This document shows, piece after piece, positions 1 through 64,000 of a stretch of DNA of 64,000 bases (positions are counted from its first letter, which is position 1; each line of letters begins with the position of its first letter). This DNA is from Haloplanus sp. XH21. Its GTDB lineage: Archaea; Halobacteriota; Halobacteria; Halobacteriales; Haloferacaceae. The stretch covers positions 1,116,001-1,180,000 of the forward strand of contig NZ_JALLPL010000001.1 in NCBI RefSeq assembly GCF_023276355.1, given 5' to 3'. The translations under genes were made by a program, and so were the position numbers. Under the pieces are notes generated by a model, which saw only the letters and a list, made by a program, of their open reading frames with translations, was not told the DNA's origin and did no database searches.

Positions 1-666
1 TGGTCCGACCAGCGACTCGGCTACAACAACCGCGCGCGCTATCTCCACGAGGCCGCCGGACAGATCGTCGACGAGTTCGACGGCGAGTTCCCGCGGACGC
101 CCGACGGCCTCCAGTCGCTGATGGGTGTCGGTCCCTACACCGCCAACGCCGTCGCGAGTTTCGCGTTCAACGCCGGCGACGCCGTCGTCGACACCAACGT
201 CAAGCGCGTCCTCCACCGCGCCTTCTCCGTTCCGGACGACGACGCCGCCTTCGAACGCGCCGCCAGCGAACTCATGCCGGCGGGTGACTCACGGGTCTGG
301 AACAACGCCATCATGGAACTCGGTGGCGTCGCCTGCGAGCAGGTGCCGCGCTGTGACGAGGCGGGGTGTCCGTGGCGAACCTGGTGTGACGCCTACGAGA
401 CGGGGGATTTCACCGCGCCCGACGTGCCGACCCAGCCCGCCTTCGAAGGGAGTCGCCGACAGATGCGCGGCCGCGTGATATCGGCGCTCAAAGAGTACGA
501 CGAACTCGCGCTCGACGAACTCGGGCCGCGCGTCCGCGTCGACTACACACCGGACGGCGAGTACGGTCGGGAGTGGCTCCGTGGACTGCTGTCGGACCTG
601 GCCGACGACGGGTTGGTCGAACTCGCGGACGGCGACGACGCCACCGTCGCACGGCTTCGAGCGTAG
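1..666 (+). CDS. mutY: A/G-specific adenine glycosylase MutY, 5' end cut off by the window
   Basis: Base-excision repair enzyme that removes adenine mispaired with 8-oxoguanine or G. The reading frame is open from base 1, so the N-terminus, including the catalytic Glu of the family, lies outside the window. Visible are the helix-hairpin-helix loop (LMGVGPYTANAVAS, about residues 40-53), the catalytic Asp in VVDTNVKRV (residue 64) and four cysteines for a [4Fe-4S] cluster at residues 112, 118, 123 and 129. Their spacing is C-x5-C-x4-C-x5-C, not the usual C-x6-C-x2-C-x5-C. The C-terminal 70 residues look like a small winged helix rather than the NUDIX-like domain of bacterial MutY. Identity is firm; the cluster and tail are unusual. 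Confidence 0.9.
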   Translation, partial: WSDQRLGYNNRARYLHEAAGQIVDEFDGEFPRTPDGLQSLMGVGPYTANAVASFAFNAGDAVVDTNVKRVLHRAFSVPDDDAAFERAASELMPAGDSRVWNNAIMELGGVACEQVPRCDEAGCPWRTWCDAYETGDFTAPDVPTQPAFEGSRRQMRGRVISALKEYDELALDELGPRVRVDYTPDGEYGREWLRGLLSDLADDGLVELADGDDATVARLRA

Positions 667-782
667 GGCACGCGTTCGATGCTTCCTTCCACCCGCAGTA
701 GGCCGGTCGTGGCAGGCTCTGTCGTACGGATTTTCGTGTCACGATCGTCGGGGAAGTCAGCTGTCGGCGAAAAACACGCGAA

Positions 783-789
783 TAATTAT
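783..789 (+). promoter_or_regulatory. TATA-like promoter of the FabG/PhaB-like gene
   Basis: The AT-rich stretch TAATTAT stands 26-32 bases before the ATG at 815 in otherwise GC-rich DNA. That is the spacing expected for a haloarchaeal TATA box with a very short or absent 5' leader. The position supports choosing 815 as the start. Confidence 0.55.
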
Positions 790-814
790 CAGGGAATACG
801 TTCATGGGGAAGAC

Positions 815-1597
815 ATGTCCGAAACGACACGGCGACTGGATCCGCTGGATCCACGCCCGCTCGATGGCCGGACCTGCGTCGTCACGGGCGCGTCGCGGGG
901 GATCGGCCGGTCGATCGCCTACGAGTTGGCGCGGTGTGGTGGTGACGTGGCCATCAACTACCGCAGTTCCGCCGCCGAGGCCCGCGACGTCAAGGAGGTC
1001 ATTGAGGAGAATGACGAGACGGCGATGTGTGCCCAGGCGGATGTCTCGGACCCCGACGAGGTCGAACGGATGGCTGCCGAAGTGCACGAGGAACTCGGCT
1101 CCGTCGACGTGCTCGTCAACAACGCCGGCATCACCATCGACCGGCGGTTCGAGGAAATGAGTCACGAGGACTGGCAACAGGTCATCGATGTCAACCTCGG
1201 CGGGACGTTCAACTGCACCAAGGCTTTCTTCGAAGACATCCAGTCGGCCGAGGAGGGCCGTCTGATCAACATCTCCAGCGTGGTCGGCCAGCAGGGCAAC
1301 TACGGCCAGGCGAACTACGCCACTTCGAAGGGTGGGCTGTTCGCGTTCACGCGGACGCTCGCGCTCGAACTCGCGAGCACGGGCTCGACGGCGAACTGCG
1401 TCGCGCCCGGGTTCGTGAAGACGGACATGCTCGAGAAGGTGCCCGAGCGCGTCCAGGAGAAGATCCGCGCTCGGATCCCGCTGGATCGCTTCGCCGACAC
1501 CCAGGATATCGTCGGCATGATCCGGTTTCTGGCGAGCGACGACGCGAGCTACATGACCGGCCAGGTGCTCGGCGTCAACGGCGGTCTGGAGTGGTAG
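815..1597 (+). CDS. FabG/PhaB-type 3-oxoacyl (acetoacetyl-CoA) reductase
   Basis: Classical short-chain dehydrogenase of 260 residues. It has the cofactor motif TGASRGIGR (residues 24-32), the NNAG motif near 105, catalytic Ser155 and the YATSK active site (Tyr168, Lys172). The GQQGNYGQANYATSK surroundings and C-terminal TGQVLGVNGG are typical of NADPH-dependent 3-ketoacyl reductases. Haloarchaea lack ordinary fatty-acid synthesis, and such enzymes often serve polyhydroxyalkanoate synthesis as PhaB. No phaC or phaE is in view, so the substrate is open. A longer frame extends upstream, but the ATG at 815 with its TATA-like box is preferred. Confidence 0.8.
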   Translation: MSETTRRLDPLDPRPLDGRTCVVTGASRGIGRSIAYELARCGGDVAINYRSSAAEARDVKEVIEENDETAMCAQADVSDPDEVERMAAEVHEELGSVDVLVNNAGITIDRRFEEMSHEDWQQVIDVNLGGTFNCTKAFFEDIQSAEEGRLINISSVVGQQGNYGQANYATSKGGLFAFTRTLALELASTGSTANCVAPGFVKTDMLEKVPERVQEKIRARIPLDRFADTQDIVGMIRFLASDDASYMTGQVLGVNGGLEW

Positions 1598-1642
1598 GCC
1601 GCTGCCCCCGGACTCTTTGACGCTGGGGCCGTACGCCGGGGT

Positions 1643-2209
1643 ATGGTCACCGTCGTCGCGATTCCGGGCAGTCTTCGGGAACACAGTTACACCCGTCTCG
1701 CGCTCGGACACGCTCTTGACGGCGCCAGGGACGCCGGCGCCGACGCCGAGTTGCTCGACCTCCGACGGTTCGATCTGCAGCCGTTGAACCCCGATGTCGA
1801 CGATCAGGGCGACAGTGCGGCGTTCGCGCGGCGGGTCCGTGCGGCCGACGCGGTGTTGCTCGGCACGCCGATGTATCACGGGTCGTACTCCGGCGTGCTG
1901 AAAAACGCCCTCGACCACTGCGGGTTCGACGAGTTCGAGGGCAAGACCGTCGGCCTGCTCGGCGTCGCGGGCGGCGCCTTCCCCATCACGGCGCTCGAAC
2001 ACCTGCGATCGGTGTGTCGCGCCCTCGACGCGTGGGTGTTGCCCCACCAGGCGGCCGTCCCCCGCGCGTCGTCGGCGTTCGAGGACGGCGCGTTCGTCGA
2101 CGACGACCTGGCGAGTCGGGTCGACACGCTGGGGCGGCGCGTCGTCGAATACGCCCGTATCGAACCCGACCCGTCGACCTTCGAGAGCGACCAGAACGTG
2201 GGCGGGTAG
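1643..2209 (+). CDS. NADPH-dependent FMN reductase family protein
   Basis: A 188-residue flavodoxin-fold protein. The N-terminal IPGSLREHSYTRLAL is the phosphate-binding loop of the SsuE/ArsH-like FMN reductases, and GTPMYHGSYSGVLKNALD (about residues 74-91) is the family's second flavin-contact signature. It probably reduces FMN or quinones in the cytoplasm using NAD(P)H. The gene starts 45 bases after the preceding reductase, and both could be co-transcribed. The substrate cannot be read from sequence. Confidence 0.82.
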   Translation: MVTVVAIPGSLREHSYTRLALGHALDGARDAGADAELLDLRRFDLQPLNPDVDDQGDSAAFARRVRAADAVLLGTPMYHGSYSGVLKNALDHCGFDEFEGKTVGLLGVAGGAFPITALEHLRSVCRALDAWVLPHQAAVPRASSAFEDGAFVDDDLASRVDTLGRRVVEYARIEPDPSTFESDQNVGG

Positions 2210-2288
2210 TCGCCGGTATCCGTGCGCTCCGTTCCACACGCTCCGATAGACCAGAATCCATTTGCCTGCCGCCACCGCACACCCTCTC

Positions 2289-2882
2289 GTGACGACGTGG
2301 GTCGAGAACCCCCGCGGCGGTCGTGACCGCGGACTGCGCGGCATCGTTCGGGCGTGGGCCGAGGTGCTGGGTCGCCCCAGGCGATTCTTCCGTCACGGCG
2401 TCGCGCCGGGCGATCAGGCGCCGGGCCTCGTGTTCGCCGTCGCGATGGCCGTCATCTACGCCGCCTCGCTATCCGTTCTCGATCCGTCGCGGTTCCCGGC
2501 CGGCGGGCCGCTCCGTGCCGCGGTCACCGTCCTGCTCGTCGGCGTCCTCGTCGCGCCCGCGGTGCTCCACCTGCTCGCGGCGCTTCAGACGCTCCTGTTG
2601 ATGGCGGTCGTCCGTGACCGTGCCGGCGTGAGCGAGACGGTCCAGGTCATTGCGTACGCGACGGCGCCCGCCCCGTTCGCGGCGATTCCGATTCCCGAGG
2701 TTCGGGTCGCGTGCTGTCTGTACGGGGCGACGTTGCTCGTCGTCGGTCTCGGCGTCGTCCACGACACGACGCGACTCCGGGCGTTCGTCGCCGGGACGGT
2801 CCCCGCCGTCCTCCTGTTCGGCGTCGGGTTCGGTGGGAGCGACGCCCTGGTCGACCTGCTTTTGTCGTGGTATATCATCTGA
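2289..2882 (+). CDS. Yip1-family multi-pass membrane protein
   Basis: About 197 residues with a short cytoplasmic N-terminus (TTWVENPRGG, then RPRRFFRHGVAPGDQ) and about five hydrophobic segments. The RPRRFF...GVAPGDQAPGL opening is characteristic of haloarchaeal Yip1-domain proteins, whose function is unknown. The start is taken as GTG at 2289, giving TTWVENP at the N-terminus. An in-frame codon at 2262 would add nine residues of low-complexity character. It lies between unrelated genes with its own upstream gap. Confidence 0.7.
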   Translation: MTTWVENPRGGRDRGLRGIVRAWAEVLGRPRRFFRHGVAPGDQAPGLVFAVAMAVIYAASLSVLDPSRFPAGGPLRAAVTVLLVGVLVAPAVLHLLAALQTLLLMAVVRDRAGVSETVQVIAYATAPAPFAAIPIPEVRVACCLYGATLLVVGLGVVHDTTRLRAFVAGTVPAVLLFGVGFGGSDALVDLLLSWYII

Positions 2883-2939
2883 ATCGGCTGTCAGGGCATT
2901 TCGACAATCGTTTTAGGGTGTAGCTGTTCGATTCCGCTA

Positions 2940-5030
2940 ATGGATTGGATCACCCACGAAGAGGACGTTTGGTTTGATTTCCGCGGCTCCACCACCGATC
3001 AACTGGTCTCGGGCCGCTACTACAAGGGGACGGTCGACGGCTTCGCCGACTTCGGCGTCTTCGTCGACCTCTCTCCTGGTGTCACCGGACTGTTGCATCG
3101 GAGCGAACTCGACCGCCGGCTCGAGAGTCTCGGCTGGGACCCCGGCGAGACCGTGTTCGTGCAGGTGAAAAACGTCCGCGACAACGGTAACGTCGACCTC
3201 GCGTGGTCGAAGCGGCAGTCGGAACGCGAGTTCCGCGGGGCGAAAGTTCACGACCCCGAGGGCGAGGCCGACGGCGAGCAGATCGAGATGGGCGCCGAGG
3301 AGGCGACGGAGTCGCCCGCGCCCGTCCGACAGACGCCGACCGCGTCCAGCGGCGAGGAACTGAACGGTGCTGCGGAGACGACCGAGGAAGCCGAAACCCC
3401 GTCCTCGTCCCCGTCCCCGTCCGAAGCCGACGACGTGACGGACGAGATCGCAGAAGCGACGGAGACGGACTCACCCGACGACCCCGAAACGGTCGACCCG
3501 GAGACGGCCGTCGACGCCGCCGAGCTGGAACGCGTCGATGTCGACGCCCTCGACGACCACGTCGGCGACGACGTGCGCCTCGAAGGCGAGATCGTCGGCG
3601 TCCGACAGACGAGCGGTCCGACGGTGTTCGAACTCCGCGACAGCACGGGTGCCGTCGACTGCGCGGCGTTCGTCGAGGCGGGCGTCCGCGCCTACCCCGA
3701 TGTCGAAGTCGGAAGCGTCGTCCGCCTCGCCGGCGAGGTCGAACTCCGCTACGACGAACTGCAGGTCGAAACCGAGTCGCTCACGATTCTGGAGGGCGAG
3801 GAGGCCGCAGCCGTCGAACAGCGCCTGGCCGACGCGCTGACGGCGGAGGCCCGACCGGACGACGTCGTCTCACTGGCCGATCACGACGCCATCGACGCGG
3901 TGGCCGGCGACCTGCTCGACGCGGCGGAGACCATCCGCCGGGCCGTGCTCGAATCCCGTCCCATCGTCGTTCGCCACGCCGCGACGGCGGATGGCTACGT
4001 CGCCGGCGCCGCCGTCGAGCGCGCCGTCCTGCCGCTGATCCGGTCGGAACACGCCGCCGCCGACGCCGAGTACCATTTCTTCACGCGCCGTCCGCTCGAG
4101 GAGTCCGTCTACGACATGGACGACGCGACCAAGGACGTGACGCGGATGCTCCAGGACCGCGACCGACACGACGAGAAGCTCCCGCTGGTCCTGCTCGTCG
4201 GCACCGGCAGCACGGTCGAATCCAGCGACGGCCTGGGCCTGCTCGGCATCTACGGCGCCAGCCGCGTCGTCGTCGACGCCGAGGTGGCCGACGCCGCAAT
4301 CGCCGACGACTGCGAAGCCATCGTCAACCCGAGTCTGGCCGGCGCCGACGCCGCCGACCTCTCGACGGGTGCGATGGCGACCACGCTCGCGGCGACGGTC
4401 AACGCCGACGTGCGCGACGACCTCGCGCACCTGCCTGCCGTCTCCTACTGGAGCGACACGCCCCAGGCGTACGGCGATCTCGCCGCCGACGCGGGCTTCG
4501 ACGCCGACCGCACGCGCGAACTTCGCGAGGCCATCGCGCTGGAGGCCTACTACCAGTCCTACGAGGAGAAACGCGAACTCATCACGGACCTCCTGTTCGA
4601 CGCCACGAGCGGCCTGGCCGGACACATCAGCGAGCAGTTCCGCCAGAAACTCGACGACGAGATCGAGACGGCGACGGCCAACCTGGACCGGAACGAGGAG
4701 GACGGCGTCGTCGTCGACCACCTCGACACCGACGCCTACACCCACCGCTTCGACTTCCCGCCCAAGAGCCTCCTACTCGACGAACTGCACCGCCGACGCC
4801 GCCCCGAGGATGACAGCTACCTGACCGTCGGCGTCGCTACAGACGAACTCTACCTGCGCAGTAGCGGCGACCTGGACCTCCGGGGCGTCGCGAGCGACGC
4901 TGCCGAGGCGGTCTCCGACGCCGGTATCACGGCCGCGAGCATCCGTGACGGCCGCATCGAGTTCCTTTCGGGCCGTCGCGACGCCGCCGTCGACGCCATC
5001 GTCGACGCCGCTGTCGACCGCATCGCCTGA
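2940..5030 (+). CDS. RecJ/Cdc45-like DHH-superfamily protein with S1 and OB-fold domains
   Basis: A 696-residue protein. Residues about 22-85 form an S1 RNA-binding domain (GRYYKGTVDGFADFGVFVDL). An acidic low-complexity linker follows to about 200. Residues 205-285 form an OB-fold nucleic-acid-binding domain (VRLEGEIVGVRQTSGPTVFELRD), and the rest matches the archaeal RecJ-like DHH phosphoesterase fold. The metal-binding motifs are eroded. Motif I reads RHAATADGY (about 343-351) without the usual first Asp. The DHH position reads VVDAEVAD (about 441-448), and the C-terminal GGGH is absent. The fold suggests a RecJ or GINS-associated Cdc45-like role; nuclease activity is doubtful. Confidence 0.78.
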   Translation: MDWITHEEDVWFDFRGSTTDQLVSGRYYKGTVDGFADFGVFVDLSPGVTGLLHRSELDRRLESLGWDPGETVFVQVKNVRDNGNVDLAWSKRQSEREFRGAKVHDPEGEADGEQIEMGAEEATESPAPVRQTPTASSGEELNGAAETTEEAETPSSSPSPSEADDVTDEIAEATETDSPDDPETVDPETAVDAAELERVDVDALDDHVGDDVRLEGEIVGVRQTSGPTVFELRDSTGAVDCAAFVEAGVRAYPDVEVGSVVRLAGEVELRYDELQVETESLTILEGEEAAAVEQRLADALTAEARPDDVVSLADHDAIDAVAGDLLDAAETIRRAVLESRPIVVRHAATADGYVAGAAVERAVLPLIRSEHAAADAEYHFFTRRPLEESVYDMDDATKDVTRMLQDRDRHDEKLPLVLLVGTGSTVESSDGLGLLGIYGASRVVVDAEVADAAIADDCEAIVNPSLAGADAADLSTGAMATTLAATVNADVRDDLAHLPAVSYWSDTPQAYGDLAADAGFDADRTRELREAIALEAYYQSYEEKRELITDLLFDATSGLAGHISEQFRQKLDDEIETATANLDRNEEDGVVVDHLDTDAYTHRFDFPPKSLLLDELHRRRRPEDDSYLTVGVATDELYLRSSGDLDLRGVASDAAEAVSDAGITAASIRDGRIEFLSGRRDAAVDAIVDAAVDRIA

Positions 5031-5087
5031 TCTTCGGACCCCCCGGAGCGACACCCTTAACCCCGCGAATCGACGACACGAGGACGA

Positions 5088-6776
5088 ATGACTAGCGCCG
5101 GCAACGCCGCGAGCGCGGACGCCGAGTCGGGCGAGAGTGAGGCGTTCGAGCGCGTCTGTGCGGCCCTCGTCGACCGCATCCTCGACGGCGAGGTGGACCG
5201 CGACGACCTGGAGTCGGCGAAACTCGACGCCTGCTCGGAGCACGGCGCGGCGAAGGTGCCGAAAAACGCCCACATCCTCCAGCGCGCCCCCGACGAGCGG
5301 CGCGACGAGGTGCAGGAGGTCGTCCAGCGCAAGCCCGTTCGGACAGCCTCCGGCGTCTCCCCCGTCGCCATCATGACGTCGCCGAACATGTGCCCGCACG
5401 GGAAATGCCTCTACTGTCCCGGCGGCCCGGCCTCCGAGTTCGACAGCGCCCAGAGTTACACGGGCCACGAACCCGCCGCGGCCCGGGGCGAGCAGAACGA
5501 CTACGACCCCTACGGGCAGGTGACGCTCCGTCTGGAACAGCTCCGCCACATTGGCCACCCCGTCGACAAGGTGGAGCTCATCCTGATGGGCGGGACGATG
5601 ACCGCCCGGAGCCACGACTATCAGGAGTGGTTCGTCAAGCGGGCGCTCCAGGCCCTCAACGAATACGACACCGATTCGACGCCGGACCCGGCCGAGGGGC
5701 GGAGTTTCGCCCCGGACGAGGTTCCGGAGTTCGAATATCTTGAAGACGTCATCGCCGAAAACGAGACGGCGGACATCCGGAACATCGGCACGACGTTCGA
5801 GACCAAACCCGACTGGTGCGACCCCGAACAGATCGACCGGATGCTCGACCTCGGCGGGACGAAAGTCGAAGTCGGCGTCCAGACCACCTACGAGCGCATC
5901 AATCGCGAGATGCACCGCGGCCACGGCGTGCAGGCCTCTATCGACGCCAACCGCCGCCTGCGCGACGCCGCGTTCAAGGTCGGCTTCCACATGATGCCCG
6001 GCCAACCGGGCATGACCGAGGAGATGTGTCTCGAGGACTTCCGCCAGCTGTTCGAGGATCCCCGCTGGCGGCCCGACTACCTCAAAATCTACCCGACGCT
6101 CGTCGTCCGCGGCACCCGCATCTACGACCGCTGGCGCCGCGACGAGTTCGACCCCCTGAACAACGACCAGGCGGCCGACCTGGTGGCGGAGGTGATGGAC
6201 CTGATTCCGAAGTACACGCGCCTCCAGCGAGTGCAACGCGACATCCCCGCCGACCACATCGACGCCGGCGTCTGGAAGTCGAACCTCCGGCAACTGGCCG
6301 AACAGCGCGCGGCAGAGCGGGGGATCACGCCCCGCGACATCCGCGCCCGCGAGGTGGGGCACAACGACGCCGACCCGGACCCCGGCCGGGTCGAACTCGA
6401 TGTCATGACCTACGAGGCCGGCGGCGGCACGGAACATTTCATCAGTTTCGAGGACCCCGTCGCCGACCTGCTCATCGGCTTTTGTCGCCTGCGCTTCCCG
6501 AACGACCCCGTGCGGCGCGAACTCGACAACGCCGCGCTGGTGCGCGAACTCCACGTCTACGGGAGCGAGGCGGGCATCCGCGAGGAGACGGAGGGCGACG
6601 GCGACTGGCAACACAAGGGCTACGGTCGGCGCCTCCTCGAACGCGCCGAGGAACTCGCCGCCGACGCCGGCTACGACAAGGTGAGCGTCATCAGCGGCAT
6701 CGGCGTCCGCCAGTATTACCGCGAGAAACTCGGGTATTATCAGGACGGGCCGTACGTCTCGAAGCGACTGACGTAG
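5088..6776 (+). CDS. elp3: tRNA uridine(34) 5-carboxymethyl-synthase Elp3
   Basis: 562 residues. A radical-SAM domain carries the cluster motif C-P-H-G-K-C-L-Y-C (Cys102, Cys107, Cys110), followed by LMGGTMTARSHDYQEW. A C-terminal GNAT acetyltransferase domain spans about residues 420-562, with ELHVYGSE and KGYGRRLLERAEELA. Elp3 makes the cm5 modification at the wobble uridine of tRNA using SAM and acetyl-CoA. Archaeal Elp3 acts alone, without the other Elongator subunits, and none are nearby. The length is normal for the family. The ATG at 5088 follows an AT-rich CCTTAACC box by about 30 bases. Confidence 0.95.
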   Translation: MTSAGNAASADAESGESEAFERVCAALVDRILDGEVDRDDLESAKLDACSEHGAAKVPKNAHILQRAPDERRDEVQEVVQRKPVRTASGVSPVAIMTSPNMCPHGKCLYCPGGPASEFDSAQSYTGHEPAAARGEQNDYDPYGQVTLRLEQLRHIGHPVDKVELILMGGTMTARSHDYQEWFVKRALQALNEYDTDSTPDPAEGRSFAPDEVPEFEYLEDVIAENETADIRNIGTTFETKPDWCDPEQIDRMLDLGGTKVEVGVQTTYERINREMHRGHGVQASIDANRRLRDAAFKVGFHMMPGQPGMTEEMCLEDFRQLFEDPRWRPDYLKIYPTLVVRGTRIYDRWRRDEFDPLNNDQAADLVAEVMDLIPKYTRLQRVQRDIPADHIDAGVWKSNLRQLAEQRAAERGITPRDIRAREVGHNDADPDPGRVELDVMTYEAGGGTEHFISFEDPVADLLIGFCRLRFPNDPVRRELDNAALVRELHVYGSEAGIREETEGDGDWQHKGYGRRLLERAEELAADAGYDKVSVISGIGVRQYYREKLGYYQDGPYVSKRLT

Positions 6777-6902
6777 GTGTCGCCGCGTTCGTCGCTTTTA
6801 ACATATCGATGCGTCTCCACAGTAACCACGTTCGATGTCTTTGGTTGCTACTCGATGCCGTGGTGGGCGTATAGCTGACTCCGCATTCGCGGAAGATACT
6901 CT

Positions 6903-9900
6903 ATGACTGCGCGACGAACTGCCATCCTCGTCGTGACCGTGGCGTCGCTCGTCCTCGCCAGCCTGGGTTCGCCGCTGGTCGGGCCCGTGGCGGCAGCACA
7001 GGACGAAGCCGCCGTCTACGACGCGCCCGGCGGGGCCCAGATCAGCACGGCCACCGACGGGGAGACGGTGTACATCAACGCGACTGCTGGGACGCTTAAT
7101 GGGACGGAAGAGCAGGTCACGGTGACCAACGGGACCGCGTCCATCACGATTACGATGTACGACACGGGTGCCGGTTCGGACCCGACGGGGAGTGACGGCG
7201 AGTACTGGGGATCGTTCAACCTCTCGGCCACAACGACCGACGACGCGAGCGACACGTTGCTCGTCCAGAAGGGGAGTTCGGCGTCTGCGACCGTCGACCT
7301 AGACGGTGATGGGAACAGTGCCCCGGTGTCGGTGACCGCCGACTACGGGCCGGTGCCGACGGGGGCGACTACGTACGACAACACCACCGACGGCACCGTC
7401 GACAACGTGACCGTCACCTTCGACGAGGCGGTCAAGACATCCTCCGCCTACGCGACGGACAACTTCACCGTCGGCGGCGCAACGGTGTCGGGCATCGCCG
7501 ACAACGACGGCGACGACACGCTCCGTCTCGAACTCAGTTCGGCGACGGCGAACGAGACGGGGCTCACGCCCGATGTGACGGTGTCGCAGAACGCGGTGCA
7601 GGACACGAACGGCAACGCGGGTCCCGCCGGAAGTTCGGTGACCGTCACCGCGAGCGACGGGGCGGCGCCCATCGCGCTGAACGCCTCGTACCGGGACACG
7701 AACGCCGACGGGACGGTCGACCGCGTCGACGTGCGCTACTCGGAGGACGTGTCGGCGTCGTCCTACGTCGATGGCGACTGGTCGATTCCCGTGGACGGAA
7801 CGATCAGTCTCACCAAAGACAGCAGCGGGACCGTCTCGAATAGAGAGGTCCGCATCGACGTCACCGGCACCGCGAACAACACGGGCGGCAGCATCGCACC
7901 GACAGTCGACTACGCGGGGACGAACATCACCGACGGACAGAACGCCGCACCTGCACAGACGCTCACGGTACGGGACAGGGCCGCGCCGACGTTCGTCCAC
8001 GTCGAGACAGCCAACCACGTTCGAGACGGCCTCGTCGACAACCTGACCGTAACGTTCACCGAAGAGGTCGCGTCGGGGTCGGTCGAGGCGGCCGACTTCT
8101 CCATCGGCACGGCCAACAATCTCTCGGGCACCGTCTCGGACGTGAGCAGTGACGGCGGTGGCTACACCGTGGACGTGGTGCTGTCCCACCCGTCTGGCGG
8201 GCAGGCTGACACGGGCGCGACGCCGACGCTCGCGTACGCTTCGGGGTCCGAGGCGGCGATACAGGACGCCGCCGGCAACCGAATGCTCGATACGACGTCC
8301 GCCCCCGCCATCGATAAGGCGTCGCCGTACGCCATCGAAATCTCGATGCTCGACGGCCCGACTGCGGACGGACAGGTCGATAGGATTGAGGTTCTGCACT
8401 CCGAAGACGTGTCGGACAGTTCGCCGACGACGGGCGCCTACTCGCTCAACGGGAGTGACGCCGACGCGGTCACCATCGACCAAGCCTCGGTGAACGGCTC
8501 GTCGGTCATACTCAACGTCACCGCGCCGGCCAACGACACCGGACTCAACCTGACGCTCACGTACCACGCGTTGGGTGGGAGTATCACCGACGGCTCGAAC
8601 CCGGCCATCTACGTCCAAAATCGCTCCGTCAAAGACGCCGCGGCGCCGCTGATGCAGTCGGTGACGACGTTGTCGTTTGGGGGTGGAACCGTGGACTGGC
8701 TGGAAGTGGTGTTCACCGAATCCATCGACGACGGGACGGTCGACGCGCATGATTCCCTCGAAGCGGATGATTTCTCCTTGTCGTCGGGCGTGGTCGACGG
8801 GTTTCAGTCTTCAATCGAGGACGACAACCAAATCCGGATCTCGGTGAGCGGCTCCCCCCCGTACGACACGAGCTTCACGCCCGACGTGACGCTCAAGGGC
8901 GACTCGATTCAGGACCTGGCCACGACGCCGAACAGCAACCCGAAACAGACGCTGACGGCGTCCGACGGCGCACCGCCGGACATCATCGCGGCATCGACGG
9001 CCGACGCCGACGGTGACGGGGCTGTCGACCGCATCGACGTGGCGGTTTCGGAGCCCATCGACGACGGTGCATCGACGCTCGACGCGTCGGCGTTCTCGCT
9101 CTCCGCTGGTTCGGTGGACGGCGTCGATACCGGGACGGCAGACGACGCCATCCTCCAACTGTCCGTCTCCGGCCTGTCGGGAAGTGACGCGACGCCGAAC
9201 GTGACGGCCGCGGCCGGCACGCTCGTCGACCCACTCGGCAACACAATCCCCGAGTCGACGACGTTCACCGGGACGACCAGCGGCGCGGCGCCCGCCGTCG
9301 AACGGGCGACGACGCTCGACCGCGACGGGGACGGGAACGTCGACGCCGCGACGCTCACGTTCACGGGCGCTATCGACGACTCGACGGTCACGCCCGGTGA
9401 CTGGACGCTCGGCGGGGCGGCCGTCGAGGCGGTGAACACCCTATCCGCGGCGGACGACGACACGATCCAACTCCGCATCACGACCGGGGTGTCCGGAACC
9501 GGCCCCGCCGCGGTCACGTATACGCCGGGGTCGACGACCGGACTCGACGGCAGCAGCATCGCGGCGATAACCGACAGCGACGTAGACGAAACCGACGGTG
9601 CGACGCCAGTCATCGGGGACGTGTCGGCTTCGACCGACGATGCGACGCCGTCTCGCGTCGAGATAACGGTCGTCGCTTCGGAGCCGTTGGACGCTGTCAC
9701 CGTCGACCTGAGCGGTCCTGATTCGCAGACAGTATCGAGTTTCACCACCTTGGGGAGCGGACCGTACACGCACACGCTGACCACGACCGTCGACACCAGC
9801 GGGACGTACACGGTATCGCTCCAGCGGGCCGCTGATGCCGCCGGAAACGACGGCGCGGCGGGTCAGCAGGCTACCGTGGCGGTGTCCGTGCCGTCCAGCG

Positions 9901-10562
9901 GGGGCGGCGGTGCCCCGTCGGCGCCTGGGTCACCATCGACCCACCGCAGCTCCGCGACGGTCTCCGTCTTCTCGAACATCGACGCCGCGACGTTCGACCT
10001 CTCCGACGGGCCGGTCAGTCGGATCGAGGTTCGTAGTCAGGGGTCGGCAACGGGGTTCGCCCGTGCTACGTCGCTCTCCTCACTCCCGAGTGGGACGCCC
10101 TCGCCGGACGGTCAGACGGTGAGCGCCGTCTCCCTCCAGATGCCCGGTGAATGGCGCACCTCTGACGCGACGGTACGCATGACTCTCGATGCTGCGGCGG
10201 TCGACGTCGACCCGGGCCGCCTGCGGGTCGCACGCTATGACGGGTCGTCGTGGTCGACGCTCGAAACGAGCGTCGAGCGCGGAGCGGGCAGAACGCTGGT
10301 CGTAACGGCCCAGACGCCCGGCTTCTCCGTGTTCGCAGTTACCGCCGTCGAGGAGTCGTCCGACGCGACCACCACGCCGGCCCAGACGGACGAAGTGACG
10401 GTCTCAGTGTCGACGGCGACGTCTACCGCCGACGGGACGACACCCGGCACGGCGACTGCCACCGATACGGCCACGTCCACGACGGGCGACGGTGCCGGAT
10501 TCGGCGCCCTCGTCGCTGTTCTCGGACTGCTCGGACTAGTCGCGCTCCGGCGGCGCCCCTGA
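6903..10562 (+). CDS. large secreted surface protein with repeated Ig-like domains and a PGF-type C-terminal anchor
   Basis: 1219 residues. A signal peptide ends near residue 32 (GPVAAAQ). About eight repeats of roughly 100-110 residues follow, each opening with an acidic DxDGDGxVD calcium-loop-like motif, then (V/I)xVxFSE and a closing VTASDGA(A/P). Asn-X-Ser/Thr sequons are numerous (NATAG, NGTEEQ, NLSAT, NVTVT), so it is a likely substrate of the AglB system encoded downstream. Residues about 1010-1165 resemble the PGF-pre-PGF domain (TPGFSVFAV). A Thr-rich stretch leads to GDGAGFG, one hydrophobic helix and RRRP, the tripartite archaeosortase anchor layout with AGF for PGF. Its exact role is unknown. 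Confidence 0.8.
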   Translation: MTARRTAILVVTVASLVLASLGSPLVGPVAAAQDEAAVYDAPGGAQISTATDGETVYINATAGTLNGTEEQVTVTNGTASITITMYDTGAGSDPTGSDGEYWGSFNLSATTTDDASDTLLVQKGSSASATVDLDGDGNSAPVSVTADYGPVPTGATTYDNTTDGTVDNVTVTFDEAVKTSSAYATDNFTVGGATVSGIADNDGDDTLRLELSSATANETGLTPDVTVSQNAVQDTNGNAGPAGSSVTVTASDGAAPIALNASYRDTNADGTVDRVDVRYSEDVSASSYVDGDWSIPVDGTISLTKDSSGTVSNREVRIDVTGTANNTGGSIAPTVDYAGTNITDGQNAAPAQTLTVRDRAAPTFVHVETANHVRDGLVDNLTVTFTEEVASGSVEAADFSIGTANNLSGTVSDVSSDGGGYTVDVVLSHPSGGQADTGATPTLAYASGSEAAIQDAAGNRMLDTTSAPAIDKASPYAIEISMLDGPTADGQVDRIEVLHSEDVSDSSPTTGAYSLNGSDADAVTIDQASVNGSSVILNVTAPANDTGLNLTLTYHALGGSITDGSNPAIYVQNRSVKDAAAPLMQSVTTLSFGGGTVDWLEVVFTESIDDGTVDAHDSLEADDFSLSSGVVDGFQSSIEDDNQIRISVSGSPPYDTSFTPDVTLKGDSIQDLATTPNSNPKQTLTASDGAPPDIIAASTADADGDGAVDRIDVAVSEPIDDGASTLDASAFSLSAGSVDGVDTGTADDAILQLSVSGLSGSDATPNVTAAAGTLVDPLGNTIPESTTFTGTTSGAAPAVERATTLDRDGDGNVDAATLTFTGAIDDSTVTPGDWTLGGAAVEAVNTLSAADDDTIQLRITTGVSGTGPAAVTYTPGSTTGLDGSSIAAITDSDVDETDGATPVIGDVSASTDDATPSRVEITVVASEPLDAVTVDLSGPDSQTVSSFTTLGSGPYTHTLTTTVDTSGTYTVSLQRAADAAGNDGAAGQQATVAVSVPSSGGGGAPSAPGSPSTHRSSATVSVFSNIDAATFDLSDGPVSRIEVRSQGSATGFARATSLSSLPSGTPSPDGQTVSAVSLQMPGEWRTSDATVRMTLDAAAVDVDPGRLRVARYDGSSWSTLETSVERGAGRTLVVTAQTPGFSVFAVTAVEESSDATTTPAQTDEVTVSVSTATSTADGTTPGTATATDTATSTTGDGAGFGALVAVLGLLGLVALRRRP

Positions 10563-10589
10563 TCCGACGGGATCACGGGGTATGGTATC

Positions 10590-10943
10590 TTACGTCCCCG
10601 GAATCCCGACCGCGCCGATACCGAGACTGAAGACCCGATTCACCACGCTGAGGATGATGAGCGCGGCAAGCCAGGCGATGCCGCCGATGAGTGCGGCCCG
10701 GACCCAGCCACCTCGATATCGCCAGTTGATGACGCCGACCCAGACGACCAGCGCCAGCAGCGACCCGACGACTGGAATCCACGACGTGAGCGCCCACGCG
10801 ATGGCGCCGAGGAGCGCCGTCACCACGGCATGGCTGTAATCGTCGACGCCGGCGATGACCCGCGCGCTCAGATAGATGGCGAGGCCGCCGACGAGTAATG
10901 CAACGAGAAATGCGACGGCCGACCCGAGAACTGGAACTGCCAT
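10590..10943 (-). CDS. small multi-pass membrane protein, function unknown
   Basis: 117 residues made almost wholly of four hydrophobic helices (VLGSAVAFLVALLVGGLAIY at the start, then AVVTALLGAIAWALTSWIPVVGSLLALVVW, AALIGGIAWLAALII). A GTG 24 bases upstream is in frame, but a TATA-like CTATAC at 10967-10973 sits 26-29 bases before the ATG at 10943. A leaderless start there is therefore preferred. The protein lacks recognised catalytic motifs. The gene converges on the surface-protein gene and ends 27 bases from it. Confidence 0.7.
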   Translation of the reverse strand: MAVPVLGSAVAFLVALLVGGLAIYLSARVIAGVDDYSHAVVTALLGAIAWALTSWIPVVGSLLALVVWVGVINWRYRGGWVRAALIGGIAWLAALIILSVVNRVFSLGIGAVGIPGT

Positions 10944-10966
10944 AGCGGCTATTTCGGGGCGAGACA

Positions 10967-10973
10967 CCTATAC
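10967..10973 (-). promoter_or_regulatory. TATA-like box for the small membrane protein gene
   Basis: Reads GTATAGG on the minus strand, centred about 28 bases before the ATG at 10943. The spacing fits a leaderless haloarchaeal transcript and settles the start codon choice. Confidence 0.5.
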
Positions 10974-10994
10974 GTGGTGGCAGGGCAGACCGTA

Positions 10995-11078
10995 TCAGAC
11001 GGACGCGAACGCGTACGCGATCGAGGAGAAGAGCATGAGCAACACCAGTACGAGCGCGAGCAGTTGCTGCCGTTCCAT
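10995..11078 (-). CDS. putative 27-residue hydrophobic peptide
   Basis: Short frame MERQQLLALVLVLLMLFSS followed by IAYAFASV. A charged tetrapeptide precedes one continuous membrane-spanning stretch, the layout of small membrane peptides or of a bare signal sequence. It begins with ATG and ends 28 bases before the GTG-extended start of the neighbouring membrane protein on the same strand. There is no homology I recognise, and so short a frame could be chance. The clean charge-then-hydrophobic pattern is the only support. Confidence 0.4.
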   Translation of the reverse strand: MERQQLLALVLVLLMLFSSIAYAFASV

Positions 11079-11173
11079 ACGGCTGCATCGTGGGGCCGTC
11101 ACGTGTGCGTTTCGTTCGTCACCGATCGCTCCGTGACTCACGGTTTCAAGACGGTCGGTGACGAACAGCGCCC

Positions 11174-11695
11174 GTGACCGATTCGGACGCCGAGCGGCGA
11201 CACGATCGTCTCGACCGCCACCCCACCGGCGGGTCGCGGAACTCGCTGTGGCACTGGATGCGCGCACGACACCCGATCCGGGTCGCCGTCAACTACCTCG
11301 CGGTCTGGCTAATTCGCGTCTCGCCGAGTCTCCGGGCGAAAAACTGGCTGCTCCGACGGCTGGGGACCACGGTCGGCCCCGGCGTCGCCGTCGGCCTCGA
11401 AGCCACCGTCGACGTGTTCTGGCCGGAACTCGTCACCCTCCGGAGCGACGCCATCGTCGGCTACGACGCCACCCTGCTCTGTCACGAGTTCCTGCAGGAC
11501 GAGTACCGCACGGGCGAGGTGATCGTCGGGGAACGGGCACTCGTGGGCGCGGGCGCCGTCGTCCTTCCGGGCGTCGAAATCGGTGCCGACGCGAAGGTGG
11601 CCGCCAACTCGCTGGTGACCGACGACGTGCCGCCGGAGACGACGGTGGCGGGCGTGCCGGCCCGTCCCGTTGAGGGTGGGGTGAGCGAACGTTAG
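11174..11695 (+). CDS. hexapeptide-repeat acyltransferase (left-handed beta-helix)
   Basis: 173 residues starting with GTG. The second half shows hexapeptide-type turns (VGPGVAVGLEATVDVFWPE, VGAGAVVLPGVEIGADAKVAANSLVTDDVPPETTVAGVPAR), as in acetyltransferases of the maltose/galactoside O-acetyltransferase and WbbJ type. The VAGVPAR ending is the usual close of that fold. A conserved CHEFL near residue 98 includes a His suitable for catalysis. It likely acetylates a sugar or small metabolite; the substrate is unknown. Its stop overlaps the stop of the converging channel gene by three bases. Confidence 0.78.
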   Translation: MTDSDAERRHDRLDRHPTGGSRNSLWHWMRARHPIRVAVNYLAVWLIRVSPSLRAKNWLLRRLGTTVGPGVAVGLEATVDVFWPELVTLRSDAIVGYDATLLCHEFLQDEYRTGEVIVGERALVGAGAVVLPGVEIGADAKVAANSLVTDDVPPETTVAGVPARPVEGGVSER

Positions 11696-12474
11696 GACCG
11701 GACCCGGACGAAACCCTCGGCGAACACTTTGCTGTTGGGAAGGACGTACTCCTCGCCGTCGGTCTCGACGTGGGTAACGAAGAGGTCCATCTCCTGAACG
11801 ATCCCGCGCACGTCGCCGACGCGGATCTCGTCGCCGATGGTGTAGGGCTGCTGGAGGAGGAGGTAGGTACCGATGGCGCCGGCCGAGAGCAGGTGCCGGA
11901 AAGCGAGGCCGCCGAGGAAGACGAGCGCGAAGACGTAGGCCGCGAGCAGGACGATGAGCGCCGCGGTGGCGACGCCAACCTGGCCGAGGGCGATCAGCGC
12001 GGCGAGATAGAAGACGCTGTATTTCGCCATCAGGGGGAGGACGTCGATCTGCGGGAGCTTCACCCCGCGGAACCGCTCGGACACCAGGAGTTCCACCTTG
12101 TCGCCGAGGACGACCCCGACGATGAGGACGACGATAGCGAAAAAGAGCTGTGGGAGAAAGCCGGCGACGGCGTTCCAGAACTGGGCGACGTACTGGATTT
12201 CGGCGACGGCGATGGCGGCGAACACCGCGATGCCGAACACGAAGTAGCCGGCGATGGCCGACAGGATGGCGACGGTCGAGGTGCCGAACTCGCGGGCGGT
12301 TCGCTCGAAGGTCGTGCCCTCGATGACGCCCGGGATGCCCGCCCGGTGGAGGAGCCGCTGGACTAACATCCGGACGACCCACCCGAGCACGAGGCCGAGA
12401 AAGAGCGTCGCGAACGCGAGCCAGAAGCGGATGGGCACGGCCGTGAAGACGTCGTTGATGGCGCCGGATTGCAT
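11692..12474 (-). CDS. MscS-family mechanosensitive ion channel
   Basis: 260 residues with about five membrane helices, then the MscS-type pore and beta domain near the C-terminus (GTYLLLQQPYTIGDEIRVGDVRGIVQEMDLFVTHV, ending YVLPNSKVF). It acts as a pressure-release channel in the cytoplasmic membrane. The ATG at 12474 lies one base beyond the end of the diadenylate cyclase gene on the same strand, so both are likely one transcript. A longer frame upstream runs into the cyclase gene and is rejected. The partner suggests osmotic control through c-di-AMP. Confidence 0.85.
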   Translation of the reverse strand: MQSGAINDVFTAVPIRFWLAFATLFLGLVLGWVVRMLVQRLLHRAGIPGVIEGTTFERTAREFGTSTVAILSAIAGYFVFGIAVFAAIAVAEIQYVAQFWNAVAGFLPQLFFAIVVLIVGVVLGDKVELLVSERFRGVKLPQIDVLPLMAKYSVFYLAALIALGQVGVATAALIVLLAAYVFALVFLGGLAFRHLLSAGAIGTYLLLQQPYTIGDEIRVGDVRGIVQEMDLFVTHVETDGEEYVLPNSKVFAEGFVRVRS

Positions 12475-12475
12475 C

Positions 12476-13285
12476 TCAGTACTCCTCCGGATCGATCTCC
12501 AGAACGAGGTCGCCCCCCTTGAACGCCCGGACCATGCCATCCGATTCGGAGAGCACGATGGCGATGGCGTTGGTGTCGCGCGTGATGGCGCCGCCGGCCA
12601 TGTGGCGGGCGCCCAGTCCCTTCGGGATGTCGACCCCTTCGGCGGAGGGTTCGAGGTAGCGGTACGCCGAAACGATCTTGCCCGAATCGGAGACGACGAA
12701 GGCGCCGTCGAGGCGCGAGAACTCCTTGAGCATCACGTTCACGATGGGGTCGCCGACGTGGACGTGGGACTTCTCGAAGGGGTTGTAGCTGAGCGGGCGG
12801 GACTTGTTCATCACCTTGCCCGCGTCGCCGACGACGAACAGCGCGCCGACGGGCTTGCCCTTCTGGCCCTTCTTCCCGAGGTCGATGGCCACCTCGAAGA
12901 CATCACGGACCACGCCGGGATCGGCGCGCGAATCGGTAAAGAGGTCGTAGACGCCGGACCGCACCGACTCCTCGACGCGTATCCGGACCAGGGAGTCGGT
13001 GTCGTCGTCGAACATCCCGACGGTGCAGGCGATGGTGTCGCCCGCCGAGACGAGATCGCGGTCCATCGCGCCCTCGATCCCGAACCGGATGCGCTCGCGG
13101 ACGTCGTCGAAGTCCAACGGGAGTTCTACGAACGGCTCTGCGTCGACGTCGTTCTCCGTTGCGATCACCACGCGCGGCACGTCCAGGTCGTCGAACTTCC
13201 CGTAGTAGGACGCCGACGGGGAGAACAGAAACAGTCCGTCGATGTCGGCCACGAGGTCGTCCAGAGAATCCCGTAACGTCGCCAT
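12476..13285 (-). CDS. dacZ: diadenylate cyclase DacZ (c-di-AMP synthase)
   Basis: 269 residues. The C-terminal DAC domain has the catalytic DGA motif in RLDGAFVVSDSG and the ATP-contacting GARHMAGGAITRDTNAIAIVLSE. A DacZ-type N-terminal domain (LFLFSPSASYYGKFDDLDVPRVV) precedes it. The enzyme joins two ATP molecules into c-di-AMP; in Haloferax volcanii the nucleotide is needed for growth and linked to osmotic balance. A TATA-like box lies 25-30 bases before the ATG. The MscS gene follows directly, giving a two-gene osmotic unit. Confidence 0.92.
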   Translation of the reverse strand: MATLRDSLDDLVADIDGLFLFSPSASYYGKFDDLDVPRVVIATENDVDAEPFVELPLDFDDVRERIRFGIEGAMDRDLVSAGDTIACTVGMFDDDTDSLVRIRVEESVRSGVYDLFTDSRADPGVVRDVFEVAIDLGKKGQKGKPVGALFVVGDAGKVMNKSRPLSYNPFEKSHVHVGDPIVNVMLKEFSRLDGAFVVSDSGKIVSAYRYLEPSAEGVDIPKGLGARHMAGGAITRDTNAIAIVLSESDGMVRAFKGGDLVLEIDPEEY

Positions 13286-13309
13286 TACCGAAATGACGGC
13301 ACGCGGCGA

Positions 13310-13315
13310 AATAAA
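13310..13315 (-). promoter_or_regulatory. TATA-like box of dacZ
   Basis: TTTATT on the minus strand, 25-30 bases before the dacZ ATG at 13285. It is the only AT-rich stretch in the short gap to purD, and probably drives both dacZ and the following mscS gene. Confidence 0.55.
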
Positions 13316-13372
13316 GGTTTGCTGAGCGTCACACGCCCGTCATACGCTTCTTAGCGCCGAACAGAGGACGGG

Positions 13373-14689
13373 CTACTCGCGGAGTCGCTCCACGTGGTCG
13401 ATCCGTTGCTGGACGAGCGCCGGCCGGCCGATGTCGTGGCGCACGCGGAGGCCGTCGCCTGCGGCGGCAAGCGCGTCCTCGGCGATGGTCTCGGCGGCCG
13501 TGATCGTCTCGTCGATTCCCACGACAGCAAAGGCCCGGGAGGTGGTGGTGTAGAGGCCGTCGTCGCGGGCGTCGACGCTCGCATAGAAGAGCAGGGCGTC
13601 GCCGGCGTCGGTCCCGCTCTCCGCGGCCGCTTGGGCGACGCTCTCCTCGTCGACATCGATGCGCGCGCCCGCCTCGGGATCCGTGGGGTAGCCCGCGGGG
13701 ACGGCGTATTTACACACCGTCGCTCGGCGGGAGAATTCGAGGGCGGGCAGCCGAACGCCCTCCCGCGCGGCCGTGAGCACGTCCACGAACGGCGTCTCGA
13801 GGACGGGCAGCGTGTTCATCGCCTCGGGGTCGCCGAAGCGGGCGTTGAACTCCACGACGCGTACGCCGTCGGCGGTGAGCATGAACTGCCCGTAGAGGAC
13901 GCCCTTGTACTCTCCCAGCGCGTCGACGGTGGCCTCCAGGATCTCGACGGCGGCGTCGTAGTCCGCCTCGTCCATGAACGGGAGCGTCGGGGTGGCGTCG
14001 CTGTAACTTCCCATCCCGCCCGTGTTCGGCCCCTCGTCGCCTTCGTAGGCGCGCTTGTGGTCCTGCACGGCGGGCGTGGTGCGCACCTCGCCGTTGGCGA
14101 CGAACGCCTGGACGGTGAACTCCTCGCCGATCAGTCGCTCCTCGAGGACGACGCGGTCGTAGTCGGCCTCGCGGAGATACGCCTTGGCCTCGGCTTTGGT
14201 CACCTGATCGCCGGTGACCCGGACGCCCTTGCCGCCGGTGAGGCCGGCGGGTTTGACGGCCAGGTCACCGTCGTAGGCGTCGATGTAGTCGCAGGCGGCG
14301 TCCATATCGTCGAACGTCTCGAAGTCGGGACAGCCCGGAATCCCCTCGTCGCGCATGAACCGTCGCTGATAGGCCTTGTCCGTCTCGATGCGGGCCGCGT
14401 CGGCGTCGGGGCCGAAGGTGTAGACGCCGGCGTCGTCGAGGGCGTCGGCGACGCCCGCTGCGAGGGCGGATTCGGGACCGACGACGGCGAGCGTTGCATC
14501 TACCTCGCGCGCGAACGCGACGATTTCCGCGGCGTCGCGCTCATCGATTGCGCGCATCTCCGCGGCCAGGGCCGCGATGCCGGGGTTGCGGTTGCTCGCA
14601 CAGGCATAGAGGTCACAGTCCGGAGCAACGGCGCGGGCGATGGCGTGTTCGCGCCCGCCGCCGCCGACGAGGAGCACTGTCTCGGGCAT
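13373..14689 (-). CDS. purD: phosphoribosylamine-glycine ligase PurD
   Basis: 438 residues, normal length for GAR synthetase, which couples phosphoribosylamine, glycine and ATP in purine synthesis. Signatures are the N-terminal LLVGGGGREHAIARAV, the ATP-grasp segment LAVKPAGLTGGKGVRV, GPNTGGMGSY and the metal-binding VVEFNARFGDPE. It stands alone among the surrounding genes; another purine gene, purM, lies far off near 62 kb. The stop codon is at 13373, and the 87-base gap to dacZ carries the latter's promoter. Confidence 0.95.
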   Translation of the reverse strand: MPETVLLVGGGGREHAIARAVAPDCDLYACASNRNPGIAALAAEMRAIDERDAAEIVAFAREVDATLAVVGPESALAAGVADALDDAGVYTFGPDADAARIETDKAYQRRFMRDEGIPGCPDFETFDDMDAACDYIDAYDGDLAVKPAGLTGGKGVRVTGDQVTKAEAKAYLREADYDRVVLEERLIGEEFTVQAFVANGEVRTTPAVQDHKRAYEGDEGPNTGGMGSYSDATPTLPFMDEADYDAAVEILEATVDALGEYKGVLYGQFMLTADGVRVVEFNARFGDPEAMNTLPVLETPFVDVLTAAREGVRLPALEFSRRATVCKYAVPAGYPTDPEAGARIDVDEESVAQAAAESGTDAGDALLFYASVDARDDGLYTTTSRAFAVVGIDETITAAETIAEDALAAAGDGLRVRHDIGRPALVQQRIDHVERLRE

Positions 14690-14746
14690 ACGCTCGGTTC
14701 CCCCGGGGAACGGCCTAAACGTTGCCCTTCGTGCGGCCCGCCCGCG

Positions 14747-15652
14747 CTACTCCCGTTCCTCGACGTTCTCCCGGTGCAAGGAGAGGATCAGATCGGCGAG
14801 CAGGCCGAACATCAACAGTTGGACGCCGACCAGGATGGCGAAGGCGGCGACGACGGCGATGACTTCGTGGGAGACGCTCCGGGTGATCCACTCGACGCCG
14901 ACGTAGGCGGCGAGCAGGACGCCCGTCAGCGTCGACACCGAGCCGATGCTTCCGAAGTAAAACAGGGGATTGCTGGTTTTCGCCCGGCGGTACAGTTCCA
15001 GCATGATGAGCCCGCCGTCACGGACGGGATGGAGGTTCGTGTTCGATCCCGCGGGGCGCGACGAGTAGGTGATGGGAACGACGGTCGTCGGGATGTTTTG
15101 CTTGGCGCATTCGACGGCCATCTCCGTCTCGATACCGAACCCCTCCGCGGAGAGCCGCATCCGCTCGAAAGAGTCGCGGGTGAACGCCCGGTAGCCGGAG
15201 AGGATGTCGTCGAACGACTCGCCGTGAATGACGCCGAAGGCGGCGTTGATGAGGCGGTTGCCCACGCGGTTGAGAAGCGTCATCGCGCCCGGTTCCATGT
15301 CGGCGAAGCGGTTGCCGATAACGTGTTCGGCGTCGCCCTCGAAAAGTGGCTCGAGCATCGCGTCGGCGTCGGCGGCGTGGTACGTGCCGTCGCCGTCGAC
15401 CATGAGGACGGACTCGGCGTCGATGTGGTCCGAGACGGCTTCGCGGACCGCCTGCCCCTTGCCGGAGCCGGATTGGGTGACGACGCGCGCACCGGCCTCG
15501 CGAGCGACGGTTCGGGTGTCGTCCGTCGACCCGCCGTCGATGACCAGGACGTTCTCGAAGCCGGCGTCGCGGAACTCCGTGACGACGTCGCCGACGGTTT
15601 CGGCCTCGTCGAGCGTGGGGACGAGCACGCAGACGTCGTCGCGGTCGGACAT
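14747..15652 (-). CDS. aglJ: AglJ-type dolichol-phosphate glycosyltransferase
   Basis: 301 residues. A GT2 catalytic domain has VLVPTLDEAETV, DGGSTDDT and the metal-binding VDGDGTYH, then two C-terminal membrane helices (about 220-290). The sequence follows the DPM1-like AglJ pattern (HVIGNRFADMEPGAMTLLNRVGN, ILSGYRAFTRD). In Haloferax volcanii AglJ puts the first sugar on dolichol phosphate for the N-linked glycan. ATG at 15652 was chosen over one three codons upstream because known AglJ proteins begin MS-. It opens the left edge of the glycosylation island. Confidence 0.87.
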   Translation of the reverse strand: MSDRDDVCVLVPTLDEAETVGDVVTEFRDAGFENVLVIDGGSTDDTRTVAREAGARVVTQSGSGKGQAVREAVSDHIDAESVLMVDGDGTYHAADADAMLEPLFEGDAEHVIGNRFADMEPGAMTLLNRVGNRLINAAFGVIHGESFDDILSGYRAFTRDSFERMRLSAEGFGIETEMAVECAKQNIPTTVVPITYSSRPAGSNTNLHPVRDGGLIMLELYRRAKTSNPLFYFGSIGSVSTLTGVLLAAYVGVEWITRSVSHEVIAVVAAFAILVGVQLLMFGLLADLILSLHRENVEERE

Positions 15653-15704
15653 ACAAACCATCTCTCCGGGCGGGCCAAAAAGTCGTTCCCATCCTGTCGC
15701 CCGG

Positions 15705-16433
15705 TCACTCGGCGTCGGTCGTCGCCTCCTGCAAGCGTCGTTCGGCCTCGTCGCGGTCCTCCGGATAGCCCACGTCGACGCGCCACCCGTCCATCCGGAT
15801 GGCGTCGATGGTTCGCCCGCTCTGGATTAGCAGGTCGATGGCGTCCGGGAGTTCATACTCGCCGCGGTCGGAGGGCTGGACCAGGTGGCAGGCGTGGAAG
15901 ATGGCGGGCGTAAACGTGTAAAAGCCGGTCATCACCAGATTCGAAGGTGGGTCGTCCGGCTTCTCGACGACGCGCGTGATTTCGTCGTCTTCGTTGGTGT
16001 CACAGACCCCGTAGCGGGACGCCTCCTCCCAGGGCACCTCCTCGACGAGGAAGGCGGCGTCGGCGCGGTCCTCGGCCTGGCGGTCGACGACGTCAGCGAG
16101 GTTCGCCTCGAAGATATTGTCGCCGAGCATGAGCATGAAGTCGTCCTCGATGTACGGTTCGGCCGTCAGGAGAGCGTGGGCGAGACCCAACTGGTCACGC
16201 TGGTGCGCGTAGGTGATGGGAATGCCCTCGTAGGCGTCGTCGTAGCGCTCCATGATCTGCTCCTTTTTGTAACCCACCACGACGACGAACTCCGAGATGC
16301 CGATGTCGATGAGGGAGTCGAAGGCGTACTCGATGAGGGGTTTGTCGTTCACCTCGACGAGCACTTTGGGTTTGTCGTCCGTGAGGGGGCGGAGGCGAGT
16401 GCCTTTGCCGGCGGCGAGGATGACGGCTTTCAT
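15705..16433 (-). CDS. aglF: AglF-type sugar-1-phosphate nucleotidyltransferase
   Basis: 242 residues. The Rossmann-like nucleotidyltransferase signature MKAVILAAGKGTRLRPLTDDKPK is at the N-terminus, with LMLGDNIFEANL and VEKPDDPPSNLV further on. In Haloferax volcanii AglF is a glucose-1-phosphate uridylyltransferase that feeds AglM, the UDP-glucose dehydrogenase; an AglM is encoded at the far side of this island. The start is the MKAV methionine, placed 30 bases after a TATA-like box. UTP rather than dTTP use is inferred from context. It is distinct from the second nucleotidyltransferase at 29.1 kb. Confidence 0.82.
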   Translation of the reverse strand: MKAVILAAGKGTRLRPLTDDKPKVLVEVNDKPLIEYAFDSLIDIGISEFVVVVGYKKEQIMERYDDAYEGIPITYAHQRDQLGLAHALLTAEPYIEDDFMLMLGDNIFEANLADVVDRQAEDRADAAFLVEEVPWEEASRYGVCDTNEDDEITRVVEKPDDPPSNLVMTGFYTFTPAIFHACHLVQPSDRGEYELPDAIDLLIQSGRTIDAIRMDGWRVDVGYPEDRDEAERRLQEATTDAE

Positions 16434-16457
16434 GATATGTGTTGGGCCGGGCGGTCG

Positions 16458-16463
16458 CAAATA
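16458..16463 (-). promoter_or_regulatory. TATA-like box of aglF
   Basis: TATTTG on the minus strand, 25-30 bases before the ATG at 16433, inside the short gap after the flippase gene. The spacing allows aglF to be transcribed separately from the flippase. Confidence 0.45.
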
Positions 16464-16472
16464 CTTTCGGCA

Positions 16473-17924
16473 CTACCAGCCGAGATACGGTTCGAGTACG
16501 GGGAGGTTTTCGCGGATCGTCGTGCGAAACTGCTCCGAGAGGACGACGAGTGCGGTGAAATACACACCGGCGCCGACACCGACGAGGAGAAGAACTGTCG
16601 CGACGTTGTGTCGGAGGATGCCCATCGTATTTTCGAGGGTCCGAAGACCGTAGACGACGATGCCCATGACGAGGGCTGCGACCCACTGCTTCGACAGTTC
16701 GGTAAGCGGCAGGTCGTAGGCCACGATAGTGCGGAGATAGGTGGCCCCTGCGACCAGACTGAGAAATGCGGACAGCCCTGTCGCGATGGCAGCCCCGACC
16801 CAGCCGTACACGTAGATGAGGATAAGGTTGAGAAGCACGTTCCCAACTAAAAATAGGGCGTTGACACGGAAGGCGATATCCGGTCGATCGACTGCATTCA
16901 GCGTGGTCAACACTTGATCTTGGTACGCCTGTATCAGCGATGCGACGACGAGAAGTGCGAGTATCGCAACGCCCTGTGTGAACTCGCCGCCGTAGATTCG
17001 GAGCAGTCGCTCACCGACGACGAGGCTGCCGACAACGCCCGGAATCAGAAGTAAGCCGGCATAGGAGAGTGACTTCTCGAACAGGTCGGCTGTCGCCTGT
17101 GGATCTTCCTTTGCAGCCAGTTGGCTCATCTCCGGGAAGATCGTGACCGCGATGGAGGAACTGAACAGAATCAAAAACTGAGCGATATTCCACGCCACGG
17201 CATAGATCCCGACGAGTGACGATGAGACGAAAAATCCGAGGACGATGATGTCGACCCAATTGAACGTCTTGGACCGGAGATTGCTCATCCAGGCGAATTT
17301 GGCATATTCGATGAGGCTACGGAGGTGTTCGCGCGTCGGTCGTCCGATCGTATCGAGATGCCTGCTGACGATGAGCGCACCCACCAGCAACGCGACAAAG
17401 TGGCCAGCCGCGTAGCCGAGAAACAGCCCAATGAGGCCCCCACCAAGAAACAGCACGCCGATCTGGAGGCCGCTGCGGACGCCGGTCTGAAGCGGGGACA
17501 GAAGCCCCTGTATCTGTACGAGATGCAGCCCTTGAATTGTGGATAGGATAACCTGCGCCAGGACGCTCACGAGCAGGATGAGGCCCACGAACGTCGCGGC
17601 AGGAAAGCCGACGTAGGTGTTTATCCATCCACGAAAGAGCACTACGCCGCCGAGGAGGATCGCGAGCAGGGCGACGACGAGCACGGCTCCTGCGGTGACG
17701 TACTGCCCCCGCTCGTCGCCCTCACTGACACGTTTCGTGACGGCCGCGGGCACGCCCATCGTGCCGGCGATGCTGAGCCAGGCGACGACGCCGAGAACGA
17801 GCGAGTAGATTCCGAGAGGACCGGCACCGAGTTCGCGGGCGAAGTAGAGCGTCGCACCGAATCCGAGTAACGAGGCAGTGATGCGAGAGAGGAAGAAGAC
17901 GATGGAGGTTTGTCCAAGTCGCAT
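16473..17924 (-). CDS. aglR: AglR-like polysaccharide/lipid-linked glycan flippase
   Basis: 483 residues with about 12-14 membrane helices, the layout of Wzx/RfbX and MurJ-like exporters. The N-terminal FFLSRITASLLGFGATLYFARELGAG..GIYSLV is typical of the polysaccharide biosynthesis transporter family. In Haloferax volcanii AglR has been proposed to move the lipid-linked sugar across the membrane, and a protein of this type between aglF and glycosyltransferases fits that role. ATG at 17924 is preferred over a GTG fifteen bases upstream. The symbol rests on family and location, not on a close comparison. Confidence 0.75.
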   Translation of the reverse strand: MRLGQTSIVFFLSRITASLLGFGATLYFARELGAGPLGIYSLVLGVVAWLSIAGTMGVPAAVTKRVSEGDERGQYVTAGAVLVVALLAILLGGVVLFRGWINTYVGFPAATFVGLILLVSVLAQVILSTIQGLHLVQIQGLLSPLQTGVRSGLQIGVLFLGGGLIGLFLGYAAGHFVALLVGALIVSRHLDTIGRPTREHLRSLIEYAKFAWMSNLRSKTFNWVDIIVLGFFVSSSLVGIYAVAWNIAQFLILFSSSIAVTIFPEMSQLAAKEDPQATADLFEKSLSYAGLLLIPGVVGSLVVGERLLRIYGGEFTQGVAILALLVVASLIQAYQDQVLTTLNAVDRPDIAFRVNALFLVGNVLLNLILIYVYGWVGAAIATGLSAFLSLVAGATYLRTIVAYDLPLTELSKQWVAALVMGIVVYGLRTLENTMGILRHNVATVLLLVGVGAGVYFTALVVLSEQFRTTIRENLPVLEPYLGW

Positions 17925-18065
17925 AAGTAGTCGCCGCACGTGTAGCGGGTTGATCCGTAGTCATCGACTTGGAGTCAATAACTTTCTGTTTCACCGGTGA
18001 AGTCGTCAACTGGTCTTCCGTCTCGGCACTCTTTTGATGCCGCTACCTGTAGTCGTGGCCGAACT

Positions 18066-19166
18066 GTGACCTCCTCGAATCGGAACGTGGTGTTGCTCGG
18101 CGACTATGACTACGACTATCCGCGGGAGAAACTGCTCCGCCGCGGGTTCGAACAAGCCGATACGACGGTTCACGAATGCCGGTTCAGCGAAACGTCGCGA
18201 TTCATCGGTATCAAAAAACTCCTCCTCCTGCCGCTGTTCTGGTTTCGCATCGTTCGCCGGATGGGCGAGATACGCGACGAGAACGTCGACATCGACGCCC
18301 TCGTGCTGACCAAGTTCAACCCCTTGCTCATCCCGCTCGCGGCGTACTACGCGCGGCGACTCGACTGCCCGCTCGTCTATGACCTGTTCGTCTCCCTCTA
18401 TCGGACGGCGGAGATGCGCGACATCCATCCGGTCATCGTGCGGAGCGTCGCCGTCCTCGAACGGCTCGTCCTCAAGATCCCCGACCACCACCTCGTCGGT
18501 ACCGACCAGTTCATCGACCTGTACAGCGACATGTACGGAATCCCGAAAGAGCGGTTCGTCCGCCTTCCGCCAGGCGCCGACGAGGACTGGTTCTACCCTC
18601 GCGAGGAAATCGGCAAGCGCGAGACGTTCACCGTCCTCTACTGGGGGAACTTCCTGCCCCACCACGGCGTCGGCACCATCATCGGCGCCGCCGCGGAACT
18701 GCGCGACGAACCGTACGAGTTCGTCTTCCTCGGGAGTGGCCCCGAGCAGGAACGCTACCGCGAGATGGCCGAGGAGCTCGCGCTGTCGAACGTCCGGTTC
18801 GAGGGGTTCGTCCCCCGCGAGGACCAACAGGAGTGGATCGCGTCGTCACACGTCGCGCTCGGCGTCTTCGCCGACGACCCCCGGTCGCTCGCGAGCATCA
18901 CGAACAAGGTGAGCGAGGCGGTGGCATCGAAGAAGGCGGTCATCACGGAGGAGTCGCCGGCCATCAGCGACTGGTTCGAGCACGGCAAGAGTATCTACAC
19001 CGTCCCGCCCAAGGATCCCGTTGCCCTCGCGGACGCCATCGAGACGCTGGCCGCCGATCCGGACTTGGTGGCACGGCTCGAAGACGGCGGCTACGAGGTG
19101 TATCGCGACCATTTCGACGTGGAAGCTATCGGCGCGATCCTGGGCGACCGGCTGTTTGACGACTGA
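18066..19166 (+). CDS. GT4-family glycosyltransferase
   Basis: 366 residues starting with GTG (VTSSNRNVVLLGDYDYDY). The C-terminal Rossmann half has the GT-B features RLPPGADEDWFYP, FTVLYWGNFLPHHGVGTIIGAA and EFVFLGSGPEQERYREMAEEL, followed by a nucleotide-sugar acidic segment around SITNKVSEAVASKKAVI. It retains the reaction type of GT4 enzymes, adding a sugar from a nucleotide donor with retention. It sits divergently from the flippase across a 141-base promoter region, and probably adds one residue of the island's glycan. Donor and acceptor are unknown. Confidence 0.83.
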   Translation: MTSSNRNVVLLGDYDYDYPREKLLRRGFEQADTTVHECRFSETSRFIGIKKLLLLPLFWFRIVRRMGEIRDENVDIDALVLTKFNPLLIPLAAYYARRLDCPLVYDLFVSLYRTAEMRDIHPVIVRSVAVLERLVLKIPDHHLVGTDQFIDLYSDMYGIPKERFVRLPPGADEDWFYPREEIGKRETFTVLYWGNFLPHHGVGTIIGAAAELRDEPYEFVFLGSGPEQERYREMAEELALSNVRFEGFVPREDQQEWIASSHVALGVFADDPRSLASITNKVSEAVASKKAVITEESPAISDWFEHGKSIYTVPPKDPVALADAIETLAADPDLVARLEDGGYEVYRDHFDVEAIGAILGDRLFDD

Positions 19167-19187
19167 CGTTCTCTCCGAGTCGGTGAA

Positions 19188-19193
19188 TATATT
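19188..19193 (+). promoter_or_regulatory. TATA-like box of the paired epimerase genes
   Basis: TATATT lies 24-29 bases before the ATG at 19217. It follows the stop of the GT4 gene by only 22 bases, so the two epimerase genes downstream may have their own transcript. Confidence 0.55.
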
Positions 19194-19216
19194 ACGCTCA
19201 TCCGCCCAGTCACGGT

Positions 19217-20236
19217 ATGGAACTAGCCGACTCGACCACGCTGGTCACGGGCGGCGCCGGATTCATCGGCAGCCACCTCGTCGACCGCCTTCTTGAAGAA
19301 GGGTGTGACGTCGTCGTCGCGGACGATTTCTCCCGTGGCGACCTCGAACACATCGAACACGTGATGGACGACATCGACCTGGTCCCCGCGGATCTCACCA
19401 CGCGCGAAGGCTGTCTTCGTGCGACCGAGGGCGTCGACCACGTCTTCCACCTCGCCGCCCGGGTCGGCGGGATTCACTACATTCAGCGAGAGAACGTCGG
19501 CGGTCTCACCCCGAGCGTGCTGATGAACCAGCATATGCTCGAGGCCTCCCGCATCAACGACGTCGACCGTTTCCTCTTCGCTTCCAGCGCCTGCATCTAC
19601 CGCCAACAACACGACGGCCTCAACCGCTTCACCGAGGACCAGGCTATCCCCGCCAACCCCCACAGCACCTACGGATGGGCGAAAGTGCTCGGCGAAGTCG
19701 CGTGCCAGGCCTACCACGAGGACTGCGATATCGACTGTGCGATGGTGCGCATCTTCAACGCCTACGGCCCCCGCGAGAACCTCGACCTGGACAGCGCACA
19801 CGTCATTCCCTCGTTCATCCGCAAGGCCATCGAGTATCCCGACCGCGAGTTCGAAATGTTCGGTGACGGGTCGCAGGAACGCGGCTTCATCTACGTGACT
19901 GACCTCGTGGAGGGGATGGTCCGTGCCATCGAGCGTAAGGCCGACGGCGAACCGATCAACCTCGGCAACGGCGAGGAGGTCGTCTCCATCATGGAACTCG
20001 CCGAACTCGTCGTGGAAATCAGCGGGAAGGACATCGAGATTCAGCACGATATGGACGCCCCCGAAGGTACCTACAAGTACGCGGCTGACACGACGAAGAT
20101 GGAGGAAGCGCTCGACTGGACGCCCGAAGTGAGCCTCACCGAGGGTCTCGCCGAGACGTACGCGTGGGCCGCCGAGGAACTCGGTGCCGATGCGGAACTG
20201 GCCAATATCGAGACTGACGGAGGTGCGAACCAATGA
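19217..20236 (+). CDS. NAD-dependent sugar epimerase/dehydratase, GDP-mannose 3,5-epimerase-like
   Basis: 339-residue extended SDR. It has the NAD-binding TLVTGGAGFIGSHLVD at residues 8-23, HLAARVGGIHYIQ, the SSACIYR segment and the active-site YGWAK. The HVFHLAARVGG and ASSACIYR features recall GDP-mannose 3,5-epimerases, but 4-epimerase or dehydratase activity cannot be excluded. Its last four bases overlap the next gene, a relative of similar length. A GGAGGTG ribosome-binding motif for that gene is embedded in its end. It works on the nucleotide sugar pool for the glycan. Confidence 0.75.
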   Translation: MELADSTTLVTGGAGFIGSHLVDRLLEEGCDVVVADDFSRGDLEHIEHVMDDIDLVPADLTTREGCLRATEGVDHVFHLAARVGGIHYIQRENVGGLTPSVLMNQHMLEASRINDVDRFLFASSACIYRQQHDGLNRFTEDQAIPANPHSTYGWAKVLGEVACQAYHEDCDIDCAMVRIFNAYGPRENLDLDSAHVIPSFIRKAIEYPDREFEMFGDGSQERGFIYVTDLVEGMVRAIERKADGEPINLGNGEEVVSIMELAELVVEISGKDIEIQHDMDAPEGTYKYAADTTKMEEALDWTPEVSLTEGLAETYAWAAEELGADAELANIETDGGANQ

Positions 20237-21249
20237 GCTTCGAGGGTGACACCGTCCTCGTCACGGGTGGCGCCTCCTTCATCGGCAGCCATCTCGTCGA
20301 GCAGCTGGTCGACCGGGGCGCCGACGTGCGCGTCGCCGATGACCTCTCCAGCGGCGAGACGGGGAACCTGTCTGCGGTCGAAGACGAGGTGGACTTCTAC
20401 GAGGGCAATCTCAAGCACTGGAACTTCGCGGATGAGGCTACGCAGGGCATCGACCGCCTGTTCCACCTCGCTGCCGACCACGGCGGCCGCGGGTACATCT
20501 CCAACTACCCCGCGAACTGCGCGACGAACATGGCGCTCGACAACATCGTCTTCGAGACGGCCGTCCAGAACGGCGTCGACAAGATCACCTTCGCCTCCAG
20601 CGCTTGTACGTATCCCACGGACATCCAGCAGGAACGACAGCGGTTGCAGGAGGACATGGTGAGTTTCGACGAACGCGGCGGTGCCTACGCCGACGAGTCC
20701 TACGGTTGGGCGAAGCTCATGGGCGAGCTCTCCTTGCAGTCGTTCCACGAACAGTACGGCGTGGACGCGAGTTCCGTCCGTATCTTCACCGCTTACGGCC
20801 CCCGTGAGAACGAGACTCACGCCATCATCGCGCTCATCGCAAAGGCCTATGCGGGCCAGGAACCCTACCAGATCTGGGGCGACGGCGAGCAGACCCGGAA
20901 CTTCACCTACGTCGACGACATCGTCTCGGCGCTGCTCCTGGCGAACGAGAACATCACCGACGCCACGCCTGTCAACGCCGGCATCTCCGAGTATATCTCC
21001 ATCAACGAGGTCGTGGAGGCCATCTTCGACTACATGGAGAAGGACCTGCCCGAGATGAACTACATGACGGACAAGCCGGTTGGCGTTCGCCATCGGGCTG
21101 CGGATACGACGCGGGCCGAGGAACTCCTCGGCTGGGAGCCTGAATACTCGCTGGAAGACGGGCTTGCAGAGACCATCGACTGGTACACCGCGAATCGAGA
21201 TAAGGCGTACGTCCAAGAGAACCTGGAAACGTTGTTGCACGAGCGATAA
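20233..21249 (+). CDS. second NAD-dependent sugar epimerase of the pair
   Basis: 338 residues with VLVTGGASFIGSHLVE, LAADHGGRGYIS, FASSACTYP and the catalytic YGWAK. Note GGASFIG instead of GGAGFIG, a Gly-to-Ser change in the loop that holds the cofactor. The gene overlaps the preceding epimerase by ATGA, and a strong GGAGGTG motif at 20219-20225 lies seven bases before its ATG, so translation is likely coupled. Both proteins look like diverged copies of one enzyme. They may act in sequence or as a heteromer. The product sugar is not known. Confidence 0.75.
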   Translation: MSFEGDTVLVTGGASFIGSHLVEQLVDRGADVRVADDLSSGETGNLSAVEDEVDFYEGNLKHWNFADEATQGIDRLFHLAADHGGRGYISNYPANCATNMALDNIVFETAVQNGVDKITFASSACTYPTDIQQERQRLQEDMVSFDERGGAYADESYGWAKLMGELSLQSFHEQYGVDASSVRIFTAYGPRENETHAIIALIAKAYAGQEPYQIWGDGEQTRNFTYVDDIVSALLLANENITDATPVNAGISEYISINEVVEAIFDYMEKDLPEMNYMTDKPVGVRHRAADTTRAEELLGWEPEYSLEDGLAETIDWYTANRDKAYVQENLETLLHER

Positions 21250-21418
21250 AGCGAGAGGTGATGTGGCGTCGTCGACTCATGAACCGTCTTTCGCGATGGG
21301 TCGAACACCGCTCCTTCGGTGTGCTCTGTCCGGACTTCCCGTCCGATACTCGAGAAGCAATCAACATCCAGACGATCGAAAAGGCCTGCCAACACGTGGA
21401 TCACTCGCACTGATTTCG

Positions 21419-22582
21419 ATGACTCTCTCGAGACGACTCTACCGTCGCCTTCGACCGTACATCGCGACGGGCTATCGCCACATCCTCGGTTCGCGCGTGT
21501 TGACCCGCGCGGAACTATTGGACGACCCGCCCGCTGGATACACCGTTCACCGGTTCGGAACGGCCGAACGATACGAGTTCGACCGGCCGAGGCACGTTGG
21601 CGACTTGCCGTCAGTCATCGAAACGAAGGTCGGCGAGTGTACTGCCCCTGCGCCATTCGTCATCGCCGCCGATGATGCGACGGTGATCGGTCCGTCCGCG
21701 GTAATCAGCGTCGATGGACGTCTTCTCCTCGAATCGGCCCTCGGCGGATACGCGCGCTTAGTCGACGCGTCGGTTCTGGCGTTACTTTCCGGTCAACTCC
21801 CTCTCGAAACCCGATTGCAGCGCCCGGACTATCGATACGACGACCCCGTCTTCTCGCTCGTCGGGCCATGGGTGACCGAGTACTACCACTGGCTCGTGGA
21901 CTATCTCGTGCAGGTGTTCGCTCTCGAGGTCTACTAGGAACGAACGGGGCAGAACCCGTGGGTGTTGATCCCTGCCGATCCCCCATCCTGGCTCCTGTCC
22001 TCACTCTCGCTGGCCGGCGTGGACACGGACCGTCTCATCGAGTGGTCCGGGACCCGTGCTCGCTGTTCGCACGCCGTTCTCGGATCACTCCGCCGGAATA
22101 CGAGTTCGACGAGCGACGGGTACATCCACTCGCCCGCGGCGGCAGCCCGACTCGGCGAGCGGATTCGGAAGTCCGTGGCTGGGACGCATTCGACCGGTCC
22201 GGGACGCCGTCTCTACGTCTCCCGGGCCGATACGACGGACCGCCGCGTCCGGAACGAGGACGCGCTGCTGTCAGTACTCGATGACTACGGGTTCGACCGG
22301 ATCGTTCCGGGAGAGCTCTCCTTCGAGACGCAGGTCCGTCGGTTCTCGAACGCCGAGATCGTTCTCGGCCCTCACGGAGCCGGACTGACTAATATGATTT
22401 TCAGCGAGGAGGCGACGCTCATCGAACTGTTCGGGTCGTATCGGAACGCCTGTTTTTTCGCGCTGGCGAAGGGGATGGGTCACGAGTACGTGAGCGTGAC
22501 GTGTCAGTCCGCGGGATCCGATATGATCGCCGATACCGAGGCTATCGCGTCGCTACTCGACGATATCGTTCCTCATGATTAG
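21419..22582 (+). pseudogene. GT61-family (DUF563) glycosyltransferase broken by an in-frame TAG
   Basis: The frame runs from ATG at 21419 to a TAG at 21935-21937, then continues in the same frame with a recognisable C-terminal half to 22582. The N-terminal part ends in TEYYHWLVDYLVQVFALEVY. After the stop come ERTGQNPWVLIPADPPSW and later the family signature GPHGAGLTNMIFSEEATLIELFG. Joined, they give about 387 residues, the expected length for a GT61 enzyme. One base change (GAG to TAG) would explain the break. Either the gene is dead in this strain, or it is read through, or the base is a sequencing error. Confidence 0.8.
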
Positions 22583-22702
22583 CTCCTCTCGCCGGCGGTA
22601 TCAGGGAATGGTTGCCGATGAAGTTCGGCTTCTCATCGACGAGACCCCCCCTGGTTCGCACTCCCCGGAAAATGTCGCCGATGGGTCCGGAGAAAACCCC
22701 GC

Positions 22703-23749
22703 TCAGGCGGTGTCCAGTTCGTTCCGGAGCGCGTCGGCAATCTCTTCGAAGATCTCCCGGAGGTCGTACGACCGCTCCCAGCCCGGATAGTGAGACCGCA
22801 CTTTCGACAGGTCGGATATCCACCACTGGTGGTCGGCCTTGCGCTGGTCGCCGTACGTGTACGAGAGCGAGTTCCCGGTCACGTCCTCGATGAGATCGAA
22901 CGATTCACGAAGCGAGATGGAGTTTTCCCGACCCCCGCCGACGTTGTAGACCTCGCCTGGTCGCGGGTTCTCAAGATACCGCAGGAACAGGTCGGCCAGA
23001 TCTCGTGCGTGAATAACATCACGCACTTGGTACCCCTCGTAGCCGTAGATGGTCAGTTCTTCGCCCGTCAGTGCGAGTTTGACGAAGTATGGCTCCCAGT
23101 TGTGGAGTTCGACGGCCCGTGCCGCACCGCCCGTGATACATCCCATCCGGAAACACGCTGCGTCGAGGTCGTACATTCGGGCGTACTCCTGCACGTACAG
23201 ATCGGCGGATGCCTTCGACACGCCGAACGGTGTGTGCATGTTCTGGTCGATGCGGAGTGATTCGTCGAACCCCTCAAACAAGGTTTCGTCGACCGGTTCG
23301 AACCGCTCACCGACTTTTTCGTACGAGAAGAAATTCGGCACCTCGCCGTAGACTTTGTTCGTCGACGTGAAGACGAAGGGAATATCGTCGTTGTGGGTCC
23401 GCACGGCTTCGAGTAGGTCGAGCGTCCCACGGACGTTGATATCGAAATCCTCGACCGGCATTTCGATGGATTTCGGGTGTGACGGTTGGGCGGCGGTGTG
23501 TATCACGCCGTCGACTGACGCGACGATATCCTCCATCTCGTCGTCCCGAATGTCCATCACGCGGTGGTCGATGTTCTCATCAAGGAGCCGGGTTTCGGCA
23601 GTTCGCTCGGTGTCGCCCGCCGCTCCGAAGATGTCACCGCGAGCGTAGTTGTCGACACTGATGACCTCGTAGCCGTTCTCGACGAGCAGTCGACAGCATT
23701 CGGATCCGACGAGTCCTGCCCCACCGGTGACGAGGATGACCTCTGACAT
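22703..23749 (-). CDS. CDP-paratose 2-epimerase (RfbE)-like NAD-dependent epimerase
   Basis: 348-residue extended SDR. It has ILVTGGAGLVGSECCRLL at the N-terminus, FTSTNKVYGEVPN, FRMGCITG and the NVGGGRENSISLRE segment seen in CDP-tyvelose (paratose 2-) epimerases. The active-site YxxxK has Phe for Tyr (TPFGVSK), so proton transfer must differ or the substrate hydroxyl is handled otherwise. In Salmonella and Yersinia RfbE makes the 3,6-dideoxyhexose tyvelose. A DegT-type 3-dehydrase and RmlA/B/D-like genes lie a few kb away, which fits a deoxysugar route. Confidence 0.68.
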   Translation of the reverse strand: MSEVILVTGGAGLVGSECCRLLVENGYEVISVDNYARGDIFGAAGDTERTAETRLLDENIDHRVMDIRDDEMEDIVASVDGVIHTAAQPSHPKSIEMPVEDFDINVRGTLDLLEAVRTHNDDIPFVFTSTNKVYGEVPNFFSYEKVGERFEPVDETLFEGFDESLRIDQNMHTPFGVSKASADLYVQEYARMYDLDAACFRMGCITGGAARAVELHNWEPYFVKLALTGEELTIYGYEGYQVRDVIHARDLADLFLRYLENPRPGEVYNVGGGRENSISLRESFDLIEDVTGNSLSYTYGDQRKADHQWWISDLSKVRSHYPGWERSYDLREIFEEIADALRNELDTA

Positions 23750-23799
23750 CTATCTCTCAGTTCAAGCGACCGTGTGTAAAACCTTCTGAACTAGGCGCT

Positions 23800-24540
23800 T
23801 CAATCGAGTACATGGTAGATTTTTCTCCCGAGCGGATACAAACCGGTCCGCCGCAGCAGGGCAACCGTTCGCTCCGTGACGAGCGAATCGATGACTCCCG
23901 TATAGATCAGCCTGGCACCCGTTCGAACCCGTGATTCTCGCCAGCGCTCGGTCGCGACGTCCTGTGCGTACGACTTCACGATATCCTTGGCTTCGGGCGG
24001 CACGGCAACGATCACGTCTTCGACGACGACGATGTAATACTCCGGTCCCAGTTCGTCGCGTATCGTCAGGATGACCTCGTCGATCGTGGGCCAGTCGTCG
24101 GGGTCGTGGGGCCGTGGCGGCGGCGAAAGGAAATCGCGAGCGTCGTCGATGAACAGGAACTGCTCACCGTCCGCGCCGCCGATCGCCGCTAGTTCTTCTA
24201 GGAGCGGACATTCGTACTCTTCACCCGCCGTCTCGCCGCCGGAGTAGTGCGCGTCTAGCCAGAAGACGGCCGAGTCGTCGAGACGCTCCACGACGCCCGG
24301 GAGCATCTCCTGTGACGAGCCGTGAAGGAACTCGATATTATCGATATCACCGTACCGCTCGGTCGTTCGCTCGTACAGGTCGTCGCCGAGTTCGATCGTC
24401 ACGACGGTTTGGAACGGTCCACTCGCCCACGCCGCCGTTTCGCCGTGAAGCGTCCCCGTCTCGACGAACGACTCGACCGAAAACGCCTCTCGAACGCGCG
24501 TGATCAGGTCACGAGGTGGTCCGATGCGAATCTCTCCCAT
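23800..24540 (-). CDS. putative class I SAM-dependent methyltransferase-fold protein
   Basis: 246 residues. FVETGTLHGETAAWASG near residue 30 resembles motif I of class I methyltransferases, TVVTIELGDDLYERTTERY a second strand with an acidic end, and VFWLDAHYSGGE and QFLFIDDARDF later core strands. The family is seen in surface-polysaccharide clusters, and location between an epimerase and a fucosyltransferase-like gene suggests sugar methylation. No substrate can be named, and the fold might serve another transfer. It starts with ATG and is followed after 50 bases by the epimerase gene on the same strand. Confidence 0.55.
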   Translation of the reverse strand: MGEIRIGPPRDLITRVREAFSVESFVETGTLHGETAAWASGPFQTVVTIELGDDLYERTTERYGDIDNIEFLHGSSQEMLPGVVERLDDSAVFWLDAHYSGGETAGEEYECPLLEELAAIGGADGEQFLFIDDARDFLSPPPRPHDPDDWPTIDEVILTIRDELGPEYYIVVVEDVIVAVPPEAKDIVKSYAQDVATERWRESRVRTGARLIYTGVIDSLVTERTVALLRRTGLYPLGRKIYHVLD

Positions 24541-24621
24541 AACGGTGGTCTACGCCCGGGTCAGATAAACGGGCGGGATTTGACGGATAGAAGACGGACC
24601 TCGACTGATCGTCGAACGGGG

Positions 24622-25632
24622 TTATTTTACGATCTGTCCCAGAATCGGATGATCTCGGCTATCGCGGAGTGGATCGTCAGCTCGGTCGAATCCATCCTGC
24701 TCGACGCCCGGATAGAGCGGGACGACAGGACACTCACCGAGGATTGCGGCGAACACGCTGAACGTACTGGGCGGTGTCAGAACCTCGTCACAGAGGGACA
24801 GTTCGGTGAAGTTCTCGACGTAGTGGCCGGGGCCAACTGCCTCTCCCGTGGCGAAGGTGAACGAGTCGTCGGCAAACAGGTCTGCATTCTGTCTCTCGTC
24901 GGACGCGATGACGAAGCCGACATCTTGCGACGGGAACTCGGCGGCGTACGCCTCCATCAGTTCCTTGTACCGTCTGGACTCGAAGAAGTACTTGCCGTCG
25001 TTCCAGGTCCGGTAGTCGCCCTGTCGTATCAATACTCCCACCAGTTTGTCGTGTTTTTCGCGAAGCGGCTCGATGAACGACTCCGCCACGGAGCGGTGTT
25101 CCTCGCCGGGTTGGAGGCGTGTTCGAATCGTGGGTAGATATTTCGATACGAGCGGCCAGCACCGGACACCCCAACCGGCGAGCAGCGTCATATCCTTTGA
25201 TCGCAGGCGGTCTACGTTCGCCTCGTCCGTGAGGTCGAACTCGTCGTACTGCTCACCGGGAATGTCGAAGAGCGCGTGTGGCTTCCCGCCCACGATACTC
25301 TGAGCGTTCCGCTGCCGCTGGGCGAAGTAGTGGAGCGCCTGATGTCGGAATCGATTGATGGGATAGAAATCCCGGATAGAAGCGAGACGTTCCCACTCCC
25401 AGAAGATGCGGACGAATGGTTTCCAAAACCCGTCGAACTCGAGGTCGGAGAGGTCCACGAGTTCCAGATCATCTCGACCGTACGCGTCTATGTATGGAAC
25501 GAACGCGAGGTCAAACACCTCGAATTCGGGGTGTTCAAGCTGAAACGCCAGCAGGTTCGCGTAATTTATCAGCTGGTTTCCCAGACGCCCGCCGCCTTTC
25601 GTGTATACGATCGTCCCGCGAGAACTCCCCAT
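24622..25632 (-). CDS. GT11-like (alpha-1,2-fucosyltransferase family) glycosyltransferase
   Basis: 336 residues. The N-terminal KGGGRLGNQLINYANLLAF matches the GGLGNQLFQYA signature of GT11 enzymes, and GVLIRQGDYRTWNDGKYFF corresponds to their donor-binding HxRRGDY motif, with Gln for the second Arg. These proteins transfer a deoxyhexose such as fucose from a GDP-sugar. No GDP-fucose synthesis gene is certain here, though the GDP-mannose-like epimerases upstream could supply a donor. An AT-rich TTTAATCG lies about 30-36 bases before the ATG. Confidence 0.7.
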   Translation of the reverse strand: MGSSRGTIVYTKGGGRLGNQLINYANLLAFQLEHPEFEVFDLAFVPYIDAYGRDDLELVDLSDLEFDGFWKPFVRIFWEWERLASIRDFYPINRFRHQALHYFAQRQRNAQSIVGGKPHALFDIPGEQYDEFDLTDEANVDRLRSKDMTLLAGWGVRCWPLVSKYLPTIRTRLQPGEEHRSVAESFIEPLREKHDKLVGVLIRQGDYRTWNDGKYFFESRRYKELMEAYAAEFPSQDVGFVIASDERQNADLFADDSFTFATGEAVGPGHYVENFTELSLCDEVLTPPSTFSVFAAILGECPVVPLYPGVEQDGFDRADDPLRDSRDHPILGQIVK

Positions 25633-25987
25633 TGTCTGTGTCGCTCGGTTGGTGGTATTTCGATTAAACCTTTTCTTGTCCCCGCGGACGCGTTTAGATA
25701 CGGGTCCGTCCGAAGGCGACTGCCTGCACTCGATTTTTACTGGCCCGGTGCGGCGTGATCGACCATACTCGGAGAGCGGCTCACCTCAAACGAATCGGTC
25801 GACTGTATTTCGATTCCCATCAATATTATGTCGAAACTATCACGGAATAGATACTGCCAGCAGCCACGGAACGACGTCGACGGGACCGTCACCGAAGAAC
25901 CCGCACTCCCCGAGTCACGAAATCGGGTCACTGCGCCGTTCCTTTCAGGGGCCGGTGCCGGCCTACGTCCAGCGGAACGTGTCGGGT
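25633..25987. other. gene-free 355-base gap in the sugar cassette
   Basis: No convincing frame is found on either strand. The right-hand boundary is the stop codon of the rmlB-like gene. The left end holds the promoter of the GT11-like gene (TTTAATCG on the minus strand at 25661-25668). The middle is more AT-rich than the flanks, for example around CAATATTATG near 25823. It could be the scar of a lost gene; no recognisable remnant remains. Confidence 0.5.
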
Positions 25988-26914
25988 TTATCGATCCAGA
26001 TAGTACTCGACGGTCGTTCGGAGCGCATCGTCGAAATCGTGCATCGGTTCCCACCCTAATGACCGAACTTTGGATGCATCCAGTGCGTACCGTTGGTCAT
26101 GTCCCGGCCGGTCCTCGACGAAGGTGATGAGATCATGTGGTTTCCCAAGAATGTCGAGAATCCGGCGTGTTACTTCGAGATTGGTCATCTCGTGTCCAGA
26201 TCCGATATTGTACACCTCGCCTACATCGCCGTCGCGCAAAACGAGGTCGATCGCTCGGCAGTTATCCATAACGTATGTCCATTCTCGAACGTTGGTGCCA
26301 TCGCCGTAGACCGGTAGTGTGTCACCGTTCGCAGCGTTCAGGATGAATTTCGGGATCAGTTTCTCTGGGTCCTGTCTGGGACCGAAGTTGTTCGACGATC
26401 GCGTCGTGACGACTGGCAGCCCGTGAGTTACGTAGTAGCTGTTTACGAGCAAGTCCGCTGCCGCTTTCGACGCGGCATACGGATTCCGTGGATTGAGCGG
26501 ATCATCCTCTGAAAACGAGCCTTCCGCTATCTCTCCGTACACCTCGTCGGTGGAGACCTGAAGGAACCGCTCGAGATCGGCTTCAATGGCCGCATCGAGA
26601 AGCGTCTGCGTCCCCTCGACATTCGTTCTGATGAACGGCTTCGATCCCTCGATAGACCTGTCAACATGTGATTCGGCCGCGAAATTGACGACTGCGTCGA
26701 CCGTCGAGACGGCATCTTCGACGAGTTCGGTGTCGCAGATATCTCCCTCGATGAATTCGTGTCGTGGATTGTCCAGCGCATCGCCGAGATTGTCCAGCGA
26801 GCCGGCATATGTCAAGTTATCGAACGTCACGATATCGTCGTCGGTGTGGTCCAACAGATAATGGACGAAGTTAGATCCGATGAATCCCGCTCCGCCGGTG
26901 ACGAGGATTCTCAT
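25988..26914 (-). CDS. rmlB: dTDP-glucose 4,6-dehydratase RmlB/RfbB
   Basis: 308 residues. MRILVTGGAGFIGSNFVHYL with NLTYAGSLDNL is the hallmark N-terminus. VSTDEVYGEI supplies the Thr-Asp-Glu catalytic trio, NPYAASKAAADLLV the Tyr/Lys pair, and SSNNFGPRQDPEKLIPKF the substrate-binding loop. The enzyme turns dTDP-glucose into dTDP-4-keto-6-deoxyglucose, the branch point to rhamnose and other deoxysugars. ATG at 26914 was chosen over a 21-codon extension because a TATATC box sits 27 bases upstream. The partner nucleotidyltransferase is at 29.1 kb. Confidence 0.92.
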   Translation of the reverse strand: MRILVTGGAGFIGSNFVHYLLDHTDDDIVTFDNLTYAGSLDNLGDALDNPRHEFIEGDICDTELVEDAVSTVDAVVNFAAESHVDRSIEGSKPFIRTNVEGTQTLLDAAIEADLERFLQVSTDEVYGEIAEGSFSEDDPLNPRNPYAASKAAADLLVNSYYVTHGLPVVTTRSSNNFGPRQDPEKLIPKFILNAANGDTLPVYGDGTNVREWTYVMDNCRAIDLVLRDGDVGEVYNIGSGHEMTNLEVTRRILDILGKPHDLITFVEDRPGHDQRYALDASKVRSLGWEPMHDFDDALRTTVEYYLDR

Positions 26915-26935
26915 AGGCCAATCTAGGCGAGCAAC

Positions 26936-26941
26936 GATATA
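26936..26941 (-). promoter_or_regulatory. TATA-like box of rmlB
   Basis: TATATC on the minus strand, 22-27 bases before the rmlB ATG at 26914. The same 121-base gap holds an opposite TTATGA at 27002-27007, about 30 bases before the DegT-family gene, so this is a divergent promoter pair. Confidence 0.55.
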
Positions 26942-27035
26942 GGCTATTCGTTCGGAGTTGTGGTTCCGCCATCTCACGCGGCGGGGAAACCATCGAAGCG
27001 GTTATGATAAGGGATGCCGAACCTGCACAAATAAC

Positions 27036-28241
27036 ATGGAGCATGACGGTTATCGCGTCCCCTACGCGCGAGCGACGTACGGACAGGAAGAGCGAGAGGC
27101 GGTAAACGAGGTGCTCGATCATCCCGAGAGCCTAGTGGGTGGTGAGTTCACTTCGGAGTTTCAGGACCGTGTCTCTACCCTGTTCGGCAAGGAACACGGA
27201 GTAATGGTGAACTCCGGTTCTTCTGCGAACCTCTTAGCGATCGAACTATTGGATGCGGAGCCGGGTAGTGAAGTCATCACCCCGTTAGTTACGTTCTCGA
27301 CGACCGTTGCGCCGATTATCCAGAAGGGACTGGTTCCGACCTTCGTTGACGTCGGCGTCGGTGATTATCTGCTTGACATTGGGCAAGTCCGGGAAGCGAT
27401 CACTGACGATACCGTGGCGATTGTGGCTCCGTCTCTGCTGGGCAACGTACCCAACTACGCCGAACTCCGGTCGATCGCGGACGAACACGATCTGCAACTC
27501 ATCGAGGACTCTGCGGACACGATCGGCGCCAAAATACAGGGTCAACCAACGGGCGAATTCACCGATATTTCGACGACGAGTTTCTACGGATCGCACGTCA
27601 TCACGTCGTTCGGGACGGGTGGCATGATCGCCGTTGACAACGATGAGTCGATGAAACGTCTCAAGAAACTACGTGGTTGGGGGCGTTCGTCGGCGGCCGA
27701 CGAGACCAACGATATTGAGGAGAGACTTGACCGTATTCTCGGCGACGTTCACTACGACTCGAAGTTCGTATTCGACGAAATCGGATATAATTTCTTGCCG
27801 ACGGAAGCGAGTGCTGCTTTCGGCGTTGAACAAGTCCGGAAACTGGATTCGTTCATCAAACGCCGACAGGAAGTGTTTGCCACACTCGACGATTTCTTCA
27901 GCGAGTACCGGGAGTGGTTCGTGCTCCCGGAACAGCGCTCGGATGTCGAGACCTGTTGGCTCGCGTATCCGCTGACAATTCGACCAGAGGCCCCCTTCGA
28001 TCGTCGGGCCATCGTTCGGCACTTGGAAATGAACGGAATACAGACCCGTTCGCTCTGGTCGGGCAATCTGCTGAAACATCCCGGATTCGAACGGATCGAC
28101 GCCCGACTCCCATTCGACGACTATCCGGAAGCGAATCGCATTATGGCCGACTCGTTCGTCATCGGCGCACACCAATCCATGTCGGACGAAGATGTCGTGT
28201 ACATCGAAGAGACGTTTGAGGACCTCTTCGTCGACTACTGA
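27036..28241 (+). CDS. DegT/DnrJ/EryC1-family sugar enzyme with His in place of the PLP lysine (3-dehydrase-like)
   Basis: 401-residue fold-type I PLP protein. VNSGSSANLLAIE (residues 58-70) binds the PLP phosphate, and IEDSADTIGAKIQG contains the ring-stacking Asp region. The lysine motif reads STTSFYGSHVITSFGTGG, with His187 where sugar aminotransferases have the Schiff-base Lys. This change is known in the C-3 deoxygenating enzymes ColD and E1/RfbH. The cysteine cluster that carries the E1 [2Fe-2S] centre is missing (RGWGRSSAADETND instead), so ColD-like chemistry is favoured. The product would be a 3-deoxy sugar. The stop overlaps the next start by one base. Confidence 0.75.
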   Translation: MEHDGYRVPYARATYGQEEREAVNEVLDHPESLVGGEFTSEFQDRVSTLFGKEHGVMVNSGSSANLLAIELLDAEPGSEVITPLVTFSTTVAPIIQKGLVPTFVDVGVGDYLLDIGQVREAITDDTVAIVAPSLLGNVPNYAELRSIADEHDLQLIEDSADTIGAKIQGQPTGEFTDISTTSFYGSHVITSFGTGGMIAVDNDESMKRLKKLRGWGRSSAADETNDIEERLDRILGDVHYDSKFVFDEIGYNFLPTEASAAFGVEQVRKLDSFIKRRQEVFATLDDFFSEYREWFVLPEQRSDVETCWLAYPLTIRPEAPFDRRAIVRHLEMNGIQTRSLWSGNLLKHPGFERIDARLPFDDYPEANRIMADSFVIGAHQSMSDEDVVYIEETFEDLFVDY

Positions 28242-29140
28242 TGCGAGTTCTGATAACCGGCGGAGCGGGATTCGTCGGCCGGAAGTTAGTCTCTCATCTC
28301 TCCGAGCACGGCCACCAAGTCGTCGCCACGTATCACACGAACACCCCTGACGTGGAAGCCGTCGAAACCCACAAACTCGACGTTCGGGATCGGACCGAGG
28401 TCGGGTCGCTGATCGAAGAAGTTTCGCCGGATGCTGTCGTTCACGCGGCCGCACTGGTTGATGCCGATGCCTGCGAGCAGGATCCAGACTTGGCTCGAGA
28501 AGTCAACGTTGAGGGAACAGACGCTGTCGTCCGAACATGTGAACGAATTGATGCAAAAATTGTCTTATTTTCCAGTTCGTTCGTCTTCTCCGGTGGGGAA
28601 CGCCTATATGTAGAGGATTCGACACGCGACCCAATCAATACGTACGGCGAGACGAAAGTCGACGCCGAAGATATCGTTCGCGACGCCGCAGTCCCGTCGC
28701 TTGTCGTTCGCATTGACCAACCTTACGGGTGGTGTGCCGACTGGCAGTCGCCATCGATGATCGAGTGGGTGCTGGATGGTTTGCAAGGGTCAGGGTCTCT
28801 TGAGGTTTTCACCGACTGGTACAACAATCCCGTGTACAACGGCGACGTGGCTGCCTGTATTCAACTACTGCTAGAAGGACAATATGATGGCGTCTATCAC
28901 GTCGTCGGTCCGGAGTACATTAGCCGCTACCGATGGGCTCGACGCATCGCGGCGATATTCGGATACGATGTTGACCGCATCGTGCCGTCGCTATCTTCCG
29001 ATGTGCCGCTGCCGGCGACGCGACCGAACGCCAAACTGTCCTCAACACGACTCGTCGAGCGGACAGGATACGCGCCGAAGGGGATATACGACGGTCTTCG
29101 TTGCATGCGTGAGACACGCCCGGAACTGTCGAACGGCTAG
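28241..29140 (+). CDS. RmlD-like dTDP-4-dehydrorhamnose reductase family protein
   Basis: 299-residue SDR. MRVLITGGAGFVGRKLVSHL binds NAD(P), AVVHAAALVDADACEQDPDLAREVNVEGT is the RmlD family signature, and NTYGETKVDAED supplies Tyr and Lys. RmlD reduces the 4-keto group of a dTDP-4-keto-6-deoxyhexose. Here it directly follows the 3-dehydrase-like gene (one-base overlap), so its substrate may be a 3,6-dideoxy-4-ketosugar instead of 4-ketorhamnose. The codon mix around 28540-28620 is AT-richer than the island edges. Its last four bases overlap the end of the converging rmlA. Confidence 0.8.
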   Translation: MRVLITGGAGFVGRKLVSHLSEHGHQVVATYHTNTPDVEAVETHKLDVRDRTEVGSLIEEVSPDAVVHAAALVDADACEQDPDLAREVNVEGTDAVVRTCERIDAKIVLFSSSFVFSGGERLYVEDSTRDPINTYGETKVDAEDIVRDAAVPSLVVRIDQPYGWCADWQSPSMIEWVLDGLQGSGSLEVFTDWYNNPVYNGDVAACIQLLLEGQYDGVYHVVGPEYISRYRWARRIAAIFGYDVDRIVPSLSSDVPLPATRPNAKLSSTRLVERTGYAPKGIYDGLRCMRETRPELSNG

Positions 29141-29856
29141 TCCTCCCGACGACGGTCGCGAACATCGGCTGACGCCTGAAACACGCCCTCTGGGGTGCCG
29201 GCATCGTACCAACTGCCGTCGATTCGCTCATACCGCAATGTCCCGGTTCGCAAATACTGTCGGTTGACGTCGGTGATTTCGTATTCTCCCCTTTCAGACG
29301 GCGTCAAGTCGCTGATCACGTCGAACACTTGCGAATCAAACACGTAGAGGCCGACGACCGCGTCGTTCGATTCGGGGTTCTCGGGCTTCTCCTCCAGACC
29401 GATGACGTGTCCCTCGTTATCGACCGATGCGACGCCATACGCGGAGGGCTCGGACACCTGTTTGAGGAAGATACGTGCATCCTCTTCGGACCGAAGTGGA
29501 CCGATCTTCTCACCGAGATCTTCGAGGATAATATTATCACCCAGAATGACCACGAACTCGTCGTCGACGAACTGCTCGGCGAGACCGACGGCGTGGGCGA
29601 TGCCTTTCGGTTCCGACTGGACCTTGTACGAAAAGTCGATATCGAAGTCGCTCTCATTTTCGAGCAGTTCGATGTACTTGCCGATATGGTCCGCGTTGCT
29701 AATGATCATGATCTCGTCGATGCCGGCGTCTGCAAGCGTATTCACCGGATAGTAGATCATCGGTTGGTCGTAAATCGGGATCACGTGCTTGTTGACGACA
29801 CGAGTCATCGGGCGGAGCCGAGACCCCTTGCCCCCGGCGAGTACGACACCTTTCAT
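29137..29856 (-). CDS. rmlA: glucose-1-phosphate thymidylyltransferase RmlA
   Basis: 239 residues. MKGVVLAGGKGSRLRPMTRVVNKHVIPIYDQPMIYYP is the classic RmlA start, with VVILGDNIILED and EKPENPESNDAVVGLY further on. It makes dTDP-glucose (or, in related enzymes, another NDP-glucose) from glucose-1-phosphate, the entry step for RmlB. It lacks the C-terminal extension of long RmlA forms. A TATA-like box lies 27-32 bases upstream. It is the second nucleotidyltransferase of the island, next to aglF at 15.7 kb. Confidence 0.9.
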   Translation of the reverse strand: MKGVVLAGGKGSRLRPMTRVVNKHVIPIYDQPMIYYPVNTLADAGIDEIMIISNADHIGKYIELLENESDFDIDFSYKVQSEPKGIAHAVGLAEQFVDDEFVVILGDNIILEDLGEKIGPLRSEEDARIFLKQVSEPSAYGVASVDNEGHVIGLEEKPENPESNDAVVGLYVFDSQVFDVISDLTPSERGEYEITDVNRQYLRTGTLRYERIDGSWYDAGTPEGVFQASADVRDRRRED

Positions 29857-29882
29857 CAGGAAAGCATCCGAGCGGATTGCGG

Positions 29883-29888
29883 ATATAA
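29883..29888 (-). promoter_or_regulatory. TATA-like box of rmlA
   Basis: TTATAT on the minus strand, 27-32 bases before the rmlA ATG at 29856, between it and the upstream GT2 gene. It suggests independent transcription of rmlA. Confidence 0.5.
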
Positions 29889-29958
29889 GTTATCGTGTGC
29901 AGCGGGTCTCGAGTGAATTTCCGGAACTGCAGTCACGACCACGACGCTCCCGTTTGAC

Positions 29959-31116
29959 TCAGGAGTTTCTGTTCGCGTACCATCGCCGGATTCGCTCGTC
30001 GATTCCCGACGGCAGGATTCTTGCGACGAAGTGATACCAGACACGTAGCGATTTACGCGGGATCAGCCCCTCTTGTACGTCGCGTTTAAGCGAGTCGATT
30101 GGCAGGGGAAGTACGACTAAATAGTAGATGTATCGCCGCCGAAACGCGCGCGATTGCCATATATCTTCGAGTGATCGTACATCCCCGTTTAGCGCGGCGT
30201 GTTTCAGCGGTGCAAGTGCGGTATCCTTCTGGAGGGTCGCCCACGCCGCGAGTTGCGCGGCAAAACGGGTTTCCACGCGCGTGAACAGGTCCTTGCTCTT
30301 CTGGTCGCGTAGTATTTCGTCGACTGCCTTCATTCGATACTGTTGCAACTGGACACGAAGTTCCAAATCGGACCAGTCGAAGTCGCTCCAGAAGCGGTGT
30401 TCTCCCTCGTATTGGTAATGGTCGACGAGACAGAGATGGCGGGATGAGAGAATCGCCCGACCATTGACCATCGCTTGAATCAGCAACACGTTGTGAATAT
30501 ACAGCGATCCGAAATATTCCTCCGCCGCTTCGAGGTCGATGGCCGAGCGTTCGAGGATGATTCCGCCGATGTAGTTCCGTCGCCACGTATGGTTGGCGAA
30601 CGGATGCGGAATACGGTTCACGAAGGCAGCGAGCGAATCGTAGCCGGTCTCACACTCCTGCATCAGCGGAACGGACTCGTCCCAGTCGTACTGCTCGTCG
30701 TCGACAGGTCCATATCCGGCGACGATACTGCTGAATTCGATGGTCGGATTCTCGATCAGGCTGAGTGCCCAACGAAGGTTCTCGCTGACGATTTTATCTT
30801 CATCTGCCAGCGGCATGAGATATCTCCCTCGAGCGAGCGTGAGACAGCGAAAGAGGTTCTTCTCATACCCGATATTCGTCTCGTTTTCGAAATAACGGAG
30901 CCGTTCGTCGTCGAAGTGGTCGATAGCTGCACGCGTGTCGTCATCCGATCCGTCGTCGCAGACGACGAGTTCTACACCGCCGTGGTCGAGTTCGAGGACG
31001 TGCCCGATGACTTTTGCCAGGCGCTCGGCGTTGTTGTACGTCGGAATACAGATGCTCAACGCGACGCCGTCTTGCTCCGTTGATTTCCGTGACGATTGAC
31101 TGCGTGTGGCTGTCAT
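29959..31116 (-). CDS. GT2-family glycosyltransferase
   Basis: 385 residues. The GT-A domain opens with VALSICIPTYNNAERLAKVI, followed by ELVVCDDGSDDDTRAAI and the acidic PLADEDKIV at the usual metal-binding position. No membrane helix is evident, so it is a peripheral enzyme acting at the inner face. The C-terminal 150 residues are helical and basic with no known motif. ATG at 31116 is preferred to an upstream in-frame GTG. It lies in the AT-richer middle of the island and probably adds one sugar of the glycan. Confidence 0.8.
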   Translation of the reverse strand: MTATRSQSSRKSTEQDGVALSICIPTYNNAERLAKVIGHVLELDHGGVELVVCDDGSDDDTRAAIDHFDDERLRYFENETNIGYEKNLFRCLTLARGRYLMPLADEDKIVSENLRWALSLIENPTIEFSSIVAGYGPVDDEQYDWDESVPLMQECETGYDSLAAFVNRIPHPFANHTWRRNYIGGIILERSAIDLEAAEEYFGSLYIHNVLLIQAMVNGRAILSSRHLCLVDHYQYEGEHRFWSDFDWSDLELRVQLQQYRMKAVDEILRDQKSKDLFTRVETRFAAQLAAWATLQKDTALAPLKHAALNGDVRSLEDIWQSRAFRRRYIYYLVVLPLPIDSLKRDVQEGLIPRKSLRVWYHFVARILPSGIDERIRRWYANRNS

Positions 31117-31321
31117 CGTGATAGTTAATCGCCGGAGAGACTCGACACGGTTGCTGTGACGGGTCTGCACCGACGAGATGTGAAGTATATCTCGGGGGTC
31201 GATTAAAAGTTCCTTTCGCCGGGCTGCGTGCTGTGGGATGGGACACCCCCAGAAAATAGCTACGACTATCAGATCACGCGAGTATCGTCTCCCAGAACCG
31301 CACGCAGATCGACGAAAGGAC

Positions 31322-31327
31322 TAAATC
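31322..31327 (+). promoter_or_regulatory. TATA-like box of the glycosyltransferase at 31.3 kb
   Basis: TAAATC 22-27 bases before the ATG at 31349. The spacing argues for the MSDGF start instead of the TTG 21 bases upstream. Confidence 0.45.
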
Positions 31328-31348
31328 TTGGTCAATAAAATCCGAACC

Positions 31349-32272
31349 ATGTCCGACGGATTCGATCTGCAAACTCCCGTCGCGCTTTTCGCTTATAACA
31401 GACCCGACTATACGCGGCGAGTGCTTGAACGGATCCGCGAGGCCGACCCTTCGTGTCTCCTGTTCGTGGCGGATGGTCCCAATCCAAACGACGAGACGGA
31501 TCGACGGCGCACCCAGGCCGTGCGCGACCTCGTTTTGGAGGATTCATTTTCGTTCGAAGTCAAATGTGAACTTGCGGACGAGAACATGGGCCTGAAGCGT
31601 CGTTTTTCGACCGGGTTAGACTGGGTGTTCGACCAAGTGCCGGAAGCGATTATTCTTGAGGATGATATCCTTCCCGAGATGGACTTCTTCCGGTACTGTC
31701 AACTCCTTCTGGATCGATTTCGTGACGACGACAGGGTTATGGAGATAACCGGCCGGAACCAGCTCGAACAGTGGCAGAGAGACGATTATGACTACCACTT
31801 CTCGTACTACGGCGGCATCTGGGGATGGGCGACGTGGCGGGATGCGTGGGACGAGTTCGATCCCGAAATGAGGTTGTGGGCCAACCCAACAGTTCGTGAC
31901 CGAATCCGCGACCTCGTCTCCGATCCTGAGCAGTTCCGGTATCTAGAGCGAGTGTATGACAGCACCGCTGCGGGTGAGACTGAAAGCTGGGCGTATGCGT
32001 GGGGATTCGCTCGCCACCTCAACAGCGGTCTCTCCGTCGTCCCGTCCCGAAATCTCGTAGATAATATCGGGTTCGGCGAGAAGTCGACGAATACACAGAA
32101 CGTGGGAAGCGGCTTCGTGGGAAAAGAGACGTTCAATTTGGACTTTCCCCTGAACCATCCGCCGTACGTCGCCGTTGATCAGGAATACGATGACCGGTTC
32201 CATCGATTGCGGCCCGCGAGATGGAAGGTTATGCCTGGGATGCATTATTTGACCGAAGCGCTCGGACTGTAG
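31349..32272 (+). CDS. GT2-like glycosyltransferase (HlpA-type)
   Basis: 307 residues. Features are PVALFAYNRPDYTRRVLERI at the start, LFVADGPNPNDETD, NMGLKRRFSTGLDWVF, EAIILEDDILPEMDFF as the acidic metal site, and FSYYGGIWGWATWRDAWDEFD. This set marks GT-A glycosyltransferases often annotated as GT2 or haemolytic-protein-like in polysaccharide clusters. The EDD site and the WGWATW loop are intact, so activity is expected. It is a single gene facing right between two leftward transferase genes. Donor and acceptor unknown. Confidence 0.75.
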   Translation: MSDGFDLQTPVALFAYNRPDYTRRVLERIREADPSCLLFVADGPNPNDETDRRRTQAVRDLVLEDSFSFEVKCELADENMGLKRRFSTGLDWVFDQVPEAIILEDDILPEMDFFRYCQLLLDRFRDDDRVMEITGRNQLEQWQRDDYDYHFSYYGGIWGWATWRDAWDEFDPEMRLWANPTVRDRIRDLVSDPEQFRYLERVYDSTAAGETESWAYAWGFARHLNSGLSVVPSRNLVDNIGFGEKSTNTQNVGSGFVGKETFNLDFPLNHPPYVAVDQEYDDRFHRLRPARWKVMPGMHYLTEALGL

Positions 32273-32305
32273 TGGTGTGGACCACAGAAAACGGAGTCGA
32301 CTCGA

Positions 32306-33562
32306 TCAGATAATCTGCTGCCGATAGAGATCGAGATACGCGCCGGCCACCTTCGATTGCTCGTAGCGCTCGACGGCGTGGTCCCGCGCAGTCGTCGACA
32401 TCCGAGTCCGGTCAGCTACGTCCAACACCCACTCAATTCCACTCGCCAGCCCGTCCGCCTCGTACGGCTCCGCCAACCACCCCGTCTCCCGATGATCGAC
32501 AATATCTTTCGGCCCCGTCGCGTCGAACGCCACCACGGGCGTCCCACACGCCAGCGCCTCTGACACCGTCTGCCCGAACCCCTCGTAGCGCGAGGGGACG
32601 ACCATCACGTCGGCCGCCGAGTAGAGCAAGACGAGACTCGGGTCGTCGTGGAGGTAGCCGACGTAATGTGTCGGGAAGCCGAAGTCTGGTGGGTCCTCCG
32701 GTTCGTTGGCACCGAAAACGACGAGTTCGACGTCCTCTAGCTCCCCCGAGAGCGACTGCAGCGCGTCCTGCAACAGGTCCGCGCCCTTCCGGTGGTCGCC
32801 CATCGGGTCGACGGCTCCGAACAATACCAGCCGTTTGTCCTCGGGCAGGTCGAAGAAGTCCCGGCCCAGTTCGGGGTCGCGGGGACGATAGGTGTCCGTA
32901 TCGAGGGCGTTCGGAATCACCTCGATACGTCGGTCTCCGAACAGCGAACTTCGGCGCGCCTGGTCGGCCAGCCACGTGCTCGGCGCGACGATGGTGAGAT
33001 CCAGGTCGTCCCAGTGGCGGTGTTTGCGGTGCCAGGTGAGTCTGGAGAGGTCGAACACCGAGTCGGAGCCGAGTTGCGGACACGACCCACAGCGCTCTTC
33101 GAAGCGGTCACAGCCATCGGCGTAGTGACACCCGCCGGTGAGCGCGGCCATGTCAGGCAAGCGCCAGACGACGGGACGGTCAAGCCGACCGATGGTCCGC
33201 ACCGAGAGCGTTCCGCGCCACACCCAGTTCAGATGGACCACATCGGGGTTCACTTCGCGTATGCGTTCGAGTTTCCGCTCCGGGAGCCAGTTGATGCCGA
33301 ACCCGCTCGACTGGCCGTAGAGACGGAGGGGGAGCATGTCGACGTGCGGTCGGGCGAGACTCCAGGCGCGACCGAGTGTCGATTCGGGACCGATAATCGT
33401 CGGGTCGTCAGTGGATTTCTCTTGGACGAGCATCCGAGAGTCGACGCCGATGCGGCGGAGACCGTGGTGGATGCGCTTGGTCGCCGTCGCCGACCCGCCG
33501 GTGTCCGACGCGTTGACGAGCAAGGGCTGAACGTCGGCGGCGCTGTCCGTCACGGCCGCCAC
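32306..33562 (-). CDS. GT4-family glycosyltransferase
   Basis: 418 residues from a GTG start; a second in-frame GTG three codons later is equally possible. The N-terminal GT-B half includes NASDTGGSATATKRIHHGL and NPDVVHLNWVWRG, and a four-cysteine patch CHYADGCDRFEERCGSC. The C-terminal half has NALDTDTYRP, LVLFGAVDPMGDHRKGADLL and the donor-binding EGFGQTVSEALACGTPVVAFDATGP. That E-x7-E pattern is the GT4 hallmark. The gene ends 34 bases from the converging neighbour. Confidence 0.85.
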   Translation of the reverse strand: MAAVTDSAADVQPLLVNASDTGGSATATKRIHHGLRRIGVDSRMLVQEKSTDDPTIIGPESTLGRAWSLARPHVDMLPLRLYGQSSGFGINWLPERKLERIREVNPDVVHLNWVWRGTLSVRTIGRLDRPVVWRLPDMAALTGGCHYADGCDRFEERCGSCPQLGSDSVFDLSRLTWHRKHRHWDDLDLTIVAPSTWLADQARRSSLFGDRRIEVIPNALDTDTYRPRDPELGRDFFDLPEDKRLVLFGAVDPMGDHRKGADLLQDALQSLSGELEDVELVVFGANEPEDPPDFGFPTHYVGYLHDDPSLVLLYSAADVMVVPSRYEGFGQTVSEALACGTPVVAFDATGPKDIVDHRETGWLAEPYEADGLASGIEWVLDVADRTRMSTTARDHAVERYEQSKVAGAYLDLYRQQII

Positions 33563-33865
33563 CTCGATCCGTCAGCCATCAGCGTCGGTGTCGGCGGATA
33601 CATCGGTTCGGGATGGACCGGGTGTGTGGAAAAACGTTCTCCCTCCGGATTCGCCTCTCCACCGGCACCAACATGACCAGTGGTTACACATCTACGTTCT
33701 TTGCCGCCTGAAGGCGGTCCTTTCCACGGATTGGCCCACAATGCCCCCGTCGACGACGTGCACGATTCGGACGAGGACGCACGTGTCGGAGTATCGCCGG
33801 AACGCTCCTCCACAGTTTCTCCCTGACAGTAAGAATATTGTATTCCTCGACGGTCGATCACCCGG
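33563..33865. other. gene-free 303-base gap with one small hairpin
   Basis: No supported frame. It contains a short stem-loop at 33703-33718 (GCCGCC, TGAA, GGCGGT) and an AT-rich run near 33830 (AAGAATATTGTATT). The gap separates two leftward genes, so it should hold the promoter of the GT4 gene at its left end; no clear TATA-like box is seen there. Confidence 0.4.
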
Positions 33866-34531
33866 TCAGATATCCAGACAGTTTTCGTCTCGATAGAGGA
33901 TGCCCGTGCAGGATTCGGTCAGTCGCTGTGCCTTCGGCCCGACAAACGGGAGTGCGCGGAACCCCGCGTCCCGAAAACGCGCCCAGTCACTGTCGTCCCA
34001 CCGTTCGAAGTCGTCGAGAATGACGACGCCGTGATCCGTTATCGCCTCTAGAGTTGGGCCCACGCAACTCTGCCGAACGCGGCCATCGATGACGACGATA
34101 TCGAACGATCCGTGGGCCGTCACTTCCGATGCGTAGTCATCGAGGTCCGGTTCATATACGACGGTTAAATTCGACGGGGAACGCTCTTGCATCGCCGTGG
34201 CCCACTCCTTCGAGTCTTCGACGGCGACTACCTCCTTGACGCGGTCGCTGTACCACAGCGAAGAGTGACCGCTCCCGAATTCGAACACGCGAAACTCGGT
34301 CCGGGTCCGAGGTTCGATGAAATCGATCGTGGGATACGTGTACCACGGAATCGGCTCTCCGTCTTGGTCAACGGGGGCACCGACCTCGTTGCTCCGCATC
34401 CAGCCCTTCGTTCGGAGATAACTGTTATCCGCGTAGTACCACCGTATCAGTGGGTGTGAGTCGAGAACGGACCGAATCGAGTCCTGAACGATATCAGGGA
34501 GAGAGTGATACACGCGCGTCGGATCTATCAT
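33866..34531 (-). CDS. class I SAM-dependent methyltransferase-like protein
   Basis: 221 residues. RVFEFGSGHSSLWYSDRV is motif I, EVVAVEDSKEW the motif II acidic end, and FDIVVIDGRVRQ and GVVILDDFERW later strands of the Rossmann-like fold. The N-terminal 70 residues may hold the acceptor. Methylated sugars occur in haloarchaeal N-glycans (for example methylated glucuronic acid by AglP in Haloferax volcanii), so glycan methylation is plausible, but this is not close to AglP by any motif I can point to. It lies 85 bases downstream of aglG on the same strand. Confidence 0.6.
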   Translation of the reverse strand: MIDPTRVYHSLPDIVQDSIRSVLDSHPLIRWYYADNSYLRTKGWMRSNEVGAPVDQDGEPIPWYTYPTIDFIEPRTRTEFRVFEFGSGHSSLWYSDRVKEVVAVEDSKEWATAMQERSPSNLTVVYEPDLDDYASEVTAHGSFDIVVIDGRVRQSCVGPTLEAITDHGVVILDDFERWDDSDWARFRDAGFRALPFVGPKAQRLTESCTGILYRDENCLDI

Positions 34532-34616
34532 CGGCTACGCTGACCATCTCGAGCACAGAATCTATATCCTTCGGCTTCGAGCGCCCCGCCTCCGATAACC
34601 ATAATATCGCCGTAGA

Positions 34617-35564
34617 CTACTCCACAACAGTCTCCACTTTCTCCAACAACCCCGGCGTCACCAACGCATACAGATACCCTAGCCCCACGGCCCCCGTAAA
34701 CACGAATATCGCCAGAATCTGCAACACCGCCGCCAGCGACGGCTTCGTCATAACACCTTTCGCCCGGCGCGGCACCCGGTCCAGAAACAGGAAGCGGAGA
34801 TAATCCGTCTCGTCGCCGTCCTCGTCGGGATACAGCAGGTCCATCACGCGCTTCGAGTATCCTTGCCAGAACGAGCGCGCGACGAGCCAGTCGAACTCGC
34901 CGCGGTAGTCGAACAGCTTGTGCTCCACCACCGCGTCGTCGGTGTAGATGACGCCTTGCCCGGTCAGGTCCTTGATTCGGATGCAGACGGGCGCCTCGTG
35001 GGCCTGGATGTGCTTGTCCCCGCGGCGCCCCGTATGCGTGTCGTAGCCGCCGGCCTCCAGAAACACGTCGCGTTTGAACGAGATGTTCGACCCGTAGGTG
35101 TTCCGCACTTCCTCGCCGTCCTCGGCGAACCCGGGTTCGACACAGCCGACGAGCCAGTAGAACTCCTCCGGGAAGAAATCGGGGCGGTCGGTCTGCCAGT
35201 CCGGTCGCACGTCGCCGCCGACGGCGACGGCGTCGGTGTCCTCGTACACCGCGACCAGATTTGCCACCCAGTCTTCGTGGGCAACGGCGTCGTCGTCGAG
35301 CATCGCCACCACGTCCCCGGAGGCGAGTTCCGCGCCCTTCGTGCGCGAGTAGGAGATGCCACGGTTCTCCTCGTTGTTGTGACAGACGACGCACTCGCGG
35401 TCACAGAAATCGTCCTGCACGCGCTCGTAGACGGCGCCGTTGCCGTCGACGACGAGGACGACCTCGACGGGGTCGTACGTCTGGGCGAGGACGCTTTCGA
35501 CGGCTTCGGTGAACGCGTCGTACCGTTCCATCGCGTACGTACAGACGACGACCGACACCTGCAT
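34617..35564 (-). CDS. aglG: AglG-type membrane-bound glycosyltransferase
   Basis: 315 residues. The GT2 domain starts VSVVVCTYAMERYDAFTEAV, with EVVLVVDGNG, AMLDDDAVAHEDWV (metal site) and GSNISFKRDVFLEAGGYD. A C-terminal membrane helix near 275-300 anchors it. In Haloferax volcanii AglG adds the second sugar, glucuronic acid, to dolichol-linked glucose, and lies beside aglB as here. Gene order and the single C-terminal helix support the name. Divergent promoters separate it from aglB. Confidence 0.82.
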   Translation of the reverse strand: MQVSVVVCTYAMERYDAFTEAVESVLAQTYDPVEVVLVVDGNGAVYERVQDDFCDRECVVCHNNEENRGISYSRTKGAELASGDVVAMLDDDAVAHEDWVANLVAVYEDTDAVAVGGDVRPDWQTDRPDFFPEEFYWLVGCVEPGFAEDGEEVRNTYGSNISFKRDVFLEAGGYDTHTGRRGDKHIQAHEAPVCIRIKDLTGQGVIYTDDAVVEHKLFDYRGEFDWLVARSFWQGYSKRVMDLLYPDEDGDETDYLRFLFLDRVPRRAKGVMTKPSLAAVLQILAIFVFTGAVGLGYLYALVTPGLLEKVETVVE

Positions 35565-35588
35565 GGGCCCGACGTACCGCCGAGTCGC

Positions 35589-35594
35589 GAATAA
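35589..35594 (-). promoter_or_regulatory. TATA-like box of aglG
   Basis: TTATTC on the minus strand, 25-30 bases before the aglG ATG at 35564, in the 125-base gap shared with aglB. Confidence 0.5.
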
Positions 35595-35658
35595 GCCTTC
35601 GGTTGTGACGGGACGTATCGGCGCTGATAGCGGTTGTGGCCGTCGGTAGATAACAAGG

Positions 35659-35664
35659 TTTATG
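35659..35664 (+). promoter_or_regulatory. TATA-like box of aglB
   Basis: TTTATG 26-31 bases before the aglB ATG at 35690. It probably also drives the DUF368 gene six bases beyond aglB. Confidence 0.55.
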
Positions 35665-35689
35665 CCGATAATTCAAGTCCGTTTGGCCA

Positions 35690-38600
35690 ATGAGCGACGA
35701 TCAGAGACAGGGGTCCTCGTCGGTCGCAGACCTCTTTTTCAACTGGTATCACGTCCCCGCGCTCGTCCTCGTCGTTGCGACGATGCTCGCTATCCGCCTG
35801 CAGGCGTATAGCAACTTCATCCGCGACGGGACAGTGTACTTCTCGGGGAATGACGCCTGGTATCACCTCCGTCAGGTCGAGTATACGGTGCGGCATTGGC
35901 CCTTCACGATGTCGTACGACCCGTGGACGAACTTCCCGTACGGCACGAACGCGGGGCAGTTCGGCACGCTGTACGACCAGCTGGTCGCCACCGCGGCGCT
36001 GGTCGTCGGCCTCGGCAGCCCGTCACAGGAACTCGTCGCGAAGACGCTGCTGGTCGCCCCGGCCGTGTTCGGCGCACTGATCGCCGTGCCGGTGTACGCC
36101 ATTGGCAAGCGGTTCGCCGGGCGCGCGGCCGGCCTCTTCGGGGCCATCGTCCTCCTGCTCCTCCCGGGGCAGTTCCTCCAGCGCGGCCTCGTCGGCTTCG
36201 CCGACCACAACATCGCCGAACCGCTCTTCCAGACCATCGCCGTGCTCGCGCTGATGATTGCCATCGCGGTCGCCGTCCGCGAGAAACCGATTTGGGAACT
36301 CGTCGTCGACCGCGATATGGACGCCCTCCGACAGCCACTCATCTGGAGCGCGCTCGCGGGCGTCGCGGTCGCCCTCTACATGTGGGTGTGGCCGCCGGGT
36401 GTCCTGCTCGTCGGCGTCTTTGGCGTCTACCTGGTCTACCAGCTTACGAGCGACTACGTTACTGGTGGCTCGCCTGAACCCATCGCGTTCGTCGGCGTCG
36501 TCTCGATGGTCGTGGCCGCGGTGCTGATGCTCGTGCAGTTCGACACGGTGTCGTTCGGCGCCACCGACTTCTCCCTCCTCCAGCCCGTCGTCGCGCTCGG
36601 CGTCGGCGTCGGCGCGGCCTTCCTCGCCGGGCTTGCACGCCTCTTCGACGACCGCGCGATCGATCGTACCTACTACCCGCCGGCGGTCGTCGGCCTCATC
36701 GCCCTCTCCCTCGGCCTCATCGCGGTCGCGCTCCCGTCACTGTTCGGGACGATCCAGTCCAACGCCCTCAGCTTCATCGGCTTCAGTGCCGGCGCCGGTC
36801 TTCGAACCATCTCCGAGGCGCAGCCGTATCTCTCACCCGACATCCTCCAGCAGAACCGCATGACTGCGACCGGGCGCATCATGGCCGACTACGGCTTCAC
36901 GCTCTTCACGGGCGTTGCGGCCGTCATCTGGCTGGTCGCGAAACCGCTGCTCCGTGACTGGGAGACCGAACGCGTCGGCTACGTGTTCGGCTCGCTCGCG
37001 ATCCTGGGACTGCTCTTCCTCGTTCCCGGCCCGTTCCAGGCTGTCGCCGACGCGATCGGTGTGGTCTCCGAACTCGTCGGCGTCGCGATCGTCGCGGCCA
37101 TCCTCTTTGGCGCCGTCATCCAGACCAACTACGACAGCGAGAAACTCCTCTTCGTCGTCTGGGCGGCGTTCATGACCTCTGCTGCGTTCACGCAGGTCCG
37201 GTTCCACTACTACCTGGCACCGATCGTCGCCATCGCGAACGCCTACCTCCTCGGGGAGATCCTGACGTATCTCGACTTGCGCGTCCCCTCCTTCGACGCG
37301 CTGCGCGACCTGCAGGGATACCAGGTGCTCGCGGTGCTCGCGGCCGCGATGCTGATCATCACGCCCGTGCTCCTCGTGCCGATAAACGTTCGCAACACGG
37401 GTAACGCCGACTTCGACCAGAGTAGCACCGCCTGGGAGACAGCACAGGGGACTGGCCCTGGTGCGGTGACGGAGTGGAACGACTCGCTCAACTGGATGGA
37501 GTCGAACACGCCCGCCCCTGGCACCTTCGGCGGTGCGAGTGAGGAAATGGAGTACTACGGCTCCTACGACCAACCGTCGGGGGGCGACTACGACTATCCG
37601 GCCGGCGCCTACGGCGTCCAATCCTGGTGGGACTACGGCCACTGGATCACCGTCCGCGGTGAGCGCATCCCGAACGCCAACCCGTTCCAGCAGGGGGCGA
37701 CCGACGCCGCGAACTTCCTGCTCGCGCCCAACGAGTCGGCCGCACAGAGCGCCCTCGGCGAGCGCGACACGGAGGCGGCGGGCACCCGGTACGTGATGGT
37801 CGACTGGCAGATGGTCAACCCGTCGTCGAAGTTCGGCGCTCCGGTCGTCTTCTACGACGCGTCGAACGTCTCCGCGTCGGACTTCTACAACCGCGTGTAC
37901 GCCAGCGACCTGCGCGGGAGCTTCCCCGTCCGCACCCAGCGCTACTACGAGAGCCAGATGGTGCGGCTGTACGCCTACCACGGGAGTTCGGCACAGCCCC
38001 AGCCGATCGTCGTCGACTGGGAACAACGGCGCGTCGAGACCCAGAGCGGCGAGACGATCACCGTCCGAGCGGGGCCGCAGGACCAACGAACGGTGCTCCG
38101 ACAGTTCGACAACATGTCCGCGGCGGAAGCCTACGTCGAAAACGACAGCACGTCACAGATCGGTGGCGTCGGCCACTATCCCAGCGAGCGTGTGCCAGCG
38201 CTCGAACACTACCGGCTGGTGCAGGTGAGCGAGTCGAACGCGTCCAGTTCCTCGCAGTACTCGCTCTCGGCCCGCCGCGCCTTCGCCATGACGGGCCTCC
38301 CGCCGTCGTCGCAGACGCTCTACGAGCCCTCGTGGGTGAAGTCCTTCGAGAAGGTGCCCGGCGCGACCATCACGAGCGACGGACTGCCGCCGAACACGTC
38401 GGTCCGCGCGTCGGTCCCGATGCGCGTTCCGGCGACCAACGAGACGTTCACGTACACCCAGCAGACGCGGACGAACGAGGACGGGGAGCTGACGATGACG
38501 CTTCCCTACTCGACGACGGGCTACGACGAGTACGGGCCGTCGAACGGCTACACGAACGTGAGCGTCCGGGCGACGGGCCCGTACACGCTCGAGTCGGCGC

Positions 38601-38896
38601 TCGCGAACGACAACGGCTCGCTCGTGCAGTATCGCTCCCAGGTGAACGTGAGCGAAGGTCGGGTCAACGGCGACATCGAGGGCACGCGGGAGGTGACACT
38701 GGAGCAACGCAACCCGCTCCAGAACCTGTCGCTCGGCGGCGGTAACGAGTCCGAATCGATCGACCCCGACGCGTCGATCACGGAGACGACCGCTGATTCC
38801 GCCGATGACACGTCGAGCACGCCCGACGGTGTGTCAGGAAGTACCGACACGCGGACGGCGTTCGACGCTCCCCGCGTCGCCGTCGCTCGGAACTAA
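35690..38896 (+). CDS. aglB: oligosaccharyltransferase AglB
   Basis: 1068 residues. About 13 membrane helices fill the first 570 residues, and a globular C-terminal domain faces outside. The catalytic acidic motif is GNDAWYHLRQV (residues 53-63), and the sequon-binding motif WWDYG is at 646-650 in GVQSWWDYGHWITVRGERIPNANPF. AglB moves the finished glycan from dolichol phosphate to Asn in N-X-S/T of exported proteins. Its length and layout are those of haloarchaeal AglB. It is the centre of the island and probably co-transcribed with the next gene. Confidence 0.97.
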   Translation: MSDDQRQGSSSVADLFFNWYHVPALVLVVATMLAIRLQAYSNFIRDGTVYFSGNDAWYHLRQVEYTVRHWPFTMSYDPWTNFPYGTNAGQFGTLYDQLVATAALVVGLGSPSQELVAKTLLVAPAVFGALIAVPVYAIGKRFAGRAAGLFGAIVLLLLPGQFLQRGLVGFADHNIAEPLFQTIAVLALMIAIAVAVREKPIWELVVDRDMDALRQPLIWSALAGVAVALYMWVWPPGVLLVGVFGVYLVYQLTSDYVTGGSPEPIAFVGVVSMVVAAVLMLVQFDTVSFGATDFSLLQPVVALGVGVGAAFLAGLARLFDDRAIDRTYYPPAVVGLIALSLGLIAVALPSLFGTIQSNALSFIGFSAGAGLRTISEAQPYLSPDILQQNRMTATGRIMADYGFTLFTGVAAVIWLVAKPLLRDWETERVGYVFGSLAILGLLFLVPGPFQAVADAIGVVSELVGVAIVAAILFGAVIQTNYDSEKLLFVVWAAFMTSAAFTQVRFHYYLAPIVAIANAYLLGEILTYLDLRVPSFDALRDLQGYQVLAVLAAAMLIITPVLLVPINVRNTGNADFDQSSTAWETAQGTGPGAVTEWNDSLNWMESNTPAPGTFGGASEEMEYYGSYDQPSGGDYDYPAGAYGVQSWWDYGHWITVRGERIPNANPFQQGATDAANFLLAPNESAAQSALGERDTEAAGTRYVMVDWQMVNPSSKFGAPVVFYDASNVSASDFYNRVYASDLRGSFPVRTQRYYESQMVRLYAYHGSSAQPQPIVVDWEQRRVETQSGETITVRAGPQDQRTVLRQFDNMSAAEAYVENDSTSQIGGVGHYPSERVPALEHYRLVQVSESNASSSSQYSLSARRAFAMTGLPPSSQTLYEPSWVKSFEKVPGATITSDGLPPNTSVRASVPMRVPATNETFTYTQQTRTNEDGELTMTLPYSTTGYDEYGPSNGYTNVSVRATGPYTLESALANDNGSLVQYRSQVNVSEGRVNGDIEGTREVTLEQRNPLQNLSLGGGNESESIDPDASITETTADSADDTSSTPDGVSGSTDTRTAFDAPRVAVARN

Positions 38897-38902
38897 CGCC
38901 GC

Positions 38903-39850
38903 ATGGAACGGCGCCTTCGCTCCCTGCTCGTCGTCGCTCTCAAGGGACTCTGTATGGGCGCCGCCGACGCCGTCCCCGGCGTCTCCGGCGGCACCATCGC
39001 GCTCATCACGGGGATCTACGAGCGCCTGATCGCAGCCATCACTGCGGTCTCGCCGGCGCGGATCGGCCGCGTTCTCGCTGCACCGCTGCCGGGCCGGCGC
39101 GCCGACGCGCGGGCGGCGTTTCTCGAGATCGACGGCTGGTTTCTGCTCGCGCTCGGTACCGGCATCCTCACCGCCGTCCTCGTCGTGACGCGGCTCCTCC
39201 ACGTCGCGCTCGCGGACTCCCCGGTCGTCACCTTCGGCTTTTTCTTCGGCCTGATCGCCGCCTCGGCCGTCGCGCTCGCGGACCAGGCGTCGCTCGATAC
39301 GCCCGGGCGGATCGGCGCCGGCATCGGCGGGTTCTGTCTCGCTTTCTTCGCGTCGAGTCGCGCCGGCGCAGCCCTCCCGTCGTCGCCGCTGGTCACCGTC
39401 TTCGTCGGCGCAATCGCCATCAGCGCGATGGTGTTGCCCGGCATCTCGGGGTCGCTCATCCTGGTCATCCTCGGTCAGTACGAGTTCCTCGTCGAACGGC
39501 TGACGGCCTTTGTCGACGCCCTCCTCGGTCTGTTCGTGGGCGGGACGGTCGACGCCGTCGTCGACCCCGCGACGACCGTCGTCGCCTTCGGCGTCGGGGG
39601 CGTGGTCGGCCTCCTCAGCGTCGCCCACGCCGTCCGCTGGGCGCTCGCCCACTACCACCGGGCGACGCTCACCTTTCTCGTCAGCCTGGTCGTCGGCGGC
39701 CTGCGCGCCCCCGTCGTCGAGGCCGGCGAGGGACTGACCGCCGGGTGGTCGACCGATCCGCTCCTCGCGTTCGCGGGGGCGGCAGCCGTCGGCGCCGTCG
39801 TCGTCCTCGCGCTCGAACGGTACACCGAGGGCATCGCGGAGCCGGTCTGA
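38903..39850 (+). CDS. DUF368 (PopT-like) polyprenyl-phosphate transporter candidate
   Basis: 315 residues with about nine hydrophobic segments. The DUF368 signature appears as GAADAVPGVSGGTIALITGIYE (residues about 19-40), with a related segment MVLPGISGSLILVILGQYE about 150 residues later, indicating two internal repeats. Bacterial DUF368 proteins were shown to return undecaprenyl phosphate to the inner leaflet. The ATG is six bases after the aglB stop, so it is almost certainly in the aglB transcript. By inference it recycles the dolichol phosphate that AglB releases outside. Confidence 0.82.
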   Translation: MERRLRSLLVVALKGLCMGAADAVPGVSGGTIALITGIYERLIAAITAVSPARIGRVLAAPLPGRRADARAAFLEIDGWFLLALGTGILTAVLVVTRLLHVALADSPVVTFGFFFGLIAASAVALADQASLDTPGRIGAGIGGFCLAFFASSRAGAALPSSPLVTVFVGAIAISAMVLPGISGSLILVILGQYEFLVERLTAFVDALLGLFVGGTVDAVVDPATTVVAFGVGGVVGLLSVAHAVRWALAHYHRATLTFLVSLVVGGLRAPVVEAGEGLTAGWSTDPLLAFAGAAAVGAVVVLALERYTEGIAEPV

Positions 39851-39855
39851 CCGTC

Positions 39856-39934
39856 ATACTGTCGGCTGTAAGTCGTTCAACGATTTCGCCACCCGGGGTG
39901 GTGAATATCTTGATCCAGTTACAGCCGGCAGTAT
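39856..39934. repeat. first large imperfect palindrome after the DUF368 gene
   Basis: The arms ATACTGTCGGCTGTAA (39856-39871) and TTACAGCCGGCAGTAT (39919-39934) are inverted copies with one mismatch. An inner pair, TTCGCCACCC and GGGTGGTGAA, continues the pairing with one mismatch. The transcript could fold into a long hairpin. It starts five bases after the DUF368 stop codon. It may end the aglB transcript or be an inserted miniature element. Confidence 0.8.
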
Positions 39935-39936
39935 TA

Positions 39937-40016
39937 TACGGTTTATTGTAAGTCAGTACCGGTGGTTCGCTGGATCGCCTCCGCGAACCACCGGTAAATA
40001 GTTACAATAATCCGTA
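39937..40016. repeat. second large palindrome, abutting the methyltransferase stop codon
   Basis: The outer arms TACGGTTTATTGTAA (39937-39951) and TTACAATAATCCGTA (40002-40016) pair with one mismatch. The inner arms TACCGGTGGTTCGC (39957-39970) and GCGAACCACCGGTA (39983-39996) are a perfect inverted copy around a 12-base loop. It lies two bases from the first palindrome and ends exactly at the stop codon of the gene to the right. A left-arm-like copy recurs at the end of the window, so this is a dispersed repeat. Confidence 0.85.
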
Positions 40017-40580
40017 TCAGCCGTCGAGACGCGCCACCGTCACGAACGTCTCCGGCCGGGTCTCGGCGCGGTCGATGGCGAACCCCGCCGCTCGCTGGAG
40101 GCCCACGGCGTCGTCGAGGCCGTACGTCTCCCCGCGCGGTGGACCGGCCTCGCCCGCACCCTCACGGTCCCAGTCGACGATGGCGAGTCGCCCGCCGGGC
40201 CGGAGCACGCGGGCCACCTCCTGCAGGGCGTCGGCGTTCCCGAACTCGTGGAAGGTGAACGTCGAGACGGCGGCGTCGAGTTCGCCCGTCGCGAAGGGGA
40301 GGTCGGCGGCGTCGGCCGCGACGAGCTCGACGTTCTCGGGGACGCCTTTCTCGCGGTAGTGGTCGTGCATCACGGTCTGGACGTCGACGGCGAACACCGT
40401 TCCGGCGTGGGGGGCGAGATCGTCGGTGTAAAACCCGGTGCCACTGCCGAGGTCGGCGAGCACCGCGTCCGACTGCGGTGCGACGAGGGCGTGGAGTTCC
40501 TCGCGCGAGCAGTGGCGATACCGGGCGGCTGCATCCTCGAGTTTCGCCGCCTGATCGCTGTCGAACGTGTGAAAGCCCAT
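40017..40580 (-). CDS. class I SAM-dependent methyltransferase
   Basis: 187 residues starting at ATG 40580 (MGFHTFDSDQAAKLEDAAARY). VLADLGSGTGFYTDDLAPHAG is motif I, VFAVDVQTVMHDHY the motif II end, ELVAADAADLPF motif III, and RVLRPGGRLAIVDWDREGAG the post-I strand. The pattern is that of the UbiE/Methyltransf_11 type. The target molecule is unknown, and there is no sign that it belongs to the glycan pathway. A longer upstream frame is rejected because it runs over the small HEWD-motif gene on the other strand. Confidence 0.8.
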   Translation of the reverse strand: MGFHTFDSDQAAKLEDAAARYRHCSREELHALVAPQSDAVLADLGSGTGFYTDDLAPHAGTVFAVDVQTVMHDHYREKGVPENVELVAADAADLPFATGELDAAVSTFTFHEFGNADALQEVARVLRPGGRLAIVDWDREGAGEAGPPRGETYGLDDAVGLQRAAGFAIDRAETRPETFVTVARLDG

Positions 40581-40659
40581 ACCACTGGCTGTCGCCGCGG
40601 CACGAAAAAGACCGGCTGTATGAGATAGGGTTAAATCCCCACCGTGTGCTATCCTCACC

Positions 40660-40872
40660 ATGACCATGGACATACGCATCCGAAAACCGACCGTCCGGGA
40701 GTGTGAGAAATGTGGCCGTCGCGAACGCTGGAACGACGCGACGGGCACCTGGCGTCTCGACACCGACGACGAGGGCGACCGCATCGCCGGCGACGTGTAC
40801 TGCATCCACGAGTGGGACATCAACGGCACGTTCGTCCCCATCGAAACCGACGACGCCGACGCCGAAGCGTAA
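40660..40872 (+). CDS. HEWD-motif small haloarchaeal protein
   Basis: 70 residues. A CxxC pair (CEKCGRRERW, residues about 15-24) suggests a half zinc ribbon, and the later CIHEWDINGTF carries the conserved His-Glu-Trp-Asp motif that gives the family its name. The protein is acidic, as usual for haloarchaea, and has no membrane segment. Function unknown. An alternative ATG lies two codons downstream. It ends six bases before cutA on the same strand, so both may be co-transcribed. Confidence 0.72.
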   Translation: MTMDIRIRKPTVRECEKCGRRERWNDATGTWRLDTDDEGDRIAGDVYCIHEWDINGTFVPIETDDADAEA

Positions 40873-40878
40873 CTGTAG

Positions 40879-41211
40879 ATGCCCGACGACCCGTCACCGC
40901 CCGTCACGGTCTACGTCACCGTCCCGCGCGAGGACGCGTCCCATCTGGCGCGACGGCTCGTCGACGAGCGACTGGCGGCCTGTGTCAACGTCGTGGACTG
41001 CCAGTCCGTCTATCGATGGGACGGCGACGTGACGGCCGACGACGAAGCGATTCTGCTCGCGAAAACCACCGACGGACGGTACGACGAGATGGTCGACCGC
41101 GTCGGCGAGTGGCATCCCTACGATGTGCCCTGTATCGAACGGCTCCCCGTCGACGGCGCCCACGAGCCCTTTTCGGCGTGGTGTAGCGAGGCGGTCGAGC
41201 GTGATGGATGA
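40879..41211 (+). CDS. cutA: divalent-cation tolerance protein CutA
   Basis: 110 residues, normal length. VTVYVTVPREDASHLARRLVDERLAACVNVV is the CutA signature, followed by SVYRWDGDVTADDEAILLAKT and the closing WCSEAV. CutA forms a ferredoxin-like trimer and binds copper in bacteria; its role in archaea is unclear. The gene overlaps the next one by ATGA, so a small membrane protein is translated in coupling with it. Confidence 0.92.
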   Translation: MPDDPSPPVTVYVTVPREDASHLARRLVDERLAACVNVVDCQSVYRWDGDVTADDEAILLAKTTDGRYDEMVDRVGEWHPYDVPCIERLPVDGAHEPFSAWCSEAVERDG

Positions 41212-41438
41212 TTCCCTGGCGACGCCTCGGTCTGTACGCCGGCGGGACGATATCGCTGGGCGGTCTCGCGTTCGCAGCCGCTTTTATCGGCCGACGCACC
41301 GCCGATCCGATCGCCGCCCAGTTCATCACCCCGTTCACGATCTGGACGAAACTCGGCGGGATCGCCGCCGGACTGCTCGTTCTCCTCTTCGGATTGGCGA
41401 TTATCGGCCTGGCAGGGCGGCTGACGGACGGGGAGTGA
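41208..41438 (+). CDS. small two-helix membrane protein
   Basis: 76 residues with two hydrophobic stretches (GLYAGGTISLGGLAFAAAF and LGGIAAGLLVLLFGLAIIGLAG) flanked by basic residues. Starts within the cutA stop (ATGA). No family is recognised. The tail overlaps the end of a converging 55-residue frame on the other strand. Confidence 0.6.
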   Translation: MIPWRRLGLYAGGTISLGGLAFAAAFIGRRTADPIAAQFITPFTIWTKLGGIAAGLLVLLFGLAIIGLAGRLTDGE

Positions 41439-41568
41439 GTCCGCAGTCCGCGGACTGTGGAAGGTCGTCGCCGACGACGCGCAGGAATCCGGCGATGACG
41501 ACGCCGAGGACGGGGAACAGAACGCCCACATAGCGACTCGTCTCGAGACGATGGCGGACGGGGATCAT
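41401..41568 (-). CDS. putative 55-residue membrane peptide coupled to the phosphatase gene
   Basis: The frame MIPVRHRLETSRYVGVLFPV leads into LGVVIAGFLRVVGDDLP, one clear membrane helix. Its ATG shares bases with the TGA of the HAD phosphatase (ATGA), the usual sign of translational coupling in this genome. The end overlaps the tail of the converging small gene by 38 bases. I do not recognise the family. The coupling is the best evidence that it is real. Confidence 0.45.
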   Translation of the reverse strand: MIPVRHRLETSRYVGVLFPVLGVVIAGFLRVVGDDLPQSADCGLTPRPSAALPGR

Positions 41569-42239
41569 CGGTCGCGACACGCCGCCAGGGCTTCGAGCGT
41601 TCCGTCTAGGTGGGCGCCCTCGGTCACGTGGTCGGCGGCGTCGCGCGCCCGGTCGTCGGCGTTCGCCACTGCGTAGGATTCGCCCACCACCTCGAACGTC
41701 GAGACGTCGTTCTCGCTGTCGCCGACGGCGACGAAGTCCGCGGGTTCGAGGGCGAGCGTCTCGGCGACCGACCGGACGCCGTCGCCTTTCGCCACGCCCG
41801 GGAGTTTGAGGTGGTAGGCGTAGCCCGTATCCACCAGTTCGACGCCGAACTCCTCGGCGACAGCCCGGAGCAGCGCTTCGTCGGCGTCGTACCGAACGGC
41901 GACTTCCGTCTCCCGCCAGCGGTTGACGGTGTCGGCCCGGCCCCAGCCCATCTGCCCGCCGCGCTCGACGAACGCCCGCGCCGCGTCCGCCGCACGACTC
42001 GCGTCGTCGACGGTCACCCGCACCTCGTCGTCGGCACAGACGATGCCGCCGTGTTCCGCGACGACCCGTTCGGAGATGTCCATGAAATGACAGAGTGCGA
42101 CGGGGTAGGGGAACGCCTTCCCCGTCGCGAGGACGATCGGGGCCTCCCATTCGCGGAGCGCGTCGAACGCCCGGGGATCGATCCCGCCGTCGGCCCGCGT
42201 CAGCGTCCCGTCGATGTCGAGTACGAGCGGCGGCGCCAT
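41565..42239 (-). CDS. HAD-family phosphoglycolate phosphatase
   Basis: 224 residues from ATG 42239. LVLDIDGTLTRADGGID holds the nucleophile Asp and acid/base Asp of the HAD core, IVLATGKAFPYPVALC the motif II Thr, GVAKGDGVRSVAETL the motif III Lys and FVAVGDSENDVSTFEV motif IV. The C2-type cap and overall length fit the archaeal phosphoglycolate phosphatase group. It removes phosphate from 2-phosphoglycolate or a similar small substrate. A longer start nine codons upstream is less likely. Confidence 0.82.
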   Translation of the reverse strand: MAPPLVLDIDGTLTRADGGIDPRAFDALREWEAPIVLATGKAFPYPVALCHFMDISERVVAEHGGIVCADDEVRVTVDDASRAADAARAFVERGGQMGWGRADTVNRWRETEVAVRYDADEALLRAVAEEFGVELVDTGYAYHLKLPGVAKGDGVRSVAETLALEPADFVAVGDSENDVSTFEVVGESYAVANADDRARDAADHVTEGAHLDGTLEALAACRDR

Positions 42240-42328
42240 ACGCCATCCCAGCGGGGCAATCGCCATAAACGGCGCGTCATGCGCCGGCCATCGACGCCGT
42301 CAAGGCGGCACGCGCTGACCCACCGACC

Positions 42329-43537
42329 ATGCACGAGACGACCGTCCTCGTCGTCGGCGGCGGCGCGACGGGCGTCAGCGTCGCCCGCGACCTGGCGCTT
42401 CGCGATATCGATGTCACCCTCGTCGACCGCGACGCCCTCGCGGCCGGCACCACCGGCCGGTCGCACGGCGTCCTCCACAGCGGCGCGCGCTACGCCGAGC
42501 GCGATCCCGACGACGCCGCCGACTGCCTCGCGGAGAACCGGCTTCTCCGCGACATCGCCGCCGGCTGTCTCGACGAGACGGGCGGCTACTTTCTGCAACT
42601 CGCTGCCGACGACCCCGCGTACTTCGAGCGCAAGCGCGCCGCGTGTGCGGATCTGGGGATGGCCGTCGAGACGCTGTCAGGCGACGAACTCCGCGAACGG
42701 GTGCCGGCCGCGAGCCCCGCCGTCGAGCGCGCCTTCGCGGTCCCCGACGCCGTTGTCTCGCCCGCCCGCCTGGTCGTCGCGACGGCCGCCGACGCCCGGG
42801 ACGCCGGCGCGCGTCTCTACGCTCATTCGCCGGTCGAGGCCATCGATGTCTCCGGGGGCCACGTCGACACCGTCGCCGTGGGCGGCCGCCTCGACGCGAT
42901 GGTCGACGCCGAGGTGGTAGTGAACGCCACCGGACCGTGGGCCGAGCGCTGTGCCGCGCTCGCGGGGGTCGACGTGCCGATGCAGCCGACCTGTGGCGTG
43001 ATGGTCGCCGTCGAAAACCCGGGTGTCGGCACGGTGCTCAACCGGTGTCGCCCGCCCGCGGACGGCGACATCGTCGTTCCGCGTGGCGACGAGGCGGTCC
43101 TCGGCACCACGAGCGTCGCCGTCGACGACCCCGACGACTTCGAGCGCCCGCGTGCGGCCGTCGAGCGCGTCCTCTCCGAGTGTGCGGCGATGTGTCCCGC
43201 CCTCGCCGAGAGAGCGGTCGAGCGGACGTACTGGGGCGTCCGCCCACTCTACGCGCCCGACGAGGCGGTGCGCGGGGACGCCCGGAGCATCTCCCGCGGG
43301 TTCGCCCTCCTCGACCACGCCGACGCGGGCGCGGCCGGCTTTGTCACCGTCGTCGGCGGGAAACTCACGACCGCTCGGAAGATGGCCGCGGCGACGGCGG
43401 ATCACGTCTGTGAGCGCCTGGGGATCGATCGGGCGTGTCGCACTGCCGAAGAACCGCTCCCCGGCGCCGACGACCCTGCGCGCCTCGACGCCCTCGTCGC
43501 GGAGTTCACCGTCGATGCGCCTGCCGATGGCCGGTGA
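42329..43537 (+). CDS. FAD-dependent glycerol-3-phosphate dehydrogenase-like oxidoreductase (GlpA-like, short form)
   Basis: 402 residues. TTVLVVGGGATGVSVARDLALRDIDVTLVDR is the FAD-binding Rossmann motif, GTTGRSHGVLHSGARYAERD the GlpA/GlpD substrate-flavin segment, and AGFVTVVGGKLTTARKMAAATAD the C-terminal flavin clamp. The usual GlpA continues for about 150 residues with a cysteine-containing domain; this protein stops after DALVAEFTVDAPADGR. It may be a distinct short paralogue rather than a truncated gene, since no stop or frame break is visible. No glpB, glpC or glpK is nearby. Confidence 0.72.
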   Translation: MHETTVLVVGGGATGVSVARDLALRDIDVTLVDRDALAAGTTGRSHGVLHSGARYAERDPDDAADCLAENRLLRDIAAGCLDETGGYFLQLAADDPAYFERKRAACADLGMAVETLSGDELRERVPAASPAVERAFAVPDAVVSPARLVVATAADARDAGARLYAHSPVEAIDVSGGHVDTVAVGGRLDAMVDAEVVVNATGPWAERCAALAGVDVPMQPTCGVMVAVENPGVGTVLNRCRPPADGDIVVPRGDEAVLGTTSVAVDDPDDFERPRAAVERVLSECAAMCPALAERAVERTYWGVRPLYAPDEAVRGDARSISRGFALLDHADAGAAGFVTVVGGKLTTARKMAAATADHVCERLGIDRACRTAEEPLPGADDPARLDALVAEFTVDAPADGR

Positions 43538-43586
43538 CCGCCGTACATCCGAATCCTCTTTGCCTCACAGTCTCACCGCGTAGGTG

Positions 43587-44900
43587 ATGAATATCGGTAT
43601 CGTCGGTAGCGGCTACGTCGGAACGACTGTCGCGGCCTGTCTCGCCGACTTCGGTCACGAAGTCATGACCGTCGATGTCGACGAGTCGACCGTCACGGCG
43701 CTGAACGAGGGCGAGGCGCCCGTCTCCGAACCCGACCTCGGCGGCCTCCTCGACCGGTACGCCGGATCGACACTGTGGGCGACGACCGACTACGACGATC
43801 TGGTCGATTTCGGCGCCGAGGTCGTCTTCCTCGCACTCCCCACGCCCGCGAACGAGGACGGCAGCATCGACACCACGTACGTCGAGGCCGGCGCCGAAGC
43901 GCTCGGCGAGGTGCTCGGCGATCTCGACGGCTATCCCACCGTCGTCGTCAAGAGTACGGTCACGCCCGGCACGACCGAGGACGTCGTCGGGCCGGCGCTC
44001 GAACGCACGTCGGGCTTGCGGGTCGCCGAGGACTTCGGCCTCGCGATGAATCCCGAGTTCCTGCGGGAGGGCAGCGCCGTCGCCGACTTCCAGAACCCGG
44101 ACAAACTCGTCTTCGGGACGAGCGACGACGGTGACCGCGCGCTCGACGCGCTGGAAGCGGTGTACGCGCCGATTCTGGACGCCCAGGACGTGCCCGTCGT
44201 CCGGACGGGCCTCCGCGAGGCGGAGCTGATCAAATACGCCAACAACGCCTTCCTCGCGGCGAAGGTCAGCCTCATCAACGACATCGGAAACATCTGCAAG
44301 GAGTTCGGCGTCGACGCCTACGAGGTGGCCGACGCCATCGGCCTCGACGACCGCATCAGCGAGCAGTTCCTCCGGAGCGGCGCCGGGTGGGGCGGCAGCT
44401 GCTTCCCGAAGGACGTCTCGGCCATCGTCGCCGCGGCCCGCGAGCAAGGGTACGACCCCGAACTCCTCCAGGCGGCCATCGACGTGAACGACCGCCAGCC
44501 CCAGCGCATGCTCGACCTGATGGACCAGCACGTCGATGTCGAGGGGGAGCGCGTGGCCGTCCTCGGCCTCGCGTTCAAGCCCCATACGGACGACGTGCGC
44601 AACTCGCGGGCGATCCCGATCGTCGAGGGCCTGCAGGAACGCGGTGCGGACATCATCGCCTACGATCCCAACCCCGCCGCCGCCGACAACATGCGCGAGC
44701 GGTTCCCCGACGTGGAGTATCTCGCCTCGCCCTCGCCGACGCTCTCGGGCGCGCACGCGGTCCTGATCGTCACCGACTGGCCCGAGTTTTCGGACCTCGA
44801 CCGTGAGTTCGACCTCATGTCCGAACGGGTCGTCATCGACGGCCGGCGCGTCGTCGACCGCCGCGAGGGCATCACTTACGAAGGGTTGACCTGGGAGTAA
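43587..44900 (+). CDS. aglM: UDP-glucose 6-dehydrogenase AglM
   Basis: 437 residues. [26 protein letters not shown] binds NAD, the catalytic Cys272 is in [31 protein letters not shown] is the dimer helix and [20 protein letters not shown] the UDP-binding region. It oxidises UDP-glucose twice to UDP-glucuronate, the donor used by AglG. A GTG one codon upstream is possible. It closes the glycosylation island; a mobile element lies immediately after the stop codon. Confidence 0.92.
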
Positions 44901-44905
44901 ACTAC

Positions 44906-44955
44906 CCCACCCTACTCGCTCACGGCTTCGCTGTTCGCTTCGTTGAGGGTGGGGC
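44906..44955 (-). ncRNA. TnpB right-end hairpin, probable 3' part of an omega RNA
   Basis: CCCCACCCT at 44906-44914 and AGGGTGGGG at 44947-44955 form a perfect nine-pair stem across the last codons and stop of tnpB. In IS200/IS605 elements the right end is transcribed as the guide (omega) RNA that partners TnpB, with the guide copied from flanking DNA. Here the guide would come from the aglM 3' end. The RNA itself is inferred from position and pairing only. Confidence 0.5.
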
Positions 44956-46189
44956 TTTCGCGTGGACTCCTGCTCTGGCCGGGATCTCCGGCAGGAGGGT
45001 CATACGCTCCGTTCGCGTTCAACGTCCCGCGATTCAAGCGCACGCCTACGGGTGCGCCTCCGCCGTCTCCAGTTTGGTTACGGCGGAGATACCGCAGTCC
45101 AATGTTCTTGGCGGCGTTGTAGTCCGCGTGGTTCTCGTAGCCGCATTTCAGGCACTCAAAGTCCTCGGCGTCGCGGTTGTCTGGATGCGTGAACCCACAG
45201 TGCGAGCAGCGACGTGACGTGTTCTCCGGATCCACCTGATCCACATCGATGCCGCGGAGTTCGGCCTTATATTCGACGTACTCGTATACCCGCTCGAAGG
45301 CCCACTTATGGCCCCACGACGCACCGGAAAGTCGGTCACGGATACCAGTCAACTTCTCAAAGGCGATGACCGTACAGCCAGTTTCGGCGGCTTCTTCGAT
45401 GATGCCGTTCGCAATCCGGTGGAGCATCAGTTTGAAGCGCCCCGTCTCTTTCCGACCGACCGACTGGATATTCTCGTGAGCGTGGTGCGATCCACACTGC
45501 TGGAGTGACGCCCGCCGCTTTTCGTACTCCCGTCGCCAGTGGTCGAACTCATGCCCACTCCAGAACGTCCCTGTCGAAGTGACAGCGAGTTGGTTCACGC
45601 CGAGGTCAACGCCGAGGACTGTGCTGTGCCCGGTCGTTGCCTGTTCCGGCGTGCCGGTCTCCATCTCCGTCTTTGTTCGGAGATGAAGGAACCACTCGCC
45701 GTCTCTGTAGTGGAGTTCTGCGCCTGTCACCTCGTAGTCGTCGTTGTCGAGATACCGGCTGTGAGGTGTATCGCGTTCGTTTTCGGGCAGGACGTACTCG
45801 ATCTCGATGCGCCCGTCAACGGTTGCCAGCGACACGTACTCGTCGTGGAAGGTCGCACACCGCTTGTCGTACACCACAGTCGGCGTCGAGAAGTGTGGTT
45901 TGCCAGCGTCCTCACCTTGCTTCCAGCGAGCGACGACGCCCTGTACGGCATCGGCGGCCTTGTTGCGAGCGTTCTGGACGAGGTTTGCGTGCAAACGCGT
46001 CTGTTCACGCACCTCATCGTAGGTTTCTGCCTGCAACTGGGCCTTGCTCGTGGTCTTGTATTCGCCCTGCCAGGCGTGGTCTACGACGTAGTTGGCGGCC
46101 CACAGAAACTCATCGACTGTCTCGCGGAGAAGTGCGGCGTCGTGACTGCCTACGTCGAGTTTGACTGGGACAGTGCGCCGCACCCCCAT
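44912..46189 (-). CDS. tnpB: TnpB, RNA-guided nuclease of an IS1341-type element
   Basis: 425 residues with an intact RuvC core: Asp195 in LGVDLGVNQ, Glu278 in IAFEKLTG and Asp356 in [11 protein letters not shown] zinc ribbon has Cys328/Cys331 (CSHCG) and Cys346/Cys349 (CLKCG). The N-terminal wedge region is present ([19 protein letters not shown]). TnpB cuts DNA under guidance of an RNA from the element's right end, and helps keep copies of the element. There is no frame break, so it may be active. The ATG has an AATAAA-like box about 30 bases upstream. Confidence 0.92.
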
Positions 46190-46467
46190 ACGTCAGATGT
46201 CTGCCGGGTGGTTTATTAGCGTTGGGGAGAAGGGGACGGCTACAGTCCGTGGACGGTTGGGGAGTTGTCGGCTTCCTCTCCGGCCTACTCGCGTCGTCCT
46301 TCCGTCCGGCGTCGGAAGTCCTTGCTCCTTGAGGCCGGAGGCTTCGCCTCGAAACCGCTGATAGGTGCTCTCAGCGGTCGTCGAAGATGCTCGCCGCGAA
46401 TCGCTAGGCAGTTGCGATACTCTCTGATCGGTTGCCCGTCGCGAGGAAAAACGAAACCGGCGCGCGC
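46190..46467. other. gap between tnpB and ileS with hairpins
   Basis: No supported frame. It contains the upstream part of the TnpB element and the end of the ileS transcript. A stem-loop at 46355-46377 pairs CCGCTGA with TCAGCGG, and a smaller one, GAGGC-TTC-GCCTC, precedes it near 46340. The first could act as terminator for ileS, which runs leftward into this gap. The element's left boundary cannot be fixed. Confidence 0.45.
46355..46377 (-). terminator. possible stem-loop downstream of ileS
   Basis: CCGCTGA and TCAGCGG make a perfect seven-pair stem with a nine-base loop, about 90 bases past the ileS stop. Archaeal terminators usually depend on T-runs rather than hairpins, and none is seen here, so the assignment is weak. 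Confidence 0.25.
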
Positions 46468-49400
46468 TTACGCCGTCTGTTCTGCGTCCAACTGCTCGAT
46501 ACCGATGGTGACGGCGACGCCTTCGACGTCCCACTCTTCGACTAAGTCGTCGGCGTCGGCGTCGAACGCCGCGGTTCGTGTCTCCTCGGCGATCAGGTCG
46601 CGGTGGCGGTCGACCAGGTCGGCCACCCGGTCGTCGTCGATGTCGATGCGCGTCCGGATGCGCTCGTCGACGTCCAGGTCGAGTCGCTTTCGCATCTCCT
46701 GGATCCGCCGGACCACGTCGCGGGCGTACCCCTCGGCCTCGATGTCGTCCGTGAGCGACGTGTCGACGTAGACGGTGCCGCTGGCGCTCTCGTCGCCACC
46801 GTCGATGTCGGCGTCGAACTCCGCGCTCGCGACGTTCTCGGGCGGTTCGGCGCGGAACGACACCATCTCCTCGGTGAGGTCGTACTGCTCGCCGTCGACC
46901 GTGACGGCGTAGGGCGTCTCGTCGCCGTCGGCGAGTTCGTCGCGGCGGCGCCCCTTGATGGCGGCCATGACCTCCTGGGCCTCGCCGCCGAAGGCGGGAC
47001 CGATGACGCCCATCTCGGGTTCGGCGCGTTCGACGAGTTCCTCGAAGGTGTCGGTCACCTCGACTACTCGGGTGTTCACTCGGGCGCCGAGCAGCGAATC
47101 GAGCGAGCGGACGGCGTCGGCGACGCGGTCGTGCTCCGTCTCGACGACGACGCGCGGGACGGGCCAGCGGAGTTTGCGGCCGCCCTGCTGACGGGCGTTC
47201 GCCGCCGCCTCCTCGACGGCCCGGAGGACCGTCATCTCGGTTTCGAGCGCCGGGTCCCGCCACGCCTCGTCGACCGCCGGGTGGGCGAGTTGGTGGACCG
47301 TCGTCGCGTCGCCGTCGAGATGCTGGTACATCTCCTCGGCGAGGTAGGGCGTGACCGGTGCGAGCAGGCGTACCGTTTCATCGAGCACCGTCGCGAGCGT
47401 CGCGTAGGCGCCGAGCTTCGACGCGGAGTCCTCCGCCTCCCACATGCGCTCGCGGATGGCCTTGACGTAGAACCGCGAGACATCATCGGTGACGAACTCC
47501 AGGACGGCGTTCAGCGCGTCGTGGACGGCGTAGTCGTCCCACGCCTCGTTCACCTCGGCTTTGACCGACTGCAGGCGCGAGAGCACCCACTCGTCGACGA
47601 CGGTCAGTTCCCCGTCGTCCAGGCTCGCGTCGGCGGGGTCGTAGTCGTCGAGATGCATGTACTGCAGCGGGAACCGGAAGACGTTCCAGAAGATGTTGAG
47701 CGTCGACTGCATCTCGCCGAGGCCCTCCCACTCGAAGGAGAGGTCAACGCCGTGCTGGTCGTGCGAGAGGAGGTAGGCGCGAAGCGGGTCGCGGCCGAAG
47801 CGGTCGATGGCCTCCTCGGGCGTGACGATGTTGCCCCGCGATTTCGACATCTTTCGGCCCTCGCTGTCGTTGACGAAGCCGTGCATCACGACTTCGTCGT
47901 AGGGAATCTCGCCGAGGGCGGCCGTTCCCATCCCGAGCTGCGACCAGAACCAGCCGCGGGTCTGGTCGTGGGCCTCGACGATGAGATCCGCGGGCCAGAG
48001 GTCGTCGAACCGCGACTCGTCGCTGGGGTAGTCGAGGGTGCCCCAGGTCGCCACCGAGGAGTCGATCCAGACGTCGAACACGTCCGGCACGCGCTCGTAA
48101 GTGGTGCCGTCCTCCGTGATAGTGAGGGGGTCGACGCTCGGCCGGTGGAGGTCGACCGACTCGGGGTCGATGTCCTGGTCGGCGCGCTCCGCGAGTTCCT
48201 CCCGCGTGCCGACGACGAGGATGTCCTCGGCGCTCGGGTCGGGGTCGTCCTCGGGCACCCAGACGGGGAGCGGAATCCCCCAGTAGCGCTGCCGGGAGAC
48301 GTTCCAGTCCGGCGCGTCTTCGACGAAGTTCCGGAAGCGACTGTCCCGCGCCCACTGGGGGTGCCACTCGCTGTCGTCGATGTTGTCCAGCAGGTCGTCT
48401 TTGACGTCGGTGACGGTGATGAACCACTGATCCGTGGCGAGATAGATGATGTCGGTGTCGCACCGCCAGCACTGGCCGTAGCGATGGGAGTGAGTCCCCG
48501 ACGCCAGGAGACGGCCCTTCGCGTCCAGGTCGTCGATGATGTCGCCGTTGGCGTCGCGGACGAACTGGCCCGCGTACTCGCCGGCCTCGTCGGTGAAGGT
48601 GCCGTCGCCGGACACTGGCGAGAAGACGTCGAGGCCGAGTTCCTGGCCGCGCTCGAAGTCCTCCTGGCCGTGGCCGGGCGCGGAGTGGACGAGACCCGTC
48701 CGGTCGGCCTCCACATAGTCCGCCGCGTACACCTGGCCGATGCCCTCGCCGGCGGCGTGGTCGGGGACCTCTTCGGCGAGGGGGTTGTCGTACTCCCAGC
48801 CCACGAGTTCCTCGCCTGCGTACTCCGCGACGACCTCGTAGTCGTCGTAGCGCCCCTCGCGCAGGACGTCCTCGACGCAGGGTTCGGCGATGTAGAGTCG
48901 CTCCGTCTCGCCGCCTTTCGTCGCGTCGACGGCCTGATACGTCATCTCGGAGTCGACAGCGACGAACTCGTTTGCGGGGATGGTCCACGGCGTCGTCGTC
49001 CAGATGACGAGTGACCCCTCGCGGTCCTGCAGAGGGAACTTGACGTAGATCGACGGTGACTCGATTTCGTGGTACTCCACCTCGTTGTCGGCGATGGCCG
49101 TCTCACACCGCGGACACTGGTTGACCGCGCGTTTGCCCCGCTCGACGAGGCCGTTCCCGTGGACCTGTTTGAACGCCCACCACGTCGCCTCCATGTACTC
49201 CGGCGAGACGGTGCGGTAGGGGTCGTCCCAGTCCATCCACGCGCCGATGGACTGGAAGTCCTCGTCCATCTTCTCGCGATTGCGCTCCGCGAATGACTTG
49301 CACTCCTCGATGAAGGCCTCCATCCCGTACTCCTCGATGTCCTTCTTGGAGTCGAAGCCGAGTTCCTCCTCGACTTTCACCTCGATGGGCAGACCGTGCA

Positions 49401-49656
49401 TGTCGTAGCCCGGGCGGTCGGTGACGTCGTAGCCCTCCATCCGCTTGTAGCGAATGATGGCGTCTTTCAGCGTCTTGTTCCAGGCCGTCCCGAGGTGCAT
49501 CTGCCCGCTCGTGTACGGCGGCCCGTCGACGAAAAAGAAGGAGGGGTCGTCGGCGTGGGCCTCCTTCGTGGCCGCGTACGCGTCGTGTTCGTCCCAGTAC
49601 GCGTTCACCGAGGACTCGACGTCCTCGGGCGTGTACTGGTCACTGATCTCGTCCAT
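46468..49656 (-). CDS. ileS: isoleucyl-tRNA synthetase
   Basis: 1062 residues, the archaeal length. The class I HIGH motif appears as PPYTSGQMHLGTAWNK near residue 50, KMSKS as GRKMSKSRGNIV near 605, and the editing domain around LVIWTTTPWTIPANEF. A zinc-type CPRCETAIADNE and a CWRCDTDI pair are present. It charges tRNA-Ile. The ATG at 49656 (MDEISDQYTPEDVESSVNAYW) matches the usual start; the much longer open frame reaching 50508 is chance. Confidence 0.96.
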   Translation of the reverse strand: MDEISDQYTPEDVESSVNAYWDEHDAYAATKEAHADDPSFFFVDGPPYTSGQMHLGTAWNKTLKDAIIRYKRMEGYDVTDRPGYDMHGLPIEVKVEEELGFDSKKDIEEYGMEAFIEECKSFAERNREKMDEDFQSIGAWMDWDDPYRTVSPEYMEATWWAFKQVHGNGLVERGKRAVNQCPRCETAIADNEVEYHEIESPSIYVKFPLQDREGSLVIWTTTPWTIPANEFVAVDSEMTYQAVDATKGGETERLYIAEPCVEDVLREGRYDDYEVVAEYAGEELVGWEYDNPLAEEVPDHAAGEGIGQVYAADYVEADRTGLVHSAPGHGQEDFERGQELGLDVFSPVSGDGTFTDEAGEYAGQFVRDANGDIIDDLDAKGRLLASGTHSHRYGQCWRCDTDIIYLATDQWFITVTDVKDDLLDNIDDSEWHPQWARDSRFRNFVEDAPDWNVSRQRYWGIPLPVWVPEDDPDPSAEDILVVGTREELAERADQDIDPESVDLHRPSVDPLTITEDGTTYERVPDVFDVWIDSSVATWGTLDYPSDESRFDDLWPADLIVEAHDQTRGWFWSQLGMGTAALGEIPYDEVVMHGFVNDSEGRKMSKSRGNIVTPEEAIDRFGRDPLRAYLLSHDQHGVDLSFEWEGLGEMQSTLNIFWNVFRFPLQYMHLDDYDPADASLDDGELTVVDEWVLSRLQSVKAEVNEAWDDYAVHDALNAVLEFVTDDVSRFYVKAIRERMWEAEDSASKLGAYATLATVLDETVRLLAPVTPYLAEEMYQHLDGDATTVHQLAHPAVDEAWRDPALETEMTVLRAVEEAAANARQQGGRKLRWPVPRVVVETEHDRVADAVRSLDSLLGARVNTRVVEVTDTFEELVERAEPEMGVIGPAFGGEAQEVMAAIKGRRRDELADGDETPYAVTVDGEQYDLTEEMVSFRAEPPENVASAEFDADIDGGDESASGTVYVDTSLTDDIEAEGYARDVVRRIQEMRKRLDLDVDERIRTRIDIDDDRVADLVDRHRDLIAEETRTAAFDADADDLVEEWDVEGVAVTIGIEQLDAEQTA

Positions 49657-49756
49657 ACCCGACCCTATCCCCGTGCGTATATCAAAACGGTGATCGCGGG
49701 TGATCGGATGCGGCGAAACCAAAGCGTTCAGGTGGTGGTCCCGTCCACCTCTCGCC

Positions 49757-51048
49757 GTGTCCACTCGGTCCCGTCTCCGACTGACGTTCGCCCTCGCCGT
49801 CCTGGTGCTCCTTCTCCTGTCGACGGGATCGACACTCGCGTACGATCCGGTCGACGACGGCTCGCTCGGCCCCGGCACCGTTGACGCCGAACCGTCGAAC
49901 GCGACGGTCGTCAGCACGCAAGGCGTCCACTTCGCCGGGCAGTTCGACCGCTCTCGACCGCCACGACTCCTCTCCATCGCTCCCGACGGCGACCTGCGGT
50001 GGCAGTACGAGGGGCCCACGGTGCCGCCGGCTGGTTCTACGACGTGGATCCGCTGCCCAACGGCAACCTGCTCGTGGTGAGTCCCCGCGCGGGAGAGACG
50101 CTGGTCTGCGAACTCGACCGCGAGACGCGGGAGCGCGTCTGGACCGAGCGTCTGCCCTTTACCGATACGCACGATGTCGACCGCCTCGACGACGGCCGTC
50201 TCGTCGTCGCACACATGCGCGCGGATGTCGAGAACGGCACCAGCGGCGATCGGGTCGTCGTCTGGAACCGGTCGGAGAGCGCCGTCACCTGGGAGTGGCG
50301 GTTCGCGGACCACTTCCCGCACGACACCGCCGGTGGCGCCGACAGCGCGGACTGGACTCACGTCAACGACGTCGACCCTGTGGGTGACGATCGCCTGCTC
50401 GTCTCGCCGCGGAACTTCGATCAGGTGTTGCTCATCAACCGCACGACCGACGACATCGAGATGCGCCTCGGGAGCGACGGCGAGACGGAAACCCTTCACG
50501 CCCAACACAACCCCGACTTCCTGCGGGGCGCTGACGGCACGCCGACGATGCTCGTCGCCGACAGCGAGAACGACCGCGTGGTGGAGTACGCCCGGGAGAA
50601 CGGATCCTGGAACCGGACCTGGACGCTCACGGGCAACCTCACGTGGCCCCGTGACGCCGACCGCCTACCAAACGGAAACACGCTCGTCGTCGACAGCCTC
50701 GGCCACCGCGTGATCGAGGTGACGCCGACGGGTCGCGTCGTCTGGGAGTATTACGCGACGTGGGCACCTACACCGTCCGCGGCGGTGCGGGCGACTCGCC
50801 GGCCGCCAGTCGGGCGGGCCCCGGCGCCTGGCTGGAGCGGGTGACGGCCGGGGACGCCCGTCGCCGACGCGGGGCAGTCCACTGCGGGCTGGTGGGCCCA
50901 CCGCGCGCCCTGGTACCGTCCGGTGTGGCTGTCGCCGTGGGGGTTCCTTGCGGCCCTGATCGCCGTCGGCGTCGGCGGCGCGTGGCTGGCGTGTGAGGCC
51001 GCCTGGCGCCGGGGCGGGCCGCTCCGCCGATTCGTTCGCGACCGCTAG
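49757..51048 (+). pseudogene. arylsulfotransferase (ASST)-like membrane protein gene with three frame breaks
   Basis: A GTG at 49757 opens a protein with an N-terminal membrane anchor (LRLTFALAVLVLLLLSTG). At about 50030 the frame shifts, and GWFYDVDPLPNGNLLVVSPR begins the next frame. That frame carries the family body (HDVDRLDDGRLVVAHMRAD, DWTHVNDVDPVGDDRLLVSPR, MLVADSENDRVVEYARENG) to about 50757. Then a shift (GTYTVRGGAGD, WLERVTAG) and, at a run of four Gs near 50850, a shift back give WYRPVWLSPWGFLAALIAVG and a stop at 51046. About 20-30 residues are also missing at the second break. The gene is probably inactive. Confidence 0.75.
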
Positions 51049-51506
51049 AACTCCGGCAGGTCGTCGGGCGCGTCGTACGCCGCTTCCCAGTCGATCCACT
51101 CGTCTTTCAGCACCTCACACACCAGTTGCCCGAGTTCCGTCAGCGACGCGTTGATCGACGACACCGTCTTCCAGGAGTCGATGTCGGGGTGGTAGTCGCG
51201 CTCCTTCCAGTCCTCGGGGATGCCGGGCGCGTGATACCCCACGCGATCGGCGAAGTCGTCCCAGAAGAAGTCGAACTCCTGGAGCATGTCCAGGTCGCGG
51301 ACGATCCGCCAGTCCGCCTCGTCGAGGTCGGTGTCGGCCGCCCACTGCGCGAAGGCGTCGGCCCACGCGCCGTCGCGGAGGAAGGCTTCGAGCTCCTCGC
51401 GGCGGTAGTCCGCGTCGGCGACGACATCGGCGTCGTCGTACTCGTCCGGATCGACCGCGTCGTCCGTCAGTTCGGGTGGGGCCGGTGGGTCCACGTCGAG
51501 GCTCAT
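51045..51506 (-). CDS. conserved acidic protein, function unknown
   Basis: 153 residues starting MSLDVDPPAPPELTDDA. Highly acidic, mainly helical, rich in Trp and Asp (EFDFFWDDFADRVGYHAPGIP, LKDEWIDWEAAYDAPDDLPEF). No membrane segment, metal motif or known domain is visible. The last bases overlap the stop of the converging ASST-like pseudogene by three. A longer start upstream is possible but reads as low-complexity arginine-rich sequence unlike the rest. Confidence 0.65.
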   Translation of the reverse strand: MSLDVDPPAPPELTDDAVDPDEYDDADVVADADYRREELEAFLRDGAWADAFAQWAADTDLDEADWRIVRDLDMLQEFDFFWDDFADRVGYHAPGIPEDWKERDYHPDIDSWKTVSSINASLTELGQLVCEVLKDEWIDWEAAYDAPDDLPEF

Positions 51507-51540
51507 ACGCCACCTACGCGCGCTGGCGGCAAAAAGTCGC

Positions 51541-52026
51541 TCACCGCTCGATGCGCTCGGCGAGGCGCTCCAGTTGCGCCGCGCGGTCGTCGATGGCCGC
51601 ATCGCGGAGTCGCCGTTCGCCCTCCGTGGGACACTCCAGATCCGGGACGGGAATCGGGGTGCCGTCGTCGTCGACGGCGACGAACGTGAAAAACGAGGAG
51701 GTGGTGTCACGCTCCGAGTCCGTCTGAGGGTTCTCCGCGCGCACCTCGACTTTCACGTCCAGACTGGTGCGACCGGTGGCGAAGACGTATGCCTCGATGA
51801 CGACCACCTCGCCGAGGTCGATGGGGCTCTTGAAGTCGACGTGGTCCATCGACGCGGTGACCACGCCCTCGTTGGCAAAGCGCATCGCGGCGATGGCGCC
51901 ACAGACGTCCATCCAGTGGAGGACGACGCCGCCGAGACACCGCCCGTGCGTGTTCGTATCGTTCGGGAGCACCATCTCCGTCATTTCGGTGTGTGACTCC
52001 GCGAGCGTCGACGTATCGCCTGCCAT
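51541..52026 (-). CDS. acyl-CoA thioesterase, hotdog fold (YciA-like)
   Basis: 161 residues. NDTNTHGRCLGGVVLHWMDVCGAIAAMRFA is the hotdog signature with the catalytic Asn/Asp region, and ASMDHVDFKSPIDLGEVVVIEAYV the following strand pair. C-terminal residues are charged and helical. These enzymes cleave acyl-CoA to CoA and free acid. It precedes a gap of 34 bases before the acidic protein gene on the same strand. Confidence 0.85.
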   Translation of the reverse strand: MAGDTSTLAESHTEMTEMVLPNDTNTHGRCLGGVVLHWMDVCGAIAAMRFANEGVVTASMDHVDFKSPIDLGEVVVIEAYVFATGRTSLDVKVEVRAENPQTDSERDTTSSFFTFVAVDDDGTPIPVPDLECPTEGERRLRDAAIDDRAAQLERLAERIER

Positions 52027-52074
52027 GGGGCTGTGGTGGCGCGGGGCGGTGAAAAGTCCACCCGATTCCCCCTA

Positions 52075-52533
52075 TCAGTCGTCGTCGAAGTCGTCGATGC
52101 GCTCGGGTTCGAACTCGTCTTCCGGGCGCCCGGCCCGGTCGAGCACGGCGTCGGTGACGGTGATCGGGCAGTCACTCCGGACCGCGAGCGCGATGGCGTC
52201 GCTCGGGCGGGCGTCGAAGACGAACTTGCGAGGCTCGCCGTCGTCGTAGCGCTCCACGTCAACCTTGGCGTAGAACGTGCCGTCCGCGAGGTCGTCGATG
52301 CGGATACCGTCGACGACGCCGCCGAACTCCGTGAGCATCTCGACCAGCAGATCGTGGGTGAGCGGGCGCTCGAACGGCTCGCCCGACAGGCCCAGCTGGA
52401 TGGTTCGCGCCTGATCGGCCGTGATGACGATGGGGAGATACTCCTCCCGAGCGGTCAACAGGACCGCGGGAACGTTCGATCCGTCGTCGCTCGTGCCCAC
52501 CCCGATGCCGGCCACCTCGGCGGTGTGCTCCAT
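52075..52533 (-). CDS. DUF151 bifunctional nuclease family protein
   Basis: 152 residues. The BFN signature is ARPSDAIALAVRSDCPITV near residue 105, preceded by PIVITADQARTIQLGLSGEPFERPLTHDLL. In plants and bacteria members have RNase and DNase activity; in haloarchaea the role is unknown. Starts with ATG at 52533 (MEHTAEVAGIGVGTSDDG). Ends 48 bases before the thioesterase gene on the same strand, so co-transcription is possible. Confidence 0.82.
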   Translation of the reverse strand: MEHTAEVAGIGVGTSDDGSNVPAVLLTAREEYLPIVITADQARTIQLGLSGEPFERPLTHDLLVEMLTEFGGVVDGIRIDDLADGTFYAKVDVERYDDGEPRKFVFDARPSDAIALAVRSDCPITVTDAVLDRAGRPEDEFEPERIDDFDDD

Positions 52534-52581
52534 ACCGAGGGTTTGGTTCGGGGAGTATGAATAGCTACGGGGGTGGCGACG

Positions 52582-53217
52582 CTACCGCTGCCGGACGTAC
52601 CAGACCGCACCGACGAGCGCGAGCGTCGCGAGGCCGCCGAGGAAAAAGAGCAGGCCCGGCGGGAGTCCGCCGGCCGCGTCCGCTGCGGTCGGCGCCGTCT
52701 CCGTCGCCAGCGTGGACACCTCGCCGCCCCCGCCGTCGGCGCCCGCACCGCCCGTCTGGGCGAGCCCCGGAAGGGGGAGTTCGTCGAGATACCACTGGAC
52801 GAGGACGCTCGCGACGCCGAGCAGGCCGATAGCGCCGAGAAGGCTCTTGAGCGCGCTCTCGAGACCGCCGCTCTCGGCTTCGCTCCCGGCGAAGACCACG
52901 AGCGGCCGGTCGGCGGGGGCGAACACCCGCATCTCCCGGCCCTTCTCGGAGTAGATGGTGTCTATCTCCTCGATGAGGCCCGCGTCTTCGAGGTTGCCGA
53001 GATGGTACTGTGCGTTCTGGAGCGAGGTGTCGACACGCTCCGCCACGCCGGAGGGCGTGTCTGGGTCGTCGTGGAGGGTCGCGAGCACCTCTCGGGCGGT
53101 GTCCGAGGAGAGCGCCGACAGCAGGTCGTCGGCGTCCTCGTTGTCGAGACCGACGACACGGGGTTCGGCCTCCTCCGCCGCAGAGGTGTCGGGACGCGAG
53201 GGCAGCAAGTCTGCCAT
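52582..53217 (-). CDS. winged-helix (ArsR-like) protein with C-terminal membrane helices
   Basis: 211 residues. DDLLSALSSDTAREVLATLHDD and PSGVAERVDTSLQNAQYHLGNLEDAGLIEEI form a winged helix-turn-helix (about residues 30-85), with a wing continuing into YSEKGREMRVFAP. Two hydrophobic segments follow (SLLGAIGLLGVASVLVQWYL and GLLFFLGGLATLALVGAVWYV) separated by a Gly/Thr-rich linker. It is likely a DNA-binding protein anchored in the membrane. ATG 53217 is chosen over a further-upstream start. Confidence 0.78.
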   Translation of the reverse strand: MADLLPSRPDTSAAEEAEPRVVGLDNEDADDLLSALSSDTAREVLATLHDDPDTPSGVAERVDTSLQNAQYHLGNLEDAGLIEEIDTIYSEKGREMRVFAPADRPLVVFAGSEAESGGLESALKSLLGAIGLLGVASVLVQWYLDELPLPGLAQTGGAGADGGGGEVSTLATETAPTAADAAGGLPPGLLFFLGGLATLALVGAVWYVRQR

Positions 53218-53397
53218 AGCCACCGATACGGCACCGGGGTACAAAACCTTCCTCTCTCGGGTGGCGTTCTCCCCGGAGATGCCCCGATCTAAGTGGCCGC
53301 GACAGCACCGTTAACGCCGGAATTATGGCTCCTCAGCGCGTGTGAACGAGTCTCAGCGGAAAAGGGTAAGTGGGTGGAGGGCGTACGTAGAAACGCA

Positions 53398-53946
53398 ATG
53401 AGCACGCAAAAATCGGTCCGACAGCAGGCAGATTCGGTCGAAGCGACCGAGGCGCTCCGCCTCGAACAGGAGAAAGTAGAGCAGCTCGTCGAGGCGCTCA
53501 ACACCGACCTCGCCGCGACGTACGTCCTCTACCACCAGCTGAAAAAGCACCACTGGAACGTCGAAGGCGCGGAGTTCCGCGACCTCCACCTGTTCCTCGG
53601 CGACGCCGCCGCGGACGCCGAGGAAGCCGCGGACGAACTCGCGGAGCGCGCTCAGGCGCTCGGCGGCGTCCCGCTCGCGGGCGGCAAGCGGCTCGAAGAG
53701 AACGCCCCCGTCGACCCCGAGGGCGACGACGTCTACGACATCCGCACGTCGCTCCGGAACGACATGGAGATGTACGGCGACATCATCGAGACGGTGCGCG
53801 ACCACGTCGACCTCGCCGAAGGGCTCGGCGACCACGCCACGGCCGAACTCCTTCGGGAACAGCTCCTGACGCTCGAGGACCACGCTCACCACCTCGAACA
53901 CTACCTCGAGGACGACACCCTCGTCCTCGACTCGGCGACTCGCTAA
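53398..53946 (+). CDS. dpsA: Dps-family ferritin-like protein DpsA
   Basis: 182 residues. Ferroxidase residues are recognisable in YHQLKKHHWNVEGAEFRDLHLFLGDAAADAEEAADELAERA (His, Asp and Glu of the Dps di-iron site), and the C-terminal EDHAHHLEHYLE adds further His. Dps oxidises Fe(II) with peroxide and stores iron in a 12-subunit cage, protecting DNA. The haloarchaeal N-terminal tail MSTQKSVRQQADSVEATE precedes the core. It stands alone with a long upstream gap containing its promoter. Confidence 0.93.
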   Translation: MSTQKSVRQQADSVEATEALRLEQEKVEQLVEALNTDLAATYVLYHQLKKHHWNVEGAEFRDLHLFLGDAAADAEEAADELAERAQALGGVPLAGGKRLEENAPVDPEGDDVYDIRTSLRNDMEMYGDIIETVRDHVDLAEGLGDHATAELLREQLLTLEDHAHHLEHYLEDDTLVLDSATR

Positions 53947-54086
53947 CGGCCGCGTTCCTGCTGCCGGCCTCGACGGGCCGATTTTCTCCTCTCTTTCGAC
54001 GCCGACCAGCCATCCGTCTCTCAGACGGACCGGTGTCCGGTGTATCGACAGTCGGCGACCGCCGGCACTGACGTACTGCGGCCGCC

Positions 54087-55412
54087 TCAGTCGATAACTA
54101 CCACGCGCAGGTCGTTGACGTTCGTCCCCGTCGCGCCCGTGCTGATGACGGCGTTCCGGTCACGGAGATGGCCGAAGGCGTCGCTGTTGGCGAGCGCTTC
54201 GCGCGCGGCCGGCACGTCGTCGACCGTGTCGCTGTCGACGATGGCGCCCGCGAAGTCGCTGCTGCCGTCGCGGCCGTCGGTGTCGACGGATGCGAGCGTC
54301 ACGTCGTCGGGGAGTTCGACCGCCGCCGCGAGCGCGAAGTCGGCGTTCGGGCCGCCCACGCCGTCACCGCGAACGGTCGCCGTGGCCTCGCCGCCCGAGA
54401 GGACGACCGCCGGCGGGTCGATCGGATTCCCCGTCGATAGCACCTCCTCGGCGACGGCGACGTGGGTCAGCGCCGCCTCGCGGGCCTCGCCGCGGACGGA
54501 CGACGAGAGCACGCAGGGGTGGTAGCCCCGGTCGCGCGCCACCTCGCGCGCGGCGTCGATGGCCGTGAAGGTGTCCGCGAGCACGTGGTTCGTCACGCGG
54601 TCGAAGATCGGGTCGTCGGGACCCGGCGTCTCGGGGAGGTCGCCCGCCGCGCCCAGATCCAGTCGCTCCCACACCGACCGTGGCGGGTCGACGCCGTAGC
54701 GCTCCAGCACGTCGAGCGCGTCGGCGTACGTGGAGCCGTCCGGCGCGGTCGGCCCGCTGGCGATGACGCTCAGATCGTTGCCGACGACGTCGCTGAAGAC
54801 GAGGCTGGCGACCGTCGCCGGCGCGGCGAGTTGCGCGAGACCGCCACCCTTGAGCGTCGAGAGGTGTTTGCGCACGGCGTTGAGGTCGCCGATCTCCGCG
54901 CCCGCGTCGAGGAGCGCGTCGGTCGTCGCCTGGAGGTCCTCGAGGGTGATGCCGTCGGCGGGGGCGGGCAACAGTGCGCTCCCACCGCCCGTGATGATCG
55001 CGAGCACGAGCGTCCGGTCGTCGGCGTCGGCGACGAGTTCCTGGATGCGCTCGGTGCCCTCGACGCCCGCCTGACTGGGGACGGGGTGGTCGCCGCGCAG
55101 GCGATCGATGCGGTCGCCATCGCTCGGATCGGGCGTGACCACGACCCCGGCGTCGAGCCGGCCGCCGAGGACCGATTCGAGCGCATCGGCCACGCCGTCG
55201 GCCGCCTTTCCGCCGCCCACGGCGATGATGCGGTCGACGTTAGAGAGATCATACGTCGCGTCGCCGACGTGGAGCCGGTCGTCGTCGAGGCGGATCGACT
55301 CGGCGACGACGCGCTCCGGTCGCGCGGCCTCGATGCCCGTTTCGAGACAGGCCAGCGCCGTCTCGCGGCCACGGGTCGATGCCAGGGCTGCCGCGTTCTC
55401 GATGGAGGCCAT
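54087..55412 (-). CDS. glycerate 2-kinase / hydroxypyruvate reductase-type (MOFRL) enzyme
   Basis: 441 residues. IIAVGGGKAADGVADAL, DHPVPSQAGVEGTERIQELV, AIITGGGSALLPAPADGI and VLSGGEATATVRGDGVGGPNAD are the glycerate kinase (GckA/MOFRL) signatures, ending AVISTGATGTNVNDL. It phosphorylates glycerate with ATP and may belong to a semi-phosphorylative sugar route. The ATG at 55412 is 52 bases from the divergent TraB gene. Confidence 0.9.
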   Translation of the reverse strand: MASIENAAALASTRGRETALACLETGIEAARPERVVAESIRLDDDRLHVGDATYDLSNVDRIIAVGGGKAADGVADALESVLGGRLDAGVVVTPDPSDGDRIDRLRGDHPVPSQAGVEGTERIQELVADADDRTLVLAIITGGGSALLPAPADGITLEDLQATTDALLDAGAEIGDLNAVRKHLSTLKGGGLAQLAAPATVASLVFSDVVGNDLSVIASGPTAPDGSTYADALDVLERYGVDPPRSVWERLDLGAAGDLPETPGPDDPIFDRVTNHVLADTFTAIDAAREVARDRGYHPCVLSSSVRGEAREAALTHVAVAEEVLSTGNPIDPPAVVLSGGEATATVRGDGVGGPNADFALAAAVELPDDVTLASVDTDGRDGSSDFAGAIVDSDTVDDVPAAREALANSDAFGHLRDRNAVISTGATGTNVNDLRVVVID

Positions 55413-55464
55413 ACCCCTGCCTCTCTCCGACAAGGGTAAAAAGCGTGCCATAGTACCGCGACCA

Positions 55465-57144
55465 ATGAGCGATCACGGGGCGTCGTCGGGCGAGGGGAGT
55501 ATCCGCGTGGTGGGGACGGCCCACGTCTCGGCCGACAGCGTCCGCGAGGTCGAGGACGCGATCGAAACCGACCGTCCGGACGTGGTCGCCGTGGAACTCG
55601 ACGAGGGGCGCTTTCGCCAGATGCGCGGCGAGACGCCCGACGACATCGAACCCGGCGACCTGTTGCGCGGCAACACCGTCTTCCAGTTTCTCGCCTACTG
55701 GATGCTGTCGTACGTGCAGGCGCGTCTCGGCGAGCAGTTCGACATCGAACCCGGCGCGGACATGATGGCCGCGGTGGAGACGGCCGAGGACCTCGGCATC
55801 GACGTGGCGCTGGTCGACCGCGACATCCAGACCACGATCCAGCGGTTCTGGGCGCGCATGGGGTTTCTGGAGAAGGCTCGCCTCGTCGGCGGTCTCGCCT
55901 TCGGCGTCACCGACGCCCGGGGTATCGGCCTCGCCCTCGGTGTCGCCGCCGGAATTATCGCCGGGCCGCTGCTGGGCCTGTTCGGACCGTCGCTCGGTCT
56001 CACGCTCCCCGTCCTCACGCGTATCACGGGCGGAGTGGTGCTCGCGCTGGGCGTCGGCTTCGTCGCCAAGACCCTCGCCGACGCGTCCCTCGACCCGAAC
56101 GACGCGCTCCTGGCAGGCGCGGGCGCCGGCGTCGCCGTCGGCCTGCTCGGCGGCGTCGGTCTCGGCCTCGCGGACGGCGTCGTTTCGAGCTATCTGGGCC
56201 CGTTCGTCGCCCGCGTGGTCGGGAGCCTCACGCTGGGTCTCGCGGGCGGCGTCGCCGTCGGTCTGCTCGGTGGCGTGATCGCCGACCGCGCCGGCTACGG
56301 CCGCGTCGCGACCGACGACCTCGACGATGTCGATCTGGCGGATCTCACCGACGCCGACGTGGTGAGCGTCATGATGGAGGAGTTCCGCTCGTTCAGCCCC
56401 GCCGGCGCGCGCGCCCTCATCGACGAGCGCGACGCGTACATCGCCCACGAACTCGTCGCGCTCCGTGAGGCGGGCAAGGATGTCGTGGCGGTGGTCGGCG
56501 CGGGCCACCGCGAAGGAATCGAGGGCTATCTCGCGGCTCCCGAGACGCTGCCGCCCTGGGAGTCGCTGGTCGGCACCGACTCCGGCGGCGGCGTCCCCTG
56601 GCTGAAAGCCGTCGGTATCCTCGTCTCCGTCGGCTTCGTCGCTTTCTTCGCGCTGCTGGCGATGGCGGGCGTCCGCGACGGCTTCCTCCTCCGGCTTTTC
56701 GCCGCGTGGTTCGTCGTCAACGGCGTCTTCGCGGCCGGGCTCGCCAAGCTCGCCGGCGCGCGCTGGTCGTCGACGGCCGTCGGCGGCCTCGTCGCCTGGA
56801 TGACGTCGATCAACCCCCTGCTCGCGCCGGGGTGGTTCACGGGCTACGTCGAACTCCGGCACACGCCGGTCAACGTCTCCGACATCGGTCGCCTCAACGA
56901 GCTCCTCGGCGACGAGGAGACGCCCATCCGCGAACTGATCGGGCAGATGTTCGACGTGCCACTCTTTCGGCTCATCATGATCGTCGCGATGACGAACGTC
57001 GGAAGCATGATCGCGAGTCTGCTCTTTGCGGTCTACGTCCTGCCGCTGTTCGCGACGGAAATCGGCGGGGTCGGGGGCGTCTCGCGGCTCATGCTCGAAG
57101 GCGCGCGCAACAGCGCCGAACTGCTCTGGAGGACCGTCGCGTGA
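55465..57144 (+). CDS. TraB-family membrane protein
   Basis: 559 residues. The N-terminal TraB domain has VVGTAHVSADSVREVEDAIE and VVAVELDEGRFRQMRG, the GTAHVS signature with the paired Glu. About residues 155-280 are three to four glycine-rich hydrophobic segments, then VGAGHREGIEGYL completes the domain, and five C-terminal helices follow. TraB relatives have been proposed as proteases or pheromone-shutdown proteins, without proof here. The last bases overlap the GTG start of the next gene, coupling it to an M50-type protease. Confidence 0.82.
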   Translation: MSDHGASSGEGSIRVVGTAHVSADSVREVEDAIETDRPDVVAVELDEGRFRQMRGETPDDIEPGDLLRGNTVFQFLAYWMLSYVQARLGEQFDIEPGADMMAAVETAEDLGIDVALVDRDIQTTIQRFWARMGFLEKARLVGGLAFGVTDARGIGLALGVAAGIIAGPLLGLFGPSLGLTLPVLTRITGGVVLALGVGFVAKTLADASLDPNDALLAGAGAGVAVGLLGGVGLGLADGVVSSYLGPFVARVVGSLTLGLAGGVAVGLLGGVIADRAGYGRVATDDLDDVDLADLTDADVVSVMMEEFRSFSPAGARALIDERDAYIAHELVALREAGKDVVAVVGAGHREGIEGYLAAPETLPPWESLVGTDSGGGVPWLKAVGILVSVGFVAFFALLAMAGVRDGFLLRLFAAWFVVNGVFAAGLAKLAGARWSSTAVGGLVAWMTSINPLLAPGWFTGYVELRHTPVNVSDIGRLNELLGDEETPIRELIGQMFDVPLFRLIMIVAMTNVGSMIASLLFAVYVLPLFATEIGGVGGVSRLMLEGARNSAELLWRTVA

Positions 57145-57770
57145 GCCTCCAGTTCAGTTCGCGCGAACTCACGGATCTAGCTATCGCGTGGGTCGCCCTC
57201 GGCGTCGCCTTCGCCATCTTCTTCGAGGGTGGCGGAAGCCAGGCCATCTCGCGGCTCCTCGACGAGGGTCTCGTCCTCCCGCTAGTCGTCAGCCTCGTCA
57301 CTGCCGGGCTTGGCTTTCTCCTGCACGAACTCGCCCACAAGGTGGTCGCGGTCCGCTTCGATCAGGTCGCGGAGTTCCGCGCCGACTACGGCATGCTCTT
57401 TCTGGCCATCATGAGCGCGCTCGTCGGCTTCCTCTTTGCCGCGCCGGGCGCCGTCCACCACCGCGGCCGTCTCACCGAGCGCGAACACGGTCTCATCGCG
57501 CTTGCCGGTCCCGTGACGAACGGCCTGCTCGCGCTGGCGTTCGCGCCCGTCTACGTCGCCGGCGTCCTAGGTGGCTCGCCACTGATCGCCCTGCTCGGTG
57601 GCCGCGGCGTCGCCATCAACCTCTTTCTGGCGGCGTTCAACCTCATCCCGTTCGGCGGCCTCGACGGCCGGACCGTACTGAACTGGAGCAACGTCGTCTT
57701 CGCGCTTGCGTTCCTCCCTGCGGCCGCCATCACGTTGTACGTCGTGTTCGTCCTCGGCGTCGGGTTCTGA
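57141..57770 (+). CDS. M50-like site-2 protease family membrane protein
   Basis: 209 residues, GTG start inside the TraB stop (GTGA) with GGAGG eleven bases upstream. LGFLLHELAHKVVAVRF carries HExxH (HELAH) within a membrane helix, and NLIPFGGLDGRTVLNW supplies the Asp-containing second metal site (the NPDG-like motif). HELAHKVVA and the G-L-D-G pattern are usual for small archaeal S2P-like proteases. The substrate is unknown; coupling to TraB suggests a joint membrane role. Confidence 0.84.
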   Translation: MSLQFSSRELTDLAIAWVALGVAFAIFFEGGGSQAISRLLDEGLVLPLVVSLVTAGLGFLLHELAHKVVAVRFDQVAEFRADYGMLFLAIMSALVGFLFAAPGAVHHRGRLTEREHGLIALAGPVTNGLLALAFAPVYVAGVLGGSPLIALLGGRGVAINLFLAAFNLIPFGGLDGRTVLNWSNVVFALAFLPAAAITLYVVFVLGVGF

Positions 57771-57835
57771 CCCGTCAAGATCACGTGACTGTCTTCCATT
57801 CCCACGCTGCGTCCTTGTTCCGAACCCTTTTGCTG

Positions 57836-57849
57836 ACTGACCGGTCAGT
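57836..57849. promoter_or_regulatory. perfect palindromic operator of the TetR regulator
   Basis: ACTGACCGGTCAGT is a perfect 14-base palindrome ending six bases before the tetR ATG at 57856. It lies just downstream of an AT-rich CCTTTT at about 57826-57831, 25-30 bases before the start. A repressor bound here would block transcription of itself and the MATE gene behind it. It is the best operator candidate in the window. Confidence 0.75.
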
Positions 57850-57855
57850 TATGAC

Positions 57856-58458
57856 ATGGCCGATTCGGTCCCCTCCACCACCGACGACATCATGTGCGCG
57901 ACGTATCGCGCCCTCTGTCGGCACGGCTACGCCGAGCTGACGATGCAGGACATCGCCGACGAGTGGTCGAAGAGCAAGGCTGCCCTTCACTACCACTACG
58001 ACACCAAGCGTGGCCTCCTCCTCGCCTTTCTCGACCATCTCTACGAGAACTACACCGACCGCGTGGTTGCCCCGGAGAACGAGGCGCCCCGCGACCGCCT
58101 GTTGGCGTTGCTCGACGCCGCGCTCAACCCGCCGCGGACGGATTCGACGCGCGAACTGCGGACCGCGCTGTTCGAGGTGAAAGCGCAGGCGCCCTACGAC
58201 GAGGCGTTCCGCGAGCGACTGCAGCGGTTCGACCGCTATCTCCACGACCGGGTTCGGAACGTCGTCGGCGACGGCGTGGAGACGGGCGCGTTCCGCGACG
58301 ATGTCGACCCGGAGTCGACGGCGACGCTCCTCGTCACCCTCGTCAACGGCGCTCACTCCCGGCGCATCACCCTCGGTGACGACGCTGGCGTCCGTGAGGC
58401 GATTCGCACACATATCGATGAACGACTCGTCGACGCGGGCACGGAGGGAGAGCAATGA
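57856..58458 (+). CDS. TetR/AcrR-family transcriptional regulator
   Basis: 200 residues. The N-terminal helix-turn-helix is CATYRALCRHGYAELTMQDIADEWSKSKAALHYHYDTKRGLLLAF (about residues 14-58), the classic TetR pattern. The C-terminal ligand domain (LFEVKAQAPYDEAFRERLQRFDRY) is unassigned. Its ATG follows the palindromic operator, and the MATE gene overlaps its stop by ATGA. It very likely represses this two-gene unit and releases on binding a toxic compound. Confidence 0.9.
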   Translation: MADSVPSTTDDIMCATYRALCRHGYAELTMQDIADEWSKSKAALHYHYDTKRGLLLAFLDHLYENYTDRVVAPENEAPRDRLLALLDAALNPPRTDSTRELRTALFEVKAQAPYDEAFRERLQRFDRYLHDRVRNVVGDGVETGAFRDDVDPESTATLLVTLVNGAHSRRITLGDDAGVREAIRTHIDERLVDAGTEGEQ

Positions 58459-59867
58459 AACTCAGCGATGTCTTCAAATCCCGCGGGGAGTTCGACTTAA
58501 CCTCCGGTGACATAGGGCTACCACTGTTCTATCTCTCCCTTCCCATCGTCATCACCAATCTGCTCCAAACGGCGTACAATCTCGCCGACACCTTCTGGAT
58601 CGGGCAGTACAGCACGGAGGCCCTCGCGGCCATCAGTTTCGCCTTCCCGATGGTCTTTCTCATCATCTCGTTGGGGATGGGACTGGCCGTCGCGGGCAGC
58701 ATTCTCGTCGCGCAGTTCACGGGTGCAGATGAGACGGAAGAAGCGGAATACGCTGCCTCACAGACGGTCGGCTACGCGGCCATCGCGTCGGTGCTCGTCG
58801 GCGCCGTCGCCTACGTCTTCGTCGGCGATGTGCTTGATCTGCTTGGTGCCTCTCCTGACGTGTTGACCCTCGCAACGGCGTACATGGAGATCATCTCGCT
58901 TGGCATCTTCTTCATGTTCGGGTTTCTGGTCTTCGTCTCGCTCATGCGAGGCTACGGCGACACCATCACCCCGATGCTCGTGATGCTCGGATCCGTCGTC
59001 CTCAACATCGTCCTCGATCCCCTGCTCATCTTCGGCTGGGGCCCCTTCCCGCAGTGGGGCATCGAAGGTGCGGCCATCGCCACCGTCTTCTCGCGCGGAT
59101 TGGCGCTCGTGGTTGGTCTCTGGATCATGCTCTCCGGGCGCCGTGGCGTCCGCATCCGCCCGAAGGATGTCGTCCCCGACCTGGCCTACGGCCGAAAACT
59201 CGTCCGTATCGGCGTGCCCGCGTCCGTCGAGGGCACCGGCCAGGCCGTCGCGATCAACCTCCTCATGTTCATCGTCGGCACGTTCGCGACGCCGGTGGTG
59301 GCGGCGTTCGGGATCGGCGTCCGCGTCTTTTCGGTGGTCTTCCTGCCCGCCATCGCCGTCGCCCGCGGTGTCGAGACGATGGCCGGCCAGAACATCGGTG
59401 CCGGTAAGCCGGACCGGGCGGCACTGGCTGCCGGCGTCGCCGCCCGGACGACATTCGTCGTTCTCACGGCCGCAGGTGTCGTCACGTGGCTCTTCGCCGA
59501 TCCCCTCGTTGGCCTGTTTACGAACGACACGCAGGTCATCGAGGTCGGCTCGACCTTCCTCCGCTACGTCGCGCCCTCCTTCGGGTTCATCGGCATCATG
59601 CGCTCGTATAATGGGGCCTTTCGTGGGGCTGGTCGAACGCTCACCGCCGCCGCCGTCGCCGTGACGATGCTCGGCGGGATTCGCCTCCCTATCGCCTGGT
59701 TTGCCTCCCGCATTATGGGGCCGCCGGGCATCTGGATGTCCTTCCTGATATCCAACGTCGTCGGCGCTGTCATGGCGTATCTCTGGTTCCGCCGCGGGAC
59801 CTGGCGCTCCGGTGAGCCCGGCGGGCAGAACGTCTCGCCCGTCGCCGACGAACCCGCCGACGACTGA
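58455..59867 (+). CDS. MATE-family multidrug efflux transporter
   Basis: 470 residues with 12 predicted helices. Features are PIVITNLLQTAYNLADTFWIGQYSTEALAAI at the start, MVFLIISLGMGLAVAGSILVAQFTGAD and GVPASVEGTGQAV at the pseudo-repeat, and VVAAFGIGVRVFSVVFLPAIAVARGVETMAGQNIGA. It uses ion gradients to export drugs or cationic compounds. Start overlaps the tetR stop and has GGAGG eight bases upstream, so both are translated together. Confidence 0.9.
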   Translation: MKLSDVFKSRGEFDLTSGDIGLPLFYLSLPIVITNLLQTAYNLADTFWIGQYSTEALAAISFAFPMVFLIISLGMGLAVAGSILVAQFTGADETEEAEYAASQTVGYAAIASVLVGAVAYVFVGDVLDLLGASPDVLTLATAYMEIISLGIFFMFGFLVFVSLMRGYGDTITPMLVMLGSVVLNIVLDPLLIFGWGPFPQWGIEGAAIATVFSRGLALVVGLWIMLSGRRGVRIRPKDVVPDLAYGRKLVRIGVPASVEGTGQAVAINLLMFIVGTFATPVVAAFGIGVRVFSVVFLPAIAVARGVETMAGQNIGAGKPDRAALAAGVAARTTFVVLTAAGVVTWLFADPLVGLFTNDTQVIEVGSTFLRYVAPSFGFIGIMRSYNGAFRGAGRTLTAAAVAVTMLGGIRLPIAWFASRIMGPPGIWMSFLISNVVGAVMAYLWFRRGTWRSGEPGGQNVSPVADEPADD

Positions 59868-59950
59868 CGCTGCCCACCGAGGCGGGACACCCCCGCTCAC
59901 GCCCTCCGACGGGATGATAGTATAAGTGACCCCCTCGCGTACGGCCGCTC

Positions 59951-60694
59951 ATGTCGACGGACTCAACCCGCGATCCATCCTTTCGTATCTCCGATCAGAT
60001 GTCCCCATCGACGACGGTGGTCGCCGGGTTCTCGGCGTACGGTCTCGCCGGGTTGACCGCCGCCGACTACCTCGTCGACCACCTCGACTTGGTGGAGACG
60101 GGCCACGTCACCGCCGCATCGCTGCCCTCCATCACGCCGTTCGAGGACGGCCGCCCGCGACACCATTCGCGGTTCTTCTCGCGACCTGACCTGGACCTGA
60201 CCGTCCTCGTCAACGAACTGTTTCTGCCCACCTGGGCAACGGACCCCTTCGCCGATGCCCTGCTCGACTGGACCGACGAACACGACGTTACGGAGATGCT
60301 GGTCCTCTCGGGCGTCCCCTACGCTCACGGTCCGGACGAACACGCCACGTTCTACGTCGCCTCCGACGACTACCGGACCCACCGCCTCGCCGATGCCGAC
60401 ATCCAGCCCATGGCGAAAGGGTTTCTCGACGGTGTCAACGGTGCGCTCATGTACCGCGGGATCGAATCCGCGCTCCGAACCGGCGTCTTCGTGACGCCCG
60501 TCCACGCCCAGGTGCCGGACGTGGCGGCTGCCGTCCGCCTCGTCGAGGCGTTCGAGCGCGTCTACGACCTCGGCGTCGACGCCGGGCCGCTGACGGAGTT
60601 CGCCCACACCGTCGAGCAGTATTATCAGGAGCTGGCTGCTCGCCACGCCGCCGTCGAGGAGGCACAGGTGCCGGAAGATCGGATGTATATGTGA
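59951..60694 (+). CDS. PAC2-family proteasome assembly chaperone-like protein
   Basis: 247 residues. VVAGFSAYGLAGLTAADYLVDHLDL is the PAC2 signature, followed by LTVLVNELFLPTW and MLVLSGVPYAHGPDEH. The first half follows the alpha-beta fold of archaeal PbaA/PbaB-type chaperones, which bind proteasome subunits or serve related assembly roles. The C-terminal helix VEQYYQELAARHAAVEEA is present. Stop meets the stop of the converging corA gene directly. Confidence 0.84.
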   Translation: MSTDSTRDPSFRISDQMSPSTTVVAGFSAYGLAGLTAADYLVDHLDLVETGHVTAASLPSITPFEDGRPRHHSRFFSRPDLDLTVLVNELFLPTWATDPFADALLDWTDEHDVTEMLVLSGVPYAHGPDEHATFYVASDDYRTHRLADADIQPMAKGFLDGVNGALMYRGIESALRTGVFVTPVHAQVPDVAAAVRLVEAFERVYDLGVDAGPLTEFAHTVEQYYQELAARHAAVEEAQVPEDRMYM

Positions 60695-61687
60695 TCACAG
60701 CCAGCCCTCGGATCGGAAATACCGGAGCATCACGCCGGCCGTGAGCGCCATGCCGAGGAGGACGGCAGGGTAGCCAAAGCGCCACCCCAGTTCGGGCATG
60801 TTGTAGGGTCCGCCGGCGAAGTTCATGCCGTAGACGCCGACGACGAACGTGAGCGGGAGGATGATGGTCGCGACGACGGTGAGCCGTTTCATCACCTCGT
60901 TGGTCGACTGCGACAGCGTGTTGAGATAGATGTCGCGGGCGCCGCTCGCCAGGTCGCGGTACGTCTCGACGAGTTCGACTTGCTGGACGAGCTGGTCGTA
61001 GACGTCGCGGTAGTACCGCTCGGTCGACGCCTGGACGTGGTCCGTCTCGCCCCGCGAGAGGACGCTCATGGCGTCACGCGTCGGCCAGACGATGCGCCGG
61101 ATCGAGAGCAGTTCCCGACGGAGGCTGTTGAGGATCTCCAGCGTCTCGGTGTCGGGGCTGTCGATGATCTGGTCTTCCACGGACTCGATGTCGCGGCCGA
61201 TCTCGTCGAGGACGGTGAAGTACTCGTCGACGACGGCGTCGATGACGCGGTAGGCGGTGAAGTCTGCGTCGCGTTCGAGCAGGCGTGGCTCCTCGCGGCG
61301 CACGCGGTCCCATATCGATCCGACCGCGGCCGTCTCCTCGATGGCGATGGTGACGACCCAGTCGTGGCCGAAAAACAGGCCGACCGGCAGGTCGCGGATC
61401 TCCTCTTCGAACGTCGTTTCGCCGCCGCGCAGCGACGCGGTCTTGAGGAGCGCGAACGTGTGCTCCGCGAAGAGTTCGACTTTCGGGCTGACGTTGTTGC
61501 GGACGTCCTCGATTTCCAGCGCGTGAAGGTCGAACGCCGCGCTCAACCGGTCGAGTTCGTCCTCCGTCACGTCCGCGGCGCGAATCCAGGTGGTGCCCGT
61601 CGCCGTCCGGGCGTCGCGCAGGGCGTCGGCGTCGACAGCGTCCCGTGTTTCGACCCGGTCGCCGTCGTAGACGAGGGTCTGGATCAT
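60695..61687 (-). CDS. corA: CorA-family magnesium/cobalt transporter
   Basis: 330 residues. The C-terminal two-helix pore carries the invariant GMN in VYGMNFAGGPYNMPELGW, with the first helix (LTVVATIILPLTFVVGVYG) before it and the second (GYPAVLLGMALTAGVML) after. A long charged N-terminal domain includes EYFTVLDEIGRDIESVEDQII. It imports divalent cations as a pentamer. Its ATG overlaps the stop of the small membrane gene upstream. Confidence 0.93.
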   Translation of the reverse strand: MIQTLVYDGDRVETRDAVDADALRDARTATGTTWIRAADVTEDELDRLSAAFDLHALEIEDVRNNVSPKVELFAEHTFALLKTASLRGGETTFEEEIRDLPVGLFFGHDWVVTIAIEETAAVGSIWDRVRREEPRLLERDADFTAYRVIDAVVDEYFTVLDEIGRDIESVEDQIIDSPDTETLEILNSLRRELLSIRRIVWPTRDAMSVLSRGETDHVQASTERYYRDVYDQLVQQVELVETYRDLASGARDIYLNTLSQSTNEVMKRLTVVATIILPLTFVVGVYGMNFAGGPYNMPELGWRFGYPAVLLGMALTAGVMLRYFRSEGWL

Positions 61688-61848
61688 CCGTCATCCTCCG
61701 TGCGCCCGCCGATGGCTGCAAGCGTGATACCGACCATGAGCGCGGTCAGCGAGAACGACCGCCCTGGATAGGCGACGAGCACGCCCGCGACGTAGCCACA
61801 GATGCCGACGATAGCGAGGCCGGCGCCGGCGAGGAACGTCCGGTCCAT
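61684..61848 (-). CDS. 54-residue two-helix membrane protein coupled to corA
   Basis: MDRTFLAGAGLAIVGICGY then VAGVLVAYPGRSFSLTALMVGITLAAIGG forms two hydrophobic stretches. The TGA stop shares bases with the corA ATG (ATGA), so translation is coupled and it is probably the first gene of a corA unit. It has no recognised motif. A longer frame to 61971 overlaps the divergent purM start and is rejected. Confidence 0.6.
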   Translation of the reverse strand: MDRTFLAGAGLAIVGICGYVAGVLVAYPGRSFSLTALMVGITLAAIGGRTEDDG

Positions 61849-61939
61849 ACACGGCCTTCCGTCGCGGAGCACCAAATACACCGGCGGCCGCGTCGCGACA
61901 AACGGTGTGCTTTTGCGTCCGGCCGACGGGGTGTGGCGC

Positions 61940-62917
61940 ATGAGCGAAGACAACGACGGGGAGGAACTCACCTACGCGGACGCCGGCGTCGACATCGAGG
62001 CGAGCGAGGCCGCGACGGCCGCGCTCGTGGGCGCCGTCGGCGAGAGCGCGGGCGACTACGCCGGCCTCCTAGACATCGGGGACCGGTATCTGGGGCTCGC
62101 CACGGACGGCGTCGGGACGAAACTCCTCGTGGCCGACGCGCTCGGCGACTACTCCACCGTCGGCATCGACTGTATCGCGATGAACGCGAACGACCTCGTC
62201 GCCGCCGGCGTCCGACCCGTGGCCTTTGTCGACTATCTCGCCATCGACGACCCGGACGAGACGTTCGCCGAACAGATCGGTGAGGGTCTCGCGGCGGGCG
62301 CGGAGCGGGCGGGTATCGAACTCGTCGGCGGCGAGACGGCGGTGATGCCCGAGGTCGTCACCGGACTGGACCTCGCAGGGACGTGCGCGGGACTCGCGGC
62401 CAAGGATGCCATCTTCCCAGGCCGGGCCGAAGTGGACGACGCCCTCGTCGGCGTTCCGTCCTCGGGGATCCACTCCAACGGCCTAACGCTCGCGCGCACG
62501 GCCGTCACGAAAGAACACGACTACACGGACCCCTGTCCGTTCGGCGACTACGACACGCTCGGTGACGCGCTCCTCGAACCGACGCGCATCTACACGGATC
62601 TCCTTGACCCGATGCGGGAACACGATGTCCACGCCGCGGCCCACGTCACCGGCGGTGGCTGGACCAACCTCGACCGCCTCGGCGATCACCGCTACGTGGT
62701 CGACGACGCGTTCGAGCCCCAGCCGGTGTTCGACTTCGTGCAGTCGGCCGGCAACGTCTCCGACGAGGAGATGCACCGCACGTTCAACATGGGCACCGGG
62801 TTCGTCGCCGCGGTGGACGAGGTGGACGCCGAATCGCTCGCGGCCGCCGTCGACGGTCGGATCATCGGCCGCGTCGAGGAAGGTGAAGGCGTCGCTATCC
62901 GCGGACTGGAGCTATAG
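61940..62917 (+). CDS. purM: phosphoribosylformylglycinamidine cyclo-ligase PurM
   Basis: 325 residues. LTYADAGVDIEASEAA at the N-terminus, LGLATDGVGTKLLVADAL, DCIAMNANDLVAAGVRPVAFVDYLA, GLDLAGTCAGLA and AAHVTGGGWTNLDRL are standard PurM segments. It closes the imidazole ring in purine synthesis (AIR formation) with ATP. The start at 61940 is chosen over a frame extending 46 codons upstream that overlaps the small gene on the other strand. Confidence 0.95.
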   Translation: MSEDNDGEELTYADAGVDIEASEAATAALVGAVGESAGDYAGLLDIGDRYLGLATDGVGTKLLVADALGDYSTVGIDCIAMNANDLVAAGVRPVAFVDYLAIDDPDETFAEQIGEGLAAGAERAGIELVGGETAVMPEVVTGLDLAGTCAGLAAKDAIFPGRAEVDDALVGVPSSGIHSNGLTLARTAVTKEHDYTDPCPFGDYDTLGDALLEPTRIYTDLLDPMREHDVHAAAHVTGGGWTNLDRLGDHRYVVDDAFEPQPVFDFVQSAGNVSDEEMHRTFNMGTGFVAAVDEVDAESLAAAVDGRIIGRVEEGEGVAIRGLEL

Positions 62918-63052
62918 CGAACAGGTGTCTGGCGGCCACCGGAACGGGGTCGACACACGACGGCTGTCCGGTTCCGGGTGAGCGGTCAGGACATGTATCG
63001 GCCTGGCCGCGCTTTCCGATAAGAAGCTCCGGGACGACCGACGCCACGCCGA

Positions 63053-63592
63053 TCAGGAGAGTTCCGCGGCGATGTCCGCCTCGGTGATGATGCCGACCGC
63101 TTCGCCGCTCTCGGTGACGATGACGGCCTTGTAGTAGTCCAGCAGGTTGCTGATCTTATCGACCGAATCTTCGCGCGAGACGGTCGGGAACTGTTCGCTC
63201 ATGATCTCTGCCACCGCGTTCTGTCCGACGTTCTCGCCCGCGCGCCGGATGTCGCTGTAACTGATCGAGCCGACCGGCAGTCCGTTCTGCAACACGGGCA
63301 ACTGCGAGAAGGCAGCGTCTTCCATGCGGTCTTCGGCGTCGGCGACGGAGTCGTCCGGGGCGACGCTGACGAGGTCCTCGTTCATCAGATTCTCGGCTCG
63401 CACGACGCTCCCCTCGGCCTCGTCGAGGGCGTCGACGATGCGACGGAGCGTCGACAGCCGGGGGTCGACGTCGCCGCCTTCGATTCGCGCGATCAGCGGC
63501 TGGGAGACGCCGGCCATCTCCGCCAGCGAACTCTGAGTCAGCTCGAGTGAGGTCCGCCGCTCGCGCAGATCCTGCGGCGTCGGTAGTTCCAT
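63053..63592 (-). CDS. HTH (XRE) regulator with two CBS domains
   Basis: 179 residues. LRERRTSLELTQSSLAEMAGVSQPLIARIEGGDVDPRLSTLRRI is a complete XRE helix-turn-helix at residues 9-52. Two CBS motifs follow (NLMNEDLVSVAPDDSVADAEDRMEDAAFSQLPVL and IMSEQFPTVSREDSVDKISNLLDYYKAVIV, ending VGIITEADIAAEL). CBS pairs bind adenosine nucleotides, so the protein may sense energy state while binding DNA. An AACC...GGTT inverted repeat sits before its start. Confidence 0.9.
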   Translation of the reverse strand: MELPTPQDLRERRTSLELTQSSLAEMAGVSQPLIARIEGGDVDPRLSTLRRIVDALDEAEGSVVRAENLMNEDLVSVAPDDSVADAEDRMEDAAFSQLPVLQNGLPVGSISYSDIRRAGENVGQNAVAEIMSEQFPTVSREDSVDKISNLLDYYKAVIVTESGEAVGIITEADIAAELS

Positions 63593-63602
63593 GGCTACAG
63601 AT

Positions 63603-63619
63603 AACCAACGGTTATTAAA
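63603..63619 (-). promoter_or_regulatory. TATA-like box and AACCnnnGGTT repeat before the HTH-CBS gene
   Basis: On the minus strand TTTAATAA lies 20-27 bases before the ATG at 63592. It is followed toward the gene by AACCGTTGGTT, an inverted repeat of four bases around a three-base centre. The overlap of repeat and promoter suggests self-regulation by the HTH protein. Confidence 0.45.
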
Positions 63620-63722
63620 ATTACTTTCGACCGGGCGGTCCGTCGTGGATTCAGACCGCCGTCCGTTGTGGACTGGATGCGGATTTCCTATCGCGACATG
63701 CGATTTACCAGGGCGGCGGTAT

Positions 63723-63754
63723 CCGTTGACGGCGCTTCGCGCTCCCGTCAGCGG
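63723..63754. repeat. hairpin in the gap between divergent genes
   Basis: CCGTTGACGG (63723-63732) pairs with CCGTCAGCGG (63745-63754) with one mismatch around a 12-base loop containing GCGCTTCGCGC. It stands in the 209-base gap between the HTH-CBS gene and the zinc-ribbon gene. Function unknown; it might bind a regulator or be an inserted repeat. Confidence 0.35.
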
Positions 63755-63767
63755 TTTCGGGAACCAG

Positions 63768-63773
63768 TATATT
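63768..63773 (+). promoter_or_regulatory. TATA-like box of the zinc-ribbon gene
   Basis: TATATT lies 29-34 bases before the ATG at 63802, consistent with a short 5' leader. Confidence 0.5.
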
Positions 63774-63801
63774 CAACACGACCGGCGGTAGAGCACACGG
63801 T

Positions 63802-63975
63802 ATGAGTCTGGAGATGGCCCACGACTGCCCCGAGTGTTCGAACGACACGTTCTGGCGGACCGCCAGCACGGCGCTACACCTGGGCGAGAAGACGAAATGG
63901 ACGTGTACCGACTGCGACTACGGGCTGGTCCGCATCAACGGTATCGACAGTTCGGACCACGACGACTACTTCTGA
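63802..63975 (+). CDS. 57-residue zinc-ribbon protein (DUF7838-like)
   Basis: The frame MSLEMAHDCPECSNDTFWRT continues to a second CTDCDYGLVRING and ends SDHDDYF. Two CxxC pairs (CPEC and CTDC) about 25 residues apart form a small zinc ribbon. The WRTAS...LHLGEKTKW middle is a conserved haloarchaeal small-protein pattern. It has a TATA-like box at the right distance. The nucleic-acid-binding role is inferred from the ribbon only. Confidence 0.72.
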   Translation: MSLEMAHDCPECSNDTFWRTASTALHLGEKTKWTCTDCDYGLVRINGIDSSDHDDYF

Positions 63976-64000
63976 TACGGTTTACTGTCCGTCAGTACTG
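63976..64000. repeat. partial copy of the palindrome arm found at 39.9 kb
   Basis: TACGGTTTACTGTCCGTCAG matches TACGGTTTATTGTAAGTCAG at 39937 in 17 of 20 bases and goes on matching to the last base shown (21 of 25). The copy is truncated by the window edge. It starts directly after the zinc-ribbon stop codon, as the other copy ends directly at a stop codon. Confidence 0.6.

Follow-up and report, generated by a model that had tools for sequence, protein, structure and literature searches.

The window analysed here, a 64-kb stretch of the Haloplanus sp. XH21 genome, holds an intact ORF of 401 aa (ATG at 27036) whose product is, in our estimation, quite probably an NDP-4-keto-6-deoxyhexose 3-dehydrase from a lineage of its own, akin to E1/RfbH but free of the cluster. 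Judged by sequence, this lineage is most likely a small and so far unnamed branch within the E1/RfbH-ColD enzymes. The enzyme is E1-like in sequence, and its PMP would have to be regenerated without an iron-sulfur cluster, most simply in the manner of ColD. E1 and ColD carry out the same deoxygenation and finish it either with cluster electrons or by glutamate-linked hydrolysis; an E1-like frame with E1-like pocket residues and without the cluster would thus allow the purpose, gain or loss of the cluster to be probed. The gene and the residues discussed below are:

27036..28241, plus strand: predicted His-type, Fe-S-free NDP-4-keto-6-deoxyhexose 3-dehydrase (E1/RfbH-like, DegT fold), 401 aa
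27516..27518, plus strand: Asp161, matching E1 D194; K-type rows have Q or H here and ColD has E
27579..27605, plus strand: SFYGSHVIT motif, residues 182-190, with His for the PLP lysine (His187 codon 27594-27596)
27690..27692, plus strand: Ser219, where E1 has its Fe-S cysteine C251; 13/13 window-type rows have S and 23/23 RfbH rows have C

Sequence, fold and active site

The ORF, the one gene of its family found in its own genome, matches Pfam PF01041 (DegT_DnrJ_EryC1) with 254 bits, and its best NCBIfam model is RfbH at 319.5 bits, which is under the cut-off of 423 for that model. In a phmmer search against solved structures, E1 (CDP-6-deoxy-L-threo-D-glycero-4-hexulose-3-dehydrase, PDB 3bcx; its H220K entry is 3bb8) came top with about 213-214 bits and ColD second with 176 bits, while the recent putative 3-dehydratase 9wvy was a remoter match (128 bits) and aminotransferases followed after ColD and 9wvy. 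A structure prediction, which the first-pass annotation had proposed as a check, gave an AlphaFold2 model with a pLDDT of 94.2; its best fold match was E1 (Z 52.2, rmsd 2.0 over 384), followed by ColD (Z 49.8) and perosamine synthase (3bn1, Z 48.9). Because perosamine synthase scores so close behind E1 and ColD, fold alone cannot decide function.

The same annotation had read that His replaces the PLP lysine, as in ColD and E1/RfbH, and the alignment against ColD, RfbH/E1 and aminotransferases bears this out. By phmmer, His187 falls on H220 of E1, where the H220K entry has Lys, and the ColD entries have H, N or K at the matching residue (H188), as expected of H188 mutants. The column in a 52-row alignment is His in 13/13 window-type, 10/10 ColD-type and 23/23 RfbH rows and Lys in all five aminotransferase-type rows; since one of the latter, L048 (SFYPSKNMTVAGDGGM), has a loop of identical length to that of the window protein, gaps in the alignment do not account for the register of His187. 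Nor do the conserved residues show a lysine that could stand in at the Schiff-base position: K52, the only Lys that 11 or more of 12 relatives keep, lies immediately N-terminal to the phosphate-binding loop and is V in E1 and S in ColD. The 13 members compared (five haloarchaea, five alphaproteobacteria, one Bacteroidota MAG and two actinobacteria) all keep the His across Archaea and three bacterial phyla; on this sequence evidence, His187 is no isolated mutation. A one-residue insertion after the His was considered as a hallmark of the clade and rejected, as it is also present in 3/5 K-type rows.

The absence of the E1/RfbH cluster cysteines, also claimed earlier, was confirmed, with RGWGRSSAADETND in the corresponding region of the ORF. 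The E1 cysteines 193, 251, 253 and 261, which we take to be the four [2Fe-2S] ligands, correspond to Ala160, Ser219, Ala221 and Ile227 in the window protein. Each of the positions 251, 253 and 261 is Cys in 0/13 window-type versus 23/23 RfbH rows, whereas position 193 is Cys in 5/13 window-type rows but also in 10/10 ColD rows. The whole window protein contains a single Cys, and its haloarchaeal relative L003 contains none. PMC8987622 describes four cysteines for the cluster in both E1 and SpnQ, and ColD as being without a cluster.

Beside the PMP site, residues of the E1 type are retained: D161 in 12/13 and Y184 (Y217 of E1) in 11/13 window-type rows, and the window protein also shares W215 and R217 with E1/RfbH. 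ColD differs in having E for D161, F for Y184 and HGW for WGR, and 5/5 K-type rows have Gln or His at the position of D161. On the other hand, Ser186 next to His187 (11/13 window-type rows) is found in 10/10 ColD rows versus Ala or Pro in RfbH, and H379 (11/13 window-type rows) agrees with ColD, whereas RfbH has Tyr. Three positions are unlike both enzymes: residue 188 is V or I in the window clade and H in both E1 and ColD, residue 309 is Leu versus F in E1 (F345) and ColD, and at residue 194 (codon 27615-27617) all 13 window-type rows have N, T, S or G. The last is the position of the Glu of the GEGG loop, which is present in 23/23 RfbH, 10/10 ColD and 4/5 lysine-type rows, the fifth having Asp. 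Thus, the pocket cannot be classed simply with E1 or with ColD. In the two actinobacterial members (L044:12001-13161 and L045:11992-13215), Tyr184 is lost (Ser, Ala) and the neighbours compared include no sugar-pathway genes; perhaps these two proteins act on another substrate.

Relatives, trees and alternative readings

When 391 Halobacteria genomes were searched, with up to four candidates scored per genome, 11 matched at E 1e-40 or better, comprising four window-type proteins (the own genome, L002, L003 and L004), six of the ColD type (SFFFSHHI) and one genome with the lysine type only. Within the family of the strain, a search of 170 genomes gave five with a match of E 1e-70 or better, three of them window-type (own, G126 and G715) and two ColD-type. 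Short-peptide patterns, which reach close relatives, were run against 84,980 species genomes and returned three loci, of which one was new, a Bacteroidia MAG at 46% identity. Plasmid records yielded 25 members, from Ensifer, Sinorhizobium, Roseibium, Labrenzia, Palleronia, Leisingera, Rhodococcus and Embleya, and seven of these were retrieved for comparison. The viral contigs searched held no relative. Phage records with a DegT match of 1e-30 or better numbered 57, 54 of them from Synechococcus phages; none exceeded 35% identity among the best 20 of the 57 (H31-H50), and one of these 20 is annotated as a CDP-4-dehydro-6-deoxy-D-glucose 3-dehydratase. Our literature search, limited in coverage, found neither a cluster-free E1 lineage nor 3,6-dideoxyhexoses in haloarchaea.

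Trees were computed with IQ-TREE on 45 and then on 52 rows, the columns of the His motif and the Cys region being removed from both. The first omitted the exact repeats L002, L004, L016, L032 and L035, together with the second DegT of L041, which is cut. The second tree gained eight more RfbH rows and L069 and excluded the long branches L038 and L057. The window-type clade had a support of 100/100 in both trees (12 and 13 rows, respectively), and a quick FastTree recovered the same clade. It adjoins RfbH with a support of 98/95 in the 45-row and 92/91 in the 52-row tree, and the ColD-type rows form their own clade (98/96 and 96/94). However, an AU test of window-type and ColD rows as one clade gave p 0.040 and 0.157, so the ColD grouping is rejected weakly or not at all, and we dropped sisterhood to RfbH as a settled point. 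Within the window-type clade, L014 and L069 make up their own branch (100/98). Two archaeal His-type DegT proteins, L036:1501-2628 and L038:1501-2691, fell outside the E1, ColD and window clades in the first tree; L036 has no cluster cysteines, and L038 has four that are spaced differently.

The label "ColD-like, Fe-S-free 3-dehydrase" given in the first pass stands in part. An Fe-S-free, His-type C-3 dehydrase is what the sequence predicts, but the kinship to ColD has to be corrected, because the phmmer scores and Z values given above, the tree and the Rml/Rfb neighbours described below all place E1/RfbH nearest; "ColD-like" would be fair only for the chemistry we infer, that is, for turnover without a cluster. 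A true ColD of the GDP-colitose pathway that has drifted in sequence would also be cluster-free and His-type, and the AU values for the ColD-joined tree leave it some room. ColD (GDP-4-keto-6-deoxymannose 3-dehydrase, 2gms/3b8x) has in common with the window protein the His for Lys, the lack of Fe-S ligands, the Ser before the His and the His at 379. We nevertheless consider such a drifted ColD very unlikely, as the ColD-type rows make a clade of their own, their neighbours are gmd genes in most of the loci examined versus RmlB or RfbG genes for the window type, and haloarchaea possess separate ColD-type genes.

An ordinary nucleotide-sugar aminotransferase, which would make a 4-amino-4,6-dideoxy sugar, is suggested by the DegT fold, the Pfam PF01041 match and, as the first-pass annotation had anticipated, by the default labels of the relatives: 12 of the 25 plasmid records with a member carry an aminotransferase label, and for the remaining 13 no gene is listed at that place. 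Moreover, according to PMC8987622, the His-type enzyme SpnQ can transaminate with PLP and glutamate, so that His alone is no proof of dehydration only; E1 and ColD showed no transamination under the same conditions in that text. We regard the aminotransferase as improbable here: perosamine synthase and other DegT aminotransferases have the fold in common with the window protein but keep their lysine where it and all other window-type rows have His, D161 stands in place of the Gln/His of the K-type rows, and the tree sets the protein inside the His-type group. In addition, 10/13 loci have an SDR-type reductase coupled to the gene or close by, and a 4-keto reductase at the locus argues against an amino-sugar product, which would need none. 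Under the dehydrase reading that we prefer, the default label of the relatives would be corrected. SpnQ itself (dTDP-4-keto-2,6-dideoxyglucose 3-dehydrase) resembles the window protein in its His and its dTDP-linked substrate class, but it carries a [2Fe-2S] motif according to the same paper; no 2,3-dehydratase was present among the window neighbours scanned.

It is also conceivable that the protein is a C-3 dehydrase without its own cluster in which external electrons, from ferredoxin or flavin, reach the PMP-glucoseen, so that turnover would be E1-like and not driven by glutamate. The sequence, D161, Y184 and the tree, all closer to E1 than to ColD, speak for it, as do partial matches that haloarchaeal genomes contain to individual E3 domains, namely ferredoxin and reductase. 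Set against this are the complete lack of cluster ligands, the ColD-like Ser186 and H379, and the lack of E3 in the loci, and we think electron-driven turnover of this kind unlikely. A fused E3 was searched for in the own genome and not found (four partial matches), none lies near the 13 window-type loci, and none of 28 archaeal genomes has an E3-like match over all three domains. Since 18 of these 28 genomes do have an Fe-S RfbH, and E3 is present in only one (L051) of five RfbH loci examined with flanks, we rejected missing E3 as a sign of E3-independence and treat it as uninformative.

Gene neighbourhoods and the predicted pathway

The neighbours of the dehydrase gene in the window are:

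25988..26977, minus strand: RmlB, dTDP-glucose 4,6-dehydratase, divergent from the dehydrase; over the TIGR01181 cut-off
28241..29140, plus strand: RmlD-like NDP-4-keto-hexose reductase, whose ATG begins on the last base of the dehydrase stop codon (TGATG)
29137..29856, minus strand: RmlA-type glucose-1-phosphate thymidylyltransferase, short form, convergent downstream
35690..38896, plus strand: presumed AglB-like oligosaccharyltransferase, assigned from its translation and lying in the same glycosylation island

RmlB scored 429 versus a cut-off of 365 for dTDP-glucose 4,6-dehydratase. The RmlA and RmlD-like proteins have rmlA and rmlD as their nearest NCBIfam models but are sub-cut-off (238 of 361 and 183 of 224, respectively), and RmlA matched solved thymidylyltransferases at 174-217 bits versus 95 for the best uridylyltransferase. 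Around the operon, GC content is only 0.55-0.57, compared with 0.66-0.69 in most of the flanks, and the operon has a GC3 of 0.62-0.72 versus 0.89 in the AglB-like gene, which fits the expectation for an exchanged glycosylation island. The stretch 16001-34000, a glycosyltransferase and sugar-nucleotide island, shows a GC dip to 0.55-0.63. A haloarchaeal glycosylation island as the setting of a His-type, cluster-free dehydrase, which had been proposed from the letters of the window, is supported.

Researchers have described a common opening of the reaction for E1, ColD and SpnQ, in which the 4-keto sugar becomes linked to PMP, a proton is removed by the His and the C3 hydroxyl departs; after that, E1 draws electrons from E3 via its cluster, and in ColD the intermediate is hydrolysed and glutamate serves to restore PMP (PMC8987622). 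A glutamate-driven C3-dehydratase of Campylobacter that releases alpha-ketoglutarate is also documented (PMC10440746). From the clade, the gene context, the predicted fold and the sequence, we infer the following chemical steps, substrate and glycan for the window. RmlA would make dTDP-glucose and RmlB would convert it into dTDP-4-keto-6-deoxyglucose. The dehydrase would bind PMP, non-covalently since His187 replaces the lysine, and form a ketimine at the sugar C4, upon which His187 would abstract a proton from PMP and the C3-OH would be expelled. Because there is no Fe-S cluster to supply electrons, the intermediate would most likely be hydrolysed as in ColD to a 4-keto-3,6-dideoxy sugar, ammonia and PLP, with glutamate converting PLP back to PMP, and the coupled RmlD-like reductase would then reduce C4. 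As the genome is without RmlC (0/1, with the control positive in 11/14; G126 and G183 also have none), the expected product would be a dTDP-3,6-dideoxy-D-hexose, paratose- or abequose-like. The proximity of the AglB-like gene alone suggests that this sugar may end in the N-glycan; 3,6-dideoxyhexoses in archaeal N-glycans are thus a prediction of the pathway.

Across the relatives, an SDR-type reductase is adjacent in 10/13 loci, directly or past one C-methyltransferase gene, and a nucleotidylyltransferase with the matching 4,6-dehydratase lies nearby in 9/13; L013 has no reductase beside it. G126 (L047) repeats the window set of RmlA, RmlB, dehydrase and RmlD-like reductase. The alphaproteobacterial and Bacteroidota relatives adjoin rfbF-rfbG, as RfbH does. 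The order is rfbF-rfbG-dehydrase-reductase in Ensifer and S. meliloti, rfbF-rfbG-dehydrase-C-methyltransferase-reductase in Roseibium, Leisingera and Palleronia, and rfbF-rfbG-rmlC-reductase-dehydrase in the Bacteroidia locus L015; a Sphingomonas locus with RfbH, used for comparison, reads E3-rfbF-rfbG-rfbH-rfbC-reductase. The L015 set presumably resembles the ascarylose pathway, except that a single cluster-free enzyme stands in for E1 and E3. An RmlC-like gene stands directly upstream of the dehydrase in L014 and in L069, which is from the genus of the window strain, and none occurs in the window genome, suggesting a D-series and an L-series of the product. We see about even chances for the wider picture, in which the window type would be a third His-type C-3 dehydrase lineage beside E1/RfbH and ColD, having an E1-like frame and a cluster that was never there or was lost, serving archaeal and bacterial pathways of both dTDP- and CDP-hexoses, and supplying haloarchaeal N-glycans with dTDP-3,6-dideoxyhexoses, of D-form without RmlC and of L-form with it.

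Haloarchaea also have clusters of gmd, a ColC-like reductase and a ColD-type dehydrase (L046:6028-9158, L048:6838-9988 and L049:8409-11597), which probably encode a GDP-colitose-like pathway; gmd neighbours were found in 4/5 ColD-type loci examined with wide flanks. Within the one genus, L069:6443-10477 and window 25988-29856 are two versions of the window-type cluster, with and without the RmlC-like gene, and cassette exchange is the probable origin of this difference. In three alphaproteobacteria, the C-methyltransferase between dehydrase and reductase (L039:13395-14639, L041:13200-14483 and L042:13222-14478; domains Methyltransf_13/23/14 in L039, where they were scanned) possibly points to a 3-C-methyl branched dideoxy sugar.

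Follow-up and report, generated by a model that had tools for sequence, protein, structure and literature searches.

In most sampled Halobacteria, the gene for the oligosaccharyltransferase AglB is coupled to a gene for a DUF368 membrane protein, and it is this conserved coupling that is new here, a member of the family having already been sampled in Haloferax volcanii. We encountered the pair in a stretch of 64,000 nucleotides from Haloplanus sp. XH21 (the window), and we think it probable that it is an operon in which AglB releases dolichol phosphate and a DUF368 protein of the PopT type carries it back to the membrane's inner leaflet. Every N-glycosylation system with a polyprenyl carrier must return the empty carrier, and we found no paper naming the archaeal protein that does so in a literature search that was short on subscription journals and did not extend to bioRxiv. 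The features of the pair are as follows.

35659-35664, + strand: TATA-like TTTATG, candidate promoter of the aglB-DUF368 pair, read from the sequence only
35690-38896, + strand: aglB, archaeal oligosaccharyltransferase (STT3 family), 1068 aa; TIGR04154, PF02516, PF22627, PF18079, WWDYG
38897-38902, + strand: aglB-DUF368 junction CGCCGC, 6 bp, operon-type spacing; from the sequence and the gaps in 46 linked loci
38903-39850, + strand: DUF368 (PF04018) membrane protein, 315 aa, proposed dolichol-phosphate translocase; PF04018, NF052564, AlphaFold2
38975-38992, + strand: first signature motif PGVSGG, residues 25-30; conservation, helix break in the model
39434-39451, + strand: second signature motif LPGISG, residues 178-183, equivalent of PGVSGG in the other internal repeat; conservation, helix break in the model

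The aglB product has the two marks by which we recognized AglB, a TIGR04154 match above the cut-off (931.6 bits, cut-off 450) and a WWDYG motif (residue 646), and PF02516, PF22627, and PF18079 all score above their Pfam cut-offs. The DUF368 protein passes the gathering score of PF04018 (210.9 bits, cut-off 26), its sole Pfam match across 315 aa, in a family that Pfam currently names 'VCA0040-like, undecaprenyl phosphate translocase-like'. It misses the equivalog cut-off of the NCBIfam VCA0040-type and PopT-type models (400 bits), with 183.2 (NF052564) and 83.8 bits, and by these profile matches it is a member of the PF04018 family outside the curated NCBIfam equivalogs. The gene is single-copy in this genome; among named relatives Haloplanus ruber is the closest, with 76% identity in the DUF368 protein.

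Two signature motifs are among the most conserved stretches of the protein and are identical in archaeal and bacterial DUF368 copies. In the first, PGVSGG, P25, G26, S28, and G29 are invariant in one alignment and residues 25-30 are all invariant in another; in the second, LPGISG, L178, P179, G180, S182, and G183 are invariant, and both P-G-V/I-S-G motifs are conserved in alignments of 20 and 46 rows. The motifs belong to an internal repeat, in which residues 7-118 align to 161-263 (E 1.9e-8 from one pairwise test, uncorrected for composition). An AlphaFold2 model built with 46 sequences (mean pLDDT 91.4, pTM 0.84) predicts the multi-helix membrane fold expected of DUF368/PopT proteins, with 15 helices. 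PGVSGG sits at the break between predicted helices 2-23 and 29-35 and LPGISG at the break between predicted helices 162-177 and 183-189, helix boundaries that we read as re-entrant-like hairpins at both motifs. No solved structure resembling the protein was found by sequence search or by a PDB fold search at E <= 0.001.

The earlier note on this DNA had proposed looking at aglB neighborhoods in other Halobacteria, and the neighborhood proves to be conserved. We drew 292 Halobacteria genomes evenly from the class, located AglB and DUF368, and compared their coordinates, counting DUF368 as directly downstream when it lay on the same strand with less than 1 kb between model ends; contig breaks can only reduce the linked count, never raise it. 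DUF368 is present in 289 of the 292 genomes. Both genes were located in 286, and in 203 of these the two are linked on one strand, DUF368 lying directly downstream of aglB in 191 and 1.8-2.7 kb downstream in 12, while in 83 it is far from aglB or on another contig. The linkage extends to 54 of 77 genera and 9 of 11 families, with other neighbors varying, and named examples include Haloplanus, Haloquadratum, Haloferax, Haladaptatus, Halonotius, Halosegnis, and Halegenticoccus. With the pair on one strand in so many genomes, a chance neighborhood of aglB and DUF368 is ruled out, and the class-wide co-directional adjacency is of the kind that we take as the mark of an operon. AglB and DUF368 are both absent from two genomes, both fragmented assemblies, and one genome that is 98% complete (G021) has AglB and lacks DUF368.

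The spacing of the two genes points the same way. DUF368 does begin six bases after the aglB stop, as the earlier note had stated, and this gap (38897-38902) leaves no space for a separate DUF368 promoter outside the aglB coding sequence; the TTTATG hexamer lies about 28 bp before the aglB start codon. In our own gene calls, which used a codon-usage score trained on these loci, or length at low G+C, with one representative per genus and linkage status, aglB comes immediately before DUF368 in 46 loci and is co-directional with it in all 46. The gap is 14 bp or less in 23 of the 46 and the genes abut or overlap (gap of 0 or less) in 12, with start codons that are themselves estimates. This spacing suggests that aglB and DUF368 form a single transcript from one promoter. 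General conservation of synteny does not explain the pairing, since the next commonest gene pairs in the same 18-kb stretches reach only 17 loci against 46.

The wider surroundings place the pair in a glycosylation region: several glycosyltransferase genes of GT2 and GT4 types, together with a weak methyltransferase match, lie upstream of aglB (window 29959-35564), and a UDP-glucose dehydrogenase gene (AglM-like) lies downstream of the pair (window 43584-44900). In several Haloferax species and at some other loci, a UDP-glucose dehydrogenase gene stands between aglB and DUF368.

The unlinked copies bear on the history of the arrangement. In a tree of 111 DUF368 proteins, whose root is not fixed, linked copies occur in nine families and across deep branches. 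Of 26 unlinked representatives, 20 belong to a single clade with support 100/99, which is nested close to the family that the window comes from; the remaining ones are scattered. Because most unlinked copies form one clade, the linkage looks ancestral, and the tree fits a scenario in which aglB and DUF368 were a pair from the start and a single unlinked lineage was afterwards transferred into other families. At one locus (L351, genome G116), a DUF368 remnant comprising the C-terminal third is left about 240 bp downstream of aglB (51% identity across 78 columns, E 1e-13), and the intact DUF368 of the same genome belongs to the unlinked clade. A search for decayed linked copies behind aglB found no more in the set's other 19 genomes, nor in another 20 genomes; with one clear remnant, decay in place of a linked DUF368 alongside an unlinked one is anecdotal. 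Inspection by eye of the region downstream of aglB in unlinked genomes found nothing recurring, and so no recurrent DedA gene in the place of DUF368. At six loci of one family (L236, L240, L242, L243, L247, and L250), the unlinked DUF368 lies beside a convergent GT2 glycosyltransferase gene and a methyltransferase gene.

DUF368 is widespread in bacteria. DUF368 and DedA proteins have been proposed as C55-P translocases (Sit et al. 2022, PMC9876793), the DUF368 members including V. cholerae VCA0040 and S. aureus SAOUHSC_00846, proposed undecaprenyl-phosphate translocases, and C55-P accumulates at the surface of bacterial DUF368 mutants (PMC9876793). The window protein shares their Pfam family and signature motifs but scores below the NCBIfam equivalog cut-offs, has dolichol phosphate as its presumed carrier, and is encoded by a gene tied to aglB instead of the peptidoglycan pathway. 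The same study found that the H. volcanii DUF368 protein HVO_RS12060 partly complements a V. cholerae vca0040 mutant, pointed out the enrichment of DUF368 in Halobacteria, and mentioned dolichol phosphate in general terms (PMC9876793), so the idea of an archaeal recycler is not wholly new; AglB is not mentioned there. The H. volcanii aglB is HVO_RS12050 (PMC5131992, PMC7749143), with aglF, aglI, and aglG at RS12035 to RS12045 (reported in one of these two papers). As the locus tags run in steps of five, we infer from them and from congeners that HVO_RS12060 lies two genes from aglB, a distance that fits the gene order of other Haloferax: in Haloferax denitrificans and Haloferax marinum, aglB and DUF368 are separated by an opposite-strand UDP-glucose dehydrogenase gene. 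HVO_RS12060 and the window protein belong to the same family and class, but in the window DUF368 directly adjoins aglB (6 bp) instead of lying two locus tags away. Our search, with the same limits on subscription journals and bioRxiv, found no paper joining the HVO_RS12060 complementation with the position of aglB.

These observations lead us to a model in which the aglB-DUF368 operon would provide the last two carrier-cycle steps of haloarchaeal N-glycosylation. AglB would transfer the glycan from its dolichol-phosphate carrier to asparagine at the outer face, with dolichol phosphate remaining in the outer leaflet. When the carrier is a monophosphate, transfer itself yields dolichol phosphate, so its return would need no prior phosphatase step. 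DUF368, as a PopT-family transporter built of two internal repeats, with P-G-V/I-S-G lying on a broken, re-entrant-like helix in each, would then return dolichol phosphate to the inner leaflet for reuse; it would probably act on dolichol phosphate left by any reaction at the outer face, and DedA proteins would be a partial backup. Haloferax glycans are indeed carried on dolichol phosphate (PMC3871713). The earlier note had put DUF368 forward as a dolichol-phosphate recycler from its family and its place behind aglB; both of these grounds hold, and the published vca0040 complementation supports a PopT-like activity, whereas the substrate, the inward direction, and the energy source of transport are only what we infer. 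DUF368 is thus a candidate recycler with good comparative support, an idea in part foreshadowed in the literature. It is quite doubtful that AglB and DUF368 go further and form a physical unit in haloarchaea, with the released dolichol phosphate handed directly to the transporter; if they do, the unit would be an oligosaccharyltransferase with a built-in carrier recycler. Together with the published complementation in H. volcanii, the pair makes the recycling question testable in a tractable organism, and it is relevant to the ways in which other systems might recycle dolichol phosphate.

The tie to AglB may be looser than this model assumes. DUF368 could be a general polyprenyl-phosphate recycler for all dolichol-phosphate pathways, including those for mannose-charged carrier and exopolysaccharide, with aglB linked to it as the largest user and with DedA making it dispensable. 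We consider this unlikely, yet it has several points in its favor: the genome of the window has four DedA/VTT genes, all away from the aglB-DUF368 pair, and seven other haloarchaea that we checked have 2-5 each; 83 of 286 genomes have DUF368 and aglB apart; in one family the unlinked copies are next to the GT2 glycosyltransferase and methyltransferase genes; and in bacteria there is conditional overlap between DUF368 and DedA (PMC9876793). With four DedA proteins encoded alongside DUF368 in one genome, redundancy is likely. However, the exceptional retention of the aglB pairing speaks for some preference, and at least one DUF368 is kept in all but three of the sampled haloarchaea even though DedA is present in all seven checked. 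In bacteria, DedA/UptA proteins (PF09335) are likewise proposed inward transporters of the carrier (PMC9876793, PMC12826051), but theirs is an unrelated Pfam family, and the window DUF368 protein has no match to PF09335.

Adjacency to aglB would suit a supplier of substrate equally well, and DUF368 could instead work outward, flipping glycan-charged dolichol phosphate to AglB; a review of Haloferax names no flippase for the tetrasaccharide substrate of AglB, AglR and Agl15 being proposed for other carriers (PMC3871713). This direction is highly improbable given that it is empty carrier that accumulates at the surface of bacterial DUF368 mutants, which the H. volcanii homolog complements in part (PMC9876793), and given a small protein (315 aa) with PF04018 alone and no Wzx- or Rft1-type match. 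AglR and Agl15, proposed dolichol-phosphate-sugar flippases of H. volcanii, are membrane proteins of the same carrier cycle as DUF368, but they would move charged carrier outward (PMC3871713) where we propose that DUF368 moves empty carrier inward. It would also be very surprising, to the point that we give it scarcely any credence, if DUF368 were an accessory or stability factor of AglB, or a carrier of another lipid, with its bacterial-type activity incidental. Operon partners are often subunits or chaperones, and the partial complementation in Vibrio is not a transport assay, Sit et al. themselves leaving transport-independent roles possible (PMC9876793); but DUF368 and AglB are apart in many genomes and DUF368 is common in bacteria, so it is not dependent on AglB, and archaeal copies share their signature motifs with bacterial ones.

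Only 54 of 312 sampled Halobacteriota outside the class Halobacteria have DUF368, against 289 of 292 within it, and with about 83% lacking it, AglB is not generally in need of DUF368 and the carrier-return step must be done otherwise there. A DedA-like match was present in 15 of 19 non-Halobacteria Halobacteriota genomes without DUF368 that we checked. In five genomes of one Methanosarcinaceae-like family (L269-L273), about 13-16 kb separate DUF368 from a same-strand STT3 gene. We rejected this proximity as linkage outside the class: the intervening genes, thermosome-like genes included, are unlike a glycosylation cluster, and the gene beside DUF368 is, as read by eye, a uracil phosphoribosyltransferase gene.

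Other features of the window lie downstream of the pair. Directly 3' of DUF368 are two tandem palindromic elements of about 81 bp each (window 39856-40017), with inverted-repeat arms of 39 nt and 35 nt; the family has 64 match rows in the window's own genome, and the elements therefore look MITE-like. Window 44912-46189 on the - strand holds an IS605-group gene of TnpB/OrfB type, whose product has a Cas12f1-like TNB domain. It is followed by an isoleucine--tRNA ligase ORF of 1346 aa (window 46468-50508, - strand) in which the ligase model begins only at residue 290; its start may have been set too far upstream, or the protein may have an extra N-terminal region.
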